DNA of 64,000 nt from Clostridiaceae bacterium (GTDB lineage Bacteria > Bacillota > Clostridia > Peptostreptococcales > Natronincolaceae): positions 1 through 64,000 of the forward strand of contig JAFIFG010000015.1 of assembly GCA_020832135.1 (NCBI GenBank), given 5' to 3'. How positions within the stretch are numbered: position 1 is the first letter of the stretch; each line of letters opens with the position of its first letter. The notes beneath the pieces are model-generated. The model saw only the letters and a list, made by a program, of their open reading frames with translations, ran no database searches and was not told the DNA's origin. The position numbers were made by a program, and so were the translations under genes. Below, one piece after another: positions 1-64,000 of the stretch.

Positions 1-34
1 TACAACAAATCCTCTTTTTCTTCTAACTCTTCTT

Positions 35-59
35 AGAGGAAATTACATGCATTTCCTCT
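35..59 (-). terminator. Hairpin downstream of adhE (weak terminator candidate)
   Basis: A perfect 9-bp inverted repeat (AGAGGAAAT / ATTTCCTCT) with a 7-nt loop lies just after the adhE stop. No clear T-run follows on the minus strand, so it may be an mRNA 3'-end stabiliser or a weak terminator. Confidence 0.35.
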
Positions 60-66
60 ATTCCAC

Positions 67-2703
67 CTATTGATGGATATCCTGGACTACCTCTAATGTA
101 TTAATCATCAAAAGCTCACTCTGCTTTCCAAAAGCCTTCATATACATTTCTTTTATTTCATCTATCAGTGGATATCTTGGGTTGCATCCAGTACATTGAT
201 CATCAAAAGCTTGCTCTGCCATATCCTCTAGTGTTGCAAAAAAGCTTTCTTCTGAAACTCCTGCTTCTTTAATAGACATCGGTATGTCAATTTTAGCTTT
301 TAATTCATCTATTTTATTTAACAATAGTGTTACCTTTTCATCTTCTGTTTTTCCACCTAATCCTAAGTAATCAGCAATTTTTGCATATTTTTCTTTGGCA
401 CTTGGATATTTATATTGCGCGAAAGCAGCTTGTTTTATTGGATTATCTACTGCATTGAACTTAATCACTTCATTTATTAGTAATCCATTGGCAATTCCAT
501 GTGGTATATGATGGGCTGCACCTAATTTATGAGCCATAGAGTGGCATACCCCTAAGAATGCATTAGCAAATGCCATACCAGCAATAGTTGATGCATTGGC
601 CATTCTTTCCCTAGCCTCTACATTGGTTTTTCCTTCACTATATGCCAAAGGTAGATATTTAAATATTTGTCCTATAGCTTCTAGAGCCATGCCATTCGTA
701 TACTCTGATGCCATAATAGATACATAGGCTTCTAAAGCATGGGTTAATGCATCTATACCTGAAGCTGCAGTTAAACCTTTTGGCATATTCATCATAAGCT
801 CAGGGTCCACTATTGCCATTTTAGGTGTTAATTGATAATCAGCAATAGGATATTTGTTCCCTGTTTTTTCGTCTGTTATTACTGCAAATGGTGTAACTTC
901 AGAACCAGTTCCTGCTGTTGTTGCAATGCAGGCCAAATCTGCTTTTTTACCCATAGTCGGGAATTTATATACCCTTTTTCTTATATCCATAAATCTCATG
1001 GCCAAATCTTCAAACTTGATTTCTGGGTGCTCATACAATACCCACATAATCTTAGCAGCATCCATAGGTGATCCGCCTCCAAGAGCTAATATAATATCCG
1101 GCTCATATGCTCTCATTTCTTCTGCACCCTTTTTAGCTGTGGCAAGTGTTGGATCTGGCTCTGTATCTGTAAATACTTTGTAGTTTACTCCTATTTCATC
1201 TAGTATTCTTGTAACTTTATCAACATAACCCAGATCAAAAAGAACTTTGTCCGTAACTATAAATGCCTTCTTTTTCTCCATATCTTTCAAATCTGTCAAT
1301 GCTACTCCAAGACTACCATATTTGAAGTAAATTTTTTCTGGAACTCTAAACCAAAGCATATTTTCTCTCCTCTCGGCTACATTCTTAATGTTTAGTAAAT
1401 GTCTAGGCCCTACATTTTCTGATATAGAGTTTCCACCCCAAGAACCGCAGCCTAAGGTTAAAGAAGGATCCAATTTAAAGTTATATACATCTCCTATTGC
1501 CCCTTGAGATGAAGGCATATTAATAAGTGTTCTACCTGTTTTCATTCTTTGGCTGAATTTTTCAATTTTCTCTTTGCCTTTGTTAACATCTATAAAGATA
1601 GATGATGTGTGGCCTAAACCACCTAATTCTATAAGTCTTTCTGCCTTTTGTAAGGATTCATCGAAATTCTCAGTTTTGTACATTGCTAGTACTGGTGATA
1701 GTTTTTCATGCGAGAAAGGTTCTTCTAATTCTACTGACTCCACTTCTCCTATAAGTACTTTTACATTCTCTTGCACCTTTACTCCTGCCATTTCAGCTAT
1801 TTTATATGCTGATTGGCCAACGATGGCAGCATTTAAGTTTCCATTTTTTAATATTACGTTTCTTACTTTATCCACTTCGTCTGTTTTTAATATATAGGCT
1901 CCCCTATGTACAAACTCTTTTTTCACTTTGTTATATATTGAACTAGGTACTATGACTGATTGCTCAGATGCACATATAACACCATTATCAAAGGTTTTAG
2001 AAAGAAGTATAGAGTTTACTGCCATATTTATATCTGCAGTTTCATCAATGATTACAGGTGTATTACCTGACCCAACACCTATAGCCGGCTTACCTGATGA
2101 GTATGCAGCTTTAACCATTCCAGGTCCCCCTGTTGCTAGAGTCATATCCGCCTCCTGCATAACCACTTGAGAAAGCTCGATAGAAGGCTTATCAATCCAG
2201 GCTATTATTCCCTCAGGTGCTCCAGCTTTAACCGCTGCCTCGAGAACAACTTTAGCTGCTTCTATGGTACATTCCTTTGCCTTTGGGTGGGGTGAGAAAA
2301 TGATACCATTTCTTGTTTTTAAAGCTATTAATGCTTTAAATATTGTAGTAGACGTAGGGTTAGTTGTAGGTATCACCGCTGCAATTACTCCTATAGGGTC
2401 AGCAATTTTACATAAACCAAAAGCTTCATCCTTTTCTATAACACCACAAGTTTTTTCATCTTTATATTTATTGTATATGTATTCTGAAGAAAAATGATTT
2501 TTAATTACTTTATCCTCAACAATGCCCATACCTGTCTCTGCCACTGCTTTTTTAGCTAAATAAATCCTACTATTGTTTGCTGCCATAGCCGCTTGTCTGA
2601 AAATATCATCTACTTGTTCTTGACTATAGGTTGCAAATTCTTTTTGTGCTTTTTTTACCGCCTTTATTTTATCCATTAATTCTTGAACATTTGTTACTGC
2701 CAT
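67..2703 (-). CDS. adhE: Bifunctional acetaldehyde-CoA/alcohol dehydrogenase AdhE
   Basis: An 878-aa two-domain enzyme that reduces acetyl-CoA to acetaldehyde and then ethanol with NADH, forming cytoplasmic spirosomes in the known family. The N-terminal aldehyde dehydrogenase half (about 1-430) has the catalytic-Cys context GVICASEQ near residue 245. The C-terminal iron-dependent alcohol dehydrogenase half (about 460-870) has the nucleotide-binding GGGSPMDAAK and the metal-ligand region HSMAHKLGAAHHIPHG. The length is usual for the family. The start follows a good ribosome binding site (AAGGAGTG). It is monocistronic, with its own promoter and a Rex-type operator upstream, so repression at high NAD+/NADH is likely. 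Confidence 0.97.
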   Translation of the reverse strand: MAVTNVQELMDKIKAVKKAQKEFATYSQEQVDDIFRQAAMAANNSRIYLAKKAVAETGMGIVEDKVIKNHFSSEYIYNKYKDEKTCGVIEKDEAFGLCKIADPIGVIAAVIPTTNPTSTTIFKALIALKTRNGIIFSPHPKAKECTIEAAKVVLEAAVKAGAPEGIIAWIDKPSIELSQVVMQEADMTLATGGPGMVKAAYSSGKPAIGVGSGNTPVIIDETADINMAVNSILLSKTFDNGVICASEQSVIVPSSIYNKVKKEFVHRGAYILKTDEVDKVRNVILKNGNLNAAIVGQSAYKIAEMAGVKVQENVKVLIGEVESVELEEPFSHEKLSPVLAMYKTENFDESLQKAERLIELGGLGHTSSIFIDVNKGKEKIEKFSQRMKTGRTLINMPSSQGAIGDVYNFKLDPSLTLGCGSWGGNSISENVGPRHLLNIKNVAERRENMLWFRVPEKIYFKYGSLGVALTDLKDMEKKKAFIVTDKVLFDLGYVDKVTRILDEIGVNYKVFTDTEPDPTLATAKKGAEEMRAYEPDIILALGGGSPMDAAKIMWVLYEHPEIKFEDLAMRFMDIRKRVYKFPTMGKKADLACIATTAGTGSEVTPFAVITDEKTGNKYPIADYQLTPKMAIVDPELMMNMPKGLTAASGIDALTHALEAYVSIMASEYTNGMALEAIGQIFKYLPLAYSEGKTNVEARERMANASTIAGMAFANAFLGVCHSMAHKLGAAHHIPHGIANGLLINEVIKFNAVDNPIKQAAFAQYKYPSAKEKYAKIADYLGLGGKTEDEKVTLLLNKIDELKAKIDIPMSIKEAGVSEESFFATLEDMAEQAFDDQCTGCNPRYPLIDEIKEMYMKAFGKQSELLMINTLEVVQDIHQ

Positions 2704-2931
2704 GAATCAACACTCCTTTTAAGTAGTTTTAAATTGGTTTTCTGATTTATGAACTATCTAAAGAACACCTTCCACATCCAACTTTGTTAAATTTTTAATT
2801 AAAGTATTTATAAAAAAAGATTTATTTTTTGTAATTATGCACTTAAAACTAAGGATTTTGAAGGTTTTTTCTATAAATTTCATAATATACCAGATATAAT
2901 TTTGCTTTCAAACAACATTATAAAGTATTTA

Positions 2932-2949
2932 TTGTTAATATAATAACAA
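2932..2949. promoter_or_regulatory. Rex operator upstream of adhE
   Basis: TTGTTAATATAATAACAA matches the Rex consensus TTGTTAAnnnnTTAACAA with one mismatch. It covers the -10 hexamer and start-site region of the adhE promoter, as expected for NADH-relieved repression. An intact rex gene lies at about 36.2-36.8 kb in this window. Confidence 0.8.
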
Positions 2950-2974
2950 TACTACGTGTTAAGGATTTTGTCAA
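2946..2974 (-). promoter_or_regulatory. adhE promoter
   Basis: On the minus strand TTGACA (2969-2974) is followed after 17 nt by TATTGT (2946-2951). This is a sigma-A type promoter leaving a leader of about 240 nt before adhE. The Rex site overlaps its -10. Confidence 0.7.
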
Positions 2975-2997
2975 CTTTTTTATAGTAAATTTTTTTA

Positions 2998-3048
2998 TTA
3001 TTTCTCTTTGACAGCTTCATATACTTTTTCCCCTAATTTCTTATCCAT
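2998..3048 (-). pseudogene. Decayed 5' end of an fmdE-like gene (16 codons)
   Basis: A 16-codon reading frame, MDKKLGEKVYEAVKEK, begins with nearly the same sequence as the intact FmdE-like gene near 40.8 kb (MDKQLWEK...). The upstream bases also match that gene (a TTTATT...TTTTTTGAG stretch, then a ribosome-binding-site-like AGGATGA). After the first residues the similarity is lost and the frame closes. I read it as a remnant of a duplicated fmdE leader and 5' end; a genuine 16-aa peptide is possible but less likely. Confidence 0.55.
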
Positions 3049-3072
3049 TTATCATCCTACTCAAAAAATAAA

Positions 3073-3114
3073 CTGTTCGTTAAGCTGCTAGGGGGTAACA
3101 AACTTAACCAACAG
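3073..3114 (-). other. Conserved hairpin H, copy 1
   Basis: A 12-bp stem with one mismatch encloses a loop region containing GTTACCCCCTAGCAG (minus-strand sense). The same loop with a different, compensating stem occurs at 41094-41135. Both copies sit directly upstream of a decayed fmdE-like start. Conserved loop plus covarying stem suggests a structured RNA or a DNA hairpin recognised by protein. I do not recognise the family. Confidence 0.5.
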
Positions 3115-3177
3115 TGGTAATTTTCTTCATTACATAAAAACACATCTGCGATACTATCAAAACCTATTTTTGAATAC

Positions 3178-4875
3178 TTACACTCCTAATAATCTTTTAC
3201 CATAATCACTTTGAGGTTTTTCAAACACTTCACAGGCACTACCCTCTTCTATAATATTTCCTTGATACATGATGTATACTTTATTACTTATTTTCCTTGC
3301 TAAAGCAAGATCATGGGTAATATATAGCATGGCAAATCCAAACTTATTTTGTAATCCTTTTAGTAGTCGTAAGACATTGGCCTTTGTAGATGGATCCAGC
3401 ATAGAGCTTATTTCATCTGCTATTAAAAGCTTGGGTTCCATGACTAAACCCCTAGCAATGGCTAATCTTTGTCTTTGTCCACCACTTAAACTACTGCATT
3501 TTCTTTGTAAAAAATCCTTTGTTATAGGAAGCTGTACTTCTTCTAAAGCCTTTTTAACCATTCTATTTTTTTCTTCTTTTGTATCACTTTTTAAAATATC
3601 CAATGGCTCCTTTACAATTTCCTCCACTGTGAAACCTCCATTGGTGGCGGAGAAGGGATCTTGAAAAATGATTTGTATGCCTTTTTTTCTACTGGTGAAA
3701 TTATTACCAAGAACGGATTTTTCATCAAAGAGGACTTCTCCTCCATCTTCCTCCAATAAGCCACTTAATATGGTTGCCAAAGTAGTTTTACCTGATCCAG
3801 ATTGCCCAATTAAAGCTACAATTTCTCCCGAACGAACCTTTATACTACAGTTATTACAGGCTATTATAGGATTTCTGCCGTCGCCATAGGTTTTGTGGAT
3901 ATGCCTTCCTTCTAAAAGGGTAATGATACCACCTCTATTGCAGGCTACTTTTCTTTCTAGAGATACATACTGTAGCTCAGGTATTTTCTCTCTACAGCTT
4001 TCCTTCTTTTGATAGCATCTTTCCTGAAAAATACAGCCAGCTGTTTCTTCATCCTTATTCCCCTCTGGAATTCCCCATAGATCTTGATAAGGATTGATAT
4101 CCAAAGAGGCATCCAATAGTCCTCTTGTATATACATGCATAGGATTTTCTAGGACATCCTTTGTTACCCCCTCTTCCAATACCCTACCTTCATACATTAC
4201 CATTATTTTATTACTTAATCGCTGTATGACATACATATCATGGGATATGAGGAGCATAGCAAATTTCTTGTTTTTATGGAGACCTTCCAACAGCTGTAAT
4301 ATTTCCTCCTTTGATATGGCATCTAGGGCTGTAGTAGGTTCGTCTACAATAAGTAACTTAGGATCACATGCTAAGGACATAGCAATTAATACTTTTTGTC
4401 TCATTCCTCCCGATAGCTGATGGGGGTAGGCATGGCACCATTTTTCCTCTAAATGAACCATCTTTAATAACTCTTTTATTTTTTTATCCATCTCTTTTTT
4501 ACCTAGGTTTAGATGTTTTTTTATTGCCTCTAGGATCTGTTCCCTAATAGTCATAACTGGATTTAATACATCTAAATGATTTTGAAAAACAATGGCTATG
4601 TCCCTCCATCGATATTTATTTAATGCTTTTTCTGATAAGGTGTGAAGATACTCATCATTATAGAGAATTTCCCCGTTAGTTTCTACTGCCTTATCATGTA
4701 GTCCCATCAGAGCTAGAGCTATGGATGTTTTTCCACTTCCCGATTCACCTATGATTCCTAGGACATTCCCTTCTTCTATAGTAAAAGAAACTTCCCTTAC
4801 AGCTGTTATTTTTTCTGTTCCATAGGGGTAATCTACTTCTAAATTTTTCACCTCAAGTAATGCTTTCTTTATCAT
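3178..4875 (-). CDS. Fused double ATPase of a peptide/nickel-type ABC importer
   Basis: A 565-aa cytoplasmic protein joining two ATPase subunits of the Dpp/Opp/Nik family (DppD-DppF fusion). The first domain has Walker A GESGSGKT and signature LSGGMRQK. A cysteine-bearing oligopeptide-type C-terminal extension follows (CIFQERCYQKKESC). The second domain has Walker A GQSGSGKT and signature LSGGQRQR. It is the last gene of the operon running from the methyltransferase at 9179 through the binding protein and two permeases. The paralogous operon at 11.8-17.7 kb has separate ATPase genes. The B12 riboswitch at the operon head points to cobalt, a cobalt complex or a corrinoid-related substrate rather than peptides. 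Confidence 0.9.
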   Translation of the reverse strand: MIKKALLEVKNLEVDYPYGTEKITAVREVSFTIEEGNVLGIIGESGSGKTSIALALMGLHDKAVETNGEILYNDEYLHTLSEKALNKYRWRDIAIVFQNHLDVLNPVMTIREQILEAIKKHLNLGKKEMDKKIKELLKMVHLEEKWCHAYPHQLSGGMRQKVLIAMSLACDPKLLIVDEPTTALDAISKEEILQLLEGLHKNKKFAMLLISHDMYVIQRLSNKIMVMYEGRVLEEGVTKDVLENPMHVYTRGLLDASLDINPYQDLWGIPEGNKDEETAGCIFQERCYQKKESCREKIPELQYVSLERKVACNRGGIITLLEGRHIHKTYGDGRNPIIACNNCSIKVRSGEIVALIGQSGSGKTTLATILSGLLEEDGGEVLFDEKSVLGNNFTSRKKGIQIIFQDPFSATNGGFTVEEIVKEPLDILKSDTKEEKNRMVKKALEEVQLPITKDFLQRKCSSLSGGQRQRLAIARGLVMEPKLLIADEISSMLDPSTKANVLRLLKGLQNKFGFAMLYITHDLALARKISNKVYIMYQGNIIEEGSACEVFEKPQSDYGKRLLGV

Positions 4876-4926
4876 CCATTTCCCCCTCCCCTTATTTCTC
4901 TCATAAACTGTAGCCTTTTATTTTCT

Positions 4927-5754
4927 CTAGCATAGTAGATTCTCTATCTCTTTACTAATAAGGGAAATGGCCAGCACCATAAGCACAATACATAGAAGGG
5001 GAAAGATGATCCACCATTTCCAAAAATCTGTGAAATAAATGCCCCGAAAACTCATGGCGTGGTTTAAGATTAGACCCCAGCTTTTAGAGGTGGGATCTCC
5101 TAAACCCAAAAAGGATAAACTGGCTTCTGCAACGATAGCCCTACTGATTAATTTAATAAAGTTTACCATAATAAGAGGAAATACCTGTGGAAGAAAGTGT
5201 CTCCTAGCAAGATAAGAAAAACCTCCTCCATAGCCCTCCGCCACCTTTACATATTTTTCTTCCTTTATTGACAAAATCTTAGATCGTACGATCCTTGCAG
5301 GTCTCGTCCATGAAAAAAGACTTAATACAATAATAATATTCATTTTGCTTGGTCCAAAAAAAGCACCTAGGACAATCATGGTGGGCAGTTCTGGTACCAC
5401 CATCATTAAATCAATTGATCGCATTAGGCATCCATCCAGCTTTCCCCCATAATATCCCCCTAATATACCTATAAGACTTCCTCCGCCTGCTGCTAGAAAA
5501 GCTGTTCCAAAACCTACAATTAAACTACTCCTAGCACCATGACATATTTGTGCCCAAAGATCAATACCAAGATCATCTGTCCCCATCCAGTGCAGAGTAG
5601 AGGGAGGGGTTAGGGCTCCTCCTGAAGGTATATAAGGGGAGTGAGACGTCAGTAAACTTGGAATAATAGCTAAAATAAAAAATAACATCATCACCATGAC
5701 GGAGGCCTTACCTAAAAAGGAAAATGCTTTTATAAGATTTGATACTTTTTTCAT
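4927..5754 (-). CDS. ABC importer permease, DppC/NikC type
   Basis: A 275-aa inner-membrane permease with an N-terminal transmembrane segment and the family's periplasm-facing motif HWMGTDDLGIDLWAQI. The coupling (EAA-like) loop is around AEASLSFLGLGDPTSKSWG. It pairs with the DppB-type permease directly upstream: the upstream TAA stop abuts this ATG. Substrate is inferred only from the B12 riboswitch at the operon head. Confidence 0.9.
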   Translation of the reverse strand: MKKVSNLIKAFSFLGKASVMVMMLFFILAIIPSLLTSHSPYIPSGGALTPPSTLHWMGTDDLGIDLWAQICHGARSSLIVGFGTAFLAAGGGSLIGILGGYYGGKLDGCLMRSIDLMMVVPELPTMIVLGAFFGPSKMNIIIVLSLFSWTRPARIVRSKILSIKEEKYVKVAEGYGGGFSYLARRHFLPQVFPLIMVNFIKLISRAIVAEASLSFLGLGDPTSKSWGLILNHAMSFRGIYFTDFWKWWIIFPLLCIVLMVLAISLISKEIENLLC

Positions 5755-6735
5755 TTAACTCACCCTAGGATCTAATTTTTTATAAATAGCATCAGCAGTA
5801 TAATTCATCACCAATACAAATAACGTCATTACCACGAATATTCCCTGGATTAAAGGATAATCTCTAAAAAATACTCCTTGTCGCATTAACCTACCAACAC
5901 CTGGGTAATTAAAAACATTTTCTACTAATACTGCTCCACCTAATGCCCCTCCAAAACTTAAAAAAATTCTAGTAACAATAGGTGGAATAGCATTTCTTAA
6001 AGCATGATAAAAAAGAATTCTACGTCTTTTAAGACCCTTGCCTCTAGCAGTTTTTATATAGGCTTTGTCTAAAATAGAAATCATACTATTACGGGCTAAT
6101 AAATAAAATTCTCCAATTCTAGTAATGGTTAAAGCCATCAAGGGCAAGAAAGCATGAAGGAGAATGTCCTTTATCATTTCCCACCGCGAAGAGAAATCTA
6201 CAAAATGACTCATCCCACCAGATAAGGGAAATAATTTCAAATGTGCTGCAAAGTAAAATAACATGACTAGAGCAATGATAAAGGAAGGGACTTCCGACAA
6301 AGTAATTAATCCAGAGTACAGAATTTTGTCTAAACTACTATTTCTATAATAAGCTGATATAGTACCTAGAAAAACACCAATAGCAGCACTTAATAACACC
6401 GAGGCTATTACTAGAGATAGTGTCCATGCTATACGGCTCAAAACCAATGTCAGCACTTCTTCTTTATAGTGAATACTATAACCTAGATCTCCCTTCAGTA
6501 AATTTCTCACATAGGATATATATTGTTGCCATAAAGGCTGGTCTAGACCATAATATTTCTTATGTCTTTCTATATCCTCAGAGGAAAAGGCAGTATGATC
6601 CTGCCCCTCCTCTGCAGATAAAAAAGTAAAGGGGTCCCCTGGCATAAGCCTGGGGATAAAGAAATTTAGAGTGATAATACATAAAAAGATAATGATGTAT
6701 TGTTTAAATCCCAATATTTTTCTCTTTTTTTTCAT
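5755..6735 (-). CDS. ABC importer permease, DppB/NikB type
   Basis: A 326-aa permease with an N-terminal transmembrane helix, the family motif FIPRLMPGDPF, and the cytoplasmic coupling region KTARGKGLKRRRILFYHALRN. The C-terminal FNYPGVGRLMRQGVFFRDYPLIQG and ending LDPRVS are typical for DppB homologues. It sits 9 bp after the binding-protein stop and directly abuts the DppC-type gene, so the four transporter genes are one transcript. Confidence 0.9.
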   Translation of the reverse strand: MKKKRKILGFKQYIIIFLCIITLNFFIPRLMPGDPFTFLSAEEGQDHTAFSSEDIERHKKYYGLDQPLWQQYISYVRNLLKGDLGYSIHYKEEVLTLVLSRIAWTLSLVIASVLLSAAIGVFLGTISAYYRNSSLDKILYSGLITLSEVPSFIIALVMLFYFAAHLKLFPLSGGMSHFVDFSSRWEMIKDILLHAFLPLMALTITRIGEFYLLARNSMISILDKAYIKTARGKGLKRRRILFYHALRNAIPPIVTRIFLSFGGALGGAVLVENVFNYPGVGRLMRQGVFFRDYPLIQGIFVVMTLFVLVMNYTADAIYKKLDPRVS

Positions 6736-6744
6736 AGATCAAGA

Positions 6745-8325
6745 TTACTCTCTTTCTAAATAGGATAACTTGCCATGGCTAACACTGTGGTGGTCAAACA
6801 TATACATCCATCCATCATAAGTGTTTGGTCTATATACAGTGTAGCCGGTGGTATTATAAACTGGAATCATAGGAATTTCCTCTGCAATCAATTCCTGCAA
6901 TGCAGAAATAAGTTCTTTACGTTTGGCAATATCCATTTCCCTCAGCTGTTCTTCAGCCAAAGCATTGATTTGTTCATTTTCATAACCTGGAATATCACTA
7001 TATCTTGTCCTTAGAATATCAGCATCTCTACCCCAACCTCCATGTCCTATCAAGGCCATTTCATAATTTCCAGTAGACACTGCATTGTCTCTTGTCTTCA
7101 TATCTACACTTTTTATCTCTATTTCTACACCTATCTTTTCTAGGCTAATTTTCATTAATTCTGCAATTCTAACTTCTGCATTAGAGTCACCGGTTAACAG
7201 TTCAAAAGATAGTTTTTTATCCCCTAGTAAAGTTTTTGCCTTTTCTTCATCAAAAGGATACTTTTTCACTGTTGGGTTATACCATATATGGTTCTTTGGC
7301 AAGTATCCCGCACTTCCTGCAATAGCCGCACCCCTTGCGACTTTTTCTACCATTTCTTCTTGGTCTATACCATAGGCAATGGCCTGACGAATATCTTTTT
7401 CTTTAAAGAGAAGATTTTTTTCCATATTAAGACTTAAACGATATCCCCAAAAAGCTGGGTTTTCTAAAACTTTGAATTGAGGATCATTCTGATACCTATC
7501 TAACAAATCTGACCCTATGCCGATTACGTCTATCTCCTTATTTTCAAAGGCCATTATTTCGTCACTTACAGGTACAAATTGAATCTTTTCTACCCTTTGC
7601 TTTGGTCCCCAATAATCCTCAAAGGCTGTAAATTCATAGGTTTCATGTTCCTTGTTGTAATCTGTTAATTTATAAGGTCCACAACCTATAACTGCCCCTT
7701 CATCTTGGAAGCTGTCAGGGTCTTCCACCCCTGACCAAATATGCTCTGGAATAATTCTTACTGTGCCTATCTTTTCTAAAATCGTTGCATCCTTTTCTCC
7801 CAGAATAAATTTCAACCTGTTGTCCTCTAGAATTTCAATTTCCTTTACAATGGGTTCATTTCCTACCATAACAGGATTCCATACAGGAGGATGCTTTTCA
7901 AAATATTCAAAGGAGAACTTTACATCCTCTGGTGTTAAAGGTTGACCATCATGCCATTTTACATCCTGCTGTAGAGTAAAGATGTAACTTAATCCATCCT
8001 CTGCTATCTCCCATTCCTTCGCAAGCCATGGAATCACCCCTTCTTCACCGCTCTCTAATAAACTATCAAAAATCAACTGCATCTTGTAGCCGCCTGGACC
8101 CCTAGAATAGTGTAGATAAGGAGATGGATAGCCCCAATCTCCACCCTCGAGTCTAAGTACCACTGCCTCTTCTTCCTGTTTCACTTCCCCTTCACTAGCT
8201 ACAGCTGAAGGCTGAGCTTCTTCGTCTGAAGTAGATGTCCCACATCCTACCAGCGACAACAACATCATTCCTATAATCACTATTCCTATGACTTCTTTTA
8301 TTTTTTTATTTTTTATCCAGTACAT
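6745..8325 (-). CDS. ABC importer substrate-binding lipoprotein (SBP family 5)
   Basis: A 526-aa extracellular lipoprotein with signal peptide and lipobox LVGC near residue 28, then an acidic linker and a family-5 (peptide/nickel) binding fold. Family features seen are PWLAKEWEIAEDGLSYIFTL and the DVKFSFEYF region. It belongs to the methyltransferase-led operon with a B12 riboswitch leader. Family-5 proteins bind peptides, nickel or cobalt chelates, haem and sugars. The regulatory context favours a cobalt complex or corrinoid precursor, but ligand identity cannot be read from the sequence. Confidence 0.88.
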   Translation of the reverse strand: MYWIKNKKIKEVIGIVIIGMMLLSLVGCGTSTSDEEAQPSAVASEGEVKQEEEAVVLRLEGGDWGYPSPYLHYSRGPGGYKMQLIFDSLLESGEEGVIPWLAKEWEIAEDGLSYIFTLQQDVKWHDGQPLTPEDVKFSFEYFEKHPPVWNPVMVGNEPIVKEIEILEDNRLKFILGEKDATILEKIGTVRIIPEHIWSGVEDPDSFQDEGAVIGCGPYKLTDYNKEHETYEFTAFEDYWGPKQRVEKIQFVPVSDEIMAFENKEIDVIGIGSDLLDRYQNDPQFKVLENPAFWGYRLSLNMEKNLLFKEKDIRQAIAYGIDQEEMVEKVARGAAIAGSAGYLPKNHIWYNPTVKKYPFDEEKAKTLLGDKKLSFELLTGDSNAEVRIAELMKISLEKIGVEIEIKSVDMKTRDNAVSTGNYEMALIGHGGWGRDADILRTRYSDIPGYENEQINALAEEQLREMDIAKRKELISALQELIAEEIPMIPVYNTTGYTVYRPNTYDGWMYMFDHHSVSHGKLSYLERE

Positions 8326-8348
8326 CTTTTACCCCCCCCATTTATTTT

Positions 8349-9179
8349 TTATACATTCCAAGTTAAAACTCCAATTTTAACCTCTGTCTTTTCTTTTATC
8401 TTACCGCCTTCTTGATATTTTTTAAGTTCTTCCTTTATAAAAATCTTATCTTTTTCCTTTAATTCTACCTGCATAGATAGCTTATCCACATACAACTGCC
8501 ATGTTTCTTCTAATGTTCTCGTTTCCTCCCACCCTCTATTTAAATAAAAAACCTCTGGCCTATAGCCTAAATGCCATAGGACATTAAAGGCATAATATAC
8601 CTTTTTGTCCTTTCTTTTTTCCAGGGCAAATCTTGGAAAAAATTCCTCCTCTATCCGGTCCCAGATAGAATCCTTGCGATCTACAAAACCACTTAAAAAA
8701 CAATAGTTTCTACTGGCCTTCGTCATTTTTTCTAAAGTCTCAAAATCAAAGACCCCTGGTGTCATAGAGGCAAATACCAAATCAAAGGCATTGTCCCATC
8801 CCTCTTCCTCTAAATCAATGTCCTTCCAATCTTTTTTTAGGGTTTTAATATTATGTAAATTTACCTTTATAGCATTTTTTTGAAGATGATTTAACATATT
8901 TTCAGAAATATCTATGGCAGTAATTTCTTCTACAATCCATGCCATAGGTATGGTGTGCTTTCCAGGCCCACAACCTATATCCAGTACCTTCATACCTTCC
9001 TTTAACATTGCTCTTTTTTTTAATAAATCTACAATATCACTTGACTCCTTTGCATTTAAAACAACCTTCTCATTAAATGCCTTAGCCCTATTGTCCCAGA
9101 ATACCTCAGATTTTTTAGCATCTATATGCTTTTTTTTCCAAACATCCTTCCAGTACACTATGTTATCTACACTCTTCAT
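8349..9179 (-). CDS. Class I SAM-dependent methyltransferase heading transporter operon 1
   Basis: A 276-aa cytoplasmic methyltransferase. SAM-binding motif I is VLDIGCGPGKHTIPMA (about residues 65-80) and the acidic residue of motif II is in ITAIDISENML. It is the first gene after the B12 riboswitch and is followed within 25 bp by the binding protein. Two other transporter clusters in this window also contain a class I methyltransferase, so the link to uptake is unlikely to be chance. It could modify an imported ligand or make a metallophore. It lacks the precorrin-type methylase motifs I would expect of a Cbi enzyme. Confidence 0.85.
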   Translation of the reverse strand: MKSVDNIVYWKDVWKKKHIDAKKSEVFWDNRAKAFNEKVVLNAKESSDIVDLLKKRAMLKEGMKVLDIGCGPGKHTIPMAWIVEEITAIDISENMLNHLQKNAIKVNLHNIKTLKKDWKDIDLEEEGWDNAFDLVFASMTPGVFDFETLEKMTKASRNYCFLSGFVDRKDSIWDRIEEEFFPRFALEKRKDKKVYYAFNVLWHLGYRPEVFYLNRGWEETRTLEETWQLYVDKLSMQVELKEKDKIFIKEELKKYQEGGKIKEKTEVKIGVLTWNV

Positions 9180-9222
9180 AACTATTCTCCCTTCCCGAAC
9201 TTAGTAAGTTATTTTCTAAGCA

Positions 9223-9286
9223 AAAACAAAAACCACAAAAGCTAGCTAACAATCTTCATGATTGTGTACTAAACCTTCGTGGTTTC
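9223..9286 (-). terminator. AYGAA-hairpin element, copy a (riboswitch terminator)
   Basis: On the minus strand, AAACCACGAAGG can pair over 12 bp (with G-U pairs) with CTTTTGTGGTTT, followed by T-rich sequence: an intrinsic terminator. A nested hairpin ACAATC-ATGAA-GATTGT sits in its loop. The 5' arm can alternatively fold locally (AAACC-ACGAA-GGTTT) or pair with AAACCTTCG just downstream of the B12 aptamer, which would prevent termination. It lies between the aptamer and the methyltransferase gene. Confidence 0.65.
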
Positions 9287-9378
9287 ATCTCCGATAAAAT
9301 TTTTTTCAAAAACTTTACAAAAAATTCTCAAGAAATCACACCCTTCCCTCCGAAGGTTTTGTTCTATAACAAAATAAG

Positions 9379-9521
9379 GTAGGTCTCCTGACTTATGGAT
9401 CATCTTACTCTCCGACCTTCTCGGTTTCCCAATGGTATCTTCGGATTTCATTCCCATTTACAGTAGCGGGGGCTGTAGTGGATTTGCACCACTTTCCCTT
9501 TTAACTCTATTTAAGAGCACC
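9379..9521 (-). promoter_or_regulatory. Cobalamin riboswitch 1
   Basis: The minus strand contains the B12 box AGTCAGGAGACCTACC at the 3' end, the conserved core AAGTGGTGCAAATCCAC...GCCCCCGCTACTGT, and a paired 5'/3' boundary. This is a clear class-I cobalamin riboswitch. It precedes the methyltransferase and ABC importer operon (9179 down to 3178). A terminator follows at 9223-9286, so control is most likely transcriptional, switched off by adenosylcobalamin. Confidence 0.93.
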
Positions 9522-9582
9522 TTAATAAGTTAAGCTTTTTTAGTTTTTATCATTGTATTAAATTCCATATTTTTACCATATA

Positions 9583-9611
9583 ATTATACTATTTATTGTA
9601 AATTTTGTCAA
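9583..9611 (-). promoter_or_regulatory. Promoter of B12-riboswitch operon 1
   Basis: TTGACA (9606-9611) and TATAAT (9583-9588) on the minus strand are separated by exactly 17 nt. This is a consensus sigma-A promoter placed about 60 nt upstream of the cobalamin aptamer. Confidence 0.8.
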
Positions 9612-9646
9612 ATAATTAACTATGTAGGCTTTACACCTTAGTTCAT

Positions 9647-11638
9647 TTACTCATACTTAAACTTAGCAATGCTTTCTTGCATTGCATCTGCTAATTCCGC
9701 TAGTAAAACACTTGCTCTAGCTATTTCCTCTACGGATGCAGTCTGTTCTTCTATCGATCCAGATGTCTCTTCTATTACTGCTGCACTTTCTTGACATATA
9801 ACCGATAGTTTTTGTACAATTCTTATAATTTCATTCTTTTTACTATTCATTATTTCTCCTGATTGACCCATCTTCCCTATTATTTCCTTCATGCTTTCAA
9901 TAGAGTTATTTATTCCTTTAAATTTGGTATTGGTCAATTCAACACTTTCCGTTTGGGAGGACACAATATTTCCAACCTCCTCCATTGTTTTTACTGCATA
10001 GCCTGTTTTGTCATTTAATTCCTTAATAATAGTTGTGATTTCTTCGGTAAATGTATTTGACTGTTCTGCCAATTTCCGTATTTCCTCTGCTACTACTGCA
10101 AAGCCTTTACCAGATTCACCAGCCCTAGCCGCTTCTATAGCAGCATTCAATGCCAATAAGTTGGTTTGGTCTGCAATATTTTTAATCATTACACTGGCCT
10201 TTTCTATCCTTTGTGCATTTTCATTGGTATGAATAATAATCCCATGTATCTCCTCAGCTGCTTTATTACTGACATGATTCTTTTTTACTAACTCATTTAA
10301 TATTTCAAAGCCTTCTTCTTTTAACCTAACTACTTCATCGGTGGCATAGATTAAATCCTTCATATGTATTTGATCTTTTTCTATTAGTTCCCCTAATTTG
10401 TTAATATGGTCTACTCCTTCTTCTGTATCCATCGCTTGCTTATTTGCACCTTCCGCAATAGACTCGATGGTGCTTGCTATTTCATCTGCTGCTGTAGCTG
10501 ACTGTTGACTAGTTGCACTTAGTTCTTGAGATGAAGAAGTCACCTGTTGTGAAGCATTTACTATTTGATGAATAAATTCCCTAAGATTATCTGTAATAGT
10601 TTGAAAAGCCTTTGCCAAGGCTCCAATTTCATCTTTTCTATTCATAAATACTTTAGGCACATCTTCTGTAATATTTAACGCTGCTATTTTTCTTCCATAA
10701 GCTATTGTAGCTAAAATTGGTTTTGTCACTGAATTACCTATTATGTAGCATAGAACAATACTTATTATAAAAATTACAAAGGATATTAATAGCATGTTTT
10801 TTTGTAATTTGGGCAAATGATTCAATACTTCTTCTGCATTAGCGGTAGTAACCAATATCCAAGTAGTGCCTTCTATAGGTGCATAACCTACATAAAGCTG
10901 ACTCTCTTCAAAATAATATCTATTTACACCCCACCCCTCTTGTATCATGGTTTGAAATACTTCAGCCACTGGTTGTAATTCATTATCCTCTAGTGCTGTT
11001 TCTATAGGATTCCATTTATCCATTACCCTATCTCTATTTGGGTGGGCAATTACAGTTCCTTCTTTGTCAATCATGTAGGCATAGCCCATTTCTCCAAAAC
11101 CCATATCCCTGGTGATTTCACTTAATACCTCAACATACCTTCTACCGATAAGGGCACCTACTATTTCTCCATCATTTTCTATAGGAACAGCATAGATAAA
11201 TATGGATTTACCACTTAACAAACTATCCATTACATCAGAGACAACTACTTCTCCACGAAGGGCTCTTTGAACATATTCTCTTTCACTTGCGTCTGCTATT
11301 GTACCATCATGAAAAAAAGCTGTACCATCAGGATTAACAACTGCAAGAGCCTCAAAATTTGTTCTGGGCAATTGCCGCTCTAATACCTGCCGCTGCACTT
11401 CCCAATCCATCCCTTCCATATCACTTCTTCTAGCTAACATTCCTAATGTTCTAATTTGGGTTTCAATGCGACTCTCTGTTAATCTTGCTCCTTCTAAAGC
11501 TAATTGTTGCAATGCTTTTTCTGCCTCTACTACAACAGCATGCTCAATCTGGTTAATAGAGACCAAGGTAAACACCGTAGATACAAATAACATCAAAGCA
11601 GAGAAACAAATAATCAGCTTTATTTTTATACTTTTCAT
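9647..11638 (-). CDS. Methyl-accepting chemotaxis protein with dCache sensor
   Basis: A 663-aa membrane chemoreceptor. Transmembrane helix 1 is at about 8-30, then an extracellular dCache-type sensor (about 35-270, with [14 protein letters not shown] and [14 protein letters not shown]), transmembrane helix 2 (about 278-300), HAMP, and a signalling domain with the hairpin tip [21 protein letters not shown]. It is transcribed alone between two B12-regulated transporter operons. Its promoter carries a Fur-box-like palindrome just after the -10, so metal-dependent repression is likely. The ligand is unknown; a metal complex or organic metallophore would fit the location. Confidence 0.92.
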
Positions 11639-11735
11639 GATTATCCCCCCGATAAATTGGATTTTTTCTTTAGCATGTATAAAATAAAACTCTCATATAA
11701 AAAAATAGACTTCAATAAGCAGTGATATTTCCGTA

Positions 11736-11758
11736 ATGATAATAAATATCATTATCAT
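11736..11758. promoter_or_regulatory. Fur-family operator-like palindrome at the chemoreceptor promoter
   Basis: A 23-bp near-palindrome has perfect 8-bp arms ATGATAAT / ATTATCAT. Against the 19-bp Fur consensus it differs at about two central positions. It starts at the end of the -10 of the chemoreceptor promoter, the expected place for a repressor site. Fur itself is not in the window; Zur or PerR could also read such a box. Confidence 0.65.
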
Positions 11759-11785
11759 TGTACTATTGTTTCTATTTCTTGTCAA
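11757..11785 (-). promoter_or_regulatory. Promoter of the chemoreceptor gene
   Basis: Minus-strand TTGACA (11780-11785), a 17-nt spacer and TACAAT (11757-11762). The Fur-like palindrome follows directly downstream, giving a leader of about 110 nt. Confidence 0.75.
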
Positions 11786-11806
11786 TTTTTTAAAAGGGTT
11801 TTATAC

Positions 11807-12553
11807 TTATCTTTCTCCGCCTACTAAAAACATAGGTGTACACTTATACCTTACCTTTCTTTCTTCATCCCACACTAAGTCAGTAATATCTTTATCTACA
11901 AATAGTTTTTTAAATCCATGATTCAAAAGGGCTTCTGCATCCCATTGAGGTCTTCGTCTAGAGGTTAAATATAAATCCTTGCCGATACTACTACTTTCAT
12001 CCTCAAAGGATTTTATAAAGGGTTCATATCCTAATTCTACTGTTCTTCTTTGATCTTCTTCAAATTGCTTCTGAAGTTCTGGGTCCGTTAGTCTTAAGTA
12101 CCAATTGGCATCAAAGATAAGTATTCTACCTCCCGGCTTCAATAATCTATGCCATTCAGCATAGGCCTTTATAGGGTCTACTAGGGTCCAAACTAGATTT
12201 CTACAAACAATCAAATCAAAGGAAGCATCTTCAAAGGGGAGTTCATGACAGTCTCCTTGAAGAAAATCTGCAGAGAAACCTGCCCTTTCAACATTTTTTC
12301 TTGCCTCTACTAACATATTCTCCGTATAGTCAACGGCAGTCACTTTATAGCCTAGGTCTGACATAATAATGGTAAAAAAACCTGGCCCCGTTCCAACGTC
12401 TAAAGCTTTGATGTTTTCCCTCTCTGGAGTATAGTCCTTAATAAGTTTACTCCAAGCATTGATTTGAAAGGTATTCATCTCCTTTTGAATACTTGTACTG
12501 TAACTGCTAGCTCGATGATTCCAATAATTTTCAATACGATTTTGGATTAACAT
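11807..12553 (-). CDS. Class I SAM-dependent methyltransferase ending transporter operon 2
   Basis: A methyltransferase of about 248 aa with motif I ALDVGTGPGFFTIIMS, motif II VTAVDYTENML, and LPFEDASFDLIVCRNLVW typical of the Methyltransf_11 fold. I chose the ATG at 12553: it follows GGGGAGTG at 7 nt and begins just after the upstream ATPase stop; a longer frame opens with TTG at 12568. It is the last gene of the second B12-riboswitch importer operon, whereas in operon 1 the methyltransferase comes first. The protein is clearly diverged from the one at 8349-9179. Confidence 0.85.
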   Translation of the reverse strand: MLIQNRIENYWNHRASSYSTSIQKEMNTFQINAWSKLIKDYTPERENIKALDVGTGPGFFTIIMSDLGYKVTAVDYTENMLVEARKNVERAGFSADFLQGDCHELPFEDASFDLIVCRNLVWTLVDPIKAYAEWHRLLKPGGRILIFDANWYLRLTDPELQKQFEEDQRRTVELGYEPFIKSFEDESSSIGKDLYLTSRRRPQWDAEALLNHGFKKLFVDKDITDLVWDEERKVRYKCTPMFLVGGER

Positions 12554-12557
12554 GTTA

Positions 12558-13349
12558 TCACTCCCCAATATCCACCTGCAAAACAGAGGACAATAATTTT
12601 TTTGTATAAGGATGTTTTGGAGCTTCTATAATTCCTTTTGTCTCCCCAGATTCAACCTCCTGCCCTTTATATAAGACACATATTCTATCACAAATACAAC
12701 TAACAAGGGCCAAATCATGAGATATAAATAAGATTGCCATATCTAAGCTCTTTTCTAACTCCATAAGCAACTCTATAATTTGTGCTTGGGCTGATACATC
12801 CAAAGCACTGGTGGCTTCATCGCATATTAATAGCTTAGGGTGAACTGCAATGGCTCTGGCAATTGCAGCTCTTTGACATTCTCCACCACTGAGTTGATGA
12901 GGATATTTATTTGCATATTCAGACTTAAGACCTACCTGCTTAAGCAAAGATACTATAGCTTCTTTCATATGAGCTTTAGACATAGCCTTAGGGTTATAGC
13001 ATAGATGACATAAAGTTTCTTTTATAGCCTCTCCTATTTTCATACGGGGATTAAAGGAACCCACAGGATCTTGAAAAACCATTTGCATCTCTTTATAGAC
13101 CTCTAAACATGCTTTTCCCTTTATATTAGAGATGTCTTTTCCATCGAAAAAAATATTTCCTTCATCCACCTTTTGTAAATGTGTAATTAATTTTGCTATT
13201 GTACTTTTACCACTTCCGCTTTCTCCTACTAGGCCCAGCACTTCTCCAGGCATAATTTGAAAGCTTACATCATCAACAGCAGTAATTTTATATTTACCTT
13301 TTCCAAAGGTTTTTTTTATATTATGAACTTCTAGAATAGGTTGACTCAT
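12558..13349 (-). CDS. ABC importer ATPase, DppF/NikE type
   Basis: A 263-aa ATPase with Walker A GESGSGKST, signature LSGGECQRAAIARAI, and Walker B LLICDEATSALD. The C-terminal HPYTKKLLSS stretch is typical of the oligopeptide branch. It overlaps the preceding DppD-type gene by 29 bp, indicating translational coupling. It partners the ATPase at 13321-14304 and the permeases upstream. Confidence 0.92.
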   Translation of the reverse strand: MSQPILEVHNIKKTFGKGKYKITAVDDVSFQIMPGEVLGLVGESGSGKSTIAKLITHLQKVDEGNIFFDGKDISNIKGKACLEVYKEMQMVFQDPVGSFNPRMKIGEAIKETLCHLCYNPKAMSKAHMKEAIVSLLKQVGLKSEYANKYPHQLSGGECQRAAIARAIAVHPKLLICDEATSALDVSAQAQIIELLMELEKSLDMAILFISHDLALVSCICDRICVLYKGQEVESGETKGIIEAPKHPYTKKLLSSVLQVDIGE

Positions 13350-14304
13350 GTGAACTCACTCCACTTAAGGGAATACAGCTTGTCCAATGATTTTTTTTCA
13401 CTGAAGTTATACTGTATTCTTTTTTTTGGCATGTATCTTGAGAATAATCACACCTTGTTGAAAAACTGCATCCTCTGTGCATGTCCTTAAAGCTTAAAGG
13501 TTCTCCTCTTACCCCTTTTGGTACCTTCCCATCCATTTTAGGTATAGCTTGTAGCAATGTCTTTGTGTAGGGGTGTGTTGGATTTCTCAAAATTTCCTTT
13601 TTCTCACCGTATTCTACAATGCGACCTGCATACATGACACCTATCTTGTCCGCTATTTTGGCAACTACACCCATATTGTGGGTAATCATCATAATGGAAG
13701 TACCAAATACTTGACGTAATTTTAATATTTCCTCCACCACCTGTGCTTGCACTGTAACGTCTAATGCACTTGTTGGTTCATCTGCTAAAATCAACTCTGG
13801 TTCCATAACCATGGCTAAAGCAATTGCTACTCTCTGGTTCATACCACCACTCAATTGAAAGGGATAACTGTTTAAGATTCTCTCACCATCCTGTAGGTTA
13901 AGGCATTCTAATAAACCCACTATCTTTTTATATGCCTCTTTTTTATGGATTTTTTTATGACTCTGCATTGCCTCTACAAACTGATGCTTTATTTTCCTTA
14001 AAGGATTTAGGGATGCTCCTGGGTTTTGAAAAATCACCCCTAACCTAGTTCCTCTTAATTGTCTTAGCTCCTCTTTGGAGCAGGAGGTAATATCTGTTTT
14101 TCCAAATAGGATACAACCTTTTCTTGTAATCACATCTGTGCCAGTAAGCTGTAGGATTGCTTTCAAAAGTGTGCTTTTACCGCATCCACTTTCTCCTACA
14201 ATACCTAATATCTCACCTTTTTTTATAGTAAAGCTTATATCCTTTACTATGTCTACGCCTCCATACCCAACACTTAGGTTTTTAACCTGTAGCAAATCCT
14301 CCAA
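13321..14304 (-). CDS. ABC importer ATPase, DppD/NikD type
   Basis: A 327-aa ATPase with Walker A GESGCGKST, signature LSGGMNQRVAIALAM, and Walker B LILADEPTSALD. A C-terminal cysteine-containing extension (GCSFSTRCDYSQDTC) matches the oligopeptide ABC C-terminal domain. The start is TTG, 8 nt after GGGAGG. Operon 1 has the equivalent unit fused to its partner in one protein. Confidence 0.92.
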   Translation of the reverse strand: MEDLLQVKNLSVGYGGVDIVKDISFTIKKGEILGIVGESGCGKSTLLKAILQLTGTDVITRKGCILFGKTDITSCSKEELRQLRGTRLGVIFQNPGASLNPLRKIKHQFVEAMQSHKKIHKKEAYKKIVGLLECLNLQDGERILNSYPFQLSGGMNQRVAIALAMVMEPELILADEPTSALDVTVQAQVVEEILKLRQVFGTSIMMITHNMGVVAKIADKIGVMYAGRIVEYGEKKEILRNPTHPYTKTLLQAIPKMDGKVPKGVRGEPLSFKDMHRGCSFSTRCDYSQDTCQKKEYSITSVKKNHWTSCIPLSGVSSHESTYSRSS

Positions 14305-14352
14305 TGGCCTAACCTCCCAGAACAGTGATAGCTCTCCTACCTGTACAAACTT

Positions 14353-15912
14353 TTATTGAATAGTTGAATCAACGTTAAATTGATAATAATCAGTTGGATG
14401 AGATTTAAATCCTTTTACATTCTCTTTCATAATCATGGTCATATTGTTAAATCCAATAAAATCATAAGCATAATCCTCTAATGCTAATTGTTGAATCTCA
14501 ATTACTAATGCTGTACGCTTTTCAGAATCAAATTCCCTTAGTAGTTGTTCTAATAATGCATCCACTTTAGCATTGCTATAATTTCCAAAGTTGTTATCCA
14601 TATCTGTTCTCATGGTAGCATTTAAAAAGGCTGCAGCATCACCTGTAGAAGTAGTAACGATGCAATACATGCCAATATCAAATTCCCCTGCCTTCAAATA
14701 CTCTGTATTATCAAATACTGTAACCTTAACATCTATTCCTATTTTCTTTAATGCTGCCTGCATTTCTGTAGCAATATCCTCCTGTGCCAACCTTCTGTAA
14801 AGAACTAGATCAATAGAAAGAGGTTCTCCATCCTTCTCTACTATGCCATCTCCACTCATGTCTTCATAGCCTGCTTCTTCTAGCAGTTTTCTAGCAGCTT
14901 CTGGATTATAGGCAATGCCATCTAGCTGTTGTCCCCCATAAGGCATTGTGTCAGGGAAAGCCCCTATAGCAGGAGTTGCTGAATTGTTTAATAAGTAGGT
15001 ACTAATTCCTTCTTTATCTATAGCCATAGAAATTGCTTTCCTTACTGCTTCATCCTTTAAGGTATCTAGGTTGTAATAAAGCATATAGGCTCTAGAGGTT
15101 CCCACTTGGGATATAGTATATTGTGATGTATCTTGGAATAAATCCACGGCATCGGCTGTAATATTATGGGCAATGTCAATTTCACCAGATTGTAGGGCCA
15201 TCACTAAGGTATCCATATCAGGAATCGTTTTTATATATGCCTTATCCAGCTGAGGTGTTCCATTCCAATAGTTTGTGTTTTTCTCTAAATCAATAGATTC
15301 ATTTGCCACAAAAGCTACCGGTACATAAGGACCAGTTCCTACAGGATTCATACTTCTATCCTCCGTTGCATCTAAATCGATAATAGATGCATAGGGGTCA
15401 CAAAGATCATTGATTAAGGTAGCATGAGGTTCCTCTGTTTCAATGATTAAGGTAACATCATCCTCTACTCTATAATTAGCTGTGCTAAATACAGCAGCAC
15501 GATAGTTTTCTTCACCAAAATGCTTCATATTTTCCACTACTTTATGAGCGGTTACAGGTTCTCCATTAGAAAACCTTATATTGTCTTTTAAAGTTACTTT
15601 CCATGTTAATTCATCGAGATTTTCATAGGATTCCGCCAACCAAGGCTCTGGAACTAAGGATTCATCTAACTTAAACAACGTCTCTGTCACACCATATCTA
15701 ACAGAAAACCATCCTTGCCAATCTATATGGGGATCTAAGGAGGCCACGGCATTGGTAGTACCAAAGGTTAAAGATTTTTCCTCTACTAAAACTTCCCCTT
15801 CATGGCTGACTTTTGTAGCTATTTCCTCTACCTCGTTTGCTCCCATGCAGCCTATTAGCATAAGGCTCAAAGCAACTAATAAACATGCTACTAATTTATT
15901 TTTCATTTTCAT
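14353..15912 (-). CDS. ABC importer substrate-binding lipoprotein (SBP family 5), operon 2
   Basis: A 519-aa lipoprotein with signal peptide and lipobox LIGC near residue 22, followed by a family-5 binding fold (EPWLAESYENLDELTWKVTL, DNIRFSNGEPVTAHKVVENM). It is clearly different from the operon 1 binding protein, so the two importers may take different ligands or forms of one ligand. It lies between the permeases and the ATPases in the second B12-riboswitch operon. Confidence 0.9.
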   Translation of the reverse strand: MKMKNKLVACLLVALSLMLIGCMGANEVEEIATKVSHEGEVLVEEKSLTFGTTNAVASLDPHIDWQGWFSVRYGVTETLFKLDESLVPEPWLAESYENLDELTWKVTLKDNIRFSNGEPVTAHKVVENMKHFGEENYRAAVFSTANYRVEDDVTLIIETEEPHATLINDLCDPYASIIDLDATEDRSMNPVGTGPYVPVAFVANESIDLEKNTNYWNGTPQLDKAYIKTIPDMDTLVMALQSGEIDIAHNITADAVDLFQDTSQYTISQVGTSRAYMLYYNLDTLKDEAVRKAISMAIDKEGISTYLLNNSATPAIGAFPDTMPYGGQQLDGIAYNPEAARKLLEEAGYEDMSGDGIVEKDGEPLSIDLVLYRRLAQEDIATEMQAALKKIGIDVKVTVFDNTEYLKAGEFDIGMYCIVTTSTGDAAAFLNATMRTDMDNNFGNYSNAKVDALLEQLLREFDSEKRTALVIEIQQLALEDYAYDFIGFNNMTMIMKENVKGFKSHPTDYYQFNVDSTIQ

Positions 15913-15928
15913 CTTCCTCTCTTGTTTA

Positions 15929-16795
15929 TTATGAACTATTATTTATTCTTGGATCTAAAAAGTCCCGTAGGGCATCTCCAAAAAGATTAAAAATAATAAT
16001 AGTAACCATCATGACTAGCCCAGGAAAAAGACTTATCCATGGTGCTATTTGTAAATAGCTTCTTCCACTATTCACCATAGAGCCCCATTCAGCCTGAGGC
16101 ACTTGTACCCCTAACCCTAGAAAGGAAAGTCCTGCAATTCCCATCATCATGGTGCCAATTTGAAGGGTAGCTATCACCACCAATACACCTATAATATTAG
16201 GTAAGATATGACGAAAAAGAAGCCTTAAATCGCTATTACCACTTAATCTAGCGGCTTGTATAAAGGTATCCTCCTTCATGGTCAAAACATTACTTCTTGC
16301 GACACGAGCATATTGTGTCCACCCTGTTAAGCCCAACGCCAACATAGCATTAAACAATCCTCCCCCTATGATACCAGCTACTGCAATGCCTAGTATAATA
16401 TCTGGAAAGGCTAACAAAATATCAGCAATCCGCATAAAAAGATTATCTATCCATCCTCCATAGTATCCACACACAATACCAATAGTGGTACCTATGACAA
16501 AAGTAATAATTACCAGCATCAGAGCTGCAGAAATCGAAGTTCTAGCCCCTATCAAAACCCTTGAAAAAACACAGCGGCCATGACTATCGGTTCCAAAGAG
16601 AAATTCCTGCGATGGTGGTAGATTTCTTCCTCTTATATCAGTGGCATAGGGATCATTAGGAACCATGTAGGGGGCTACTATACTGATAAAAATTAAGATT
16701 ATAGTTATGACCATCAGTAGATAAAACCTTAATTTTACAAAATTTAAAGACCTTTTCTTCTTTTCTTCCATCGGCAATATCTTTACTTCATCCAT
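15929..16795 (-). CDS. ABC importer permease, DppC/NikC type, operon 2
   Basis: A 288-aa permease with an N-terminal transmembrane helix, the motif LFGTDSHGRCVFSRVLIGAR, and the coupling region IAGLSFLGLGVQVPQAEWG. It is separated by 10 bp from the DppB-type gene upstream and 16 bp from the binding-protein gene downstream. Confidence 0.92.
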   Translation of the reverse strand: MDEVKILPMEEKKKRSLNFVKLRFYLLMVITIILIFISIVAPYMVPNDPYATDIRGRNLPPSQEFLFGTDSHGRCVFSRVLIGARTSISAALMLVIITFVIGTTIGIVCGYYGGWIDNLFMRIADILLAFPDIILGIAVAGIIGGGLFNAMLALGLTGWTQYARVARSNVLTMKEDTFIQAARLSGNSDLRLLFRHILPNIIGVLVVIATLQIGTMMMGIAGLSFLGLGVQVPQAEWGSMVNSGRSYLQIAPWISLFPGLVMMVTIIIFNLFGDALRDFLDPRINNSS

Positions 16796-16805
16796 AGCTT
16801 CACCT

Positions 16806-17735
16806 CTAACTACTGTATGTCCTGGGGTCCAATAACCTATAGGATATATCTACTATTAAATTCACCATCACATAAATGAAGGTCATCCAAACAACAAATC
16901 CTTGAATAACAGGATAGTCTCTAGCACCAATTGCATCCATCACCAATTTCCCCAATCCTGGCCATATAAAAATCGTTTCTACAATAACGGTTCCTCCAAG
17001 TAAAGAACCAATGGACAATCCAATCAAAGTGATAATAGTAACCATTGTATTGTATAAAACATTTTTGTATAAAATAATCCTTTCCTTCACTCCTCTAGCC
17101 CTAGCCCCCACTACATATTCCTTGTTTAATTCTTCTAGTACAACCGCTCTAACCTGCCTTATGTATCTAGATGACATAGCAATTGATAAGGCGACAGTAG
17201 GTAAAATTAACCCCTTTAGACTTCCTTCTGCCAGCACTGGTAGCCAATTTAATTTCAATGCAAAAAAATAGATTAGTAGTAGGGATAAAAAAAAGTTAGG
17301 CATAGCTACACCAATAAATGTCATACATCGAATCAAATAATCAGATGCTTTATTGTGTTTAACTGCAGCTAATATACCAATGGGAATGGAGACCAACAAT
17401 GTCACCATCATAGAACTAATAGATAGCATAATTGTTTTGGGTAGAGCCCTCATTAACTTCTCAGCTACTGGTAAATGATCGGCATAGGATTTCCCCATAT
17501 CTCCTGACAAAAAGTTTCTTAGCCAAGTAAGGTATTGTAGTACAAAGGGATTGTCTAAACCCATCTCTATTCTTGTTTGCTCTATTATGTCTTGAGAAAT
17601 AGGAACGCCCTGTGCCGATAGCTTCATGCTGGCAGGATCACCTGGTGCCAAATACATAAGTCCAAAGGTCAAAAGAGTCACTCCAAGCATGATAGGAATT
17701 AACTGTAATAATCGCTTTATTATATATTGAAACAA
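16806..17735 (-). CDS. ABC importer permease, DppB/NikB type, operon 2
   Basis: A 309-aa permease, the first gene of operon 2. It begins with the family signature MFQYIIKRLLQLIPIMLGVT and has MYLAPGDPA, the coupling region GARARGVKERIILYKNVL, and the C-terminal FIWPGLGKLVMDAIGARDYP. The leader upstream holds a B12 riboswitch and a terminator element. Confidence 0.93.
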   Translation of the reverse strand: MFQYIIKRLLQLIPIMLGVTLLTFGLMYLAPGDPASMKLSAQGVPISQDIIEQTRIEMGLDNPFVLQYLTWLRNFLSGDMGKSYADHLPVAEKLMRALPKTIMLSISSMMVTLLVSIPIGILAAVKHNKASDYLIRCMTFIGVAMPNFFLSLLLIYFFALKLNWLPVLAEGSLKGLILPTVALSIAMSSRYIRQVRAVVLEELNKEYVVGARARGVKERIILYKNVLYNTMVTIITLIGLSIGSLLGGTVIVETIFIWPGLGKLVMDAIGARDYPVIQGFVVWMTFIYVMVNLIVDISYRLLDPRTYSS

Positions 17736-17842
17736 CGCTTTTGCCTCCTATGGAAAATTTTTAAAATATTCTCCTCTTATTAGTAATATTTAATCCTATC
17801 TTTAATTAACTAGTTCCTACATTTCCCATAAATACTTTACTA

Positions 17843-17907
17843 AATAAAAAGACCACAAAAATTAGTTGCAGTCGTCATGACTACACACTAAACCTTCGTG
17901 GTTTCAT
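17843..17907 (-). terminator. AYGAA-hairpin element, copy b (riboswitch terminator)
   Basis: Minus-strand AAACCACGAAGGTTTAGT pairs almost throughout with ACTAATTTTTGTGGTC and then reaches a T-run. A nested hairpin GTC-ATGAC-GAC lies in the loop. The 5' arm can alternatively pair with ACCTTCG at 17956-17962, downstream of the B12 aptamer, as an antiterminator. It is the counterpart of copy a at 9223-9286. Confidence 0.65.
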
Positions 17908-17980
17908 CAAAAACAAAAAAATCTCATGAATTTTCCAAAAACACACACTCCCCTCCGAAGGTAGTTCTATAACAATATAA

Positions 17981-18123
17981 GGCAGGTCTCCTGACTCATG
18001 GATCATCTTACTCTCCGGCCTTCTCGGTTTCCCAATGGCATCCTGGATTTCATTCCCATTTACAGTAGCGGGGGCTGTAGTGGATTTGCACCACTTTCCC
18101 TTTTAACTCTATGAAAGAGCACC
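17981..18123 (-). promoter_or_regulatory. Cobalamin riboswitch 2
   Basis: The aptamer is nearly identical to riboswitch 1, including B12 box AGTCAGGAGACCTGCC and the core GTGCAAATCCACTACAGCCC on the minus strand. It precedes the DppB-led importer operon (17735 down to 11807). The near-identity of both aptamers and their downstream segments suggests duplication of the whole leader. Confidence 0.94.
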
Positions 18124-18172
18124 TTATATGCTATGTTTTGTTAAATTCTTAATTATTACAAATTTCTATTTA

Positions 18173-18201
18173 AACATACTATACTCTAAAAATTTTGTCA
18201 A
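18173..18201 (-). promoter_or_regulatory. Promoter of B12-riboswitch operon 2
   Basis: Minus-strand TTGACA (18196-18201), a 17-nt spacer and TATGTT (18173-18178). The -35 lies inside one arm of an 18-bp perfect inverted repeat. Confidence 0.7.
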
Positions 18202-18237
18202 ACTATTTATTTTTATGAAAAATAGTTTGACAAAATT
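18191..18237. repeat. Perfect 18-bp inverted repeat over the operon 2 promoter
   Basis: Arms AATTTTGTCAAACTATTT and AAATAGTTTGACAAAATT are separated by 11 nt. The left arm supplies the -35 of the operon 2 promoter and the right arm has a mirror TTGACA on the plus strand. It could be an operator or the terminator remnant of the decayed rex gene that ends at 18255. Confidence 0.6.
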
Positions 18238-18254
18238 GTATTGCATTATTTAAG

Positions 18255-18530
18255 CTACTCTTTTCCACTGTTGCTTACAAAATAAAATAAGATAAGCAAA
18301 TCATTGTTTAAATTCATATTTTCTACAACTACTCCTTCTGGTGCATCAAGATCTATGGGTGGAAAATTCCAGACAGCATTTATCCCAAGCTTTATTAATG
18401 TGGTCCAAAGCCTCCAAACAAATTGAGATCGTGTCGAATATGAGAAATAGTAAAACCAAGTATATCATTATCTAATATTTGATTACTATATATCTTATAA
18501 GTATGGTAATTTGGATACTCTAAAAAAGTA
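18255..18530 (-). pseudogene. Decayed rex gene (internal deletion)
   Basis: Minus-strand fragments match the intact Rex at 36156-36791. An N-terminal piece reads ILGFTISHIRHDLNLFGGFG (intact copy: IGFTPSQIRQDLNSFGGFG), then a stop. In another frame a C-terminal piece reads LGINAVWNFPPIDLDAPEG and VVVENMNLNNDLLIL (intact: VSAIWNFSPLDIHVPEG...). The Rossmann NADH-binding core between them is missing, as is the N-terminal start. It is therefore a deleted, frameshifted second rex copy next to the end of the ECF operon. Boundaries are approximate. Confidence 0.8.
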
Positions 18531-18634
18531 AGGTTTCTTCTATCATCTACTTTAAAGACCGTTCTATGATTTTATAATCTTGCTTTTGACATATTTTAAA
18601 ACTAGGTAAATTGTACTTCATTGTCGTCAATTTG

Positions 18635-19378
18635 TCATGACTTCTGTTCCTTCACCTCAATAAGCCCGTATTTAATTTTGATTCTATCTATCTTTTCAAT
18701 CATTGGCTGGGAAATGAAAAATAAGAAAAAAACAGTTGCAATGGTATGGATCATATTAAACCAAAATCCAGAGATGTAAGTTACTAACAAAGCCTTCCAT
18801 GAAATTTTAGCAGTAAACATTAATAAACTTGCTATATCTATAATCCCGCCATAAATGAAAAAAGTAGATAAACCACCATAAATACATAGGGATAGTTTTG
18901 TTTTTTTGATAATTCCCTTCTGAAATAAAACACCTGCTAAAAACCCAATAATGCCAAAACAAAACATTTGCCAAGGTGTCCATGGCCCTTGCCCAAAGAA
19001 AAAATTAGATACAAACCCCGTCAAAACTCCTACAAAAAAACCCGCCTCTGCACCTAAGCAAACCCCTGCTATAATAACAATTGCCACAACAGGTTTAAAC
19101 TGAGGCAACATAAAAAAAGCCGACCTTCCTGCCACTGCAATTGCTGATAAAACTGCTATTAAAATCAACTCCCTTGCCATTGGCTCTCTTTTTTCAAAAA
19201 TCATAGCGAAGGGAAGCATGGTATAGGTTATAATCAAAAGACTAATAAAGTAGTACTTCCGATCATTTAAATAAAAAACACCAAATAAAATAGTTGCTGG
19301 TATTATTAGTAAAATTAATAGTGCTGATAACAAAGTTCTACGGCTTAACATATTTTCTTTTACTAGCTTTGCTGACAT
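18635..19378 (-). CDS. ECF transporter substrate-binding S component (probable cobalamin/corrinoid type)
   Basis: A 247-aa integral membrane protein with about six or seven hydrophobic segments. It contains the S-component stretch AGVCLGAEAGFFVGVLTGFV followed by SNFFFGQGPWTPWQMFCFG. It overlaps the ECF ATPase gene by 16 bp, and a T component lies upstream, so the set is a dedicated (group I) ECF importer. In this cluster, with DUF4430/toroid proteins and a B12 riboswitch, a vitamin B12 S component of CbrT type is the best guess. A precursor such as cobinamide or the lower-ligand base is possible. Confidence 0.8.
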   Translation of the reverse strand: MSAKLVKENMLSRRTLLSALLILLIIPATILFGVFYLNDRKYYFISLLIITYTMLPFAMIFEKREPMARELILIAVLSAIAVAGRSAFFMLPQFKPVVAIVIIAGVCLGAEAGFFVGVLTGFVSNFFFGQGPWTPWQMFCFGIIGFLAGVLFQKGIIKKTKLSLCIYGGLSTFFIYGGIIDIASLLMFTAKISWKALLVTYISGFWFNMIHTIATVFFLFFISQPMIEKIDRIKIKYGLIEVKEQKS

Positions 19379-21030
19379 AAATGAACCACATCCTCTATAG
19401 TTACTATTTCTGGATCTATATGTCTAGCTATACGGTTTGCTGCAGTAGTATAAAAACTATTACCTGCAAAAAATTTTCTGGTGGTATTGGTTGTCACAAT
19501 GCCTCCATCAAAAAATAGCCCACAGATATCAGCATAATTAGCACAAAATTCAATGTCATGAGACACCATTACAATAGTTACACCTTGTTTTTTTAACTTT
19601 TTTAGCAAAGTTGCTAGTTTCTTTTTAAAAAAAGCATCTAATCCTTTTGTCGGTTCATCAAGAAGTAATATCTTTGGTTCTAATAATAATACTTTTGCAA
19701 GGGCTGCTCTTTGCTGTTCACCTCCACTTAAATCATAAGGATGCATAGAAAGAAAATCTTCTAACTCTGCAATTTCTACTACTTTTCTAACTTTTTCTTC
19801 TTTTTCTTTCTCTTCAAACTTTGTATCTATTAACATTTCATACAAGTCTAGTTCTAAGGTCTTTTTGACAAATATATTTTGAGGATTTTGAGGAAGCATC
19901 GCTAAATTATTTCTAAATCGATCTTTGCTACTTATCTTTTTAATATCTTTGCCATTTACAAGCACCTTTCCTCTATAGGGCGTGTTTGTCCCACTAATAA
20001 GTGATAAAGTTGTTGTCTTTCCTGTACCATTTCCTCCTACGATACAATAAAAGTCTCCTTGCTTTACTTCTAAAGACAAATCTTTGATTGCATCTGCTGC
20101 ATCTTTCTCATACTTAAACCATACATCCTTTATCTTTATTATCGTATTTTTTGATCTATCTATATGTTCCTCTACTACAAATCTTTTTTTCATCTCTTTT
20201 TTAGGTAGAATTGCATCTATCCATTTTCTAGCTTCATTGATGGTAATAGGACAAGATAGGTTATTTTCTATACTCTTATAAATTTGCATAGCAGATGGCA
20301 TAGCAAAAAACATAGGGTGGTTCCCTTCACTCAATTTTTTTCCTACACTTTTAGGTGGAGCATCTACAATAATATGACCTTCATCCATAACAATTACACG
20401 ATCAGCAATAGGAACAACTTCCTCTAGACGATGTTCGCACATAATGACGGTAGTTCCTAATTCTCGGTTGATTCTTCTTATGGTTTCTAAAAAATCATAG
20501 GCTGCAATAGGATCTAGCTGTGATGTGGGTTCATCCAGTATTAATACAGAAGGTTGCATCGCCATGATTCCTGCTAAGTTTAGTGTTTGTTTTTGACCTC
20601 CCGAAAGCTCTGTCACCTTTTTGTGAAACCATGTTTGTATTCCAAAAAAACTTGCCATTTCCGCTACCCTTAAACGAATGGTGCTATTATCATAACCCAG
20701 ACTCTCAAGACCAAAGGCAAGTTCATGCCATACCTTGTCTGTAACAATTTGGTTGTCTGGATTTTGAAGTACATAGCCTATTTGCGATGCCTGTACCCTA
20801 TCCTCTATAGTCGCTAAAGGCTTTCCATGAAAATATATTTCTCCTTCACGTTTTCCATGAGGTGTGAGTACCGTCTTAAGCTGTCTTAATAAAGTACTCT
20901 TTCCCGAGCCTGACTTACCGCATATGGCTACAAACTCACCACCATCTATTTGAAGATTAATATTATCAAGGACTTTTTTCTCCATTTTAGGATAGACAAA
21001 ACTTAAATTTTTGATTCTATATGTCTCCAT
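19363..21030 (-). CDS. ECF transporter fused ATPase (A-A')
   Basis: A protein of about 555 aa with two cobalt/vitamin-type ABC ATPase domains. The first has Walker A GKSGSGKST and signature LSGGQKQTLNLAGI. The second has Walker A GGNGTGKTT and signature LSGGEQQRAALAKV. The frame is open to 21072, but the ATG at 21030 is preceded by AGGAGG at 7 nt, so I chose it. It overlaps the T-component gene by 28 bp and the S-component gene by 16 bp, a tightly coupled operon. Confidence 0.92.
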   Translation of the reverse strand: METYRIKNLSFVYPKMEKKVLDNINLQIDGGEFVAICGKSGSGKSTLLRQLKTVLTPHGKREGEIYFHGKPLATIEDRVQASQIGYVLQNPDNQIVTDKVWHELAFGLESLGYDNSTIRLRVAEMASFFGIQTWFHKKVTELSGGQKQTLNLAGIMAMQPSVLILDEPTSQLDPIAAYDFLETIRRINRELGTTVIMCEHRLEEVVPIADRVIVMDEGHIIVDAPPKSVGKKLSEGNHPMFFAMPSAMQIYKSIENNLSCPITINEARKWIDAILPKKEMKKRFVVEEHIDRSKNTIIKIKDVWFKYEKDAADAIKDLSLEVKQGDFYCIVGGNGTGKTTTLSLISGTNTPYRGKVLVNGKDIKKISSKDRFRNNLAMLPQNPQNIFVKKTLELDLYEMLIDTKFEEKEKEEKVRKVVEIAELEDFLSMHPYDLSGGEQQRAALAKVLLLEPKILLLDEPTKGLDAFFKKKLATLLKKLKKQGVTIVMVSHDIEFCANYADICGLFFDGGIVTTNTTRKFFAGNSFYTTAANRIARHIDPEIVTIEDVVHLCQQS

Positions 21031-21896
21031 TCCATTGCCTCCTGAATATTTATAATGACTGGCATCATACATAGTAGAAAATAAGCTGTATATACTACTA
21101 TACTAAAGACTGTAATTTCTTGGATTTTTATTGAAGGAAAAAAGCGAATCGTATTTTCTCCCATTGTAGCCCCCAATAATACTATGAAGAGTAATACTAT
21201 AATTAGGGTAAAAGCTATTTTGTCCCTATAGTCAAAACGAAATATAGAAAAACTCGTTCTACCGGATAAACCGTAGCCTCTTGATTTCATGGAGTCAGCT
21301 GTTTCAATAGCATTTTCTAGTGCCCAAGTGGTCATAATGGATAAAATTTTAATACCGTTTCTTGCTCTTTGTATAATGTTTCCCTGGGAAATATCTCTTC
21401 CAATACATTTTTGTGCATTTGAAATTACTTTTATTTGCTCCTTATACCTAGGAACAAATCGTAATATCATAGATAAAATCAAAGATAATGCTGGTATCAT
21501 TTTTCCAAATAAATAAATAAATTTATCAGAGGTCATTACTGTATTATAGCAGGAGAACCATAGGATTACCGTAATAAACATAAAAGCTGCTGCTATTCCA
21601 TAGGCTATAGACTCAAGAGTCACTGGATTCCCACTTCTTAAATAAAATAAAATCGTAACCCCCGCATGATTAAAAGTTGGATTTAATATTGCCATGAATA
21701 GTAGCATAGGTAACATATAGAGAAGGTTAAACTTAAGCGCAACCCTTCCTTTCAATACAATAGAGTAAGTAAAAGCACTTATAAGGGCAATACCTTGAAG
21801 TATCGGATGCATAAAAAACATACTAAAAAGAATTACAGCTGCAAAATAAACGAAATTTATAATAGGGTGAAGACCAGCAAAGCTATCTCTAACCAC
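21003..21896 (-). CDS. ECF transporter transmembrane T component
   Basis: About 297 aa with several transmembrane helices. The coupling-helix signature ADSMKSRGYGLSGRTS is characteristic of EcfT proteins (first ATPase-contact Ser-Arg-Gly motif). I chose the GTG at 21896, which overlaps the TAG stop of the upstream gene (TAGTG) and has GGAGG 9 nt before it. Neighbours are the DUF4430 lipoprotein-like gene upstream and the fused ATPase downstream. Confidence 0.9.
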   Translation of the reverse strand: MVRDSFAGLHPIINFVYFAAVILFSMFFMHPILQGIALISAFTYSIVLKGRVALKFNLLYMLPMLLFMAILNPTFNHAGVTILFYLRSGNPVTLESIAYGIAAAFMFITVILWFSCYNTVMTSDKFIYLFGKMIPALSLILSMILRFVPRYKEQIKVISNAQKCIGRDISQGNIIQRARNGIKILSIMTTWALENAIETADSMKSRGYGLSGRTSFSIFRFDYRDKIAFTLIIVLLFIVLLGATMGENTIRFFPSIKIQEITVFSIVVYTAYFLLCMMPVIINIQEAMEWRHIESKI

Positions 21897-22798
21897 TATT
21901 CTCCACCTCCAGTAACAGCCCAATCTCCACCTATATCACGCCCTAAGTCACATGTATAAATCCACTGAATGACATCTCCATTCTCTAATTTATATCTACT
22001 AGAACCATAATTAGGAAACCAGCCATTTACTTTATACATCCAACCACTTAATTCCCCTCCATCAAATTCGTAGATATTGTTAATTCCCTCCACATAATTG
22101 CTATTATAAATAGGTGTCATCGAAAACTCCATATGTATCCTATTGCTTTGCATCTCCCTAAGCAATACATCAAATACAGACTCGCCTTCGTAAAATATGA
22201 CTTCTTGCTTTGGATAAATGATCCCATCCTCTGGCAATACTTCTAACTTATCTTTATTAAATATCTCCATATTGTTTAGTATTGTTTTGCAGGTTACTGA
22301 AAGGGTTGCAGTCAACTGGTTTTCTTTGTTTATTTCTACATCTTGCCACTCTACAGGATTTGGCTTTCCTTCTGGAACTGGATCTGTCAAATATTTATCT
22401 TTTTTATCTAGGTTTTCCTTATCCTCCTCTATTATTTCTTCTTTAATCTTCTTTTTCTCTTTTTCTACTTCTATTTTATTTTTTTCTACAGCATTGCTTT
22501 TTTCTTCTGTTTTATTTTTTATCTCTATTTCTTTTGTTTCCTTTATCTCCTCCATTTCCCCTAAATTATCTACTTCTTTTATTTCTTCTGCTATGTGTAC
22601 ATCTTTATTGTCCTTATTACTAACAGCATTATCTTTACTTTCAGCTTTCACCTTATCTTCTTCAACAACGCTCTCTTCTAACCCATATCCCATCTGTTCT
22701 TGACTTAAGGGAACTACTTCATGGTTTCCACCTATGAAAAAAGAAACTACAATAAGACAAAGCATTATTCCACCTAAAATAATCTTCTTCTTTTTCAC
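21896..22798 (-). CDS. Membrane-tethered DUF4430 (transcobalamin beta-domain-like) protein
   Basis: A 300-aa exported protein. It has an N-terminal Lys-rich signal or anchor helix (about 5-25), a long Glu/Lys-rich spacer (about 45-145), then one DUF4430 domain (about 165-295). The domain carries the hallmark SGWMYKVNGWFPNYGSSRY and ends DLGRDIGGDW. I see no clear lipobox Cys, so the helix may stay as an uncleaved anchor. The start is GTG. It is directly coupled to the T component of the ECF transporter, which suggests it hands a ligand from the wall to the transporter. The ligand is inferred, not shown. Confidence 0.85.
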   Translation of the reverse strand: MKKKKIILGGIMLCLIVVSFFIGGNHEVVPLSQEQMGYGLEESVVEEDKVKAESKDNAVSNKDNKDVHIAEEIKEVDNLGEMEEIKETKEIEIKNKTEEKSNAVEKNKIEVEKEKKKIKEEIIEEDKENLDKKDKYLTDPVPEGKPNPVEWQDVEINKENQLTATLSVTCKTILNNMEIFNKDKLEVLPEDGIIYPKQEVIFYEGESVFDVLLREMQSNRIHMEFSMTPIYNSNYVEGINNIYEFDGGELSGWMYKVNGWFPNYGSSRYKLENGDVIQWIYTCDLGRDIGGDWAVTGGGE

Positions 22799-22817
22799 TT
22801 TTGCACCACCTTAGTTA

Positions 22818-22848
22818 CTAAGAAGGGTAGATAACTACCCTCCTTAAT
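22818..22848 (-). other. Intergenic hairpin between the DUF4430 genes
   Basis: AAGGAGGGTAG and CTACCCTTCTT pair with a short loop on the minus strand. No T-run follows, so partial termination or mRNA processing between the 1284-aa S-layer gene and the ECF genes is more likely than full termination. Confidence 0.4.
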
Positions 22849-22854
22849 CTATTT

Positions 22855-25800
22855 TTATTCTACATCTTTCATGTCATATAAAGCATTCTTACCTTGAACA
22901 AATCTATCATAAGCCACTAGTGCATACATAGCTTGGTCCGTTGCCATAAAATCTACTTCTCCTGGTTTTGCACCACCACTATCTTGCCCACCTGCCTTAA
23001 CATGATAAAAACCACCTCCTACTGCTTCAAAGGTAAGTAATGCATCTATGGTAGACTTACCATTTTTTATAAATCTAGGATCATTATGAGGATCTATACC
23101 TAATGCCGTCAATGCTACCACTACCTGTGCAATACTTTCAGCATTATCTGCACCCCAGCTATGGTATCCACCATTAGACTGCTGCACTTGAGATAGCCAT
23201 TCTACCCCTCTATCTACTGCTTCCTTCACCTTCTCATTTTTTTCATAGTATGGTGCAAGACTTTGAATTGCCATAGCTGTTATATCTGGATCTGCCTCTG
23301 GTGGGTTTTGACCCAAGGCCCATCCTCCACCACTGATTTCCCTGTTTAAAATAAATTCTATCAATTTTTCTCTTGTGGTTTGCACCTCTACTTCTTCATC
23401 TATAGGAATTTCATAATTATTACTATCAAGTGCAATTAAAGCAAAAATAGGTCCATTAATACCTTGTATAATTAAAGTATTAAAATCTGCCAATGGTTTT
23501 CTTAAATCATATCCCCCCACATCGGTTATATCTTTTCCTATGGCAGTAAGTGCCAAAATCACCCTATCATATTCCGTATATTTGACACGATGTAGGATAC
23601 CAGCTTTTTCTTTTAGGGTATTCTCTACATTTTGGTAATACTTTTCATAGTATTCCTTTGGCACTATTTCACCTGATCTCGCTAAGCCAAATACCGTCCA
23701 TTCTCCACCAACACTAGCTACTATAGGCTCGGGAATATTTTTTTGTAGAAATGCTGCACTCCTCTCTATTTGACGACTTACATCCCTATGTTTGACTTCC
23801 TTTACTTCATTAATCTTATCTACTTTTTTTTCTTTATCACATTCTAATAGTTTTTCTTGCCTATATGTATATCCCCTCATCATTACTACAGTTGCCATTT
23901 CCCTTGTTGCAAGGGCTTGTGGGTTAAAGTTTTCACCACTTTCCCCCATAAGTCCTAGAGATAGTGTTGTTTCTATCGCCGTCTCTGCCCACGAAGAAGC
24001 CTTTTGCATATCCTTTGGTGTCACTTTGGATCTTGATGGCTTTAAGTCTAATGCTCTAGTCAAAATCACTGCCATTTCTTCACGGGTTATATAATCATTT
24101 GGCTTAAATTGATTGCCATATCCTTTTATGACACCTTCTTTATAAATAGTATTTACATAAAGGTAAAACCAGTCCTGCTTATTTACATCTACAAATTTAA
24201 TTACATCCTCCTCATATACTTCTAGCTCCAACATAGCCACTATCATTTTAGTAAATTCAGCCCTCGTGATGGAGGCCTTTGGATTGAATAGTCCGCCACT
24301 ACCTCCTACAAACCCTTTCACTGTTGCTTTTTTTATAGCTTCATAGGCCCAAGAGGAAATGTTATCAGCATCTTTGTAAACTTTTTCTAAATTAATTTCT
24401 CCATCCTCTTGACTCCATAGCATTGTTTCCTCTTCTAGTTCCTCTTCTTCTAATTCTTCTTCCTCTAATTCTTCTTCTAATTCTTCTTCTTCTAATTCTT
24501 CTTCCCACTTTGTAATATCTTCTCCTAAATCCGCACCTAAGTCCGTAGTATATCGCCATTCAACTCTTTCGCCGTCTTCTAAGGTATATCTACTAGCTCC
24601 ATAATTAGGATACCATCCATCTACATTATACATCCAGCCACTACCACTTCCATGGTCAAATTCTCCATCTCCATCTATAGATTGTACATATACACTTCCA
24701 TATTTTGGTGTCCACTCATATTCATAGCTTATACCTCGGCTATCCATTTCTCTCTTCAATACATCCCAGACATTTTCCCCATCTTTAAACTCTACCTTAG
24801 TAGGTCTTAGTACATAGCCTTTGTTAATAGTCAGTTTATCAATAGATAAAGTGATATGATTTTTATCTATTATTTCTTCTTCTATTATTTCTTCTTCTAC
24901 TTCCTTTGTGGCATAGACAACAAAGTCCGTAAAATGTTTTGTCTTTATAATTAAATCTTTTCCATTATCATAGGAATATTCTGCTGCACGACTATTTTCT
25001 CCCCTTGTATCATTTCTAAATTTTTTAATAGTGTATAGTCTTCCATCTTGAACATATGCAGCTTCCCTACCCCTCATTCCTTCAAAAGTCAAGGTAATAA
25101 AATCATCAAATTCAATTCTTTTGTCTCCCCCCATTGAAATAACCTTTTCAATGGCTTCTAATTCTTCATCTTTAGGAAGTATATTTGCAATCCTATTTCT
25201 TAAAATTCTATCTCCAGTATTTTTTGAGGTTATAATTTCTACAGCTGTGGCATTTCCCCTAATGACTTGTACCCCCTTAGGAAAAACTGCCGTTGTTTTT
25301 CCCTTAATAGCTTCAATTCTAGGAAGCTCCTTCTTTAAGGGTAAGTCAACTAATACTTTTGAATATTTTTGGGAAGGAATTATTATCTTGATTTCCTCTT
25401 TTTTATCCTCTATAGCTATCTTGTAATCCTTCCCATCATTCGGTACTTCTACCTGTAATACTCCTTCCTCTGGCAACTCCTCCTCTTCCTTAGGTAGTTC
25501 TTCCTTATTTATCACTACATCCGTCATATCATAAAGGCTATTTTTGCCATTTACAAATCTATCATAGGCCACTAATGCATAGGTTCCTTGATCTGTTGCC
25601 ATTCCATCTACTACACCTGCCTCAGCACCTCCACCAGTATTACCTCCTGGCTTCACATGCATGAAACCTCCTTCAGACACTGTAAAGCTCATTAAGTTAT
25701 CCACTGCTGAAATACCATTTTTAATAAATCTTTCATCCCTATGAGGATCTATTCCTAATCCTGTTAAAGCTACAATTACTTGAGCACAACTTTCACTATT

Positions 25801-26709
25801 GATACTTCCCCAGCTACTATAGCCTCCATCCTCCCTTTGGTTTTCAGAAAGCCAAGTTATAGCTCTATCTACTGAAGCTTTTACTTGTGGCTTGCTTTCA
25901 TAATAGGGGGTGAGTCCTTGTATCGCCATAGCTGTAATATCAGGATCTGGAACATTTCCGGTTAATGCCCAACCTCCACCATCTATTTCTCTATCCAGGA
26001 TAAAAGCTATACATTTTTCTCTAGTGGTCTGCTCCTCTACACTTTTATCTATTGGAATGTCATATTGATGGGTGTCAAAGGCTATTAAAGCAAAGATGGG
26101 GCCATTGATTCCCTGTCTTGTCACATAGTTAAAATCCGCTAAAGCTTCTCTAATATCATATCCCGCTACATTGGTAATATCTTTTCCAATGGAGGTTAAC
26201 CCTAAAATCAATCTTGAATGCTCTGTTCCTTTATTTCTATCTAGTTTTTCAACGGGATTTATTTCCATTAATCTTTTTACTTCTTCTTCAACGTTCTCAT
26301 AATAAAGTGCATAATACCCTTCATCGACTTGATAGCCTCCCCTTGCTAAGCAAAGAATTGACCACTCTCCTGCCCCTGTTCCAAAGGTAGGATTATCTAT
26401 TGTTTCATAAAGATATTCAAGGTTTCTATCTAGTTGTTTCTTCACCAAAGAATTTGACTGTTGCTTTGTTTTTGCTTTATCAACTTCTTCAAAATTCCTT
26501 AATATGTTTATTGACCTACCTATTTCCTTTTTACTTTCTAGTGTCTTTTCTTCGTATACAGCAGTTCTTACTGTCTCTGCCTCTAATATTCCTATACCAT
26601 TTACTCCATCATTTGCCCATGCAAATATTGGTGTAAATAGCGATAGAATCATAATTACACTAAGACATAGTGCTATTTTTTTACTTTGTTTTTTTATTTC
26701 TAGGTTCAA
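22855..26709 (-). CDS. S-layer protein with two terpenoid-cyclase-like toroids, a DUF4430 domain and internal SLH repeats
   Basis: A 1284-aa secreted protein. Order: signal peptide (about 1-32); toroid 1 (about 75-395; DGGYSSWGSINSESC, GGGWAL, DITAMAIQGL); a region ending HFTDFVVYA (about 430-620); DUF4430 (about 635-735; SGWMYNVDGWYPNYGASRY); a Glu-Leu-rich linker; three SLH repeats (about 775-960; ITRAEFTKMIVAML, ITREEMAVILTRAL); toroid 2 (about 985-1284; DGGY-type GGYHSWGADNAESIAQ). The toroid plus beta-domain pair mirrors intrinsic factor and transcobalamin. SLH repeats in the middle rather than at an end are unusual. The start is TTG, 6 nt after GGGGGAG. Confidence 0.85.
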   Translation of the reverse strand: MNLEIKKQSKKIALCLSVIMILSLFTPIFAWANDGVNGIGILEAETVRTAVYEEKTLESKKEIGRSINILRNFEEVDKAKTKQQSNSLVKKQLDRNLEYLYETIDNPTFGTGAGEWSILCLARGGYQVDEGYYALYYENVEEEVKRLMEINPVEKLDRNKGTEHSRLILGLTSIGKDITNVAGYDIREALADFNYVTRQGINGPIFALIAFDTHQYDIPIDKSVEEQTTREKCIAFILDREIDGGGWALTGNVPDPDITAMAIQGLTPYYESKPQVKASVDRAITWLSENQREDGGYSSWGSINSESCAQVIVALTGLGIDPHRDERFIKNGISAVDNLMSFTVSEGGFMHVKPGGNTGGGAEAGVVDGMATDQGTYALVAYDRFVNGKNSLYDMTDVVINKEELPKEEEELPEEGVLQVEVPNDGKDYKIAIEDKKEEIKIIIPSQKYSKVLVDLPLKKELPRIEAIKGKTTAVFPKGVQVIRGNATAVEIITSKNTGDRILRNRIANILPKDEELEAIEKVISMGGDKRIEFDDFITLTFEGMRGREAAYVQDGRLYTIKKFRNDTRGENSRAAEYSYDNGKDLIIKTKHFTDFVVYATKEVEEEIIEEEIIDKNHITLSIDKLTINKGYVLRPTKVEFKDGENVWDVLKREMDSRGISYEYEWTPKYGSVYVQSIDGDGEFDHGSGSGWMYNVDGWYPNYGASRYTLEDGERVEWRYTTDLGADLGEDITKWEEELEEEELEEELEEEELEEEELEEETMLWSQEDGEINLEKVYKDADNISSWAYEAIKKATVKGFVGGSGGLFNPKASITRAEFTKMIVAMLELEVYEEDVIKFVDVNKQDWFYLYVNTIYKEGVIKGYGNQFKPNDYITREEMAVILTRALDLKPSRSKVTPKDMQKASSWAETAIETTLSLGLMGESGENFNPQALATREMATVVMMRGYTYRQEKLLECDKEKKVDKINEVKEVKHRDVSRQIERSAAFLQKNIPEPIVASVGGEWTVFGLARSGEIVPKEYYEKYYQNVENTLKEKAGILHRVKYTEYDRVILALTAIGKDITDVGGYDLRKPLADFNTLIIQGINGPIFALIALDSNNYEIPIDEEVEVQTTREKLIEFILNREISGGGWALGQNPPEADPDITAMAIQSLAPYYEKNEKVKEAVDRGVEWLSQVQQSNGGYHSWGADNAESIAQVVVALTALGIDPHNDPRFIKNGKSTIDALLTFEAVGGGFYHVKAGGQDSGGAKPGEVDFMATDQAMYALVAYDRFVQGKNALYDMKDVE
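25517..26425 (-). repeat. Toroid-coding duplication, copy 1
   Basis: This stretch encodes toroid 1 of the 1284-aa protein and is nearly identical at protein level to the toroid encoded at about 32981-33900 in the giant gene, with long identical runs such as GNxPDPDITAMAIQGLTPYY. It marks a recent duplication or ongoing gene conversion. Boundaries are approximate. Confidence 0.8.
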
Positions 26710-26777
26710 TGTTTTCTCCCCCTTTTATCCATATAGTCTACGAACTATTTGATTTTCTCTTTATAGTTTATTTTTAG

Positions 26778-26815
26778 AAAAAGAATAGGAATGAAATTCC
26801 ATTCCTATTCTTTTT
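26778..26815 (-). terminator. Terminator of the giant S-layer gene
   Basis: A perfect 16-bp stem (AAAAAGAATAGGAATG / CATTCCTATTCTTTTT) with a 6-nt loop and T-run lies directly after the giant gene stop. It separates that transcript from the 1284-aa gene, which therefore probably has its own promoter or relies on read-through. Confidence 0.85.
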
Positions 26816-26821
26816 TTAGTT

Positions 26822-29800
26822 TTATTGTGCAATTTTTGTAATTACCATTACGGCTTCAGCCCTTGTGGCATAACTTTGTGGTCTGAAGGTATTATCTGGG
26901 TAGCCAGTAATAATGTTATTTTCAATCGCTGTATCAACGGCTGACTTTGCCCAATCAGAAATATCCTTTTCATCTATAAATGTATTTTCTTCTACACTAC
27001 CTTCTAATTTTATTGCCTTTATAACCATTACAGCCATTTGTTCTCTAGTAATGTAGTCATTTGCACCAAAGGCATTTTCATCATACCCCTTTAATATACC
27101 TTGTTCATAGGCTGTTGCAATGTAATCTTTCGCCCAGTGTTCCTCTGTATCAGCAAATACTTTTCCAAATCCTACTTCTAAATCAAGTGCTCTCACTAAT
27201 ACTGTAGCAAATTCTCCTCTTGTTATATTGTTTTCAGGCTTAAAGGTATCATCTAAATAGCCATTAATTGCTTCCATCTCTATTAATTTTATGATACTCT
27301 CCTCTGCCCAATGACCTGCTATATCTATTAGCTTTGCTTCTATTACTTCTTTTGTTTTCTTTTCTGTAGCCAATATAGCAAATTTCGTAAAATGATCTAT
27401 TTCTCCACTTACATTACCATTAGATTTGTTTACCTTCACTTTATCTAGCTCTAACCATTCATTTGTTTTTTCATTTAGCCAGAAAAGGGATACATCATAT
27501 TTATCAAAATCTACTTCACTTTCATCAAAAGGCAACATAACAGTTATGTTTTTATCAAAATTCCCAGTCTTATTCTTGGTAATTTCAAACACTTCTCCTA
27601 CAATTTTCCTGTTAGAATCCATTGGTAGTCTTGATACATTATTAACCCTTTCAATTATTACTTCAAAATCACGATCCATTGTATTTCTTGGGAATTTAAG
27701 TGTAGCCCCTTCTTGTTTTATGGTTGTAGATTCTGAAGACTTTACAGTTTCTGTGGATGTGGCGGTTTTGTTTCTTCTACGGCTACTACTACTTCCACTA
27801 CTGCTTCCTCCACCACTGGATATGCTATCGGTTTCTACCCTCACACTATTAGATAATGCTGATTCAAATCCTTCTTCATCAATAGCCGTTGCTTTGAAGG
27901 TGTATTCCATACTTGCATTTAAGCCTTTTATAATGTATTTGCCATCTTTTTCTGTTATATCCTTATCTTTTATTCTTTCATTGTTTTTATAGAATTCAAA
28001 GCTTACTTCTTCAATAGATGAATCCACTTCAAAGACTACACTGCTACTATTAGTGGATACAACTTTAAGCTTTGGTACTTCAATGGCTTCACCTATTAAA
28101 ACTGTGCTTAAATCAGTAGTGAAGGTTGCATTGCCATCTTTGTCTACTGTAGCTTCTCTATATTCCCATTTTTCTTCCTCTTTCGCTTTATGAAAACCAG
28201 AGATTTTTTTATTGTTTAGCTCTTTAGGAATGGGTAATGTTAAGGTTACTTCTTTTTTACCAAGTCCCGGTACTATAATCTCTAATGCTGTTACAGGTCT
28301 AGCTAATCCTACATTAGCAGCCTTTACTTTAAGTACCAAAGCCTCATCTTCCCCTAAGGTTAATGATGGTAATTGAATTTTTATTTCCTTCTCTAGTTCC
28401 TTCACTTTAATTGGTACAATTACTGGCTTAGTAACTCTTTTGCCATTTTCTTGAATAACTCCTTTTAATTCCTCTACTCTTGAAAGATCTATTTTTCCAT
28501 CTTCATCAGCTTCCCGCAGCTCTATCTCCAGTAGTTTTTCTGGGTCTTCTGATTCCTTCGGTTCCTCTGTCTCCTCTGGATCTATTTTTTCAACCAAACC
28601 TGTAATCGCTGCCTCAATAGCTGCTACCTTTGTATCTACTTCTTCTTGGGTTGCTTCTTCTTTAGCTACAACTTCAGTTGCCGCTTTTAAAGCTATTTGA
28701 AGTACTTCCCATGTTGCTTCTGTATATTCAACTTCTTTTAATTCTTCAGCTACTGCTATTTTATCTTGTAAGTCTGCCTTGTCTACTGGTGGTGCTGGTA
28801 TCTCTAATTGAATTTCACATAACTCGTACCAAGTAGATTGACTTCTCACCATGTCCGATAAAGCTACTGCCACTTGTTTTGTTGCCATACCAACAGAACC
28901 ACTTTCACCATGCTGCCAATTGAAGGAGCCATCCTCATTTTGGTAACTTAACAATGCATCTATTGGTGTTTTACCATTCTTAGACCACTGGCCATTAACA
29001 TCTGAAATATCTTCTCCTACGGCTATAAGTCCTTGAATTACACAAGCTATGCTATTGGAATTTTCAGTATCCCACATGCCTGTCCCACCGAAACCACCGC
29101 TTTCAACCTGCATTGTTTTTAAGTAGGATTTTGCTTTTGTGATACTTTCTTCAACTATTTCTCCACTTCCCTTGGATAATGGGATCAAAGCCCATCCCGT
29201 GTTATCTATTTGAGAAAATGGACCAAAACTACCATTGAGATTTTGTTGTTTAATTAATGCCTCAATAGCCTTTCCTCTGTTCTTTTCTTCCCACTCACCT
29301 ATGTCTATGCCTATTTCTGCGGCTACATCTAAAGCTACGATAGACCAGATATGCTTACCTATGGTGCCAAAGCTTCCATCTTCTTTTTGATGTGATGATA
29401 ACTCGACAAAGAGATTTCTATTGGATTCAAATGCTTTTGCTGGATTTTCACCTACACTTAACAAACTAAAAATATGATGAATATGGTCATTTCCAGAAGT
29501 CATAGCATCAAAACCTGGGTCTTGGGTTTTCCATAAATAATCTTCCCATGGATCTTCTTTGAAGTCTACTCCAGCTCCCCATAATGCTATAAAAGCTTCC
29601 CAACCTACCATTGGTGTTTGTGGTTGGTTCTCTTTGTAATAAGCTACTACTTTATTTAATGCTTCACCTAGTTTTTCTGTATTCGATTCCTCTAGCTCTT
29701 CTTCTACTAGAATCTCAGCATAAGGTCTTACTATATTTTCTTTTTTAGCAGAAATAATATACCTTCCTGAGTCTTCGAATGATAATACTACATTCCCCTT

Positions 29801-32800
29801 CTCATCTGTTTTTAATAATTCACCATTTACTTTATATGGTTTATCATTTACTAGTATAGTTGCATTTGCTATAGGATTTATTTCTTCTATCCCTTCTAGT
29901 GCAGCTCCACTAGATCCCATTAAGTTTAATTCTAGATTTTCCCTAACACTAATAGTACTTTTATCTTTATCGAAAAATGAATACTGATATTCCATAAAAT
30001 TCTCAACATGAAACACTACAATGGTTTCTTGAGGCTTAATTGTAAACTCATTTATTCCCTTGTCAGCATATTGATTTTCAACATAATACATCCATCCATT
30101 CCAGTAATCATATTCTTCCGACATGCCTTTAATTCCATCAATCATACTTATATAACTACCTGAACCGTGCTCAAACCCATTTTCTGAATCAGTACAATCT
30201 ATCCCTACACTTTCTAAAGCTTTTATAATGGCATGTATTGGCTTAACTTCCTCAAACTCTGTACTGATATTGTAGTAACTCAAATCTAAATTATTTATTT
30301 TTAATTCAGTTAAAGGAACTATCGTTCTATCATGAGACTCCACTCTTACTTTACTTGTGAATGATCCTATATTTATTTCTACAGTATCCTTTATTTGGTT
30401 TCTACTTTTTAATCTAGCTGTGATCGAAATATCTCCTGACTTTATAGGTATGATTTCTCCTGTTTGAAAGTCTATAGAAATACTGTCCTCATCATTTACT
30501 TCCCATACAATTCCTTCTATTAAATTTTCTACTAACTCACCTCTATACAGAAGATCTATACTTATTTTTTCTCCAAGGCTTACTGTTTTCTTATCTAATT
30601 GAACTTCTAATTCTTTTTCATAATCTATAGATGCTTCTTTGTAAGTGACTTCTATTGTTGTATCCTCTACTAGATTAAATATATAAATATATGCTAAATG
30701 ATGAAATTTCAATTCATGGCTTTTCTCTTCACCATTCACCTTAAGACTCTCAATTTCTTTTCCAAAAGGTGGGTTTATTACTACAGAAACTTCGCTATTT
30801 ATGCCTACTTCCCCTGCCTCTGGATTACTTGTCAATCCTTCCCCTTCTAGGGTCAAGTTTTTGTTTCCTAATGATTTATAAACAAAGGTTATTTCATTTT
30901 CTTTTTCCTCTAACTTTAAGTTTATTTCTTCTGGCTTCTCATAGCCACCTATTTGTTTTGGATGAAAGTTATAAGTATTACCCACTCTAAAATAATTTTG
31001 ACCTAACTCAGATGTATGATTATAGTCCCTATAGGTATTTGTGCTTGTTTTGTAGTCCTGCAAATACTTCTGATTACCTCCTACAATCTCTTCAATTGTG
31101 CTCCATCCCTCTTCTCTTAGTGCTAATTTATATAGTTCTCTACCAACTGCTTCTATAGAGGGATGTATTTTTTCTTCACTCTCATTGACATAATTGATTT
31201 TCACTGCAGTTGGATTGACAATGCCCTGTGTATTTTCATCTGTTGCATTTCCATTATTATACACTCTAGTATATCTTTGTACTTCATCTTCTTGCTTCGT
31301 ATTACTTCTCCAAAGCACTCTGCCGTTGCTAGGGAATTCCGTTACTGATTCTGGAATAACTAGTTCATCTAATGCATTAAATGTAAAGGTATTTGCCCCT
31401 ATTTTTTCAAGTCCCTCTGGCAGTACAACACTTTCTAGATAATTATCTCTAAAAGCAGAGTCCCCAATAGATTTAACTTTTTGTGGAACCACTATAGAAG
31501 TTAAATTATTTCTTTCAAATGCACCATCACCAATTTCAACTAAGTTGGCTGAAAATGTTAATGCTTCTATTTCATTTCCCCAGAATCCTCTTTCCTTTAT
31601 TTTTGTAACACTATTAGGAATAACTAGATTTTCTATTAAATTTCCTTGAAATGCCCAAGGACCTATAATATCTAATCCTTCTGGCAATTCTACAGTTTTT
31701 ATTTGTGTATCTATTTTCCCACCGAAACTTGAATAATGAAATGCCTTTTCTCCTATTTTTCTTACAGCTACCCCATTAATTTCTTTAGGTATCACTAAGT
31801 TTTCTGGAGGACGATTTCCTTTATATCCCTTTATAGTTCCCGTCTCTTCATCAAATTCAAAAACAATTTCTTTTTCACCATCTTCTTTCGAGGTATCCTC
31901 TTCCAATTTTGGAGGGCCCTCTCCCATATCTTTAAAAATTCTTATGGTATCTCCATCTTCTAATTGCAGTTTAGCATCATTGTATGTTTCGATATCATCA
32001 TTTAAAATAAAACTCCAAAAATGCCAATCATCTGTCATTAGATAATCCATTTTCAAATAATCTTTGTCAAATCCAATATTGTTTTTATTCAATGCCACCA
32101 TGATAGCTGCAAAAATAGAATCCTTTTTTAATACTGTTACTGATTCAGAAAAATCTATAACATTTTCATTGTTTTTACCTTCAACAGTCACAGTCACAAA
32201 ATCATTTTGATAAGAATCAAAGGATGGTAAAAGGTCATGAGATGATTTTGCATAATAAAAGAAAATATAGTCACCTGCTTTTATTTCTTCTTTTCTAGCC
32301 ACATCGTTTGGTACCATAAAATTAACTTTATACATCCAACCACTTTGAGCATGGTAGTTTCCATCGTCTTCGCCGTTTTTTTGCCCTTCGATACTTTCTA
32401 TCCATCCATTATCTTTTATATCTAAAGACAATCCAGTTGCTTTCAAGGCATCTTCTGCCGTTACTTTATCACCTTCATAAATTATAGTGATTTGTTGAGG
32501 AGAATATAAAATTTCATGATATATCCCTACAACTGCAATATTTACATCAATTTCAGCTCCTTCTACCCCAGGTGTTCTTTTTTGCAAACCTTCTATAGCT
32601 TCATGAATAGCTACAACCTTTGCATCCACTTCCTCTTGGATAGTTTCTGACAATGCCAGTGCTGCTACTAGGGCTGCATAGCTTGCTTCTGTATAATCTT
32701 CCTCAGCTTTTTCAGCTGCCGCTGCTTTTGCTGCCTCTAATGCTGTTTTATTAATTGTTCCTTCTATTTCTTTTAATGCTTCAATTGCATTTGTTAAGTT

Positions 32801-35335
32801 CGTTAAAGCTTCATCTACTTCTGCTAGAGTTGCTTCCTCATCAGCTAATACTGTTTGTGCCGCTGTAAGTGCAGTTTTAAGTGCTTCCCATGTTACTTCT
32901 GTGTAATCTGCTTCGGCTAGAGTGTTTACTTCTTCTATTTTATCTTGTAAATCTGACTTATCTGTTGGTGGTACTGGTATCTCTATGACTACATCTGTCA
33001 TATCATAAAGACTGTTTTTACCATTTACGAATCTATCATAAGCTATTAATGCATAAGTCCCCTGATCCGTTGCCATGCCATCTACTACACCTGCTTCTGC
33101 ACCTCCATCAGTATTGCCACCTGGCTTCACATGCATAAAACCTCCTTCTGGAACTGCAAAACTCATCAAGTTATCCACTGCTGAAATACCATTTTTAATG
33201 AATCTTTCATCCTTATGAGGATCTATTCCCAATCCTGTTAAAGCTACAATTACTTGAGCACAACTTTCACTATTGATACTTCCCCAGCTACTATATCCTC
33301 CATCATCTCTTTGATTTTCAGAAAGCCAAGTTATAGCTCTGTCCACTGCAGCTTTTACTTGTGGCTTACTTTCATAATAGGGTGTGAGACCTTGTATAGC
33401 CATAGCTGTTATATCTGGATCTGGAATATTTCCAGTTAATGCCCAGCCTCCACCAGCTATTTCTCTATCTAGAATATATGCTATACACTTTTCTCTAGTG
33501 GTTTGATTTTCTACATTTTCATCTACTGGTATTTCATATTGATGGCTATCAAGGGCTATTAAAGCAAATATTGGACCATTGATTCCCTGTCTTATCACAT
33601 AATCAAAATCAGCTAAAGCACCTCTAATATCATATCCTGATACATTGGTAATATCTTTGCCGATGGATGTTAAACCTAAAATTAACCTTGAATGCTCTGT
33701 TCCTTTATTTCTATCTAATTTTCCAATGGGGTTTATTTCCATTAATTTTTTTACTTCTTCTTCAACGTTCTCATAATAAAGTGCATAATACCCTTCCTCG
33801 ACTTGATAGCCTCCCCTTGCTAAGCAAAGTATCGACCACTCTCCTGCTCCAGTTCCAAAGGTAGGGTTATCTACTGTTTCATAGATATAATCAAGATTTT
33901 TATTTAATTGTTCTCTTGGTGTTAAGGATATCTCAGCTTGTTTTTCTACTAGCTTTTCTATAGATTCCTTAATAGCCGCTATCGCCAAATCCACTTCTTC
34001 CTGCATTGCATTTTCATTTTCAGCTACAGCTTCGGCTTCTGAAATGACTTGCAATAATTCATTCCAAGTTTCTTCTGTATATACATTTTCTTCCAAAAGC
34101 TTTGCTTCTGCTATTTTTGATTCTAAAGCTTTTTTATCTATCTCTGGCCTATTATTTCCACTTAATGCTTCCTCCAAGTTTTTCTTTGCTGTATCTATTT
34201 CAGCTTGAGAAACATCTAACCTTTGCAATATCTCGTAACTATGATTATATGCTGTCAGTACATCTTGGTTTGATAACAATTCTTCTTTTTTTCTACTACT
34301 ATTGATTACGGCAATGGCTCTTGTAAGCTCATCTTTATTTACTTTAGTAAAGAATTGATTAGCAGAACCCCCACCCACTGAGCCGCCAATATCATTTCCA
34401 AGGGCTAAAGTAAATTGAACACGCATTACATCCTCATCTAAAAGGTACTGGTCAGAAAACCCTACATTGGGAAATGTATTGTTAACGGCATACATCCATC
34501 CTGACATAGAATTAAAAGCAAATTCACCTAGTTCACCTTCCCAATACTGTGTTTCATTGTAATTTCCATTAAGCTTTTCTTTTAAAACTTCTGGTATGGT
34601 TGGTTTTGTTTTGTATACTTTTTCACTTCCGTCTAATACCTGCGATAGATAGAATCCACTTTTAACAGTTCCTGTGTTTTCATATTCATAGCCAGCTGCT
34701 TCAATGATTTCTACTAATTCTTCAGCTGCATTTCTTCCCATATGAAGATCCACAATGACTGGCTCAATCAGGTAGCCCAATCCAACTGTAAAAGCCTCTA
34801 AACTAAAAACAAATTCTCCAATGACTTCTCCGTCATTAGCTACTTCTCTTTCAATAGTAAAAGTTTTTCGGTGCTTTTCACCGCCATAATTAACTTCAAT
34901 TACTATTTCATTTTCTCCAAAATTTAAATTTGCTGTGTAGCTTATTTTTTCTGAATCTTCCCAAGTGACTCCTACAATTTGATTATTGTTAGTAACCTTG
35001 ATATCTTTAGTAGAAATCTTTTGTCCATCACTATCTTTAGCCCACAAATCAAAAGTAATTTTATCGACTTTTGTAGTCATACTTTGCAGGTTAGTTTCTA
35101 TTGATGGAACATCAGTTGCCACTTCTAATGCTTCTCTTCCTACACTATCTTGTTGAAAAAACTCTATCTCATTATTCTCATATACAGTTGCTGTTACTGT
35201 TTCTTGATTTAATACCCCCGTCAAATCTAGCTTAAATTCTTCATCCGCCCATGCGAACATAGGGCTAAATAAGGACAAAATCATTATTAAGCTAAGACAT
35301 AATGCTATATTTTTAGTCCAATACTTATTTGACAT
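26822..35335 (-). CDS. Giant S-layer protein with transcobalamin-like toroids and DUF4430 domains
   Basis: About 2837 aa, secreted. Order: signal peptide (1-32); DUF4430 (about 180-325); FIVAR-type helical repeats (about 340-470); toroid 1 (about 475-795); FIVAR (about 805-930); DUF4430 (about 945-1060, SGWMYKVNFMVPN) and a related unit (about 1070-1170); BspA-like leucine-rich repeats (about 1190-1330); a MucBP-like part; DUF4430 (about 1680-1790); toroid 2 (about 1890-2140); FIVAR; a fibronectin-III-like segment; three C-terminal SLH repeats (about 2665-2837). I chose the ATG at 35335, 8 nt after GGAGG; the TTG at 35341 is too close. It lies downstream of a B12 riboswitch and the DUF2292 gene. 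The toroid/DUF4430 units suggest corrinoid capture on the cell surface. Confidence 0.85.
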   Translation of the reverse strand: MSNKYWTKNIALCLSLIMILSLFSPMFAWADEEFKLDLTGVLNQETVTATVYENNEIEFFQQDSVGREALEVATDVPSIETNLQSMTTKVDKITFDLWAKDSDGQKISTKDIKVTNNNQIVGVTWEDSEKISYTANLNFGENEIVIEVNYGGEKHRKTFTIEREVANDGEVIGEFVFSLEAFTVGLGYLIEPVIVDLHMGRNAAEELVEIIEAAGYEYENTGTVKSGFYLSQVLDGSEKVYKTKPTIPEVLKEKLNGNYNETQYWEGELGEFAFNSMSGWMYAVNNTFPNVGFSDQYLLDEDVMRVQFTLALGNDIGGSVGGGSANQFFTKVNKDELTRAIAVINSSRKKEELLSNQDVLTAYNHSYEILQRLDVSQAEIDTAKKNLEEALSGNNRPEIDKKALESKIAEAKLLEENVYTEETWNELLQVISEAEAVAENENAMQEEVDLAIAAIKESIEKLVEKQAEISLTPREQLNKNLDYIYETVDNPTFGTGAGEWSILCLARGGYQVEEGYYALYYENVEEEVKKLMEINPIGKLDRNKGTEHSRLILGLTSIGKDITNVSGYDIRGALADFDYVIRQGINGPIFALIALDSHQYEIPVDENVENQTTREKCIAYILDREIAGGGWALTGNIPDPDITAMAIQGLTPYYESKPQVKAAVDRAITWLSENQRDDGGYSSWGSINSESCAQVIVALTGLGIDPHKDERFIKNGISAVDNLMSFAVPEGGFMHVKPGGNTDGGAEAGVVDGMATDQGTYALIAYDRFVNGKNSLYDMTDVVIEIPVPPTDKSDLQDKIEEVNTLAEADYTEVTWEALKTALTAAQTVLADEEATLAEVDEALTNLTNAIEALKEIEGTINKTALEAAKAAAAEKAEEDYTEASYAALVAALALSETIQEEVDAKVVAIHEAIEGLQKRTPGVEGAEIDVNIAVVGIYHEILYSPQQITIIYEGDKVTAEDALKATGLSLDIKDNGWIESIEGQKNGEDDGNYHAQSGWMYKVNFMVPNDVARKEEIKAGDYIFFYYAKSSHDLLPSFDSYQNDFVTVTVEGKNNENVIDFSESVTVLKKDSIFAAIMVALNKNNIGFDKDYLKMDYLMTDDWHFWSFILNDDIETYNDAKLQLEDGDTIRIFKDMGEGPPKLEEDTSKEDGEKEIVFEFDEETGTIKGYKGNRPPENLVIPKEINGVAVRKIGEKAFHYSSFGGKIDTQIKTVELPEGLDIIGPWAFQGNLIENLVIPNSVTKIKERGFWGNEIEALTFSANLVEIGDGAFERNNLTSIVVPQKVKSIGDSAFRDNYLESVVLPEGLEKIGANTFTFNALDELVIPESVTEFPSNGRVLWRSNTKQEDEVQRYTRVYNNGNATDENTQGIVNPTAVKINYVNESEEKIHPSIEAVGRELYKLALREEGWSTIEEIVGGNQKYLQDYKTSTNTYRDYNHTSELGQNYFRVGNTYNFHPKQIGGYEKPEEINLKLEEKENEITFVYKSLGNKNLTLEGEGLTSNPEAGEVGINSEVSVVINPPFGKEIESLKVNGEEKSHELKFHHLAYIYIFNLVEDTTIEVTYKEASIDYEKELEVQLDKKTVSLGEKISIDLLYRGELVENLIEGIVWEVNDEDSISIDFQTGEIIPIKSGDISITARLKSRNQIKDTVEINIGSFTSKVRVESHDRTIVPLTELKINNLDLSYYNISTEFEEVKPIHAIIKALESVGIDCTDSENGFEHGSGSYISMIDGIKGMSEEYDYWNGWMYYVENQYADKGINEFTIKPQETIVVFHVENFMEYQYSFFDKDKSTISVRENLELNLMGSSGAALEGIEEINPIANATILVNDKPYKVNGELLKTDEKGNVVLSFEDSGRYIISAKKENIVRPYAEILVEEELEESNTEKLGEALNKVVAYYKENQPQTPMVGWEAFIALWGAGVDFKEDPWEDYLWKTQDPGFDAMTSGNDHIHHIFSLLSVGENPAKAFESNRNLFVELSSHQKEDGSFGTIGKHIWSIVALDVAAEIGIDIGEWEEKNRGKAIEALIKQQNLNGSFGPFSQIDNTGWALIPLSKGSGEIVEESITKAKSYLKTMQVESGGFGGTGMWDTENSNSIACVIQGLIAVGEDISDVNGQWSKNGKTPIDALLSYQNEDGSFNWQHGESGSVGMATKQVAVALSDMVRSQSTWYELCEIQLEIPAPPVDKADLQDKIAVAEELKEVEYTEATWEVLQIALKAATEVVAKEEATQEEVDTKVAAIEAAITGLVEKIDPEETEEPKESEDPEKLLEIELREADEDGKIDLSRVEELKGVIQENGKRVTKPVIVPIKVKELEKEIKIQLPSLTLGEDEALVLKVKAANVGLARPVTALEIIVPGLGKKEVTLTLPIPKELNNKKISGFHKAKEEEKWEYREATVDKDGNATFTTDLSTVLIGEAIEVPKLKVVSTNSSSVVFEVDSSIEEVSFEFYKNNERIKDKDITEKDGKYIIKGLNASMEYTFKATAIDEEGFESALSNSVRVETDSISSGGGSSSGSSSSRRRNKTATSTETVKSSESTTIKQEGATLKFPRNTMDRDFEVIIERVNNVSRLPMDSNRKIVGEVFEITKNKTGNFDKNITVMLPFDESEVDFDKYDVSLFWLNEKTNEWLELDKVKVNKSNGNVSGEIDHFTKFAILATEKKTKEVIEAKLIDIAGHWAEESIIKLIEMEAINGYLDDTFKPENNITRGEFATVLVRALDLEVGFGKVFADTEEHWAKDYIATAYEQGILKGYDENAFGANDYITREQMAVMVIKAIKLEGSVEENTFIDEKDISDWAKSAVDTAIENNIITGYPDNTFRPQSYATRAEAVMVITKIAQ
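32981..33900 (-). repeat. Toroid-coding duplication, copy 2
   Basis: Encodes toroid 1 of the giant protein; partner of the copy at about 25517-26425. Only scattered substitutions separate the two over roughly 300 residues, far closer than the other toroids in these proteins. Confidence 0.8.
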
Positions 35336-35374
35336 CCTCAAATCCTCCTTTGTTAAATATTAAATATTTTACCA

Positions 35375-35435
35375 AACAAAAAAAACCAGTCACCACTTTT
35401 GTTGTAAAGTAGGTACCTCTGGTTTTCCAGTCAGT
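35375..35435 (-). terminator. Terminator between the DUF2292 gene and the giant gene
   Basis: Minus-strand AACCAG...CTGGTT with an inner ACTTT...AAAGT helix, followed by eight T residues. It would attenuate read-through from the riboswitch-led transcript into the giant gene. Confidence 0.6.
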
Positions 35436-35451
35436 ACATCTATTCATTTTT

Positions 35452-35616
35452 TTACAGCTTAATAGATTTTTTTAACTCTTCTACCCGAATAGGACTTGCA
35501 TTTTGAATGGTCACCCTTATTTCTCCATGTCCAACTTTCCTTATTAGATCAATAAGATTTTTTTCTTTTTCTGTAATTTCTTCTCGGTTATACTCTTCTC
35601 TTCTTAATGCTTCCAA
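35452..35616 (-). CDS. DUF2292 (YezD-family) small protein
   Basis: A 54-aa protein, starting (as TTG) with EALRREEYNREEITEKEK and containing LIDLIRKVGHGEIRVTIQNA, which matches the YezD/DUF2292 family (a small helix followed by a beta-hairpin). A strong AGGAGG stands 8 nt before the TTG. It is the first gene after the third B12 riboswitch and its terminator, and is followed by a further terminator before the giant gene. YezD-like genes are known mainly next to sulfur and metal uptake genes; the function is not established. Confidence 0.8.
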   Translation of the reverse strand: MEALRREEYNREEITEKEKNLIDLIRKVGHGEIRVTIQNASPIRVEELKKSIKL

Positions 35617-35639
35617 GCTTCTCCCCTCCTCTTTTATTA

Positions 35640-35690
35640 ATAAAAAAAAACACCTTTTCTCATAGAGCTAGGGAGGGTGTTTGGGTATAG
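35640..35690 (-). terminator. Expression-platform terminator of cobalamin riboswitch 3
   Basis: Minus-strand AAACACC and GGTGTTT pair around a loop of about 20 nt and are followed by a long T-run. Placed just downstream of the B12 box and upstream of the DUF2292 gene, it fits a transcription-terminating riboswitch. Confidence 0.75.
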
Positions 35691-35782
35691 CTTAAAGTCA
35701 TTTTTATCGCATTATTATTAATGCCTAAAAATGACCAGTATTTCTCCTTCCCATCCCCGTGAGAAACATAGAACATTTTCAT

Positions 35783-35925
35783 GGCAGGTCTCCTGGCTTT
35801 GCTTCATTGCAATCCTATCTCCTTCCCATCTTCATCAACAGTGGTTATGATAGTTTGCTCTGCATTACAGTGGCGGGACCGCTTCGGATTTTCACCGACT
35901 TCCCTCTTAGCTTTTAAAAGCACCA
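35783..35925 (-). promoter_or_regulatory. Cobalamin riboswitch 3
   Basis: Contains the minus-strand B12 box AGCCAGGAGACCTGCC and the core GGTGAAAATCC...GTCCCGCCACTGTAA. It is diverged from riboswitches 1 and 2, so it is not part of their recent duplication. It heads the DUF2292 gene and the giant transcobalamin-like S-layer gene. Confidence 0.93.
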
Positions 35926-35955
35926 TAAAAATTTTATTATGTAGTTTACATCAAT

Positions 35956-35984
35956 ATACTACCATGTTCTTCTATTAAAAGCAA
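35956..35984 (-). promoter_or_regulatory. Promoter of the riboswitch 3 transcript
   Basis: Minus-strand TTGCTT (35979-35984), a 17-nt spacer and TAGTAT (35956-35961), about 30 nt before the aptamer. A weaker match than the other promoters listed. Confidence 0.5.
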
Positions 35985-36155
35985 TATATAACTTTTTTTC
36001 AATTTTCAAACAGCACTACTACCAATGAAAAAATAACTTAAAAAGTGGTGAGATCTTTTCTACAATACTCATCAGCTTTATAAACAGAGGAATCCATTGT
36101 ATTAGTATCTACTTAACTTAACAAAATACTTAAATTTACTATTTAAAACCTAAGT

Positions 36156-36791
36156 TTATTTACTATTATTTAGCAAATAAGCTAAAATAAACAAACCATT
36201 GTTTAAGCAAATATTCTCTATAATAATACCCTCTGGCACATGAATATCTAAGGGAGAAAAATTCCAAATAGCAGATACCCCAGACCCTACTAGTTTGTTT
36301 GCAGTATCTTGTGCAAATTCCTTAGGCATACAAATTACTCCAATATCAATATGATTTTTACTAATAAATACTTGTAATTCATCAACATGAAGGATAGAAA
36401 CCCCTCTAATGTTCTTGCCTATGGACTTAGGATTAGTATCAAACAATGCTTTTAAATCAAATCCATAATTCTGAAAATTAATATGATTAACAATACCTTG
36501 ACCTAAGCTTCCAGCACCCACCACTACAATACTATAGGCTTGATCTAGTCCTAGTATTCTTCCAATTTCTTTATACAATACTTCTACGTTATAGCCATAT
36601 CCTTGTTGACCAAACCCACCAAAACTATTTAAGTCTTGACGTATTTGTGAAGGTGTAAATCCAATCATAGTACTTAATTTTTTTGAGGAAATTCTATCTA
36701 TATCCTTATCTACGAGTTGTTTTAGATACTCGTAATATTTAGGTAGCCTTCTAATGATAGCCATTGAAATATTGCTATAACTTTTGCCCAT
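36156..36791 (-). CDS. rex: Redox-sensing transcriptional repressor Rex
   Basis: A 211-aa NAD(H)-responsive repressor. The N-terminal winged helix (about 1-80) contains GFTPSQIRQDLNSFGGFGQQ. The Rossmann domain begins with VVVGAGSLGQGIVNH (about 90-105), and the C-terminal helix swaps between subunits in the family. The length is normal. A Rex operator at the adhE promoter in this window is a likely target. A deleted second copy lies at 18255-18530. Confidence 0.95.
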   Translation of the reverse strand: MGKSYSNISMAIIRRLPKYYEYLKQLVDKDIDRISSKKLSTMIGFTPSQIRQDLNSFGGFGQQGYGYNVEVLYKEIGRILGLDQAYSIVVVGAGSLGQGIVNHINFQNYGFDLKALFDTNPKSIGKNIRGVSILHVDELQVFISKNHIDIGVICMPKEFAQDTANKLVGSGVSAIWNFSPLDIHVPEGIIIENICLNNGLFILAYLLNNSK

Positions 36792-36989
36792 ATAACTGTC
36801 TCCTATTTTTAGATTTTTATCCTTGGGTGTATTGCTAAGACTCCCGTTTCTTCAAGTTAGAGACCAAGCACTACACCCTCGAAGTAAATTCGTTTACAAT
36901 TCAGAGGAGGTAAAAATTCCTGTTAATTAAGTCTCGTTCTATTTTTCTTATAGTATTCAATAACTTCTTTTAAGTACTTATACTAGAGT

Positions 36990-37050
36990 CAAAATACAAA
37001 TTCCGGAGTAGAATTTTTCTAATTGTATACCAAACCTTCGTGGTTTCATG
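36990..37050 (-). repeat. AYGAA-hairpin element, copy c (no terminator arm)
   Basis: Minus-strand AAACC-ACGAA-GGTTT hairpin, followed by an imperfect ATACAA...TTTGTAT hairpin. The usual TTTTGTGGTTT 3' arm and T-run are absent, so this copy looks partial. Confidence 0.5.
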
Positions 37051-37144
37051 ATTAAAGACTACATTGCAAGCTACTTTGCGAAAGCTCTTCATCAAGTGGA
37101 TAAAAAGTTCCAAGTCTAATGAACAGTTAAAATTATCTTTTTTT

Positions 37145-37205
37145 ATAAATAAAAGCTCCAAAATACTTCTTGCTTTAGCAAAGCATGTGCCTTCGTGGCT
37201 TTATT
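37145..37205 (-). terminator. AYGAA-hairpin element, copy d, after the Znu-type operon
   Basis: Minus-strand AAAGCC-ACGAA-GGC begins just past the binding-protein stop. Outer AAAGC/GCTTT arms enclose a second hairpin (TGCTT...AAGCA) and lead into a T-rich stretch. Probably the operon's terminator; the 3' arm is less perfect than in the other copies. Confidence 0.55.
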
Positions 37206-37214
37206 ATTAAGATC

Positions 37215-38039
37215 TTATAACCCCAGTTTCTTTACATTATCCTTAAATAACTCCATTAAATCTTTATGTTCAGGTCCTGGAAAATTTCTAAGCACTACTA
37301 ATTCAGTATCACATAATTCTTTTATTACTTCACCTTGAGGATTATGGTAATTATCAATGATTAAGTCAGGGTTAAGAGCAGCCAGTTCACCTATCTTTGC
37401 TGGACTTAATTCATCTGCACCAAATATTTCAAGAACATTGTAGCCAATAGATTCTGCAAAAGCAGCCAAATGTGTATGTACAAGGATATTAATTTCAGAA
37501 ACCTTTTTTTCATTAGCATTGGCAAGAATTTCCTCCATTATTTTACCAAACTCTGCCTGCCATGCTTCTTGCTTGTCTCTCGTTCCAATCTTTTCTGCTA
37601 TCAATGCCGTCTGTTCTGCTAAATTGTCATAGGTGTTGGTAGTTCTTACTTGGATGATTTTCTCCTCATCTATATCATTAGATTCTATAATTTTTCTCAT
37701 AAAGGGTTCATACCCTCCCATAATAATCCAATCTGCCTCCTGCATGATTTGTATATCACTTGGTCTGAAGTCATATTCTGGAGGATGTCTTAGCTCTACA
37801 GGTGCAATAACTGCTACATTTTCAGCACCTGCTGCTTCAGCCATTAATGCAGTCCAGCTAGTGGAGGCTACAATGGTAATTCCTTCTGCTTCACTAGCTA
37901 TAGCTTCTTCAGTTACTTCAGTTAGTGTTTCTACTGTCTCATCTGTAGTGTTTCCTTGCATACATGCTGTTGTTACTAGGGTAATACTTAAAATCAACAT
38001 CATAAACAAAGCTATTTTTTTCTTTTTTGTTATCTTCAT
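37215..38039 (-). CDS. Metal ABC transporter substrate-binding lipoprotein (ZnuA/TroA-like cluster)
   Basis: A 274-aa extracellular binding protein with a signal peptide and probable lipidated Cys in LVTTACMQG (residue about 26). It has a TroA-like or helical-backbone fold with VASTSWTALMAEAAGAENV, VELRHPPEYDFRPSD (a His in the usual first metal-ligand region), and HTHLAAFAESIGY. It is the last gene of the fmdE-methyltransferase-Znu operon. Zn or Mn would be the default ligand for the family. The partners (FmdE, methyltransferase) hint at a different metal or a metal complex. Confidence 0.8.
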   Translation of the reverse strand: MKITKKKKIALFMMLILSITLVTTACMQGNTTDETVETLTEVTEEAIASEAEGITIVASTSWTALMAEAAGAENVAVIAPVELRHPPEYDFRPSDIQIMQEADWIIMGGYEPFMRKIIESNDIDEEKIIQVRTTNTYDNLAEQTALIAEKIGTRDKQEAWQAEFGKIMEEILANANEKKVSEINILVHTHLAAFAESIGYNVLEIFGADELSPAKIGELAALNPDLIIDNYHNPQGEVIKELCDTELVVLRNFPGPEHKDLMELFKDNVKKLGL

Positions 38040-38067
38040 TATTCAATACTCCCCTTCATTTATAAAA

Positions 38068-38868
38068 TTATTTTTTAAAAATAATGCTTACCAAAAGAAT
38101 TGAAACACCTGTTAGGGTAATGGTTGCCCCTGTTGGCAAATCAAATACCATGGATAAAAGTAACCCGCCAGTTGTTGTAATCATTCCAAAGAAAGATGTT
38201 AATATTAAAAGTTGAATAAGATTTTTGGCAAATCTACTGGCAGCCATAGCAGATAAAAGGATGAGGGCATCAATTAATAATGCACCAACTATTTTCATTG
38301 CAACACCAATAGCTAATCCTGTAAGAAACAAAAGTCCATTTCGAATACGTTTTGTAGGAACACCAAGCCACTCCGCCTGCTCCATATCATAAAATATCAG
38401 TTGAAGCTCCCTATAAAAAATAAAATAGGTTGCCACAATCACGGTTCCTAATATAGCAATAAACCACAGATCCATTCTTGTAAGGGTTAGAATACTACCA
38501 GTAAAAAGCCCAAAAACATCCAATGCTGGGACACCAGCTTTATAAAATAATAAAAATGCAAGAGCTATGGTTCCCGTCATAAAAAAGGCACCCGTTAATC
38601 CTGTGTCTAATTTTAGCTTGTCTGTTAATGGACCAAATAACAAGGAGCCTATAGCAATTGCCGCCATAGCAGCCGTCAATGGATTGGCTCCAAGGGCTAA
38701 ACCAATAGCACCTCCTAATAGGCCAAAATGCATTAATGCAAAGCGAATCGTTGTTAAGTTAAAAGTCGTTATTACAATCCCTAATAAAGACATGGTGCCA
38801 CCTGCAAGAAGAGAGGCAATAAATGCCCTTTGAAAAATGGGTACCTGTAAAAAATCAATCACTGTCAT
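38068..38868 (-). CDS. Metal ABC transporter permease, ZnuB/ABC-3 family
   Basis: A 266-aa membrane protein with about eight transmembrane helices, starting FLQVPIFQRAFIASLLAGG as in ZnuB-type permeases. The ATPase-coupling region includes WLGVPTKRIRNGLLFLTG. Its start overlaps the ATPase stop by 4 bp, showing it belongs to one transcript with it. Confidence 0.9.
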   Translation of the reverse strand: MTVIDFLQVPIFQRAFIASLLAGGTMSLLGIVITTFNLTTIRFALMHFGLLGGAIGLALGANPLTAAMAAIAIGSLLFGPLTDKLKLDTGLTGAFFMTGTIALAFLLFYKAGVPALDVFGLFTGSILTLTRMDLWFIAILGTVIVATYFIFYRELQLIFYDMEQAEWLGVPTKRIRNGLLFLTGLAIGVAMKIVGALLIDALILLSAMAASRFAKNLIQLLILTSFFGMITTTGGLLLSMVFDLPTGATITLTGVSILLVSIIFKK

Positions 38869-39566
38869 TGTACCATCTCCACATTCTTTAATATTTCTCC
38901 ATTCTTGAGATAGACCAGACGATCACTAATTGACTCAGCATGATGTTGATCATGACTAATCATTAATATAGAAAGATTGTATTGCTGACGGATGATATCA
39001 ATAGTTCTATCTAGTTTAGCTTGAGAGTCAATGTCCAGATGGGTAGTGGGTTCATCTAGAAGTAGGACTTGTGGTTTTCTTACTATCGCCCTAGCAATAT
39101 TGAGACGTTGACATTGTCCCCCTGATAACTCACGACAATCTTGGTGGATCATATGACTTAAATCAACGATTTCTAAAGTTTCTTCAACGATCTCCTTATC
39201 TTCTTTTGAGGGACGTTTTAAATAGGAAAAGGAGGTACCCCATCGTCCCAGTAAAACTGCATCAAATACACTTATGGGAAATTTACCCATGCTTTGTTTT
39301 TGAGGCACATATCCAATTTGTGATCGCAGCCATTGTTTATCTTTTCCTTTTGTAACATCACGTTCAAGAATTTTTATTTTCCCATCCATTATAGGTAATA
39401 GTTGCAGAATTCCTTTGAATAAAGTGGTCTTGCCAGCCCCATTTTCTCCTAATATAGACACAAATTCTCCTAGCTTAATGTTAAAATTAATATCCTTTAA
39501 AACAATGTGATGTCCATAACCCATTTTTAGTTTTGACAATTCAATAGCATAATGAGAACTTGACAT
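38865..39566 (-). CDS. Metal ABC transporter ATPase, ZnuC type
   Basis: A 233-aa ATPase with Walker A GENGAGKTT, signature ELSGGQCQRLNIARAI, Walker B VLLLDEPTTHLD and switch His in MISHDQHH. It lies 3 bp after the methyltransferase stop. No C-terminal regulatory domain is present. Confidence 0.92.
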   Translation of the reverse strand: MSSSHYAIELSKLKMGYGHHIVLKDINFNIKLGEFVSILGENGAGKTTLFKGILQLLPIMDGKIKILERDVTKGKDKQWLRSQIGYVPQKQSMGKFPISVFDAVLLGRWGTSFSYLKRPSKEDKEIVEETLEIVDLSHMIHQDCRELSGGQCQRLNIARAIVRKPQVLLLDEPTTHLDIDSQAKLDRTIDIIRQQYNLSILMISHDQHHAESISDRLVYLKNGEILKNVEMVQ

Positions 39567-39569
39567 AAG

Positions 39570-40199
39570 CTATAGTTCCTCTTTGCAAGCAATGATGCGA
39601 TATTTTTCTTCTACATCAATTGCCTCTTTTATATTAAAACCTACTTGAGTTAATTTTTCACATACTGTTCCAGCATCATCTAACATGTCTTTACTTAAAA
39701 CAGGATTAGGAGATTGGCTATGAATTCTATTAATATGCTCTCTACCAGAATAATGGTTAATTATAAACAACCCTTCTGGTTTTAAGATCCTATAGATTTC
39801 CTTTATGGCCTTATTAGGATCTTGAAAATGAGGATATGCATTATGACATAATACTCTATCTACAGAGTTACTCTTTAGAGGAATATGATGCACATCTCCA
39901 TGTATGATTTCTAATAGATTAGACTTTATTTTATCAGCATATTTCTCCTGAAGAATAGCCAGCATTTTAGAGGACAAATCTAGTGCAATCCATTTTCTCG
40001 GTTCCGCCTCAAATCCACTTTCAAGCAGTATTCCTGTACCTGCACCTATATCTACTACAATTTTACCTTTTATATCCGATGCCTCCATTAATTCATCTAG
40101 GGGCATTGTATGATCCCCTTCAATAATTTTTTCCCATCGGTTAGATAATTCATCAAATATATTTTCTCTAGTTTTATCAAATACAGCTGTACTACTCAT
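39570..40199 (-). CDS. Class I SAM-dependent methyltransferase of the Znu-type cluster
   Basis: A 209-aa methyltransferase with motif I VVDIGAGTGILLE and motif II IALDLSSKML, plus IPLKSNSVDRVLCHNAYPH of the Methyltransf_11 fold. A good AGGAGG precedes the start. It lies between the FmdE-like gene and the ATPase. It is the third class I methyltransferase tied to an ABC importer in this window, though the three are not close in sequence. Confidence 0.85.
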   Translation of the reverse strand: MSSTAVFDKTRENIFDELSNRWEKIIEGDHTMPLDELMEASDIKGKIVVDIGAGTGILLESGFEAEPRKWIALDLSSKMLAILQEKYADKIKSNLLEIIHGDVHHIPLKSNSVDRVLCHNAYPHFQDPNKAIKEIYRILKPEGLFIINHYSGREHINRIHSQSPNPVLSKDMLDDAGTVCEKLTQVGFNIKEAIDVEEKYRIIACKEEL

Positions 40200-40229
40200 T
40201 TCCTATACCTCCTTTAAAGAATTTTTATA

Positions 40230-40290
40230 AAAACAAAAGCCACAAAAACACTTCCTGCTTCAGCAAAGAATGTGCCTTCATGGCTTTATT
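40230..40290 (-). terminator. AYGAA-hairpin element, copy e, between fmdE and the methyltransferase
   Basis: Minus-strand AAAGCCATGAAGGCAC pairs over 16 positions (with G-U) with GTGTTTTTGTGGCTTT, then runs into T-rich sequence. This is a strong attenuator or terminator within the operon. The 5' arm also folds locally as GCC-ATGAA-GGC. Confidence 0.65.
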
Positions 40291-40312
40291 AAGCAAATAT
40301 CAATAATTAGTG

Positions 40313-40837
40313 TTACAATTCCCTAGAATAATCTTGAAAACAATCTAAACAAACCCTCTTCCCCTCCATCAAACGAATCTTATGTTCAGGGGCTCCTTCT
40401 TCACATCTTTCACACACAATCGTAGTAAAAATCCTCGCTTTTTCTGGTAATTGAAAATTAGGTGTTTTAAATTCAAAAATCTCTTCTATTGGTGCCTCTA
40501 GTAAGTAGGCTTGTCTCTCTCCTCTGTTCATTTCCTTGTCAGAGGGTTTCAATACAATTCTCATGCTTTCCCCAGTAGTACGGTTAAAGAAACTAAAGGC
40601 TTGTTTTCCGGTGCCACGATAAATAAGGTTTCCCTTTCCAAAGCTACAACCCAACAATAATTGAATCGCATCTACTCCACAAGCATCATTTTCCGTCACG
40701 CATACTATATCTTCATCCTTTGAAAATCCAACCTTTAGTTTTTCTTTGGCCGCCTCACAGGCTTTATAGCCAATAGCTAAGCCAGGGCACTCATGTCCAT
40801 GAAACTCCACTGCTTTTTCCCATAATTGTTTATCCAT
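40313..40837 (-). CDS. FmdE-family protein with C-terminal zinc ribbon
   Basis: A 174-aa cytoplasmic protein. The FmdE domain begins EFHGHECPGLAIGYKA and contains CVTENDACGVDAIQ. A C-terminal zinc finger has the spacing CERC...CLDC. FmdE was named after formylmethanofuran dehydrogenase, but in bacteria the domain is often linked to molybdate/tungstate or other metal genes and its reaction is unknown. It has its own promoter and a structured leader. Two decayed copies of its 5' end exist in the window (near 3.0 and 41.07 kb). Confidence 0.88.
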   Translation of the reverse strand: MDKQLWEKAVEFHGHECPGLAIGYKACEAAKEKLKVGFSKDEDIVCVTENDACGVDAIQLLLGCSFGKGNLIYRGTGKQAFSFFNRTTGESMRIVLKPSDKEMNRGERQAYLLEAPIEEIFEFKTPNFQLPEKARIFTTIVCERCEEGAPEHKIRLMEGKRVCLDCFQDYSREL

Positions 40838-40861
40838 TTGTCATCCTCCTCAAAAAATTAA

Positions 40862-40938
40862 TAAAGTCATGGAATACAGTTATAGTCTTTAGAACAACCT
40901 TCATGGTTGAAATATAGCTAGTTCGTCTTCATGACTTA
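40862..40938 (-). promoter_or_regulatory. AYGAA-hairpin element, copy f, in the fmdE leader
   Basis: Two hairpins, GTC-ATGAA-GAC and CAACC-ATGAA-GGTTG, lie between outer arms AAGTCATG and CATGACTT, and a T-rich stretch and the fmdE ribosome binding site follow at once. The outer helix would sit just before the ribosome site, so control of termination or translation is possible. Confidence 0.55.
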
Positions 40939-40987
40939 GGATTTATTATAATTTTTATAAAATTTATATCTTTTACTTTATAATATT

Positions 40988-41016
40988 ATAGTAGTATATT
41001 TTTCCAACATTGTCAA
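40988..41016 (-). promoter_or_regulatory. Promoter of the fmdE operon
   Basis: Minus-strand TTGACA (41011-41016), a 17-nt spacer and TACTAT (40988-40993), with TATAAT overlapping 3 nt further on. It gives a leader of about 140 nt containing hairpin element f. Confidence 0.7.
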
Positions 41017-41044
41017 GTTTTTACCAAACTATTTGTATTATAAT

Positions 41045-41075
41045 CTTTCATCAATACTTTCCCAACTATGATCAT
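41045..41075 (-). pseudogene. Decayed fmdE-like 5' end, second remnant
   Basis: Minus-strand sequence after hairpin H copy 2 (TTTTTTGAGGA..GATGAT...GGGAAAGTAT) aligns with the remnant at 2998-3048 and with the intact fmdE start, but has no usable frame. With the hairpin it marks an old duplicate of the fmdE leader. Confidence 0.4.
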
Positions 41076-41093
41076 CTTTTCCTCAAAAAATAA

Positions 41094-41135
41094 CTATTCA
41101 TTAAGCTGCTAGGGGGTAACAAGCTTAATGAATAG
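41094..41135 (-). other. Conserved hairpin H, copy 2
   Basis: A perfect 14-bp stem (CTATTCATTAAGCT / AGCTTAATGAATAG) closes the loop TGTTACCCCCTAGC on the minus strand. Same loop as copy 1 at 3073-3114, with compensating stem changes. Followed by a decayed fmdE-like start. Confidence 0.55.
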
Positions 41136-41181
41136 AGGGAGTTAGTTCTATTATGAAATTTTGTAAAGATAAGTTTGTATA

Positions 41182-41257
41182 AAATAAAAAACCACAAAAG
41201 TTATATCTATAACCTTCATGGCTTTGAATTTTCTCTATTGTCTTCATGACAACAATT
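41182..41257 (-). terminator. AYGAA-hairpin element, copy g, after alr
   Basis: Minus strand: hairpin TTGTC-ATGAA-GACAA, then AAAGCCATGAAGGTTATA pairing over about 18 positions with TATAACTTTTGTGGTTTT, then a T-run. It stands just past the alr stop and probably terminates it. Confidence 0.7.
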
Positions 41258-41334
41258 TGATATGTATTTAACATTTATTAATTAAAATATAACTTATTTG
41301 CATATACTTGTCAATATGTTTTTGAAATTTTTTT

Positions 41335-42501
41335 TTAAAGCTCTAACATATAATCTGTAACATTAAAGATTCTATTATTTTTAAAATATACCCTAGGAAT
41401 TCGTTTATTCATCATCACCATCACTCCGGCAGGAATAGTTGAAGCTTTTTCTGCAACCTCTTCTATAGTGATGTTTTCTTTGCCATCTGAACCAATCAAA
41501 GTTACTATGTCTCCTCTTTTTACATCTAGCCCCGTTACATCAATCATGCATTGGTCCATACACAGCCCACCTACTATAGGAGCCTTTGTTCCAGCTGCAA
41601 TTACCTCTCCCTTTCCTGTTAAAAGTCTACTAAATCCATCGGCATATCCTAAAGGTAAAGTAGCTATTTTCCTTTTATTATGGCACTCATAGGTTAATCC
41701 ATATCCTATTTTTTCTCCTTCTTGTATTTCTTTTACATAAGATATCTCTGTTCTTAGACTCATAACAGGCTTTAACTTTATGATAGCATTATTGGTAGAT
41801 TCTCCAGGATAAACTCCATATAATATTATACCAGGTCTAACCATATTAAAGTTCATATCTGGCAGATCCAATATAGCAGCACTATTAGCAATATGTTTTA
41901 TTGGTATATTGATGCCTCTTTTTTCTAATTGATTGCATACATAGTTAAATTTTTCAACCTGCTGATAGGTGAAGGTTTTATCTGCTTCATCAGCACTGGC
42001 AAAATGTGAGAATATACCTTCCACAAACATATTTGGAAGACTACATATTTTCTCCAGTATATCTATAGATGCTGGCTTAGGTGTAAACCCTAATCTATTC
42101 ATTCCTGTTTCAATTTTTAGATGTACCTTAATCTCTTTGTTATTCTGTTTTGCAATATCTGAAAATAATTGTGCTTGTTCACCCTCATAAATAGTCTGTG
42201 TAATGCCATAATTGATTACATCTTCCGCTAAATGATCTGGTGTATATCCTAACACTAAAATATCAATAGTATCAAAGGTCTTTCTTAGATGAATAGCCTC
42301 AGATAAATTGGCAACAGCAAATTTGTTTACTCCATTTTCCATTAATGTTTTAGCTATTAAAATTGCCCCATGCTGATATGCATCAGCCTTAAGAATCGCC
42401 ATTATATCTGTGCCATGCTTTACAATCCTTCTGATCTCTCTATAATTATTGCTTAATTTGTCAAGATCAATTTCTAACCATGTTGGCCTTGTAATTTTCA
42501 C
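41335..42501 (-). CDS. alr: Alanine racemase
   Basis: A 388-aa PLP enzyme interconverting L- and D-alanine for peptidoglycan. The PLP lysine is Lys38 in MAILKADAYQHG (family norm KADAYGHG, here Gln for Gly). The C-terminal beta domain includes KIGYGLTYECHNKRKIATLPLG with the catalytic-Tyr region and MDQCMIDVTG. It is monocistronic, with a terminator before it and hairpin element g after it. Confidence 0.95.
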   Translation of the reverse strand: MKITRPTWLEIDLDKLSNNYREIRRIVKHGTDIMAILKADAYQHGAILIAKTLMENGVNKFAVANLSEAIHLRKTFDTIDILVLGYTPDHLAEDVINYGITQTIYEGEQAQLFSDIAKQNNKEIKVHLKIETGMNRLGFTPKPASIDILEKICSLPNMFVEGIFSHFASADEADKTFTYQQVEKFNYVCNQLEKRGINIPIKHIANSAAILDLPDMNFNMVRPGIILYGVYPGESTNNAIIKLKPVMSLRTEISYVKEIQEGEKIGYGLTYECHNKRKIATLPLGYADGFSRLLTGKGEVIAAGTKAPIVGGLCMDQCMIDVTGLDVKRGDIVTLIGSDGKENITIEEVAEKASTIPAGVMVMMNKRIPRVYFKNNRIFNVTDYMLEL

Positions 42502-42598
42502 TAACTATCACCACCCCTTTTTTAAAAAGTCTTAAATATAGGGTAATATATCGCAGATCAAGTGTCAATATATTCTTAAAATTCATTTTTTATTTTCT

Positions 42599-42638
42599 AA
42601 AAAAACCCATAGTAGTCTATTCTACCATGGGTTTTTTT
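42599..42638 (-). terminator. Terminator of the activase operon
   Basis: Minus-strand AAACCCATGGTAG and CTACTATGGGTTT pair around a short loop and end in seven T residues, immediately after the activase gene stop. Confidence 0.85.
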
Positions 42639-43621
42639 TATGCTAATTTCTCTACTCCACTTTTCAAAGCATTATTCCACTTGCCACATTTATCTCCCCA
42701 ACGGGCCATTACTGTTCCGTCTCTCAGGATCTCTATAACCTCGCATAGGTTAGAACAGTCTTTACACTCCATGCCCTTTACATTATATCCTGAATTAATG
42801 ATATCAAAGCCTTTAAAGTTAGTTTGAGGATTTTTAACTGCATGCTCCTTTGCCAATAGACAGCAGCCTATAGCCCCCATTACTTCATGATGAGGTGGTA
42901 CAAATACTTCTTGACCTAAGGCTTCTTCAAAGGATTTCATAATACCTGCATTAGCAGCTACACCACCTTGAAATACTACTGGTCCTAAGATCTCTTTACC
43001 TTTTGCTAAGTTGTTTAAAAAGTTTCTTACTAAGGCATCACATAACCCCTTAATGATATCCTCTTGGTTATGTCCTAGCTGTTGCTTGTGAATCATATCA
43101 GATTCTGCAAAAACAGCACATCTCCCAGCAATCCTTACAGCATTTTCAGATTTAAGAGCTAATTCACCAAAGTCTTGAATTGCTATATCCATACGGGCTG
43201 CTTGACGGTCTAAAAAAGAACCTGTTCCGGCAGCACATACAGTATTCATGGCAAAATCACTAATGATACCATCCCTTAATAGGATAATTTTAGAATCTTG
43301 TCCACCTATTTCTATAATGGTTTTAACTCCATCTACAAAATTCAGAGCTGCAATACCGTGGGCAGTAATTTCATTTTTTACTACGTCTCCACCTACGATC
43401 ATAGAAGCTAAATTTCTACCACTTCCTGTAGCACCTACTCCTTTTACTTTTATTTCTTCATTTACCTCTTTCTTTATTTCCTTCAAACCCCTTTGTATGG
43501 CTTCTATTGGCCTACCCTGGGTTTTTGTATATATTTTCCCTAATATTTCTTTATCATCATTCATAAGTACAATATTTGTACTTACGGAACCTACATCAAT
43601 ACCTAAGTAGCAATTCTGCAT
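42638..43621 (-). CDS. 2-hydroxyacyl-CoA dehydratase activase family ATPase (HgdC/BadF type)
   Basis: A 327-aa ASKHA-fold ATPase: phosphate-1 motif LGIDVGSVSTNIVLM, GGQDSKIILL, and the two family cysteines that hold a [4Fe-4S] cluster at the dimer interface (NTVCAAGTGSF and AGRCAVFAESD). Archetypal members inject an electron into the dehydratase. Here the partners are two related proteins upstream (26-bp overlap with the next), and no obvious dehydratase alpha/beta pair is present, so the client is unknown. The C-terminus has extra cysteines (CKDCSNLC). Confidence 0.9.
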   Translation of the reverse strand: MQNCYLGIDVGSVSTNIVLMNDDKEILGKIYTKTQGRPIEAIQRGLKEIKKEVNEEIKVKGVGATGSGRNLASMIVGGDVVKNEITAHGIAALNFVDGVKTIIEIGGQDSKIILLRDGIISDFAMNTVCAAGTGSFLDRQAARMDIAIQDFGELALKSENAVRIAGRCAVFAESDMIHKQQLGHNQEDIIKGLCDALVRNFLNNLAKGKEILGPVVFQGGVAANAGIMKSFEEALGQEVFVPPHHEVMGAIGCCLLAKEHAVKNPQTNFKGFDIINSGYNVKGMECKDCSNLCEVIEILRDGTVMARWGDKCGKWNNALKSGVEKLA

Positions 43622-44705
43622 TTTCTTGTTTCTCCTTTCTTCGTCTTAAAAGATCTATAAAGGCTTCAAGTCTAGTAGTATACCCCGCCTCTCCTGTCAT
43701 TTCATCAACGATTAAGCAAAGGTAAGGAATATTATAATCCTTTTCTACTGTAGGCATAATACTTTGTGCTACAATTTCTGGCATACAGGTTAAGGGATAA
43801 ATCTGAATAACTCCATCAAAACCTCTTTCGGCATATCGTATGGAATGACCTATGGTTTCCCTAGCATGTCCTCCGATCATGGTTTTCAAGTAGGGTTTTG
43901 CTGCTTTTCTCGTCTTTCCCTCCATTGTGAGTTTTAATGGACTTAAAAACAAGTGCTCCGTAAGCCAATGGCTTATTTTTAAAGACCTTTCAATTTCCAC
44001 ACCCATTTCCCCTAGTTTTTTATCTACATTTAAATTTACAAAAGGTTCTAAAATGGTATAGATCTCACCTACAATTCCAACCTTTAATACTTCTCTATTT
44101 GGGTCTTCTTCTATAGCGAGAATTTGTTTTCTTGTTTTCTCAATTAATTGTGATGTTTCCCTATAGCCCCGAACCTTTCTTACTTCCTTATGAAACTCAT
44201 CATAATATAGATCTACTTCCCCCATTTGCTTTTGTCTAGGTCTTTTATATAGGGCAGCATCATCCAAAGCATCTACTTGATATAAAATCCTCACCGCTCT
44301 AGATAGGGCATTAAGAATTTTAATAGGATTTTTCGTTTGTGCTAATTTAAAGATACTATTTATAAAGGTTTTGTAATCTCCTTGTGGTGGGTCAAATAAA
44401 ATTACTTCCATCTCATGGCCTAATTCCTTTAATATTTCTTTTTCTAATATAGAATAATATCCAAATCTGCAGGGACCACAGCTTCCAGAAAAGACAATGG
44501 TATCTGCCCCTTGTTTAATAGTTTCCATAAAGTTGCCTATATTTACCTTAAGGGGGAGACATATGGATTCTGGTGAATACTGTGTTCCAATACTTAATGT
44601 ATCATTACTACATTGGGGGGGTACCGCAATCTCCAATCCAAATTCCTCTAATAAAGTTTTTGTTGCAACATATTGATTACCCATGTGTGGAAAGGTTACC
44701 TTCAT
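43596..44705 (-). CDS. Activase-associated protein (DUF2229/dehydratase-like)
   Basis: A 369-aa protein beginning KVTFPHMGNQYVATKTLLEE, with cysteines in ESICLPLKVNIGNFM and SGSCGPCRFGYY, and a C-terminus with YPLTCMPEIVAQSIMPTVEK and DEMTGEAGYTTRLEAF. It belongs to the family found fused to or beside HgdC-type activases. It overlaps both neighbours, so three related genes form one unit. Confidence 0.82.
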   Translation of the reverse strand: MKVTFPHMGNQYVATKTLLEEFGLEIAVPPQCSNDTLSIGTQYSPESICLPLKVNIGNFMETIKQGADTIVFSGSCGPCRFGYYSILEKEILKELGHEMEVILFDPPQGDYKTFINSIFKLAQTKNPIKILNALSRAVRILYQVDALDDAALYKRPRQKQMGEVDLYYDEFHKEVRKVRGYRETSQLIEKTRKQILAIEEDPNREVLKVGIVGEIYTILEPFVNLNVDKKLGEMGVEIERSLKISHWLTEHLFLSPLKLTMEGKTRKAAKPYLKTMIGGHARETIGHSIRYAERGFDGVIQIYPLTCMPEIVAQSIMPTVEKDYNIPYLCLIVDEMTGEAGYTTRLEAFIDLLRRRKEKQENAELLLRY

Positions 44706-45657
44706 TTCTTTTCCTCCATTCCAGCATGTCTGTAAAGGCCTCCAACCTCGTATTTACTCCTGCTTCTCCAGTATGTTCATCTACTGTAATTAATAAAAAT
44801 GGTAATCTTCCTTTTTTCCGAGCCTTTCTCTCTATCAAATCCACTATAATGGAATCAATTCCACATCCAAAGGAAGACAGATATACCATACCATCAATAT
44901 TCTTTTCTTCTATTAAATACATAGCTGTCCCTAATAATTTTCTTCCATAACTCCAGAACATTTTCTTCTCAAGGGTTGATGCATGTTGATTTACAACCTT
45001 ATAATCCATCATTTCTGGAGTTACTATATTAATGCCATTTTCCTTTAATTTATTAATTAAACCCATGGAGCCATATTTATCGTATATATTGTAGGAGTGC
45101 CCCATAACAGCAATAGTTATATCTGATTGTTTTTTTTCTTTACTATTTAACTGACCATCTATGGGAAAACTACCCTCTTTAATTTCACTTTTATAGACTT
45201 CATACTCCTTCAATGCCTTTTCATAAGCTCGTTTTATCTTGATAGGATTTTTTGTTACATAACTCCCAAAATTATAAATAGTCTTTTTAAGACTATTTCT
45301 TGATTTGTTAAAATTAATTTCCGTATCAATAAGAGGTGGTAAGTCTTTAATAGAATGATTCACCATTTCTGGAAGTCCACAAAATTTAGGGCAGATATAT
45401 TCCCTTTTATATACACTCATCATTTTGGGTACAAATATGTAATCCACCTTATCCTTCAAGTCAAAAACATGTCCGTGAAATATCTTCACTGGTAGACAAG
45501 CTTCATCCACAGTATTTTTCACACCTGTATCTAATATTTGTTTATTTGTAGGATTAGATAGGACTACCTCAGCTCCTAATTCTTCATAAAAGGTTTTCCA
45601 TAAGGGATAATAGTCATAAAACCATAATCCTCTTGGTATACCTATCTTGACTGTCAT
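44677..45657 (-). CDS. Activase-associated protein, DUF2229 type
   Basis: A 326-aa protein starting KIGIPRGLWFYDYYPLWKTF, with DEACLPVKIFHGHV and the shared C-terminal LLITVDEHTGEAGVNTRLEAF. It is the first gene of the three-gene activase unit. The corresponding Cys-containing motifs are kept, suggesting iron-sulfur binding. The substrate is unknown. Confidence 0.82.
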   Translation of the reverse strand: MTVKIGIPRGLWFYDYYPLWKTFYEELGAEVVLSNPTNKQILDTGVKNTVDEACLPVKIFHGHVFDLKDKVDYIFVPKMMSVYKREYICPKFCGLPEMVNHSIKDLPPLIDTEINFNKSRNSLKKTIYNFGSYVTKNPIKIKRAYEKALKEYEVYKSEIKEGSFPIDGQLNSKEKKQSDITIAVMGHSYNIYDKYGSMGLINKLKENGINIVTPEMMDYKVVNQHASTLEKKMFWSYGRKLLGTAMYLIEEKNIDGMVYLSSFGCGIDSIIVDLIERKARKKGRLPFLLITVDEHTGEAGVNTRLEAFTDMLEWRKRNEGNLSTHG

Positions 45658-45717
45658 ATTATTCCTCCCTTCAACATCTGTATATTATGAACAAAAGGCT
45701 AAATTTGTATACCTCCT

Positions 45718-47220
45718 TTAGGTAATAGGAACCACTAATCTCCCTATCAATTCCTTTGTTCTTTGAGATATAGGAGGATTTTTATAATGATCTAAAGTGA
45801 TTTCAATACTTTTATCTATGTAATCTTTGAATTCTGTTAGCATCTCTTGGGATAATTTTTCATCATAAATCACCGTATTCAGTTCATAATCTAAATGCAT
45901 GCTTCTAGTATTTAAATTGGCAGAACCTATTGTGAGAATCTTATTGTCCACCATAAGGGCTTTAGCATGTAAAAAACCATTATCATACTGGTATATATTA
46001 ACTCCACTTTTTAATAACTTAGAAAAGTAAGATGAGTTGGCCCACCCCACGATAAACCAATCTGGCTTCCTGGGAACCACTATATTTACATTTACACCTC
46101 TTAAGGCTGTGGTTTCCAGTGCCTTCAGCATACTATCTGTTAGTATTAAATAGGGTGTGGCTATATACACACTCTCCTGGGCGGAGGTAATCATAGAAAA
46201 GTAGGTTTGACTTATTTCATTCCAATGGGTATCATAACCGCTGGTAACTACCTGTACAGGTAATGTGTCGTCAATTTTCATTTCCGGGAAATAGTCCTCC
46301 AATAGTAATTTCTTTTTTGTAGCATAATACCAATCCCCTAAAAATACTTTCTGTAGCCAATGAACTGCTTCTCCTTCTAGCTTTATAAGAGCATCCTCCC
46401 AATTGCCTATATTCTCATCTCTATTTAAATACTCATCTCCAAGGTTAACACCACCTGTCATGGCTACCTTTCCATCTATAACTACTACTTTTCTATGGTT
46501 TCTATGATTGAGCTTTCCCTTTAAAATAGAAGTAGCCACCCCATCATAAGCAGCAACCTCTACACCTGTCTCCTGTAATTCCTTTCTAAAACTTTTACTT
46601 AATCTGTGGCCACCTAATCCATCATATAAGAACCTTACCTCTACCCCCTCCTGTGCCTTTTGTTTCAACAAATCTTTTATCTTGTTTCCAATATGGTCAT
46701 CCCTAACAATAAAAAACTCCATATGGATATGATGCTGTGCTTTATCTATCTCCTTGATTATTTCATTGAATATCTCTTTACTATCATTGAATAAACTAGC
46801 TGTATTTCTATAGGTTAATGGTATCCCGATATTAGCTTCAATTAGTTTGCTTATACTTACTTGCTTATCATTCATATCAACATCGGTATAGGTTCTTTCT
46901 CTTGTAATTTGCATCAGTTGATCCATATAAGTGCTACGATCTTCTTGGTAATTATTCAAAAGGTGTACATTTCTCCATATTTGTACAAATGTGAAAAAGA
47001 TAAATATAGATGTTGCTATGAAAATAGCTTTAGTGATATTTACAACTAAAGTGTTTTCAATAAATCTTAAAATAACAGTGGATATCACCAACATTAAAGA
47101 AATGAATAGGACATATGGATAGACACCCATAATAATGGCATCCGGTATAATGTCAAATAGATTAAAATAGACAAGACCTAATATAAATAACCATGTTACT
47201 ATTGTTAAAAAATTTATCAT
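45718..47220 (-). CDS. cls: Cardiolipin synthase
   Basis: A 500-aa membrane enzyme joining two phosphatidylglycerols to cardiolipin. Two N-terminal transmembrane segments (about 1-80) precede two phospholipase D domains with HxK motifs: HRKVVVIDGKVAMTGGVN (about 240) and HAKALMVDNKILTIGSAN (about 425). Length and order are standard for bacterial ClsA. It is transcribed divergently from the MFS gene. Confidence 0.93.
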   Translation of the reverse strand: MINFLTIVTWLFILGLVYFNLFDIIPDAIIMGVYPYVLFISLMLVISTVILRFIENTLVVNITKAIFIATSIFIFFTFVQIWRNVHLLNNYQEDRSTYMDQLMQITRERTYTDVDMNDKQVSISKLIEANIGIPLTYRNTASLFNDSKEIFNEIIKEIDKAQHHIHMEFFIVRDDHIGNKIKDLLKQKAQEGVEVRFLYDGLGGHRLSKSFRKELQETGVEVAAYDGVATSILKGKLNHRNHRKVVVIDGKVAMTGGVNLGDEYLNRDENIGNWEDALIKLEGEAVHWLQKVFLGDWYYATKKKLLLEDYFPEMKIDDTLPVQVVTSGYDTHWNEISQTYFSMITSAQESVYIATPYLILTDSMLKALETTALRGVNVNIVVPRKPDWFIVGWANSSYFSKLLKSGVNIYQYDNGFLHAKALMVDNKILTIGSANLNTRSMHLDYELNTVIYDEKLSQEMLTEFKDYIDKSIEITLDHYKNPPISQRTKELIGRLVVPIT

Positions 47221-47375
47221 ATTTTCACTTCCCTATGCTTGTATATATTAAATGCTATTATCATATTCTCCTAAATCCAAAATTTATATGCCTTTATTTC
47301 TATTTAAAAATTAGTTTTTTACACATACTAAGTTTGTCTTTTTATTTAAAATATCTTCCATAAGGAGTCGTAACT

Positions 47376-48566
47376 ATGTATGGTGTTCCAAATTTAAAGT
47401 TCAAAAAAGATATATGGGTATTGTTGTCCTCCATATTAGTTGTACATATAGCTGCTTATTTGATCGTTCCTATCTTTCCTATTTTGCTTAAAAATCAAAA
47501 AAACCTTAATCCTTCACAGGTAGGATTAGTTATTGGTGCTGGATCTCTTTTTATACAGCTAGGTAGTATTATTGCTGGTATTGTAGCCGACAGATTAGGG
47601 AATAAGCTTACTGTTGTGATGGGAAACTTTTTTCAGTTTATTGCCTTAGCTGGTATGGGACTATCTACTTCCACCTATATGTTAGTCCTCTTTTCAGCTT
47701 TAAATGGTATGGGAACAGGTATTTATGTTCCTACGACTAAAGCATCAATTTCCTATCTCGCATCACAGGAAGATGCAACTACAGCCTTTTCTTTAAGGGC
47801 AGTTTTTGCTAATATAGGTACCAGTATAGCAGGGGTTTTTGTAGTTTTTTATGCCACTAATTTTAATTTCTACTTAGGTGCAGGAATTTATGGTGTTTTA
47901 ATGATTGCCTCATGGATCTTGTTACCGTCAGGTTGTGGTGATCAGCCTTGTCCTTCTTTACCCTTGAGAGAGTATGTAAATATTTTAAAGAACAAGACCT
48001 TTGTTATATTTAGTGTCATATCTGCATTAATATGGGCTATACATGCTCAGTTAGGATTATTACTTCCTTTGAGGGGAGAAGCTATTCTAGATAACTCCAG
48101 TAGAATTGGTATTATATGGACTATTACCAGTGTTATTGTTATCTTTCTTCAACCCATCGTCTCAAGAGGATTTTTAGAAAAATATTCGCCGGTAATTTCA
48201 TTAAAAATAGGGGTGCTTTTATTAGGAGCAGGTATAGCATTCATAGGATGGTCTGGAAATTTCTATTTTTTAGTTCTTTCTGCTACTATTTTTATATTTG
48301 GACAAATGTTTATGATGCCTACATTGGATAATATAACAAAAATTATTGCAGACCCTAATTTGCTAGGGGCATATTTTGCAATAGCTAACTTTGCTTCTGG
48401 TATCGGGGGAGCTTTAGGTAATTTTGCTAGTGGTAAAATGATAGATACCTATGGAATTGTGGGTTCCTACATACCTTGGCTTACTTATGGTATTTTAGGT
48501 GTTGGAGCTGCCTTATTATTACGATTACCTTCTATGCACTCCATCAAGAAAGAGAATGAAAAATAA
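47376..48566 (+). CDS. MFS transporter
   Basis: A 396-aa transporter with about 12 transmembrane helices, the only clear plus-strand gene in the window. The loop 2-3 signature appears as GIVADRLGNKLTVVMG. It resembles drug- and sugar-type exporters of the MFS_1 family, but the substrate cannot be told. An AAGGAG-like ribosome site precedes the start. Confidence 0.9.
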   Translation: MYGVPNLKFKKDIWVLLSSILVVHIAAYLIVPIFPILLKNQKNLNPSQVGLVIGAGSLFIQLGSIIAGIVADRLGNKLTVVMGNFFQFIALAGMGLSTSTYMLVLFSALNGMGTGIYVPTTKASISYLASQEDATTAFSLRAVFANIGTSIAGVFVVFYATNFNFYLGAGIYGVLMIASWILLPSGCGDQPCPSLPLREYVNILKNKTFVIFSVISALIWAIHAQLGLLLPLRGEAILDNSSRIGIIWTITSVIVIFLQPIVSRGFLEKYSPVISLKIGVLLLGAGIAFIGWSGNFYFLVLSATIFIFGQMFMMPTLDNITKIIADPNLLGAYFAIANFASGIGGALGNFASGKMIDTYGIVGSYIPWLTYGILGVGAALLLRLPSMHSIKKENEK

Positions 48567-48572
48567 ATGAAT

Positions 48573-48608
48573 AAAAAACAACTGCAATTAATTTTGCAGC
48601 TGTTTTTT
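48573..48608. terminator. Bidirectional terminator between MFS and ADP-ribosylglycohydrolase genes
   Basis: AAAAAACAACTGCAA and TTGCAGCTGTTTTTT form a stem with A-run and T-run on either side, between two convergent genes, so it can serve both. Confidence 0.85.
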
Positions 48609-48629
48609 ATATCTATATCCTTTTCTTCA

Positions 48630-50153
48630 TTATATTTTTTTCTTCTTTAAGCTACTTATAGCCTGCAGTACCTCTATGCCTATTTCATATTCTGGGGCGA
48701 TCTCCACTGAGCGCCGAGCATATTTTTCTGCTTTATCTAAATCATCTAAATTAAGATAAGTGATTGCTAGGTCACATAAAATAACAGGGTGATTTAAATC
48801 GTAAGATAATGCTTTTCTAAAGGATTTCAAGGCATCCTCATAGGCTTCTTTACTCAATTGTTTTGTTCCGAGACCCTCATAGGCTTCAATAATATGTAGC
48901 TTTATTTTGTCATTTTTCTTACTATCAGGATATTGTAGAATTAAATCTTCAAAGGACTTTACGGACTTTTCATACTCCTCTTCCTTATTATATTTAATAG
49001 CATTCCACAATAACTTATCTACTTCATCCTGTGATTTTAATTGATTTAGGTTTTCCTTCATGCGTCGGTATGGGTTATTTTCCCTATTTTTTAGGGATAA
49101 TTCAAAAATTCTATCTCCTAGTGCTAGCATTTCCATGAGGTTTTTCAACTTATTTATATAGCCCTTTGGAATGTTATTAAGTCCCAAATAAGCTCCACCT
49201 AATGTTAATGCTATACCCGCTATAGCATCACTATCCTTTACCACCAGACATTGCTTTAATATTTTTTCATAATCATTTGGGCTTTTTAAAAATATAAATA
49301 AGCCATAGGGTAAAGATTCCAATACATAGGAGCCACTTCCCCATTTCTCTTTAATATCTTCTATACTTAAATCTCTGTCTATAGCATCTGCCAGCTCCGT
49401 GGTGATTCTTGTATATAGATTAGCGATTTGCTTACTTCTTCTTGTTCTATAGACTTTAGTTTCTATTCCTTTAATGCTTTTGCTTAATGTGTCTATAAAC
49501 TGAAGTATATCTTCTTTTTTACTAATACTAAAGGGAGGTGTGTTAGTCAAGTAAGCAATTGCCGTTCCATACAATATGCTGGAGGCAATAGCCATTTGAT
49601 CCATATGGGTAATCACAGCTTGCATTCCTGCCATTAATTTTAATGAATTATGATCTCCATAATTAATTAATGCTACAGGACAACATCTTATTGCAGCACC
49701 GCTTCCTGCAGATTCAACACCACTTTTATACCATGGTAATTTTCTATCTCTATAATTAATGGTGAAGTCCTTCATGGTTTTACTCATTTCAGTAATAGAT
49801 TGCCGTATAAAACGATTGGCTACATCTTCAGGATGAAAAAATTGATGAATGATTAGAGATTCTGCTAACCTAATGGTCATTTCAGTGTCATCAGTAATAT
49901 TTAATGCTACAGAGGGTTTATCTCCCTTTAAAAAGTCATTTATATATTCTATCTCTCTAGGAGCTTGGCCTTCTAAATAACTGCCATAGGCATCCCCTAA
50001 GGCAAGACTCACCATAGCCCCTCTAACTTTATCTCTATATTGAATATTAGACTTAGGAATTAGCTCTATATCATCATTATATTTCATAAAATCCGGCATT
50101 TTAGTTTCTTCCATTAAAAAATTATAGATTTCTTCTAAGGATATTTGATACAT
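48630..50153 (-). CDS. ADP-ribosylglycohydrolase with C-terminal TPR domain
   Basis: 507 aa. The DraG-type domain (about 35-330) shows RGAMVSLALGDAYGSYLEG and the metal-ligand NITDDTEMTIRLAESL. The C-terminal half (about 370-500) has tetratricopeptide repeats (NPILCDLAITYLNLDDLDKAEKYARRSVEI is typical in spacing). Such hydrolases remove ADP-ribose from proteins or nucleic acids. The TPR tail probably recruits a partner. No toxin or transferase gene is adjacent. Confidence 0.88.
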   Translation of the reverse strand: MYQISLEEIYNFLMEETKMPDFMKYNDDIELIPKSNIQYRDKVRGAMVSLALGDAYGSYLEGQAPREIEYINDFLKGDKPSVALNITDDTEMTIRLAESLIIHQFFHPEDVANRFIRQSITEMSKTMKDFTINYRDRKLPWYKSGVESAGSGAAIRCCPVALINYGDHNSLKLMAGMQAVITHMDQMAIASSILYGTAIAYLTNTPPFSISKKEDILQFIDTLSKSIKGIETKVYRTRRSKQIANLYTRITTELADAIDRDLSIEDIKEKWGSGSYVLESLPYGLFIFLKSPNDYEKILKQCLVVKDSDAIAGIALTLGGAYLGLNNIPKGYINKLKNLMEMLALGDRIFELSLKNRENNPYRRMKENLNQLKSQDEVDKLLWNAIKYNKEEEYEKSVKSFEDLILQYPDSKKNDKIKLHIIEAYEGLGTKQLSKEAYEDALKSFRKALSYDLNHPVILCDLAITYLNLDDLDKAEKYARRSVEIAPEYEIGIEVLQAISSLKKKKI

Positions 50154-50270
50154 GAATCAACACCTCTTACAGTTTTTAGAGTAAATGGATATTTTTCTAG
50201 GTTTTCCATCTCTTAATGAAATATTCTACATACATTTTCTTTTCCCTTCAAGATTGTAAAACACATAAAG

Positions 50271-50294
50271 AAAAAAGCATGGTCTACCATGCTT
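50271..50294 (-). terminator. Terminator of the YczE-like gene
   Basis: AAGCATGG and CCATGCTT pair around four bases on the minus strand, followed by six T residues; it overlaps the gene's stop codon. Confidence 0.8.
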
Positions 50295-50991
50295 AATGAT
50301 TCGTCTGTTTTAATAATTTTTTTCCTGTTAAAATTCCAAACATCTGAAAACAGTTTATATGCTTTATTTCCTTTGGATTATACTTACCTACTTTAAAAGC
50401 AAATTCAACAGAAAATCCTATAGTTAGAGCAGTGATAATCGTACCTATTCCTAAAGGACCACCTAAAAAGTAACCAATAATAACTACAGTACATTCCATC
50501 ACACCACGGATAAGCCATACAGGTTTTTGAAGTTTTTTTACTAAGCCCTCCATCAATCCATCTCTTGGTCCAGCTCCAAAATGTACTCTTAAATAAAAGT
50601 AAGAAGCCCAGCCCGATGCAACTATACCAACAGATAACATAATAATTCTTCCTATTAAGAGCTCAGGAGTGAAAAATATGCCGGAAGCATCAATAAGATC
50701 TATAAACAGCCCTATAAAAATCATATTAAATATACTACCTATACCTGGAACTTCCCCCATAGCATAAGCTACACATAGAATAACCACTCCTACCAGTTGA
50801 GTAATCTGTCCTAATGTAAAGGGTGTAAGATTGGCAACCCCCATATGAAATACTCCCCAGGGACTCATACCTAAGTCTGCATAAAGACTTGATAATATAC
50901 CTATTGCATAAAGAAAAAAACCAAAAAAAAGAGATGGCATTTGCTTCATCACTTGTATGCGTTGTTCTTTTATTTCTTTTATCACAATCAT
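50293..50991 (-). CDS. YczE/YyaS/YitT-family membrane protein
   Basis: 232 aa with about five or six transmembrane helices. Contains YADLGMSPWGVFHMGVAN and RVHFGAGPRDGLMEGL, recurrent motifs of the YczE/YitT group. The molecular function is unknown. The ATG at 50991 lies too close to AGAAAGG; a GTG two codons further (50985) has better spacing and may be the real start. Confidence 0.82.
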   Translation of the reverse strand: MIVIKEIKEQRIQVMKQMPSLFFGFFLYAIGILSSLYADLGMSPWGVFHMGVANLTPFTLGQITQLVGVVILCVAYAMGEVPGIGSIFNMIFIGLFIDLIDASGIFFTPELLIGRIIMLSVGIVASGWASYFYLRVHFGAGPRDGLMEGLVKKLQKPVWLIRGVMECTVVIIGYFLGGPLGIGTIITALTIGFSVEFAFKVGKYNPKEIKHINCFQMFGILTGKKLLKQTNH

Positions 50992-51007
50992 CCTTCTTTC
51001 TATACAT

Positions 51008-51389
51008 AAAAATATTCTACTTTCATTATATATGCTTTCTAGCTAGGATTCAATGATAAAGATTTTAGTTGTAAATTGGATTTTATAAATAGAGGAAATT
51101 GATAATTCTATGCAATTATTAAATAAAATTAAGGGATATTATGAATTATTTTACTAATAATCTAGGAAAGGGGCGAATTAGTCAATTTCCTCAAGCTAAA
51201 ATCAAATTATATATATTGTAATTCTTTACATAATTCCAAATTTCGCCTAGTCAAAGTTCCATGTAGTATTAGTATAACAAATATCTTTTATTGCTTCAAT
51301 GTATTATTTTTAAATTTTCTAAATATTGAAACATAATTTTAAGGTTCTCCATACTATTCAAAGAGAACCTTAAAATATATCAATTTAAT
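51008..51389. other. Intergenic region with a palindromic hairpin
   Basis: AT-rich. At 51337-51375 TTTTAAGGTTCTC and GAGAACCTTAAAA form a hairpin just past the small MetS-like gene, probably its terminator although the T-run is short. I see nothing else in it. Confidence 0.5.
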
Positions 51390-51494
51390 TTACTTTGTAC
51401 TTTTTGACTTAAATGCTCTATTCACAAGAAGTACAAACCCTATTCCATAAAATCCCAAAACCCCTATCATCATAATGATGGATGTAGTTGACAT
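51390..51494 (-). CDS. MetS-like small subunit of an NSS transporter
   Basis: A 34-aa protein with one transmembrane helix: starts MSTTSIIMMIGVLGFYGIGF and ends in a basic tail AFKSKSTK. A strong GGAGG stands upstream. It lies 28 bp after the NSS transporter gene, as small subunits of the MetS type do in MetPS-like systems. Size and context are the evidence; similarity at this length is weak. Confidence 0.75.
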   Translation of the reverse strand: MSTTSIIMMIGVLGFYGIGFVLLVNRAFKSKSTK

Positions 51495-51522
51495 ACAATA
51501 TACCTCCTTATTTTAAAGCTTT

Positions 51523-53007
51523 TTACTTAGCAGCTGTAATATCTCTACCTTCTCCTACCTTATCAGCTAACCTATTATTAAATAATAGGGCTATTATAAT
51601 TAAAATGGCAAATTGAAATAAAATACTACCAGCACTAAATACTTCAAATGGATGCCACCAATTGTCAGGATACCAACTTATGGCTTGCATAAACCACCAG
51701 CCTGTTACAACAGTGAAAAATACTGGGAATAATTTAATGCATACGGACCACCACTTTCCAACTTTAAAGTCCGCCCATTCTGTATTAATCTCATTATTTC
51801 TAGCCTTTTCAACACCATACTTCATAAGAGCAAAGGCAACAAATAATCCACTTACTAGTAAACCTACACCCCAAACAAAATCTTGATTATCTAAGAAGTT
51901 TAAACTGTAAGCAGAAGGAATACCTAATAAAAATCCTGCCACCACTACGATTTTTGTAGCCTTGCTACGATCATATCCCATGTCCATTATATTTCTTACC
52001 CCTACCTCTATCATAGGTAATAATGAAGAAAGAGCTGAAATAGCCATGGCTAAAAAGAATACAGCAGCCAGTAGTTGCCCTGCTGGCATTGTGGTAAATA
52101 GTTGTGCTAAATAAATAAACGTAAGGCCTGTATTTCCAGAAGATAGCGCATCAGCTGCAAATTCTGGAGATGGAGATAAGGCATAAATAGCCGGCAGAAC
52201 CGTCATACCTGTAATAAGTGCTCCTAAGTTATCTCCGAATCCCATAATCATACAATTTCCTGCAACATCTTCTTTTCTTTGTGTATATACTGAATAGGTA
52301 ATAATAAAGCCCCATCCAGCTCCTGTAGACCATGCCGCTTGTGTAAATGCCTCAAGCCAAATAGTAGGACTGGTCAACATATATAATCTTGGACTAAATA
52401 AATACTCTAAACCCTGAGCTGCGCCCGGTAGAGTCAATGCTCTAGCAACAGCTGCTAATAGCAATACAAATAATGTAGGCACCATAATTTTTGAAGCTTT
52501 TTCGATACCATTTGTTACGCCTTTATAAATAATAAATCCCGCGATTCCCATAGATATAAAGTGGAATAAGATTGTTTGGGATGGTGTCGTAGTGAAAACA
52601 TTCCAAATAGCTTCTGTTTCTGTTATATCCATACCAGAGGTGAATGCCCCCGATACCGCTAGTGTAAAATACTTAACGGTCCAGCCCATAACTACTGAAT
52701 AATAGAACATAATCCCCAGACAGACGACTGCAATCCAGGTACCCATCCAGGTATATTTTTTACCTACAAAGTCTCTAAATGCACCTATAGTTCCTAAACC
52801 AGTCTTTCGTCCTATGACCATTTCTCCCATAAGCAGGGGAATAGCCCATACGAACAATGCTATTGTCCATGCTATAATAAAGGGACCTCCTCCATTAGCT
52901 GCTGCTACCCTCGGAAACCTCCATATGTTTCCTGTTCCAATTGCCATACCAATAGATGCCATAATAAAACCCATTCTACTACCCCATTGTTCTTTTTTCT
53001 GACTCAT
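51523..53007 (-). CDS. Sodium-dependent NSS-family amino acid transporter
   Basis: A 494-aa symporter with about 11-12 transmembrane helices. The N-terminal signature WGSRMGFIMASIGMAIGTGNIWRFP is the NSS substrate and sodium site in helix 1 (start of the match given only). A single-helix subunit follows. By analogy with MetPS it may take up methionine or alanine, or another neutral amino acid for fermentation. Confidence 0.93.
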   Translation of the reverse strand: MSQKKEQWGSRMGFIMASIGMAIGTGNIWRFPRVAAANGGGPFIIAWTIALFVWAIPLLMGEMVIGRKTGLGTIGAFRDFVGKKYTWMGTWIAVVCLGIMFYYSVVMGWTVKYFTLAVSGAFTSGMDITETEAIWNVFTTTPSQTILFHFISMGIAGFIIYKGVTNGIEKASKIMVPTLFVLLLAAVARALTLPGAAQGLEYLFSPRLYMLTSPTIWLEAFTQAAWSTGAGWGFIITYSVYTQRKEDVAGNCMIMGFGDNLGALITGMTVLPAIYALSPSPEFAADALSSGNTGLTFIYLAQLFTTMPAGQLLAAVFFLAMAISALSSLLPMIEVGVRNIMDMGYDRSKATKIVVVAGFLLGIPSAYSLNFLDNQDFVWGVGLLVSGLFVAFALMKYGVEKARNNEINTEWADFKVGKWWSVCIKLFPVFFTVVTGWWFMQAISWYPDNWWHPFEVFSAGSILFQFAILIIIALLFNNRLADKVGEGRDITAAK

Positions 53008-53381
53008 TAATTGTCCTCCTTCATTTTATTTTTTAGAATATAATAGTTTGTCCTTTTTCTATATATCCTTTATATAAAACCATAGCCCTTATTCTTAATT
53101 GCTAAGGTCTTTGCACATAGTCCTTATATTCCGTCTATTGCTAACACTCTGAAAATAAATCCTATTATGATTCAATGGAAGTACACTTTCCCTCTAAATT
53201 AAATTTTTAAACTTCTAGTTGCTATTCATACCACAGAATATATTCATAGTTGATTGTAGTTATAGAATAAATGAAGTATTTTACTTTTATAGATAGGAGA
53301 GTTTCTAGAAATGTATAAAAATAGTTATTGTGTTAGTTCTATAGTACATGAAGGTGAATGTTTCACCTTCATGTACGCATG
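53008..53381. other. Intergenic region between proC and the NSS gene
   Basis: Contains a perfect 15-bp hairpin at about 53344-53377 (arms GTACATGAAGGTGAA / TTCACCTTCATGTAC), just after the proC stop and likely its terminator though without a T-run. Nothing else recognised. Confidence 0.5.
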
Positions 53382-54200
53382 TTATTGACCAATTAATTTC
53401 TTTGATTTAGCAGTACACACTTCTACCGCCTCTATAATAGATGACCTAAAGTGATTTCGTTCTAATGCATAAACTGCTTCTATCGTCATGCCTCCTGGAG
53501 AACAAACCATATCTTTTAATTCTCCTGGATGTTTTTCAGTTTCTAACACCATTTTAGCTGCTCCTAAAACACCTTGAGCCGCATAACGATAAGCTTCTTT
53601 TCTTGGAAGCCCCTGTAACACACCTGCATCCCCTAAAGCTTCAATAAACATAAATACATAAGCTGGACTGCTGGCACTTATGGCTGCCAATGCAGCTATA
53701 AACTTTTCTTCAGCAGTATCCACTGCACCAATACTTTCGAATATTGTATATACCATATCTAATTCTTCTTTTACAACCTGTTGGTTTGGAGTTAAGAATG
53801 TCATGCCTTCTCCTACGGAAACAGGAGTATTAGTCATAACTCTTACAATCTTTACTGGTTTTTCAAAAAAACTTTGTAAATATTCAAGAGACACACCTGC
53901 TGCTATAGAAACAATCATCTGATTGTCATTTACTAACCCCTTAATTTCTTGTAATACAGCCTCACATATATGAGGTTTTACAGTTAAGACAATAATATCA
54001 CTTTGTTGTACTAGTTCCTTATTGTCTGTAGCCATATTGATACCAAAGGATTTACTGAAGGACTCTGCCTTTTCTAAGGTTCTATTACTAACAAAAATAT
54101 TTTCATTAGCATGAGGAAATTTATCTAGTAAACCCTTCACTATGGCATAGGCCATATTACCAGCACCAATAAACCCAATCTTTTGATTCAAATCCATCAC
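53382..54200 (-). CDS. proC: Pyrroline-5-carboxylate reductase
   Basis: A 272-aa enzyme reducing pyrroline-5-carboxylate to L-proline with NAD(P)H. Rossmann motif IGFIGAGNMAYAIVKG at the N-terminus; C-terminal signature around ELKDMVCSPGGMTIEAVYALE. It is the last gene of the T-box-regulated proA-proB-proC operon, 4 bp after proB. Confidence 0.96.
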   Translation of the reverse strand: MMDLNQKIGFIGAGNMAYAIVKGLLDKFPHANENIFVSNRTLEKAESFSKSFGINMATDNKELVQQSDIIVLTVKPHICEAVLQEIKGLVNDNQMIVSIAAGVSLEYLQSFFEKPVKIVRVMTNTPVSVGEGMTFLTPNQQVVKEELDMVYTIFESIGAVDTAEEKFIAALAAISASSPAYVFMFIEALGDAGVLQGLPRKEAYRYAAQGVLGAAKMVLETEKHPGELKDMVCSPGGMTIEAVYALERNHFRSSIIEAVEVCTAKSKKLIGQ

Positions 54201-54204
54201 CTCC

Positions 54205-55002
54205 TTATTTAATATCTTGAAAAACAGTAGCTTTTTCTGTTCCTTCTAATAACTTTAACAAGATATTTTCGGTTTTGCCATTTGCTAATATCATTGGAAT
54301 GCCATAGCTATTAACAATCCTTGCAGCTTCAATCTTTGTGCCAATGCCACCTGTACCGAACTCATTTACCTTTCCAATTTCAATGATATCTATTAATGCA
54401 TCAATATCCTGCACCGCTTCTAATAGTTTAGCATCTTTATATTCCTTTGGATTTTTATCATATATTCCATCAATATCACTAAATAGGATGAGTAAATCAG
54501 CATTCCAAAGCTTTGTAGTATAGGCTGCCAATGTATCATTATCTCCTATTTTTATTTCCTCTACACTAACAGTATCATTTTCATTGATAATTGGTATAAC
54601 ACCTTCATCTACTAATGTAAATAAGGTATTTCTTATATTTAGTGTTCTGTGATAGTTATAAAAATCTTCTCTAGTTAACAACAATTGTCCTATATGAATA
54701 CTATACTCTTCAAAGCTCTTTCTATAGGCATCCATTAGTTCTACTTGGCCTATAGCACAAAGTGCCTGCTTGTAATTCATGTCTTCCTTGCGCATCCATT
54801 TTCCTAATGTAGCTACACCAGCAATTCTAGCCCCGGAGGAGACAATGACTATTTGCTTGCCTTCATTTATTAAATAACTTACTTGTTGACTTAGTTTTTC
54901 TAAAAATTTTTTATTAATAGTACCATCATTGTTTGATAATGTATTACTACCTATCTTTATTACAATCTTTTTACTATTTTTTATTAGATCTGTCATCATC
55001 AT
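54205..55002 (-). CDS. proB: Glutamate 5-kinase
   Basis: A 265-aa kinase making gamma-glutamyl phosphate. It has the amino-acid-kinase fold with VIKIGSNTLSNNDG, IPIINENDTVSVEEIKIGDND and GTGGIGTKIEAARI. It lacks the C-terminal PUA domain present in many homologues, as often in Clostridia. Spacing to proA is 6 bp. Confidence 0.96.
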   Translation of the reverse strand: MMMTDLIKNSKKIVIKIGSNTLSNNDGTINKKFLEKLSQQVSYLINEGKQIVIVSSGARIAGVATLGKWMRKEDMNYKQALCAIGQVELMDAYRKSFEEYSIHIGQLLLTREDFYNYHRTLNIRNTLFTLVDEGVIPIINENDTVSVEEIKIGDNDTLAAYTTKLWNADLLILFSDIDGIYDKNPKEYKDAKLLEAVQDIDALIDIIEIGKVNEFGTGGIGTKIEAARIVNSYGIPMILANGKTENILLKLLEGTEKATVFQDIK

Positions 55003-55008
55003 TTTTCA

Positions 55009-56256
55009 CTATCCTCTTATCTGTCCATTACCTACGAGTATATATTTTACAGTTACAAGTTCATTTAAACCCATTGGCCCTCTAGCATGGATTTTTTGCG
55101 TGCTAATACCCATTTCTCCACCAAACCCAAATTCTCCACCATCTGTGAATCTTGTAGAAGCATTTACATAAACAGCAGCAGCATCCACTTGTCGTAAAAA
55201 TATATTTGAATTTGTTAAGCTTTCCGTTAAAATGGCTTCTGAATGCTTTGTTCCATATTGATCAATATGTTCAATAGCTTCCTGCATATCCTTTACTACC
55301 TTCACTGCTAATATATAGTCTAAATATTCTTCTTGCCAATCTTCTGTCGTTGCCATACTTGTATTTATAATTTCTCTTGTTTGCTGACAACCTCTTATTT
55401 CCACCTTATCATTTATTCGTTTATGCAATTCAGGTAATAGTTTAGCAGCGATATTTTCATGAATTAAAACCGTCTCACAAGCATTACATACACCTGGCCG
55501 TTGAACTTTTGCATTTTCAACAATATCTACCGCTTTATTTAACTCAGCACTTTCATCTACGAATATATGACAATTACCCACTCCAGTTTCTATCGTAGGC
55601 ACTGTTGCATTTTTCACCACAAAATCAATAAGTTGTTTTCCACCTCTCGGTATAATTAAATCAATATATTGATTTAAAGTTAACATTTTCTTTACTATTT
55701 CTCTATCTGCATCATCAATAAATCCAATGACATCTTCTGGAACACCGCTATTTCTAAGGCCTTCCTTAATAGCCTTAACTAAAGCTCGGTTCGAATGTAA
55801 GGACGTAGAGCTCCCCCTTAAAAGTATACAATTACCGCTTTTTAATGTTAAAGAAAATGCATCCACCGTAACATTTGGTCTTGATTCATAAATAATACCA
55901 ATTACACCTATAGGTACTGTCATCTTACTTGCTGTTAATCCATTTTCTAATGTCCATACTTTATCACTTTGCCATATGGGATCCTTTAAGTCGATAATTG
56001 TATGGAGACTTTCCACCATACCATCTATTCTTTCTTCTGTTAATCTTAGTCTGTCTATTAAGCTTTCCTTCATATTAGTACTTTTGGCATTTTCTACATC
56101 TTTATCATTTTCAGATAAAATAAACTTTTGATTTGTCTTTAAGCTAATAGCTACTTGCTTTAGAGCTTGATTTTTAACATGGGTGTCTAATGCAGCTAAA
56201 ATTTTTGCTGATTTGTGTAATGTTTTACATTGTTCTATTAAATTCATGATTTCCAC
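55009..56256 (-). CDS. proA: Glutamate-5-semialdehyde dehydrogenase
   Basis: A 415-aa dehydrogenase reducing gamma-glutamyl phosphate. The catalytic Cys is in RPGVCNACETVLIHE, and the NADP-binding region is RGSSTSLHSNRALV. First gene of proABC, downstream of a proline-specific T-box. Confidence 0.96.
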   Translation of the reverse strand: MEIMNLIEQCKTLHKSAKILAALDTHVKNQALKQVAISLKTNQKFILSENDKDVENAKSTNMKESLIDRLRLTEERIDGMVESLHTIIDLKDPIWQSDKVWTLENGLTASKMTVPIGVIGIIYESRPNVTVDAFSLTLKSGNCILLRGSSTSLHSNRALVKAIKEGLRNSGVPEDVIGFIDDADREIVKKMLTLNQYIDLIIPRGGKQLIDFVVKNATVPTIETGVGNCHIFVDESAELNKAVDIVENAKVQRPGVCNACETVLIHENIAAKLLPELHKRINDKVEIRGCQQTREIINTSMATTEDWQEEYLDYILAVKVVKDMQEAIEHIDQYGTKHSEAILTESLTNSNIFLRQVDAAAVYVNASTRFTDGGEFGFGGEMGISTQKIHARGPMGLNELVTVKYILVGNGQIRG

Positions 56257-56290
56257 CTTCCTTTTTTCAAACAGAACTATAGAAACAATT

Positions 56291-56500
56291 AAAAAAAGCC
56301 CTCATCCCAAAAGGGACGAGAACTTTACCCGCGGTACCACCCTAGTTAGTCAGATAGACTCACTTTATGTAATCATAACGGGATTACAGCCGTAATAACT
56401 TTATAAGTTACATACTCCAGAGTTGGTTCAAAAGGGTAGTTTGCAAGGCTCTCACCATCCCTCGCTCTCTTTAAAACATCTTCTTTTTACTATTCTCCTT
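56291..56500 (-). promoter_or_regulatory. T-box riboswitch (tRNA-Pro) of proABC
   Basis: On the minus strand: stem I with AGAGAG and GGTGAGAGCC features, specifier region GAA-CCA-ACTCTGGAG with CCA (proline codon) at about 56424-56426, the T-box AGGGTGGTACCGCG near 56330-56343, and a terminator (TCGTCCC / GGGATGA, then seven T) at 56291-56325. Uncharged tRNA-Pro would antiterminate and induce proline synthesis. Confidence 0.93.
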
Positions 56501-56547
56501 CAACGTATTTATCTATATTATCGTATTGGTTTTAATATTTAAATTTT

Positions 56548-56576
56548 ATTATATATAAATAAACACATATTGTCAA
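56548..56576 (-). promoter_or_regulatory. Promoter of the proABC T-box transcript
   Basis: Minus-strand TTGACA (56571-56576), a 17-nt spacer and TATAAT (56548-56553): a full consensus promoter. Confidence 0.85.
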
Positions 56577-56606
56577 GAAATAGATTTATTTATTTTCTGA
56601 AAAATA

Positions 56607-56661
56607 AATAGAGTTTTAGAAGCTGTTATCTTAAAATATCTTTAGCTTCTAAAACTCTATT
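56607..56661 (-). terminator. Terminator after the TauE/SafE gene
   Basis: A perfect 18-bp stem (AATAGAGTTTTAGAAGCT / AGCTTCTAAAACTCTATT) with a 19-nt loop, followed by TTATTTTT on the minus strand. It insulates proABC from the prd side. Confidence 0.8.
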
Positions 56662-56691
56662 ATAGAGATGTATTATTAAAAATAAATTTTG

Positions 56692-57564
56692 CTATTTTAC
56701 AGTAGATTCCTCTTTGGTAGAATTCATTCCTGATCTAAGCATTGTTACAGATGTGTATATAATAACAGCTACTACAAGCCATCTAAGAACATCCATTGGT
56801 AAAGATGTTACTAAATATGCTGCTACGAATACTGCTGGCACTCCACCAATTGCAAGGCCTAAAGCTGCCTTCATATCAAATGCTTTGTTTTTAACAAACT
56901 TCACACTGGCTGCAGGCATAAGGTATGCACAAGAACCCATCATGATTGGGAATGCCACTAATGGACTCATGCCTAATGCATAAACTAGCGCCATAGCAGG
57001 TGCATAAAGACCAATTCCTAATGTCATTAAAGCTCCAAGTAAGAAGTTAACCACTACTGCAATAATTAATTTTCCTCCACTTAATCCTAATGCTTCACCA
57101 CCAGATGGCATAAGATCAAGCATACCTAATAACATAAATACTGCAGTAACTAATAATGCAATTCCCATACCTAATTGTACTTTTCTCTCAGGTAAGCCTG
57201 ATACAATGTCTGCTCCTAAATATGCTCCTGCTACAGCTGCAACAAGCATTAAAGTTAGTGTCATTGGCTCAACCTCAACTCTTTGAATGAAGATAAAAGC
57301 CATTACAACAACTGGTAAAGTATGCCCTACATTCAGTGTTCCTGGAATAATTCTATCCTGTACCAACTTTGCTCCCTTGAACCAAGCAGTAGTTGGTGCA
57401 AATGAACCAATTCCTAAAGTATCAAAAAAGTTTGTTACAAATCCAACTGCTAATTGATGAGGTGTTGGGCCTCCAGCTTTTTCTTCCTTGATGCCCTTTA
57501 CCCAAACTACACAAAACCATACAGTCATAAGTCCTAATACACCTAAAACAATATTTGACAACAT
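56692..57564 (-). CDS. TauE/SafE (TSUP) family membrane protein
   Basis: 290 aa with about eight transmembrane helices, in the two-repeat TSUP layout; starts with a helix MLSNIVLGVLGLMTVWFCVV and has FDTLGIGSFAPTTAWFKG. TSUP proteins are anion permeases or exporters of sulfite or organosulfur compounds. It stands just downstream of the proline reductase cluster, but a 180-bp gap and separate terminator suggest its own transcript. The substrate is unknown. Confidence 0.85.
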   Translation of the reverse strand: MLSNIVLGVLGLMTVWFCVVWVKGIKEEKAGGPTPHQLAVGFVTNFFDTLGIGSFAPTTAWFKGAKLVQDRIIPGTLNVGHTLPVVVMAFIFIQRVEVEPMTLTLMLVAAVAGAYLGADIVSGLPERKVQLGMGIALLVTAVFMLLGMLDLMPSGGEALGLSGGKLIIAVVVNFLLGALMTLGIGLYAPAMALVYALGMSPLVAFPIMMGSCAYLMPAASVKFVKNKAFDMKAALGLAIGGVPAVFVAAYLVTSLPMDVLRWLVVAVIIYTSVTMLRSGMNSTKEESTVK

Positions 57565-57746
57565 AATAACAACCTCCTTCTTATTTTTAGTTTCCTCGAA
57601 AGCTCCTATATATTATAATTACTAGCTATAAAAATTGCTGAAGCTATCCACCATCACTATCTAGAATAGCTTTGAAAAAATAATGAGAATCAATATCTTT
57701 ACTACTATTATTACATAAAATAGCTTCCGAGAAAACCCTTTAATAT

Positions 57747-58751
57747 TTATAAAGAAAATCCGTATTTCAATGGATCCTCAGGATCAATTACAAAATGATT
57801 AAAGCCAGTAATAAATGCACTTCCAGTGATTTCTGGGATAACTGCATCTATTTCATTTACTTTCACTTCTTCAAGAATTCTTCCTTTAAACAGGGTGCCA
57901 GTAATACTTTCATAAACAAAATCTTCATCTAGTTTTAACTGTCCCTTAGCATAGAGTGTAGCTAGTTTAGCACTTGTTCCCGTACCACATGGAGAACGGT
58001 CTAATTGTCCTTGGCCAAATACAACAACATTTTTGTAGTCAGCTTCTGGATGGGATGCCTCATCATAAATTTCTACTAAGTCTACTGAATTTATATGAGA
58101 TTTTTCAGGGTGTTCCACTTTTACAGTATCATTAATAATATCTCTTATTTTAAGTCCAAGTTTTAACAAAGTATCAGCTTCAGATATATCTACCTTTATT
58201 CCTAATTGTTTTGCATCTATAATAGCAAAGAAGCTTCCTCCAAAGGATATATCTAAATTAACTTTTCCTATTCCTGGTACATCGATTTCTACATCTTTTT
58301 TATAAAGAAAAGAAGGTACATTTGTAATGGATACTTCCTTTGCCTTACCATCCTCTACCTTAACCTTTGCTTTTATTAAACCGGCTGGAGATTCCATGGT
58401 AATATTAGTATATGGCTCTTCAACAACTACCATTCCTGATTCTACAGCTACTGTCGCAGCCCCTATAGAACCATGTCCACACATGTTTAAATATCCTCCG
58501 CCATCCATAAATATAATTCCAAAATCTGCATCCTTAACTGTAGTATCAGTTATAATAGAGCCAAACATATCATTATGTCCTCTAGGCTCATGCATTAAAG
58601 CTGTTCTAACATAATCTAGATTGTTCTCTAAATATGCCTTTTTATCTGCCATTGTTTCTCCTGGTATCTTTGGAACACCTCCTACTATAATCCTAGTAGG
58701 CTCACCCATTGTATGAGAGTCAATTGTATGAATACCTTTTACAAATTTCAT
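57747..58751 (-). CDS. prdF: Proline racemase
   Basis: A 334-aa racemase converting L-proline to D-proline, the substrate of the reductase. The two catalytic cysteines are Cys91 in NMCGHGSIGA and the one in SPCGTGTSAKLA (about 255). Both are present, which marks racemase rather than the Thr-containing dehydratase or epimerase relatives. It lies 3 bp after prdE, inside the prd cluster. Confidence 0.95.
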   Translation of the reverse strand: MKFVKGIHTIDSHTMGEPTRIIVGGVPKIPGETMADKKAYLENNLDYVRTALMHEPRGHNDMFGSIITDTTVKDADFGIIFMDGGGYLNMCGHGSIGAATVAVESGMVVVEEPYTNITMESPAGLIKAKVKVEDGKAKEVSITNVPSFLYKKDVEIDVPGIGKVNLDISFGGSFFAIIDAKQLGIKVDISEADTLLKLGLKIRDIINDTVKVEHPEKSHINSVDLVEIYDEASHPEADYKNVVVFGQGQLDRSPCGTGTSAKLATLYAKGQLKLDEDFVYESITGTLFKGRILEEVKVNEIDAVIPEITGSAFITGFNHFVIDPEDPLKYGFSL

Positions 58752-58754
58752 GTC

Positions 58755-59219
58755 TTAGTCCTCCCTCATTTTAAGCTTTAGGAATGCTAAAGCTTTTTTA
58801 GCATCTAAATAATTCGCATTGTTTTCCCCCACAACCTCTGTCTCAATACCCTCTTTAGATTTATTGAAATCTACAATCGTATCCATGTATTGATTACTTA
58901 CTACGAAATTTGCTTGAGTTCCTACGAAGCTTAGCCCCACTACCGGAATGCCTCTTTTGCCTATTTCTTCGATGGTATTAGCATAATCAACATGACTATT
59001 TCCCCATCCATCTACTGACACAATAGTTCCATCCACTCTTATAGCCTCTAGCCAAGTAGCTGTACGTTTTCCTACAAAATATTTATCTTCATTATGCTGT
59101 GGTGTTCCAACAACAATAACACCTACTAAGTCGATATCTTCATCATTAGAAACCACATCTAAAAGTGGGTCTCTAAAATGATGTAAGGTTGTTTCTTTGG
59201 TTGATGGACCAATGCCCAT
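58755..59219 (-). CDS. prdE: PrdE, similar to the C-terminal (pyruvoyl) part of PrdA
   Basis: 154 aa. It begins MGIGPSTKETTLHHF, which aligns with the PrdA sequence that follows its cleavage site (CIGPASKEN...). It keeps DLVGVIVVGTPQ and VVGLSFVGTQ but has Met-Gly in place of the pyruvoyl-forming Cys, so it cannot make a pyruvoyl group by this route. It follows prdD after 13 bp. Its function in proline reductase is not settled; a structural or maturation role is likely. Confidence 0.9.
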   Translation of the reverse strand: MGIGPSTKETTLHHFRDPLLDVVSNDEDIDLVGVIVVGTPQHNEDKYFVGKRTATWLEAIRVDGTIVSVDGWGNSHVDYANTIEEIGKRGIPVVGLSFVGTQANFVVSNQYMDTIVDFNKSKEGIETEVVGENNANYLDAKKALAFLKLKMRED

Positions 59220-59232
59220 ATTATCACCTACT

Positions 59233-60006
59233 TTACGTCATTGCCCTCAGTGCCCCATCTCTATATTCATTTGGAGTTAAGATAACAGGAGCATTTCCTA
59301 AATCAATAATAGACCTTCCTCCACTATATCCACTGGGCTCATTGGGTAATATTTGATTATCGTACATGGCTCCTTGTCCTGCCACCTGCTTAACAATAGC
59401 AACCTTCTTTTTATTCAAACGGCTTTTATCATAAAATACATGTTTTTCTGTATAGCTCTTGCTGTCAATTTTTTTAAGTTGGTCTCTTATTTCCTGAATG
59501 AAAACATCACAAACTTTATGAACCTCTAGAATAGCTTTTCTATTGGTCCCCTCACCTTCTCTTAAGGTGACATTGCAGGATATGATATAATCTTTATCTG
59601 AAGGCGTTCCCGCTCTATTTAAATGAAGCTGTTCCTTTAAATTCCCCTCAGATGAACCGAATTCTGCAACCTGATTTCCAATTTCATCTACTCCTGTTAA
59701 TAGGACACATACACCTGTTAAGGTATGGGTAGTACCCTCCCCTAATTTGCCTAAAACCTTTGTGGATATAGGGATAATATCCATAATACTATTTGTCCAC
59801 CTATCATGTTGACGAGGCTGAATAATCTCAAACTTCAAATCTTTTATATATGCTGTGTTTGATATAATTTTATCAATTTTATCTAAAGAAATAATGAGAG
59901 AATTTCCCTCAATACTAGTTTTATCTGCTACACAGACATTTTCTATATGATAGGTTTTTATAACAAGTCTTCTAAAGATTTTTTCTTCTTTGGACATAGT
60001 AACCAC
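59233..60006 (-). CDS. prdD: PrdD, similar to the N-terminal part of PrdA
   Basis: 257 aa, matching PrdA from about residue 175 to its cleavage Thr (shared GEGTTHTLTGVCVLLTG-type motif, EFGSSEG, KKVAIVKQVAGQGAMYDN). It ends GALRAMT, exactly where PrdA is cleaved. prdD and prdE thus form a PrdA-like protein already split in two genes. It lacks PrdA's N-terminal glycine/alanine-rich extension. Confidence 0.9.
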   Translation of the reverse strand: MVTMSKEEKIFRRLVIKTYHIENVCVADKTSIEGNSLIISLDKIDKIISNTAYIKDLKFEIIQPRQHDRWTNSIMDIIPISTKVLGKLGEGTTHTLTGVCVLLTGVDEIGNQVAEFGSSEGNLKEQLHLNRAGTPSDKDYIISCNVTLREGEGTNRKAILEVHKVCDVFIQEIRDQLKKIDSKSYTEKHVFYDKSRLNKKKVAIVKQVAGQGAMYDNQILPNEPSGYSGGRSIIDLGNAPVILTPNEYRDGALRAMT

Positions 60007-60027
60007 CTTATTTATTATAGGAGTCTA

Positions 60028-60051
60028 CCTAACCTCTAAAGAGAGGTTAGG
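60028..60051 (-). other. Hairpin between prdB and prdD
   Basis: CCTAACCTCT and AGAGGTTAGG pair with a 4-nt loop on the minus strand. No T-run, so probably a processing or stability element setting prdB against prdDE levels. Confidence 0.5.
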
Positions 60052-60069
60052 TTTTCATCCTATGATCTA

Positions 60070-60801
60070 TTATACCTTAGCTATATACTCATAAGGCAAT
60101 GGTACAATTTTTCCAGCACTAGGTATTTCTACCAATTGCTTTAATGAATCAATAACAATAGCTCTTTGCATTTCTGGATCATTTGGTGCTCCAGCGTTTG
60201 CACCCATTGGTACCAGTGGAGCAACTGCTCTTGGAGTACCATTTTGTCTAACTACTGGAGGTAAAGCTGCAATAATAATTGTAGGAATCCCCGATTCCTC
60301 TATCGCTCTCTGTACAATAACAGCAGAACGGTGGCAGGTACCTCAGCCAGCTGTTAGAAGAACTGCATCTACGCCTTCTTCTTTTAATTGTCTTGCAATT
60401 TCAGGGCCGGTTTCTTGTGTGAATTTCGTTTGATCTCCACCACCACCCATGAAACCATGGTTCACAGAAGAAATTGCTTTAATAAATCCTTCTTCCGCTA
60501 ATTCTCTCATTCTATCTATTGGGAACATACAGTTAATGTCCTTGTTTACATCTGCATTATCATATCCACCATGAGACACCATCATCTCCTCTACAGGAGC
60601 ATCTCCTGGAACCACTCTAAAACTAAAGTCACCTGCTAAGTTAAACCTCTTGTCAGATTTTAAATGTACTCCCGCCGCTGTTACTAGAGCCACCTTCATA
60701 TCTTTAAGCTCTTTTGTTACTGGTGTCCAAACCGGTGGCGGAGTAATAGGTACAAATATTTCTGACTGAAGACCTTTTACTACTGTCATATTAGCCATCA
60801 T
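60070..60801 (-). CDS. prdB: D-proline reductase selenoprotein subunit PrdB
   Basis: 243 aa read through an in-frame UGA (60343-60345) as selenocysteine at residue 153: LLTAG-U-GTCHRSAVIV. The frame continues for 90 residues to a TAA. In the known enzyme the selenocysteine attacks C2-bound D-proline and reductively cleaves the ring to 5-aminovalerate. The length matches the known 26-kDa subunit. A bacterial SECIS stem should lie in the coding region just after the UGA. It overlaps the preceding small gene by 4 bp. Confidence 0.95.
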
Positions 60802-61052
60802 TTTGCCTCCTTCTTTTGATTTCTTTTTTCTATATTACTAACATACTCTTCATTTACTTCTTCATTTACTACCTCTACAAAACTCATATTGATCCCTACT
60901 TCTTGACCTACTTTTAAAGGGTTGTCATTAATAATCATACGCATCGGTACTTTTAGAAATCCTAACCTTCCCTTAAAGTCAATGGATACAGCACCATCAT
61001 GTAATTCTACTACAATGCCTTCCATATAAATGATTTTATCGCCATATTTCAT
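60798..61052 (-). CDS. Small conserved prd-cluster protein (CBO2463/CBO2479-like)
   Basis: 84 aa: KYGDKIIYMEGIVVELHDGA, then a beta-rich stretch (VSIDFKGRLGFLKVPMRMII) and a charged tail. It lies between prdA and prdB, where clostridial prd operons usually have such a gene. Function unknown. Confidence 0.88.
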   Translation of the reverse strand: MKYGDKIIYMEGIVVELHDGAVSIDFKGRLGFLKVPMRMIINDNPLKVGQEVGINMSFVEVVNEEVNEEYVSNIEKRNQKKEAK

Positions 61053-61084
61053 AGAATCACCTTTTCATCTATAGAGTAACTACT

Positions 61085-62977
61085 TTATGCATTTTCTGGC
61101 TCGTAGATTTCCATTCTCTTTTTACTTTTTGGTAGTATTTGCTCGTTTGGCATTAACTCAATTTCTCTACCTGTTTGTTGTTCAATCATATCTACATTGT
61201 TTTCTTTTACGTTCGGGTTGAACTTTCTTTCAGGTTGTTTTACTTCTTCACCCGCCATAGCAGCTTTTAACATTGCAAGTGCTCTAACTGCATCCTCTTT
61301 ACATAAGGTGTTATTTGAAAGAATTTCGTTTTCAATACCTTGAGCTGATTTGTTATGATCTATCATGTGCTTCATGTATTTGTTACCTACTACTAGAGCA
61401 CCTTGTTGTGCACAGAAGGACATCCCTACTACTGTAACTTCTCTCATACCTATTTGCTCGTGATGACTGGCAAAATCAATATGGTTGTTTCCAAATCCTT
61501 CTGTTGTAATGAAGGCACCATCTAAATCCATAGCTTCTACTAGCATCCCTAATCTTTCAGAAACATAGAATTTCTCTGAGTTAGCTTGAGGCGAACCTAC
61601 AAACATTACACCAACAAGATCTAATTCCTCATCATTCATTACTTCTGTTACTAAAGGTTCTCTCCAATAATGTCTAGAATTTTCTTTAGAAGCAGGTCCT
61701 ATACAAGTTAATGCATGGATTCCTCCATCTAATACTTCTAAAGGTGAAAGAATTACAGGAAGATTTCCTAAGTCTACATTAGCTTTTGCTCCAACGATTC
61801 CTACAGGCTCTACTGGTAAGATTAGGTTATCATGCATTGCACCCTGACCCATAATTTCTTTAACGATTACTACCTTTTTCTTTCCTGGTCTTCTGTATTG
61901 AACTAATTCTTCTTCTTCTGTAACTAAACTTTCATCAGCATTCTTTAAAGCTTCTCTAATTTCTTGAGTAATGTAGTCTGTAGCTTTGTGTGCAGCTAAA
62001 GGACCAGGTCTTTCCATATTTGTCTTCTCTTTAATAACAACTTCTGTTTTAATGAAGATCTCGCCTTTATCTGGTGCTCCAGGTCTTCCCCACATAATAT
62101 TTCTTTCTAGAACACCTTCTGAGGATCCAAACTCTCCAATTTGAACACCAGCTTCATCTGTTCCAGTTACTACTACTACTACACCATCAATCACTCTAGT
62201 GATCCCTTGGCCTAATTTACTATCTGGCTCTTTGGTAGCTATAGGCTGAACATCCATGATGGTTTCGCTATATTTATCATAATTATCTGGAGTAATGATA
62301 TCTACTTTAATAGCTGTTACAAGCTTACTAATCTTCACAGCATCTTCACATACATTTTCTCTAATGTAAAGAGTTGTTCCATCAAGTTTTGTTTCAGGAC
62401 CAAATTCTACCTTGTCAATTTTAAAGTACTTTTTAACAAGTCTTCTCATTTCTTTTGCTTCTTCTGGTTTTACAACTTCTCCATTAGCCTCATCTGATTT
62501 TGCTATAGGCGCATTCGCTTCAGGTACTGCAGCTGGTTGATTGTTCGCAGCCACACCTCCAGCTAATCCAACTGGGATTTCAAGGTTAATGTTCTTACCT
62601 TCTCCTATGTGGATTTTCACTACCCCACCAGTTGTCTGTACTACTGGTGCAGGCTGTGTTGCTGCCACAGGTTTTACCTCTTCAACTACTTTTTCTTCTG
62701 CCTTTTTTTCGTCTGCTTCTATAGTTTGTATACCTTCTAATAAGTCTGGTGTAAGTGGAGTTAAGGAATCAATAGTTTTTACTAATTTTGCTCCTAACAC
62801 CTCTCCTATTTTCAAGCAGTTATCAGGCACTTGTAATAACCCTGAATCTTCTAAGTCTGGGAAAATAGCTGGGTCTTCTAAATTACTAGCTTCTAAAATT
62901 GTACCTGCTTCTGTTCTACAACATACAACCGCTATATCATTTTTATGCTCTTGTGCAGTTTCTACAGTTATTGCCAT
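61085..62977 (-). CDS. prdA: D-proline reductase proprotein PrdA
   Basis: A 630-aa proprotein that self-cleaves between Thr424 and Cys425 (HALTCIGPAS) to give a 45-kDa and a 23-kDa subunit, the latter with an N-terminal pyruvoyl group from the Cys. An N-terminal part with a Pro/Ala-rich linker (about 105-170) is followed by the PrdD-like domain and the PrdE-like domain. The cofactor carbonyl binds D-proline as a Schiff base. Good AGGAGG at 7 nt before the start; prdC ends 35 bp upstream. Confidence 0.96.
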   Translation of the reverse strand: MAITVETAQEHKNDIAVVCCRTEAGTILEASNLEDPAIFPDLEDSGLLQVPDNCLKIGEVLGAKLVKTIDSLTPLTPDLLEGIQTIEADEKKAEEKVVEEVKPVAATQPAPVVQTTGGVVKIHIGEGKNINLEIPVGLAGGVAANNQPAAVPEANAPIAKSDEANGEVVKPEEAKEMRRLVKKYFKIDKVEFGPETKLDGTTLYIRENVCEDAVKISKLVTAIKVDIITPDNYDKYSETIMDVQPIATKEPDSKLGQGITRVIDGVVVVVTGTDEAGVQIGEFGSSEGVLERNIMWGRPGAPDKGEIFIKTEVVIKEKTNMERPGPLAAHKATDYITQEIREALKNADESLVTEEEELVQYRRPGKKKVVIVKEIMGQGAMHDNLILPVEPVGIVGAKANVDLGNLPVILSPLEVLDGGIHALTCIGPASKENSRHYWREPLVTEVMNDEELDLVGVMFVGSPQANSEKFYVSERLGMLVEAMDLDGAFITTEGFGNNHIDFASHHEQIGMREVTVVGMSFCAQQGALVVGNKYMKHMIDHNKSAQGIENEILSNNTLCKEDAVRALAMLKAAMAGEEVKQPERKFNPNVKENNVDMIEQQTGREIELMPNEQILPKSKKRMEIYEPENA

Positions 62978-63012
62978 GTAAATCGCCTCCTATCTATAAT
63001 GTTAAAGCTTTT

Positions 63013-64000
63013 TTAATCCTCTGATCTTCTAACAAGTCTTTCACCTGTTGCTCTTAGTACATGGTCTGTACTGTGATAAGTGGGAACTCCTAACCTAGGA
63101 GCTACATTCATGACTGTGTTCGTTCAGTCTCCACAGGTTCCAGTTAATAATACTTGTATTCCTTTTTTCTTCATGTTTAAAATCTTCTCTGCTTGTCCAG
63201 GACACTCACCTGGTTTGTCACAACGATATCTTCCGTTTACTTCTACCATTCGTTTGCATTTTTCTTCCGCTACGACTTCTGCCCCCATAGCTTTTGCAAT
63301 TTCCTTTAATCTTTCTTCCTGAGCACCACATTCACAAGCTAGTATACCCATCTTTCTTGTTTCTTGTGGAAATGGCATAGAAACTAGGATACCACCTAAG
63401 GTTTTTGTAATAGGAGCATCTTCGCTTCCTGCACTACCTGTAAAGGGTCCCCCTAATGTAATTTCACCATAGGGCTTTACAAAGCCACCACAAAGTTCAA
63501 TATATTTACCTACTGGTTCTCCTAATGGCACATCTAAAAAGACTTTGCCTTTTTTTCCATCCTGCACACGTCCTGCTACAGTTGTATCCTTCGTAATATA
63601 AGGTTTTCTTAACTCTATAGCATTCACTATATGCTTTATGGTCTCTACATTTTGTACTACTGCCCCAGCTTCTAGTGGTAATTTACCAGGCTCTAATTCA
63701 ATACCTAATAGTTCTCTTACAATAACCCTTTCGTCTCCTGAAGGATATATATCAGGTAAGAATTTAACTTCTATATCCTTTTCTATAGCACAGGCTTTTT
63801 TAAGAGATTTAACTGCCTTTTTATATTTTGCTTTAACAGCTATATAACCTTTTGAAGCATTGGTGATTTCTTTAATATATTTAACCCCTCTAACAAGAGA
63901 CTCTGGACTTTCCTCCATAATCTTTAGGTTATGAGCTAAAATAGGTTCACATTCTGCACCATTGACAATAACATAGCCGTCTTTTAGATCAACATTAAGT
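63013..64000 (-). CDS. prdC: PrdC, RnfC-like selenoprotein electron carrier (partial)
   Basis: A partial gene, cut at the window end. It shows the RnfC-type motif NGAECEPILAHNLKIM near the edge, then a soluble RnfC-like domain, and a C-terminal GTCGD-U-TNTVMNV with in-frame UGA at 63124-63126 read as selenocysteine. The frame goes on 36 residues to TAA. It passes electrons (from NADH) to the PrdA/PrdB reductase in the known system. Cys-rich CGDU and CDKPGECPGQ motifs suggest redox centres. Confidence 0.9.

Follow-up and report, generated by a model that had tools for sequence, protein, structure and literature searches.

What do two importer operons under near-identical cobalamin riboswitches bring into the cell, and why does each carry a gene for a SAM-dependent methyltransferase? 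The question is posed by the window, a 64,000-nucleotide stretch of a Clostridiaceae genome. Cobalt and nickel limit B12, methane formation and acetogenesis, and little is known of how anaerobes and methanogens obtain these metals where sulfide or carbonate abounds. Considering the evidence below, it is rather likely that both operons (op1 and op2) are B12-repressed importers of cobalt complexes and that the methyltransferase of each acts on the organic ligand.

Organization of the two operons

A complete NikABCDE-type set of parts, i.e. a family-5 binding protein, two permeases and two ATPase domains, is present in op1 and op2 (Table 1). An earlier note on this DNA had described the operons as nonidentical, in agreement with the 22-39% identity between their counterpart proteins, and had given each of them two ATPases; this holds for op2 (OppD and OppF), whereas in op1 the two are domains of one chain. 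The class I methyltransferases are placed as it had indicated, MT1 opening op1 and MT2 closing op2, the reading frame of the latter overlapping oppF by 11 nt. In profile scores, the fused ATPase of op1 exceeds the NikD, NikE, CntD and CntF cut-offs. No exporter gene adjoins op1 or op2, which counts against the reading preferred here. The two operons are separated by a chemoreceptor gene (11638-9647), which has a promoter-like site of its own.

Table 1. Features of the two operons and their leaders in the window
Feature	Positions	Strand	Evidence
op1: MT1-SBP1-OppB-OppC-fused double ATPase	9179-3178	-
Fused double ATPase, op1	3178..4875	-	two ABC_tran domains
OppC-type permease, op1	4927..5754	-	BPD_transp_1, 75 bits
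OppB-type permease, op1	5755..6735	-	BPD_transp_1, 157 bits
SBP1, family-5 binding lipoprotein, op1	6745..8325	-	SBP_bac_5 (PF00496), 238 bits; alignments; model pLDDT 88
MT1, class I SAM-dependent methyltransferase, op1 gene 1	8349..9179	-	Methyltransf_25/31; AlphaFold2 class I fold
RS1 intrinsic terminator (expression platform)	9222..9290	-	MFE -26.5 kcal/mol, z -6.4
RS1, cobalamin riboswitch aptamer, op1 leader	9361..9539	-	RF00174, 130.1 bits
Putative sigma-70-like op1 promoter, TTGACA-17-TATAAT	9583..9611	-	12/12 consensus match
op2: OppB-OppC-SBP2-OppD-OppF-MT2	17735-11807	-
MT2, class I SAM-dependent methyltransferase, final op2 gene	11807..12568	-	Methyltransf_11, 94.8 bits
OppF-type ATPase, op2	12558..13349	-	ABC_tran
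OppD-type ATPase, op2	13321..14304	-	ABC_tran + oligo_HPY
SBP2, family-5 binding lipoprotein, SaNikA/Bacillus NikA type, op2	14353..15912	-	PF00496, 274 bits
OppC-type permease, op2	15929..16795	-	BPD_transp_1, 116 bits
OppB/NikB-type permease, op2	16806..17735	-	NF045470 (nickel ABC permease), 393.8 bits, cut-off 350
RS2 intrinsic terminator	17836..17905	-	MFE -24.0 kcal/mol, z -4.9
RS2, cobalamin riboswitch aptamer, op2 leader	17964..18141	-	RF00174, 127.1 bits
rex gene remnant, immediately upstream of RS2	18267..18514	-	tblastn with intact Rex, E 2e-14 and 2e-7

Riboswitch control

Both aptamers span the full RF00174 model (1-189; gathering score 31.5) and are 88% identical to each other, bearing out the near identity previously noted, and RS2 is 94% identical to the riboswitch of op1 in L042. 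Each leader also contains an intrinsic terminator, and none of 200 shuffles was as stable as either hairpin. In the RS1 leader (9270-9370 fold), AAACCTTCG is able to pair with CGAAGGTTT, the 5' arm of the terminator, as an alternative pairing. RS1 and RS2 with their terminators are thus predicted, from the sequence, to be switchable expression platforms, which would let transcription through when B12 is scarce. The putative op1 promoter is located 40-70 nt upstream of RS1.

Nik/Opp-type importers behind cobalamin riboswitches have precedents. NikABCDE-type operons under B12 riboswitches are known from Clostridium tetani and Desulfitobacterium hafniense, where they are distinct from nickel-specific NikA orthologues (PMC2667541), and the nikA riboswitch of Sporomusa ovata responds experimentally to corrinoids (PMC9600662). 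The operons described here differ in carrying a methyltransferase, none being discussed for the known operons in the available parts of these sources; in that the SBP1 family is separate from NikA; and in that nearly the same riboswitch serves two systems that are not orthologous. A search of the openly available literature returned descriptions of such Nik operons and did not find the methyltransferase module described.

Binding proteins

SBP1 belongs to a distinct family that occurs in Clostridia, Desulfobacterota and methanogens and has a conserved DHHxxxH tail, seen in alignments of SBP1 itself as C-terminal D511HHxxxH517xKLSYL. The position of DppA Asp408, which binds the peptide N-terminus, is occupied by Trp431 in SBP1 and Ser422 in SBP2; among 41 aligned SBP1 relatives, 35 have Trp in place of this anchor, and the Arg355 position is gapped. 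With the peptide anchors lost, ordinary peptide import by SBP1 or SBP2, one of the findings that the earlier note had named as refuting its proposal, is disfavoured.

Neither protein is a canonical NikA. Both remain under the TIGR02294 cut-off of 393 (SBP1 134.8 bits, SBP2 200.9 bits), and of the NikA pocket residues (Arg97, Trp100, Arg137, Trp398, Tyr402, His416) SBP1 retains only Arg137 and SBP2 only Arg97. SBP2 scores 342 bits against NF045468 (cut-off 600), and its best PDB sequence matches are NikA proteins (3t66 and SaNikA, 4ofj). The SBP1 model fits CjNikZ best (Z 34.7, rmsd 2.6, 454 residues), followed by CcNikZ-II (34.3), yet sequence identity to the NikZ/NikA proteins is only 20-24% and peptide binders tie with NikZ in Z.

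This tie is the point in favour of regarding op1 and op2 as plain peptide importers captured by B12 riboswitches, with the methyltransferases as incidental neighbours. We give that reading hardly any weight, given the lost anchors, the Nik/Cnt-level scores of the op1 ATPase and op2 permease, and the lack of such a methyltransferase at all 40 ordinary family-5 loci surveyed below. Residues and genomic context together support the binding of a cobalt chelate, among the ligands that the earlier note had suggested, rather than a peptide by these lipoproteins.

Nickel and cobalt context

Several neighbourhoods point to a nickel/cobalt substrate. Genes for the nickel-pincer cofactor (lar) lie beside SBP1 in L107, and in the source genome (L061) an MT4-SBP4 pair is placed between larC and larB. 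The two genes of this pair overlap, and neither a permease nor an exporter gene adjoins them. An MT2 orthologue (80% identical) is the last gene of a B12-riboswitch operon in a relative (L086) whose NikA is genuine (TIGR02294 720 bits, all six pocket residues kept). The source genome has 11 cobalamin riboswitch loci, including B12 synthesis genes and CbiM, which implies that cobalt is needed.

A further reading has a corrinoid fragment, as the earlier note had suggested, or a precursor imported, with the methyltransferase working on the corrin. In its favour are the riboswitch control itself and an MT2 homologue adjoining a BtuFCD-type operon behind RF00174 (L092); family-5 proteins are, moreover, able to bind haem. 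Against it, the same methyltransferase families accompany lar genes and NikA, MT1 matches the CbiT profile only at a generic level (38 bits, cut-off 78 bits), and the host synthesizes B12 and has BtuFCD-type, ECF and CbiM genes, so that we regard corrinoid import as decidedly improbable. The CbiMNQO and BtuFCD/ECF systems resemble op1 and op2 in being B12-riboswitch-controlled suppliers of cobalt or corrinoid, but belong to unrelated transporter families, and their copies in the source genome lack an adjoining class I methyltransferase.

Methyltransferases

The MT1 model (pLDDT 93) has a class I fold with motif I (VLDIGCGPG), in which D67, G69, G71 and G73 are invariant (alignment A6). Its fold matches ChlM and UbiG at Z 18.4, and many small-molecule methyltransferases match equally. 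The top Foldseek matches include the thiol S-methyltransferases GtmA and TmtA, whose substrates are dithiol metal-binding natural products; both tie with unrelated methyltransferases in VIA-align. With so many ties, a substrate guess from fold comparison was dropped. Each methyltransferase probably acts on a chelating small molecule.

Occurrence of the methyltransferase-importer pairing

The pairing is found again in many other bacteria and in methanogenic archaea. An MT1-type methyltransferase occurs within eight genes of SBP1 at 59 of 79 loci, and at none of 40 ordinary family-5 loci from the source and related genomes (Fisher p 7e-17), tying the methyltransferase to the transporter type as the earlier note had anticipated. 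FmdE is found at 33 of the 79 loci and at none of the controls, and chance linkage was consequently rejected. At three of the loci without MT1, including one behind RF00174, its place immediately ahead of SBP1 is taken by a TrmO-like protein (TrmO_N) from a non-homologous SAM-methyltransferase family. A CooC identity for MinD-type ATPases near eight loci was dropped, the one tested matching only CbiA/ParA in Pfam and nothing in NCBIfam.

That the methyltransferase is protective or regulatory, methylating for instance a toxic metalloid or a protein while the importer runs and leaving the ligand untouched, is improbable. Some MT1 homologues do sit apart from importers (L043, L045, L046, L071-L073, L075), but the close association with binding-protein genes, which extends to overlapping frames (L061), and the replacement of MT1 by TrmO-like proteins argue against it.

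The earlier note had held that homologous operons under unrelated signals would refute its proposal, and this condition is in part borne out: a B12 riboswitch lies directly upstream at only 7 of 80 SBP1 loci, meaning that cobalt specificity rests on regulation, and no other Rfam regulatory element was found upstream of 14 SBP1 operons without one. Since some riboswitch-less loci have a nickel (lar) context, the substrate is widened to nickel/cobalt, not back to peptides.

Possible roles of the methyltransferase

In the proposed pathway the lipoprotein would bind a cobalt chelate, the permeases and ATPases would carry it inward, as is usual for Nik-type families, and the cobalt would presumably enter corrin synthesis, while the methyltransferase would transfer a group from SAM to the chelating small molecule. 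We tentatively prefer a direction in which the enzyme makes or tailors the chelator, by analogy a reduced version of the staphylopine cnt plan. The cnt (staphylopine/pseudopaline) systems likewise pair an enzyme that uses SAM with a neighbouring Nik/Opp-type importer of chelated metals, Co and Ni among them, and an ABC-2 exporter, a further cnt likeness, follows in 13 methanogen SBP1 loci and counts for chelator making. They differ from op1 and op2 in that no CntK/CntM-like genes were seen beside the latter, in that MT1 and MT2 are ordinary class I methyltransferases outside the nicotianamine-synthase family, and in the B12 control. In the source genome, PF03059 (nicotianamine synthase, CntL) reached 22.3 bits, under its cut-off, and PF10100 (opine dehydrogenase, CntM) gave no match in a search without a working positive control.

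The opposite direction, in which methylation lowers the metal affinity of the imported ligand and FmdE-type proteins receive the freed cobalt, appears less likely. It would suit the frequency of FmdE, the L061 arrangement and the GtmA and TmtA matches, the last weakened by their ties. It is hard to square with the genomes that keep the importer without MT1 at the locus, four of five checked (e.g. Tepidibacter formicigenes) lacking MT1 genome-wide; this absence favours MT1 making the ligand over freeing metal, and such importer-only genomes fit ligand pirates.

Chelator making, taken one step further, gives a minimal metallophore, which we put forward as a rather speculative model. One SAM-dependent transferase would convert a common metabolite into a cobalt/nickel chelator in one step, adding a methyl or an aminocarboxypropyl group, and the loaded complex would be recovered by a dedicated Nik-type importer together with FmdE, in a scheme common to Clostridia, Desulfobacterota and methanogenic archaea and pirated by importer-only species. 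That a methyltransferase is linked to this importer family in bacteria as well as archaea points to a small-molecule step in cobalt/nickel uptake that has yet to be described, and with a single enzyme to start from the molecule could be sought directly. The Desulfobacterota SBP1 loci also include TonB-receptor genes.

Operon organization and riboswitch history

Both importer operons (op1 and op2; gene orders in the table) of the 4.0 Mb host genome are headed by full-length cobalamin riboswitches, RS1 and RS2, and strong terminators close their leaders. The two aptamers share 88% identity, whereas the op1 and op2 proteins share 22-39%, so the two unlike operons owe their shared switch to copying or swapping. 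A decayed rex copy adjoins RS2, whose sequence is 94% identical to that of the riboswitch found between rex and the methyltransferase gene MT1 in a relative (L042); RS2 thus looks like the ancestral op1 leader.

Features of the window and of related loci (unprefixed coordinates, window)
Feature	Coordinates	Strand	Content or context
op1		-	MT1, SBP1, OppB, OppC, fused double ATPase
op2		-	OppB, OppC, SBP2, OppD, OppF, MT2
Methyl-accepting chemotaxis protein	11638-9647	-	separates op1 and op2
Promoter-like site	11785-11757		chemotaxis protein gene's own
Decayed rex	18514-18267	-	upstream side of RS2
Surface-protein run	35942-18635	-	headed by third riboswitch (110.9 bits)
Intact rex	36791-36156		upstream of third riboswitch
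Metal-importer run	40837-37215	-	FmdE, MT3 (third class I methyltransferase), ZnuCBA-type metal ABC importer
lar locus	L061:8035-12999		MT1 homologue (30%) overlapping an SBP gene, the pair flanked by larC and larB
Third riboswitch-led family-5 importer	L062:10937-5090	-	host genome
TonB receptor	L138:5258-7552		near SBP1 operon

Distribution of SBP1 and linkage to methyltransferases

A profile scan with SBP1, the op1 family-5 binding lipoprotein, recovered 80 loci from Clostridia, Desulfobacterota, Synergistota, Spirochaetes, one Armatimonadetes MAG and many methanogens. Within eight genes of the 79 readable SBP1 frames, MT1-type genes occur in 59 loci, FmdE in 33 and OppB in 75, with MT1 placed first, second or last in the operon. 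Neither MT1-type genes nor FmdE (0/40 each) were found in control loci, that is, other family-5 loci of this and related genomes (Fisher p 7e-17 for MT1, the control coming from one order and the test set from many phyla). No earlier account of this methyltransferase/FmdE module was found in the open-access literature; passages of two papers note NikABCDE homologues under a B12 riboswitch in C. tetani and D. hafniense (PMC2667541) and a tested S. ovata nikA riboswitch (PMC9600662).

In Desulfobacterota, genes similar to the L138 TonB receptor likewise lie near the SBP1 operon in L142, L146, L149, L167, L170 and L181. Against the FCYXU-motif model for TonB receptors (cut-off 825), the L138 protein, possibly of a selenoprotein type, scores 732 bits.

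Binding protein and metal context

The SBP1 model (pLDDT 88) matches CjNikZ over 454 residues (Z 34.7, rmsd 2.6); CtaP, CcNikZ-II and several peptide binders tie with CjNikZ. The DppA aspartate that grips the peptide amino end is replaced by Trp431, and His513 shares an alignment column with NikA Thr490. Near-invariant in the family, His512, His513 and His517 are proposed as a putative metal site.

A B12 riboswitch lies directly upstream of 7 of the 80 SBP1 loci, and also of most op1 loci of close relatives. LarE and LarC, encoded by nickel-pincer genes, are joined to the SBP1 importer in L107, and the MT1-like/SBP pair of the host lar locus is without permeases. An MT2 orthologue (80% identity) ends the L086 operon behind RF00174; the binding protein of this operon is a genuine NikA and retains each of the six pocket residues that were checked. 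What these contexts have in common is nickel and cobalt.

Neighbourhoods of the 11 cobalamin riboswitches of the genome include CobU, CobA, CobS, CobQ, two CobT, CbiM, a uroporphyrinogen methyltransferase/HemD fusion and a CbiX-like chelatase, indicating that the host makes B12 and needs cobalt; BtuF/C-type genes likewise occur. The L062 importer operon begins with an ATP-grasp protein, weakly glutathione-synthetase-like, in place of a methyltransferase. It is very probable that B12 represses import of cobalt complexes.

Role of the methyltransferases

The MT1 model (pLDDT 93) has a class I, small-molecule-type methyltransferase fold, whose structural neighbours do not reveal the substrate. 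In L107, L134 and L137, which lack MT1, a TrmO-like gene of another SAM-methyltransferase family immediately precedes SBP1 (PF01980 in L107, by similarity in the others; 3/20 MT1-less versus 0/59 MT1-bearing loci, p 0.014); L137 is also preceded by RF00174. The linkage, the TrmO-like replacement and the overlap with SBP genes are most simply explained if the methyltransferase acts on the ligand, a reading that is somewhat favoured.

Four genomes, those of Tepidibacter formicigenes, Clostridium sp. KNHs214, Desulfoscipio geothermicus and Haloimpatiens, have retained the importer with MT1 nowhere in the assembly, so the enzyme aids the system, yet the importer works, or is kept, alone; the Formimonas importer locus lacks MT1, but one lies elsewhere in the assembly. 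After the importer, 13 methanogen loci carry an ABC-2 exporter permease (Pfam-checked for one). In L090, L092, L095 and L096, MT2 homologues are again found behind B12 riboswitches, together with importers of Opp or BtuFCD type; MT2 homologues also adjoin paired exporter-length ABC proteins, judged by length and ATPase similarity alone. Exporters and importer-only genomes would be explained if the methyltransferase makes the chelator, FmdE and exporter-free methyltransferase-SBP pairs if it frees the metal; we lean towards chelator synthesis.

In L086, L090 and L092, the pairs (~575-600 aa, YbtPQ- or exporter-like) come after MT2 homologues in B12-riboswitch operons.

Other runs in the window

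The surface-protein run encodes two very large SLH-type proteins, one of 2839 aa and one of 1284 aa that matches SLH, DUF4430 and cyclase/prenyltransferase-toroid, together with an ECF S-A-T set and a DUF4430 protein, and reads as an intrinsic-factor/transcobalamin-like B12 capture system. L095/L096 likewise carry a divergent riboswitch ahead of a 1147-aa, weakly DUF4430-like protein. The FmdE of the metal-importer run is 94% identical to that beside op1 in L042.

Follow-up and report, generated by a model that had tools for sequence, protein, structure and literature searches.

Which metal does a zinc-importer-like ABC transporter carry when it is encoded together with an FmdE protein and a methyltransferase (MT), and what might these two proteins do there? 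Such a set of genes lies in the window (the whole 64,000-nucleotide stretch of DNA analysed here): FmdE, MT (class I methyltransferase), ATPase, ABC-3 permease and substrate-binding protein (SBP), in this order on the minus strand (Table 1). A sequence-only reading had listed the same five genes, and domain matches in each bear this out. Our answer, to which we give an even chance of being right, is that the cluster is a nickel importer (cobalt being the second choice) for free or chelated metal, with FmdE and MT as two cytosolic handling proteins; we infer the metal, its ligand, the MT reaction and the FmdE hand-over.

Table 1. Features of the cluster, with positions in the window
Feature	Position	Strand	Evidence
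FmdE, 174 aa	40313..40837	-	PF02663 120.8 bits (cut-off 22.9); PF01258 39.7 bits
Class I SAM-dependent MT, importer-linked subfamily	39570..40199	-	Methyltransf_11 81.1 bits; alignment; linkage test
ABC ATPase	38865..39566	-	ABC_tran 118 bits
ABC-3 permease	38068..38868	-	PF00950 140.9 bits, E 6.8e-41
Divergent ZnuA/PsaA-fold SBP, probable lipoprotein	37215..38039	-	Pfam ZnuA 29.0 bits, equal to the cut-off
Candidate promoter TTGACA-17-TACTAT	40988..41016	-	10/12 consensus; weak
Terminator-like hairpin 3' of FmdE	40223..40291	-	-25.3 kcal/mol, z -3.8
Second hairpin-element copy, 3' of SBP	37138..37206	-	80% identity over 69 nt; weak fold

Layout and expression signals

The MT/ATPase and ATPase/permease gene pairs are tightly packed. 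A 69-nt element that follows the FmdE stop codon recurs after the SBP stop codon, and its 38-base core, at up to 3 mismatches, occurs at just these two sites in the 4.0 Mb genome. The copy 3' of FmdE is more stable than its shuffles and runs into a U-rich tail; the copy 3' of SBP folds no better than shuffles (z -0.04). The genes had been described as separated by hairpin elements, which holds for these two sites. A sub-threshold Rfam match to miR-430 (E 0.56) is the hairpin itself and was taken as chance.

The best-placed promoter candidate is weak, because the total promoter count of the region is near chance (36 found versus 31.4 expected). A promoter shared by the cluster, as proposed earlier, is no more than plausible; the hairpin between FmdE and MT would halt much of the transcription. 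The leader between the candidate and FmdE is no more structured than shuffles (z -0.94). An Rfam scan of the cluster gave no family above threshold and no cobalamin riboswitch, and control by a riboswitch of this or another kind was rejected on this ground. Three cobalamin riboswitches are present in the window (9361-9539, 17964-18141 and 35766-35942), none inside the cluster, in agreement with its reported position next to B12-island genes.

A divergent substrate-binding protein

The permease match and the fold of a predicted SBP model identify an ABC-3 importer with a cluster A-I SBP. The model (pLDDT 82.5) resembles PsaA, ZnuA and MntC with Z-scores of 18-20 (PsaA: Z 20.0, 221 residues, rmsd 2.4) and has the ZnuA/PsaA fold. 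A lipobox recognised by eye, with Cys26, makes the protein a probable lipoprotein. FpvC of P. aeruginosa, an A-I SBP with structures in complex with Fe(II), Ni(II) and Mn(II), is another fold match, and its Ni-bound entry 6r44 is among the structures matched. FpvC acts in metal release from pyoverdine, and we know of no methyltransferase or FmdE alongside it.

The cluster shares the SBP fold, ABC-3 permease and ATPase with ZnuABC, PsaABC and MntABC, but differs from them in having HPPEY where the canonical ligand motif is PHxYE, in its IIDNYHN and NFPG motifs, in the missing His-rich loop and in the MT of the operon. All 10 of 10 SBP family members have HPPEY or HPTEY; IIDNYHN is fixed in the family and NFPG is also conserved. 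The SBP has no His-rich stretch anywhere in its sequence; it has neither the canonical His ligand motif nor the His-rich loop of ZnuABC. Pfam ZnuA covers the N-terminal lobe only, at its 29-bit cut-off, and the curated ZnuA model NCBIfam PRK09545, whose cut-off is 268, gives just 22.4 bits. Judged by its ligand motif, the fixed IIDNYHN, the missing loop and its failure against this model, the SBP is probably not an ordinary zinc binder. Elsewhere, the host genome encodes a separate His-rich ZnuA (L020, with canonical motif and His-rich loop) and a Mn-like importer system. The label 'Znu-type' previously given to the transporter is therefore misleading. This SBP subtype was not found described in the literature searched.

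These data bear on a first alternative, which we consider unlikely: the transporter would be a common ZnuABC-type importer that takes up zinc (or manganese) with high affinity, and FmdE and MT would be bystanders or zinc-deficiency paralogues. TroA/ZnuA-type SBPs and ABC-3 permeases belong for the most part to transporters of Zn, Mn or Fe, which counts against nickel. The ABC-3 permease and the ZnuA/PsaA fold of the model, both of which we call certain, favour zinc or manganese, as do three FmdE loci (L108, L109 and L115, by eye) in whose vicinity a canonical SBP-ABC-3 set is accompanied by a Fur-like gene, and the mostly zinc content of FmdE crystal sites (PMC2954224). Against this stand the replaced His motif, the absent loop, the low ZnuA score, and the host's other zinc and manganese systems; moreover, no Fur/Zur-like ORF adjoins the cluster, whose flanks are the Rex and Alr genes.

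Genomic companions of the importer, MT and FmdE

The conserved unit is MT-ATPase-permease-SBP, which recurs complete in two further genomes of the sample and in rearranged form in a spirochaete. The SBP family is found in 1 of 291 genomes of the class sample (the host only), in 5 of 20 genomes of the family sample, and at 11 loci of the genome contig collection, of which L032 and L033 are fragments. The permease is 77-83% identical in four relatives. In four same-family relatives the ABC genes adjoin DUF3842, and both FmdE and MT are missing there; among sampled loci FmdE adjoins this SBP type in the window only; both observations weigh against nickel. Molybdenum-hydroxylase genes lie near the transporter in L015 and L017 (by eye) and L026 (Pfam).

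The importer-linked MT subfamily is recognised by PHF plus H149-x3-R153-x3-N157-x2-H160, a signature carried by the window MT, which itself sits in an importer operon. H-x3-R-x3-N-x2-H is present in all six rows of the alignment and in 34 of 37 MT ORFs of a linkage test, for which 40 of 49 matches of at least 120 bits were fetched (seven were model seeds or already seen; G472 and G430 were left out). A metal-type importer or Ni-type marker lies within 3 kb of the MT in 33 of the 40 sampled loci (30/37, plus 3/3 recovered later), versus 0/20 for the nearest-paralogue control (Fisher p 2e-10, the loci not being independent). Five loci lack such a link (L186, L189, L196, L198 and L203), an observation that counts against nickel. 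The linked importers are of four kinds, ABC-3, Opp/Nik, FecCD and ECF, with the Opp type in L093 and L110 and near MT in other loci too. Neighbours were labelled by phmmer or BLAST against representatives, and the main ones checked with Pfam.

Several of these neighbours indicate the metal. The order NikR-ECF S component-MT occurs in L181, L182 and L187 (NikR_C confirmed in both loci tested, L181 and L187), HypA adjoins MT in L178 (Pfam), HypA, HypB and NiFe genes lie beside it in L202, and L192 reads DUF3842-CooT-ECF-MT. In L204 (Pfam) and L205 (phmmer), MT is fused to a CsoR/RcnR-type repressor domain (PF02583). No Mo markers were listed beside the subfamily in the linkage test. That the adjoining markers are of nickel/cobalt type is a further argument against a zinc or manganese importer.

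The best solved-structure matches of MT are phosphoethanolamine N-methyltransferases, which indicates a generic small-molecule methyltransferase fold only; the DVU_1556 and CpaM families were rejected as its identity, with scores far below their cut-offs. That it travels with several unrelated importer types hints that metal uptake includes a chemical step so far overlooked. It is possible, although we rate this clearly below even, that the subfamily is a dedicated Ni/Co import partner across ABC-3, Opp/Nik, FecCD and ECF systems that methylates the organic ligand of the metal, coupling uptake to methylation. Neither the MT-importer link nor a ligand-methylation step in Ni/Co uptake was found in the literature searched. 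Enzyme and importer likewise share one operon in nickel importers of the NikABCDE/Opp type that come with metallophore enzymes, such as staphylopine Cnt. The present cluster differs from them in importer fold and in having MT instead of metallophore enzymes; no nicotianamine-synthase or opine dehydrogenase gene was seen in the present cluster.

FmdE has the common core domain of its family (PF02663; 2GLZ, 2GVI and 3D00), the HxHxC...C ligands and a C-terminal C4 zinc finger (PF01258). H13, H15, C17 and C53 align without gaps to 2glz_A. According to PMC2954224, these residues match the Zn/Ni ligands of 2GLZ, the crystal site held Zn above Ni (2.6:1) in protein that had passed a nickel resin, the name fmdE comes from Mo formylmethanofuran dehydrogenase operons, and FmdE genes beside metal transporters have been in print since 2010. 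The excess of zinc over nickel in the crystal counts against nickel. Unlike in formylmethanofuran dehydrogenase operons, the window FmdE keeps company with an ABC-3 importer and MT; its neighbours are MT, the ABC genes and Alr, with no fwd/fmd catalytic subunits beside it.

Our FmdE census fetched 80 regions of about 150 matches listed, 7 of the 80 having no called FmdE ORF. A metal-type importer lies within 5 kb of 40 of the 75 FmdE genes (73 sampled loci), and of 18 of the 24 that are at least 55% identical to the window FmdE. The proposed neighbourhood check thus finds FmdE recurrently near metal importers, which fits the suggestion that it handles metal after import. As a partner of this cluster it is linked to importers but not constant, given its single occurrence beside the SBP type; the regular companion of the importers is MT, not FmdE. 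Nickel/cobalt markers lie within 5 kb of just 6/75 FmdE genes and Mo-type genes near 3/75, and both counts, like the Mo-type genes at L015, L017 and L026, weigh against nickel. NikR_C adjoins FmdE in L092, and L083 reads DUF3842-FmdE-CooT-HypA-HypB-NiFe hydrogenase, with similar orders in L081 and L117. Direct LarC-FmdE linkage occurs in just one sampled locus, which limits the case for nickel; this locus, L089, has the order LarE-LarB-LarC-MT-FmdE-SBP-FecCD-ATPase, where we take LarE and LarB to be such by eye, their Pfam matches being to generic ATPase and AIRC families. LarC is present in 99/108 FmdE genomes versus 68/191 others (odds ratio 19.9; 16.8 within MoaC-positive genomes).

The imported metal and a possible pathway

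Judging from neighbour genes, the zinc-importer-like cluster more likely imports nickel (or cobalt), because LarE, LarB, LarC, NikR, HypA, HypB, CooT and NiFe-hydrogenase genes near MT or FmdE, and the CsoR/RcnR-type repressor fusion of MT, point to one of these metals. In the host genome, LarC and LarB occur alongside a further MT and a NikA-like SBP, and a match to Ni malate racemase exceeds the cut-off of that family. A nickel assignment of such a cluster was not found in the literature searched.

A cobalt importer supplying the neighbouring B12 genes is improbable in our view. Two of the three cobalamin riboswitches precede further ABC operons with an MT, and FmdE adjoins CbiM in L102 and L111 and, in L103, CobQ and a gene that we take, by eye, to be CbiB. 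The cluster itself, however, has no such riboswitch, rex lies between it and the nearest one, and NikR, LarBCE, HypA and CooT are nickel markers. Molybdate is taken up by transporters whose SBPs and permeases belong to different families. A system that serves molybdenum or tungsten enzymes, as suggested by the origin of the fmdE name (PMC2954224), by the few Mo-type neighbours of FmdE and the SBP type, and by FmdE-MoaC co-occurrence (odds ratio 7.1; 4.8 within LarC-positive genomes), is very unlikely, since the FmdE-LarC association is stronger and a His/Cys site suits a cation. A partnership with molybdenum hydroxylases, hinted at by XDH-like genes near L015 and L017 (by eye) and L026/L027, was dropped as the main reading because Mo markers are that rare near FmdE and do not figure among the neighbours listed for the MT subfamily.

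For nickel import, the lipoprotein SBP would capture the metal in a ZnuA-like cleft (likely ligands H85, H188 and H232), and the permease and ATPase would move it into the cell. Cytosolic MT may then act on the metal's small organic ligand, or may be what makes it; if the ligand is of the histidine or amine type, its methylation could loosen the chelate so that the metal is released. FmdE, which forms a dimer and has an open HxHxC...C metal site, would bind the metal and might deliver it to nickel enzymes or their maturases; in this host the recipient would probably be the nickel-pincer racemase system.

The SBP motifs would let annotators drop the 'zinc' label for such importers. The neighbourhoods place both FmdE, whose structures date back to 2010 but whose role is not agreed on, and a hitherto anonymous methyltransferase in a specific setting that can be tested: the import of nickel or cobalt. 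If MT acts on a metal carrier, the system would show with which chelates anaerobes import nickel and how the metal is released inside the cell.

The FmdE-MT-importer cluster and its relatives

Genes for FmdE, a class I SAM-dependent methyltransferase (MT), an ABC ATPase, an ABC-3 permease and a substrate-binding protein (SBP) form a five-gene cluster flanked by alr and rex, all on the minus strand. The host belongs to the Bacillota and is Alkaliphilus-like; the closest SBP relatives come from A. peptidifermentans, A. serpentinus and A. pronyensis. Two sites in the whole host genome carry a hairpin element: the terminator-like hairpin 3' of FmdE is strong, and the copy 3' of the SBP is degenerate. 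This arrangement would fit a history in which the MT-ATPase-permease-SBP unit was inserted 3' of a pre-existing fmdE.

Features of the cluster and of two further MT-bearing operons in the window
Feature	Position	Strand
FmdE	40313-40837	minus
MT	39570-40199	minus
ABC ATPase	38865-39566	minus
ABC-3 permease	38068-38868	minus
SBP	37215-38039	minus
IIDNYHN string of the SBP	DNYHN part starts at D229	
MT of first Opp/Nik-type operon	8349-9179	
MT of second Opp/Nik-type operon	11807-12568	

SBP relatives are present in 4 of 19 other genomes of the host's family and also in spirochaetes, Tannerella and two sampled genomes of the phylum (loci L195 and L200), both with the complete MT-ATPase-permease-SBP order. 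This order is interrupted by a contig end in L197, while L028 has the genes rearranged, with DUF3842. Among the loci examined, only the window has FmdE directly 5' of the unit; in four Alkaliphilus-family loci, DUF3842 adjoins the ABC genes in place of MT or FmdE. The DUF1893 domain (TM1506) is fused to the ATPase in L026 and L029 and lies 5' of it in L031; L029 also has an in-frame permease-SBP fusion. DUF3842 is found in 133 of 299 genomes of the phylum and in no paper of the literature searched; several of the loci L064-L083 have it near CbiM, hyp or cobalamin genes, and it looks like a nickel/cobalt-related protein.

Judging from its sequence, the window SBP is not a standard ZnuA. It barely reaches the Pfam ZnuA cut-off, with the N-lobe only, and none of the NCBIfam metal-SBP models comes near cut-off. 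The predicted model (pLDDT 82.5, built with nine sequences) has a PsaA/ZnuA fold, matching over 221 residues with rmsd 2.4 and Z about 20. H85, E88-Y89, Y110-E111 and IIDNYHN are invariant across ten family members, nine of which retain H188, and profile comparisons align HPPEY with the PHxYE of ordinary members. The window SBP's NFPG or NFPA motif occurs in all 10 SBPs from MT-linked ABC-3 sets and in none of five canonical SBPs compared. The host also encodes two further ABC-3 systems, of which one includes a His-rich ZnuA; zinc uptake is therefore otherwise covered. A LarAH6-type nickel malate racemase gene (L019 2795-4051) lies near the host's Mn-like ABC-3 importer.

An MT subfamily linked to metal importers

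A profile of six aligned MTs, run against 299 genomes, found 49 genes at or above 120 bits, after which scores drop. Since the profile seeds were picked near importers, linkage was tested on 40 non-seed genes. An importer or nickel-type marker lies within 3 kb of 30 of 37 called ORFs, and three further ORFs overlooked by ORF calling are also linked (33/40); under the same treatment, none of 20 next-best homologues (83-96 bits) is. No such link was found in L186, L189, L196, L198 and L203 among the tested loci. The linked importers comprise ABC-3, Opp/Nik, ECF S components and FecCD. Consecutive NikR, ECF S component and MT genes in three related genomes (L181, L182, L187) encode a candidate nickel ECF importer, with a PF12822 S component rather than CbiM/NikM, and L192 has the order DUF3842-CooT-ECF-MT. 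In L204 (6884-7906), MT and a CsoR/RcnR-type metal-sensing repressor domain form a single protein; phmmer revealed the same fusion in L205 (7241-8158). Both were left out of the 33.

Two Opp/Nik-type operons in the window (3178-9179 and 11807-17735) also carry an MT, each preceded by a cobalamin riboswitch (9361-9539 and 17964-18141), and are candidate cobalt importers following the same enzyme-importer logic. LarC, MT, a NikA-like SBP and LarB cluster 34 kb past the window end (C20:98534-103498; L165, L166). The MTs of these operons and of the LarC cluster show about 29-30% identity over 113-132 aligned residues, or give no BLAST match, and by sequence comparison belong to other subfamilies.

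Another cobalamin riboswitch (35766-35942) precedes genes at 18635-35341 that encode two giant surface proteins alongside an ECF S component, an ABC ATPase and a DUF4430 protein; one of the giant proteins gives weak cyclase-like matches. This is possibly a surface B12-binding system, perhaps transcobalamin-like. Elsewhere, a run of three genes (42638-45657) encodes an acyl-CoA dehydratase activase-type protein plus a pair of DUF2229/HGD-D proteins. Proline racemase and, by eye, apparent D-proline reductase genes occupy 57747-64000, where the apparent stop of one ORF, near 60343, may be a selenocysteine codon.

FmdE and the imported metal

FmdE is present in 108 of 299 genomes. Of 75 FmdE ORFs called within 80 sampled regions, 40 lie no more than 5 kb from a metal-type importer, and 20 are accompanied by a class I MT or TrmO-like gene; for FmdE at least 55% identical to that of the window, the counts are 18/24 and 13/24. 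Importer type varies (mostly FecCD/BtuCD; Opp/Nik in L093 and L094; CbiM in L102). Nickel-type genes beside FmdE include LarE-LarB-LarC (L089), NikR (L092) and CooT-HypA-HypB-hydrogenase (L117, plus L081 and L083 from the DUF3842 sample). Strictly counted, nickel/cobalt markers lie within 5 kb of 6/75 and molybdenum markers of 3/75, so the assignment of FmdE to nickel draws on a small number of direct links together with co-occurrence. LarC is found in 99 of 108 FmdE genomes versus 68 of 191 others, an association stronger than, and partly independent of, that with MoaC, the genomes being non-independent samples.

According to PMC2954224, the majority of PF02663 genes lie next to genes for metal-ion transporters; the paper suggests that the family takes part in metal transport, and it reports mixed Zn/Ni at the FmdE HxHxC...C site in protein that had passed a nickel column. 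Neither FmdE nor ZnuA appears in the text of a Ni/Co transporter survey (PMC2667541). The MT-importer link is undescribed in the literature searched on FmdE/PF02663, LarC, NikR and nickel transport, which is no proof of novelty, most subscription papers lying outside its scope.

The imported metal is most likely nickel, with cobalt next. The MT, whose relatives are small-molecule MTs and which conserves H124, H149 and H160 outside the SAM motifs, may modify, or make, a ligand of this metal, and FmdE would accept the metal via its HxHxC...C site. Because the host's other importer-linked MTs fall in different subfamilies, class I MTs seem to be associated with nickel/cobalt importers beyond this one subfamily.
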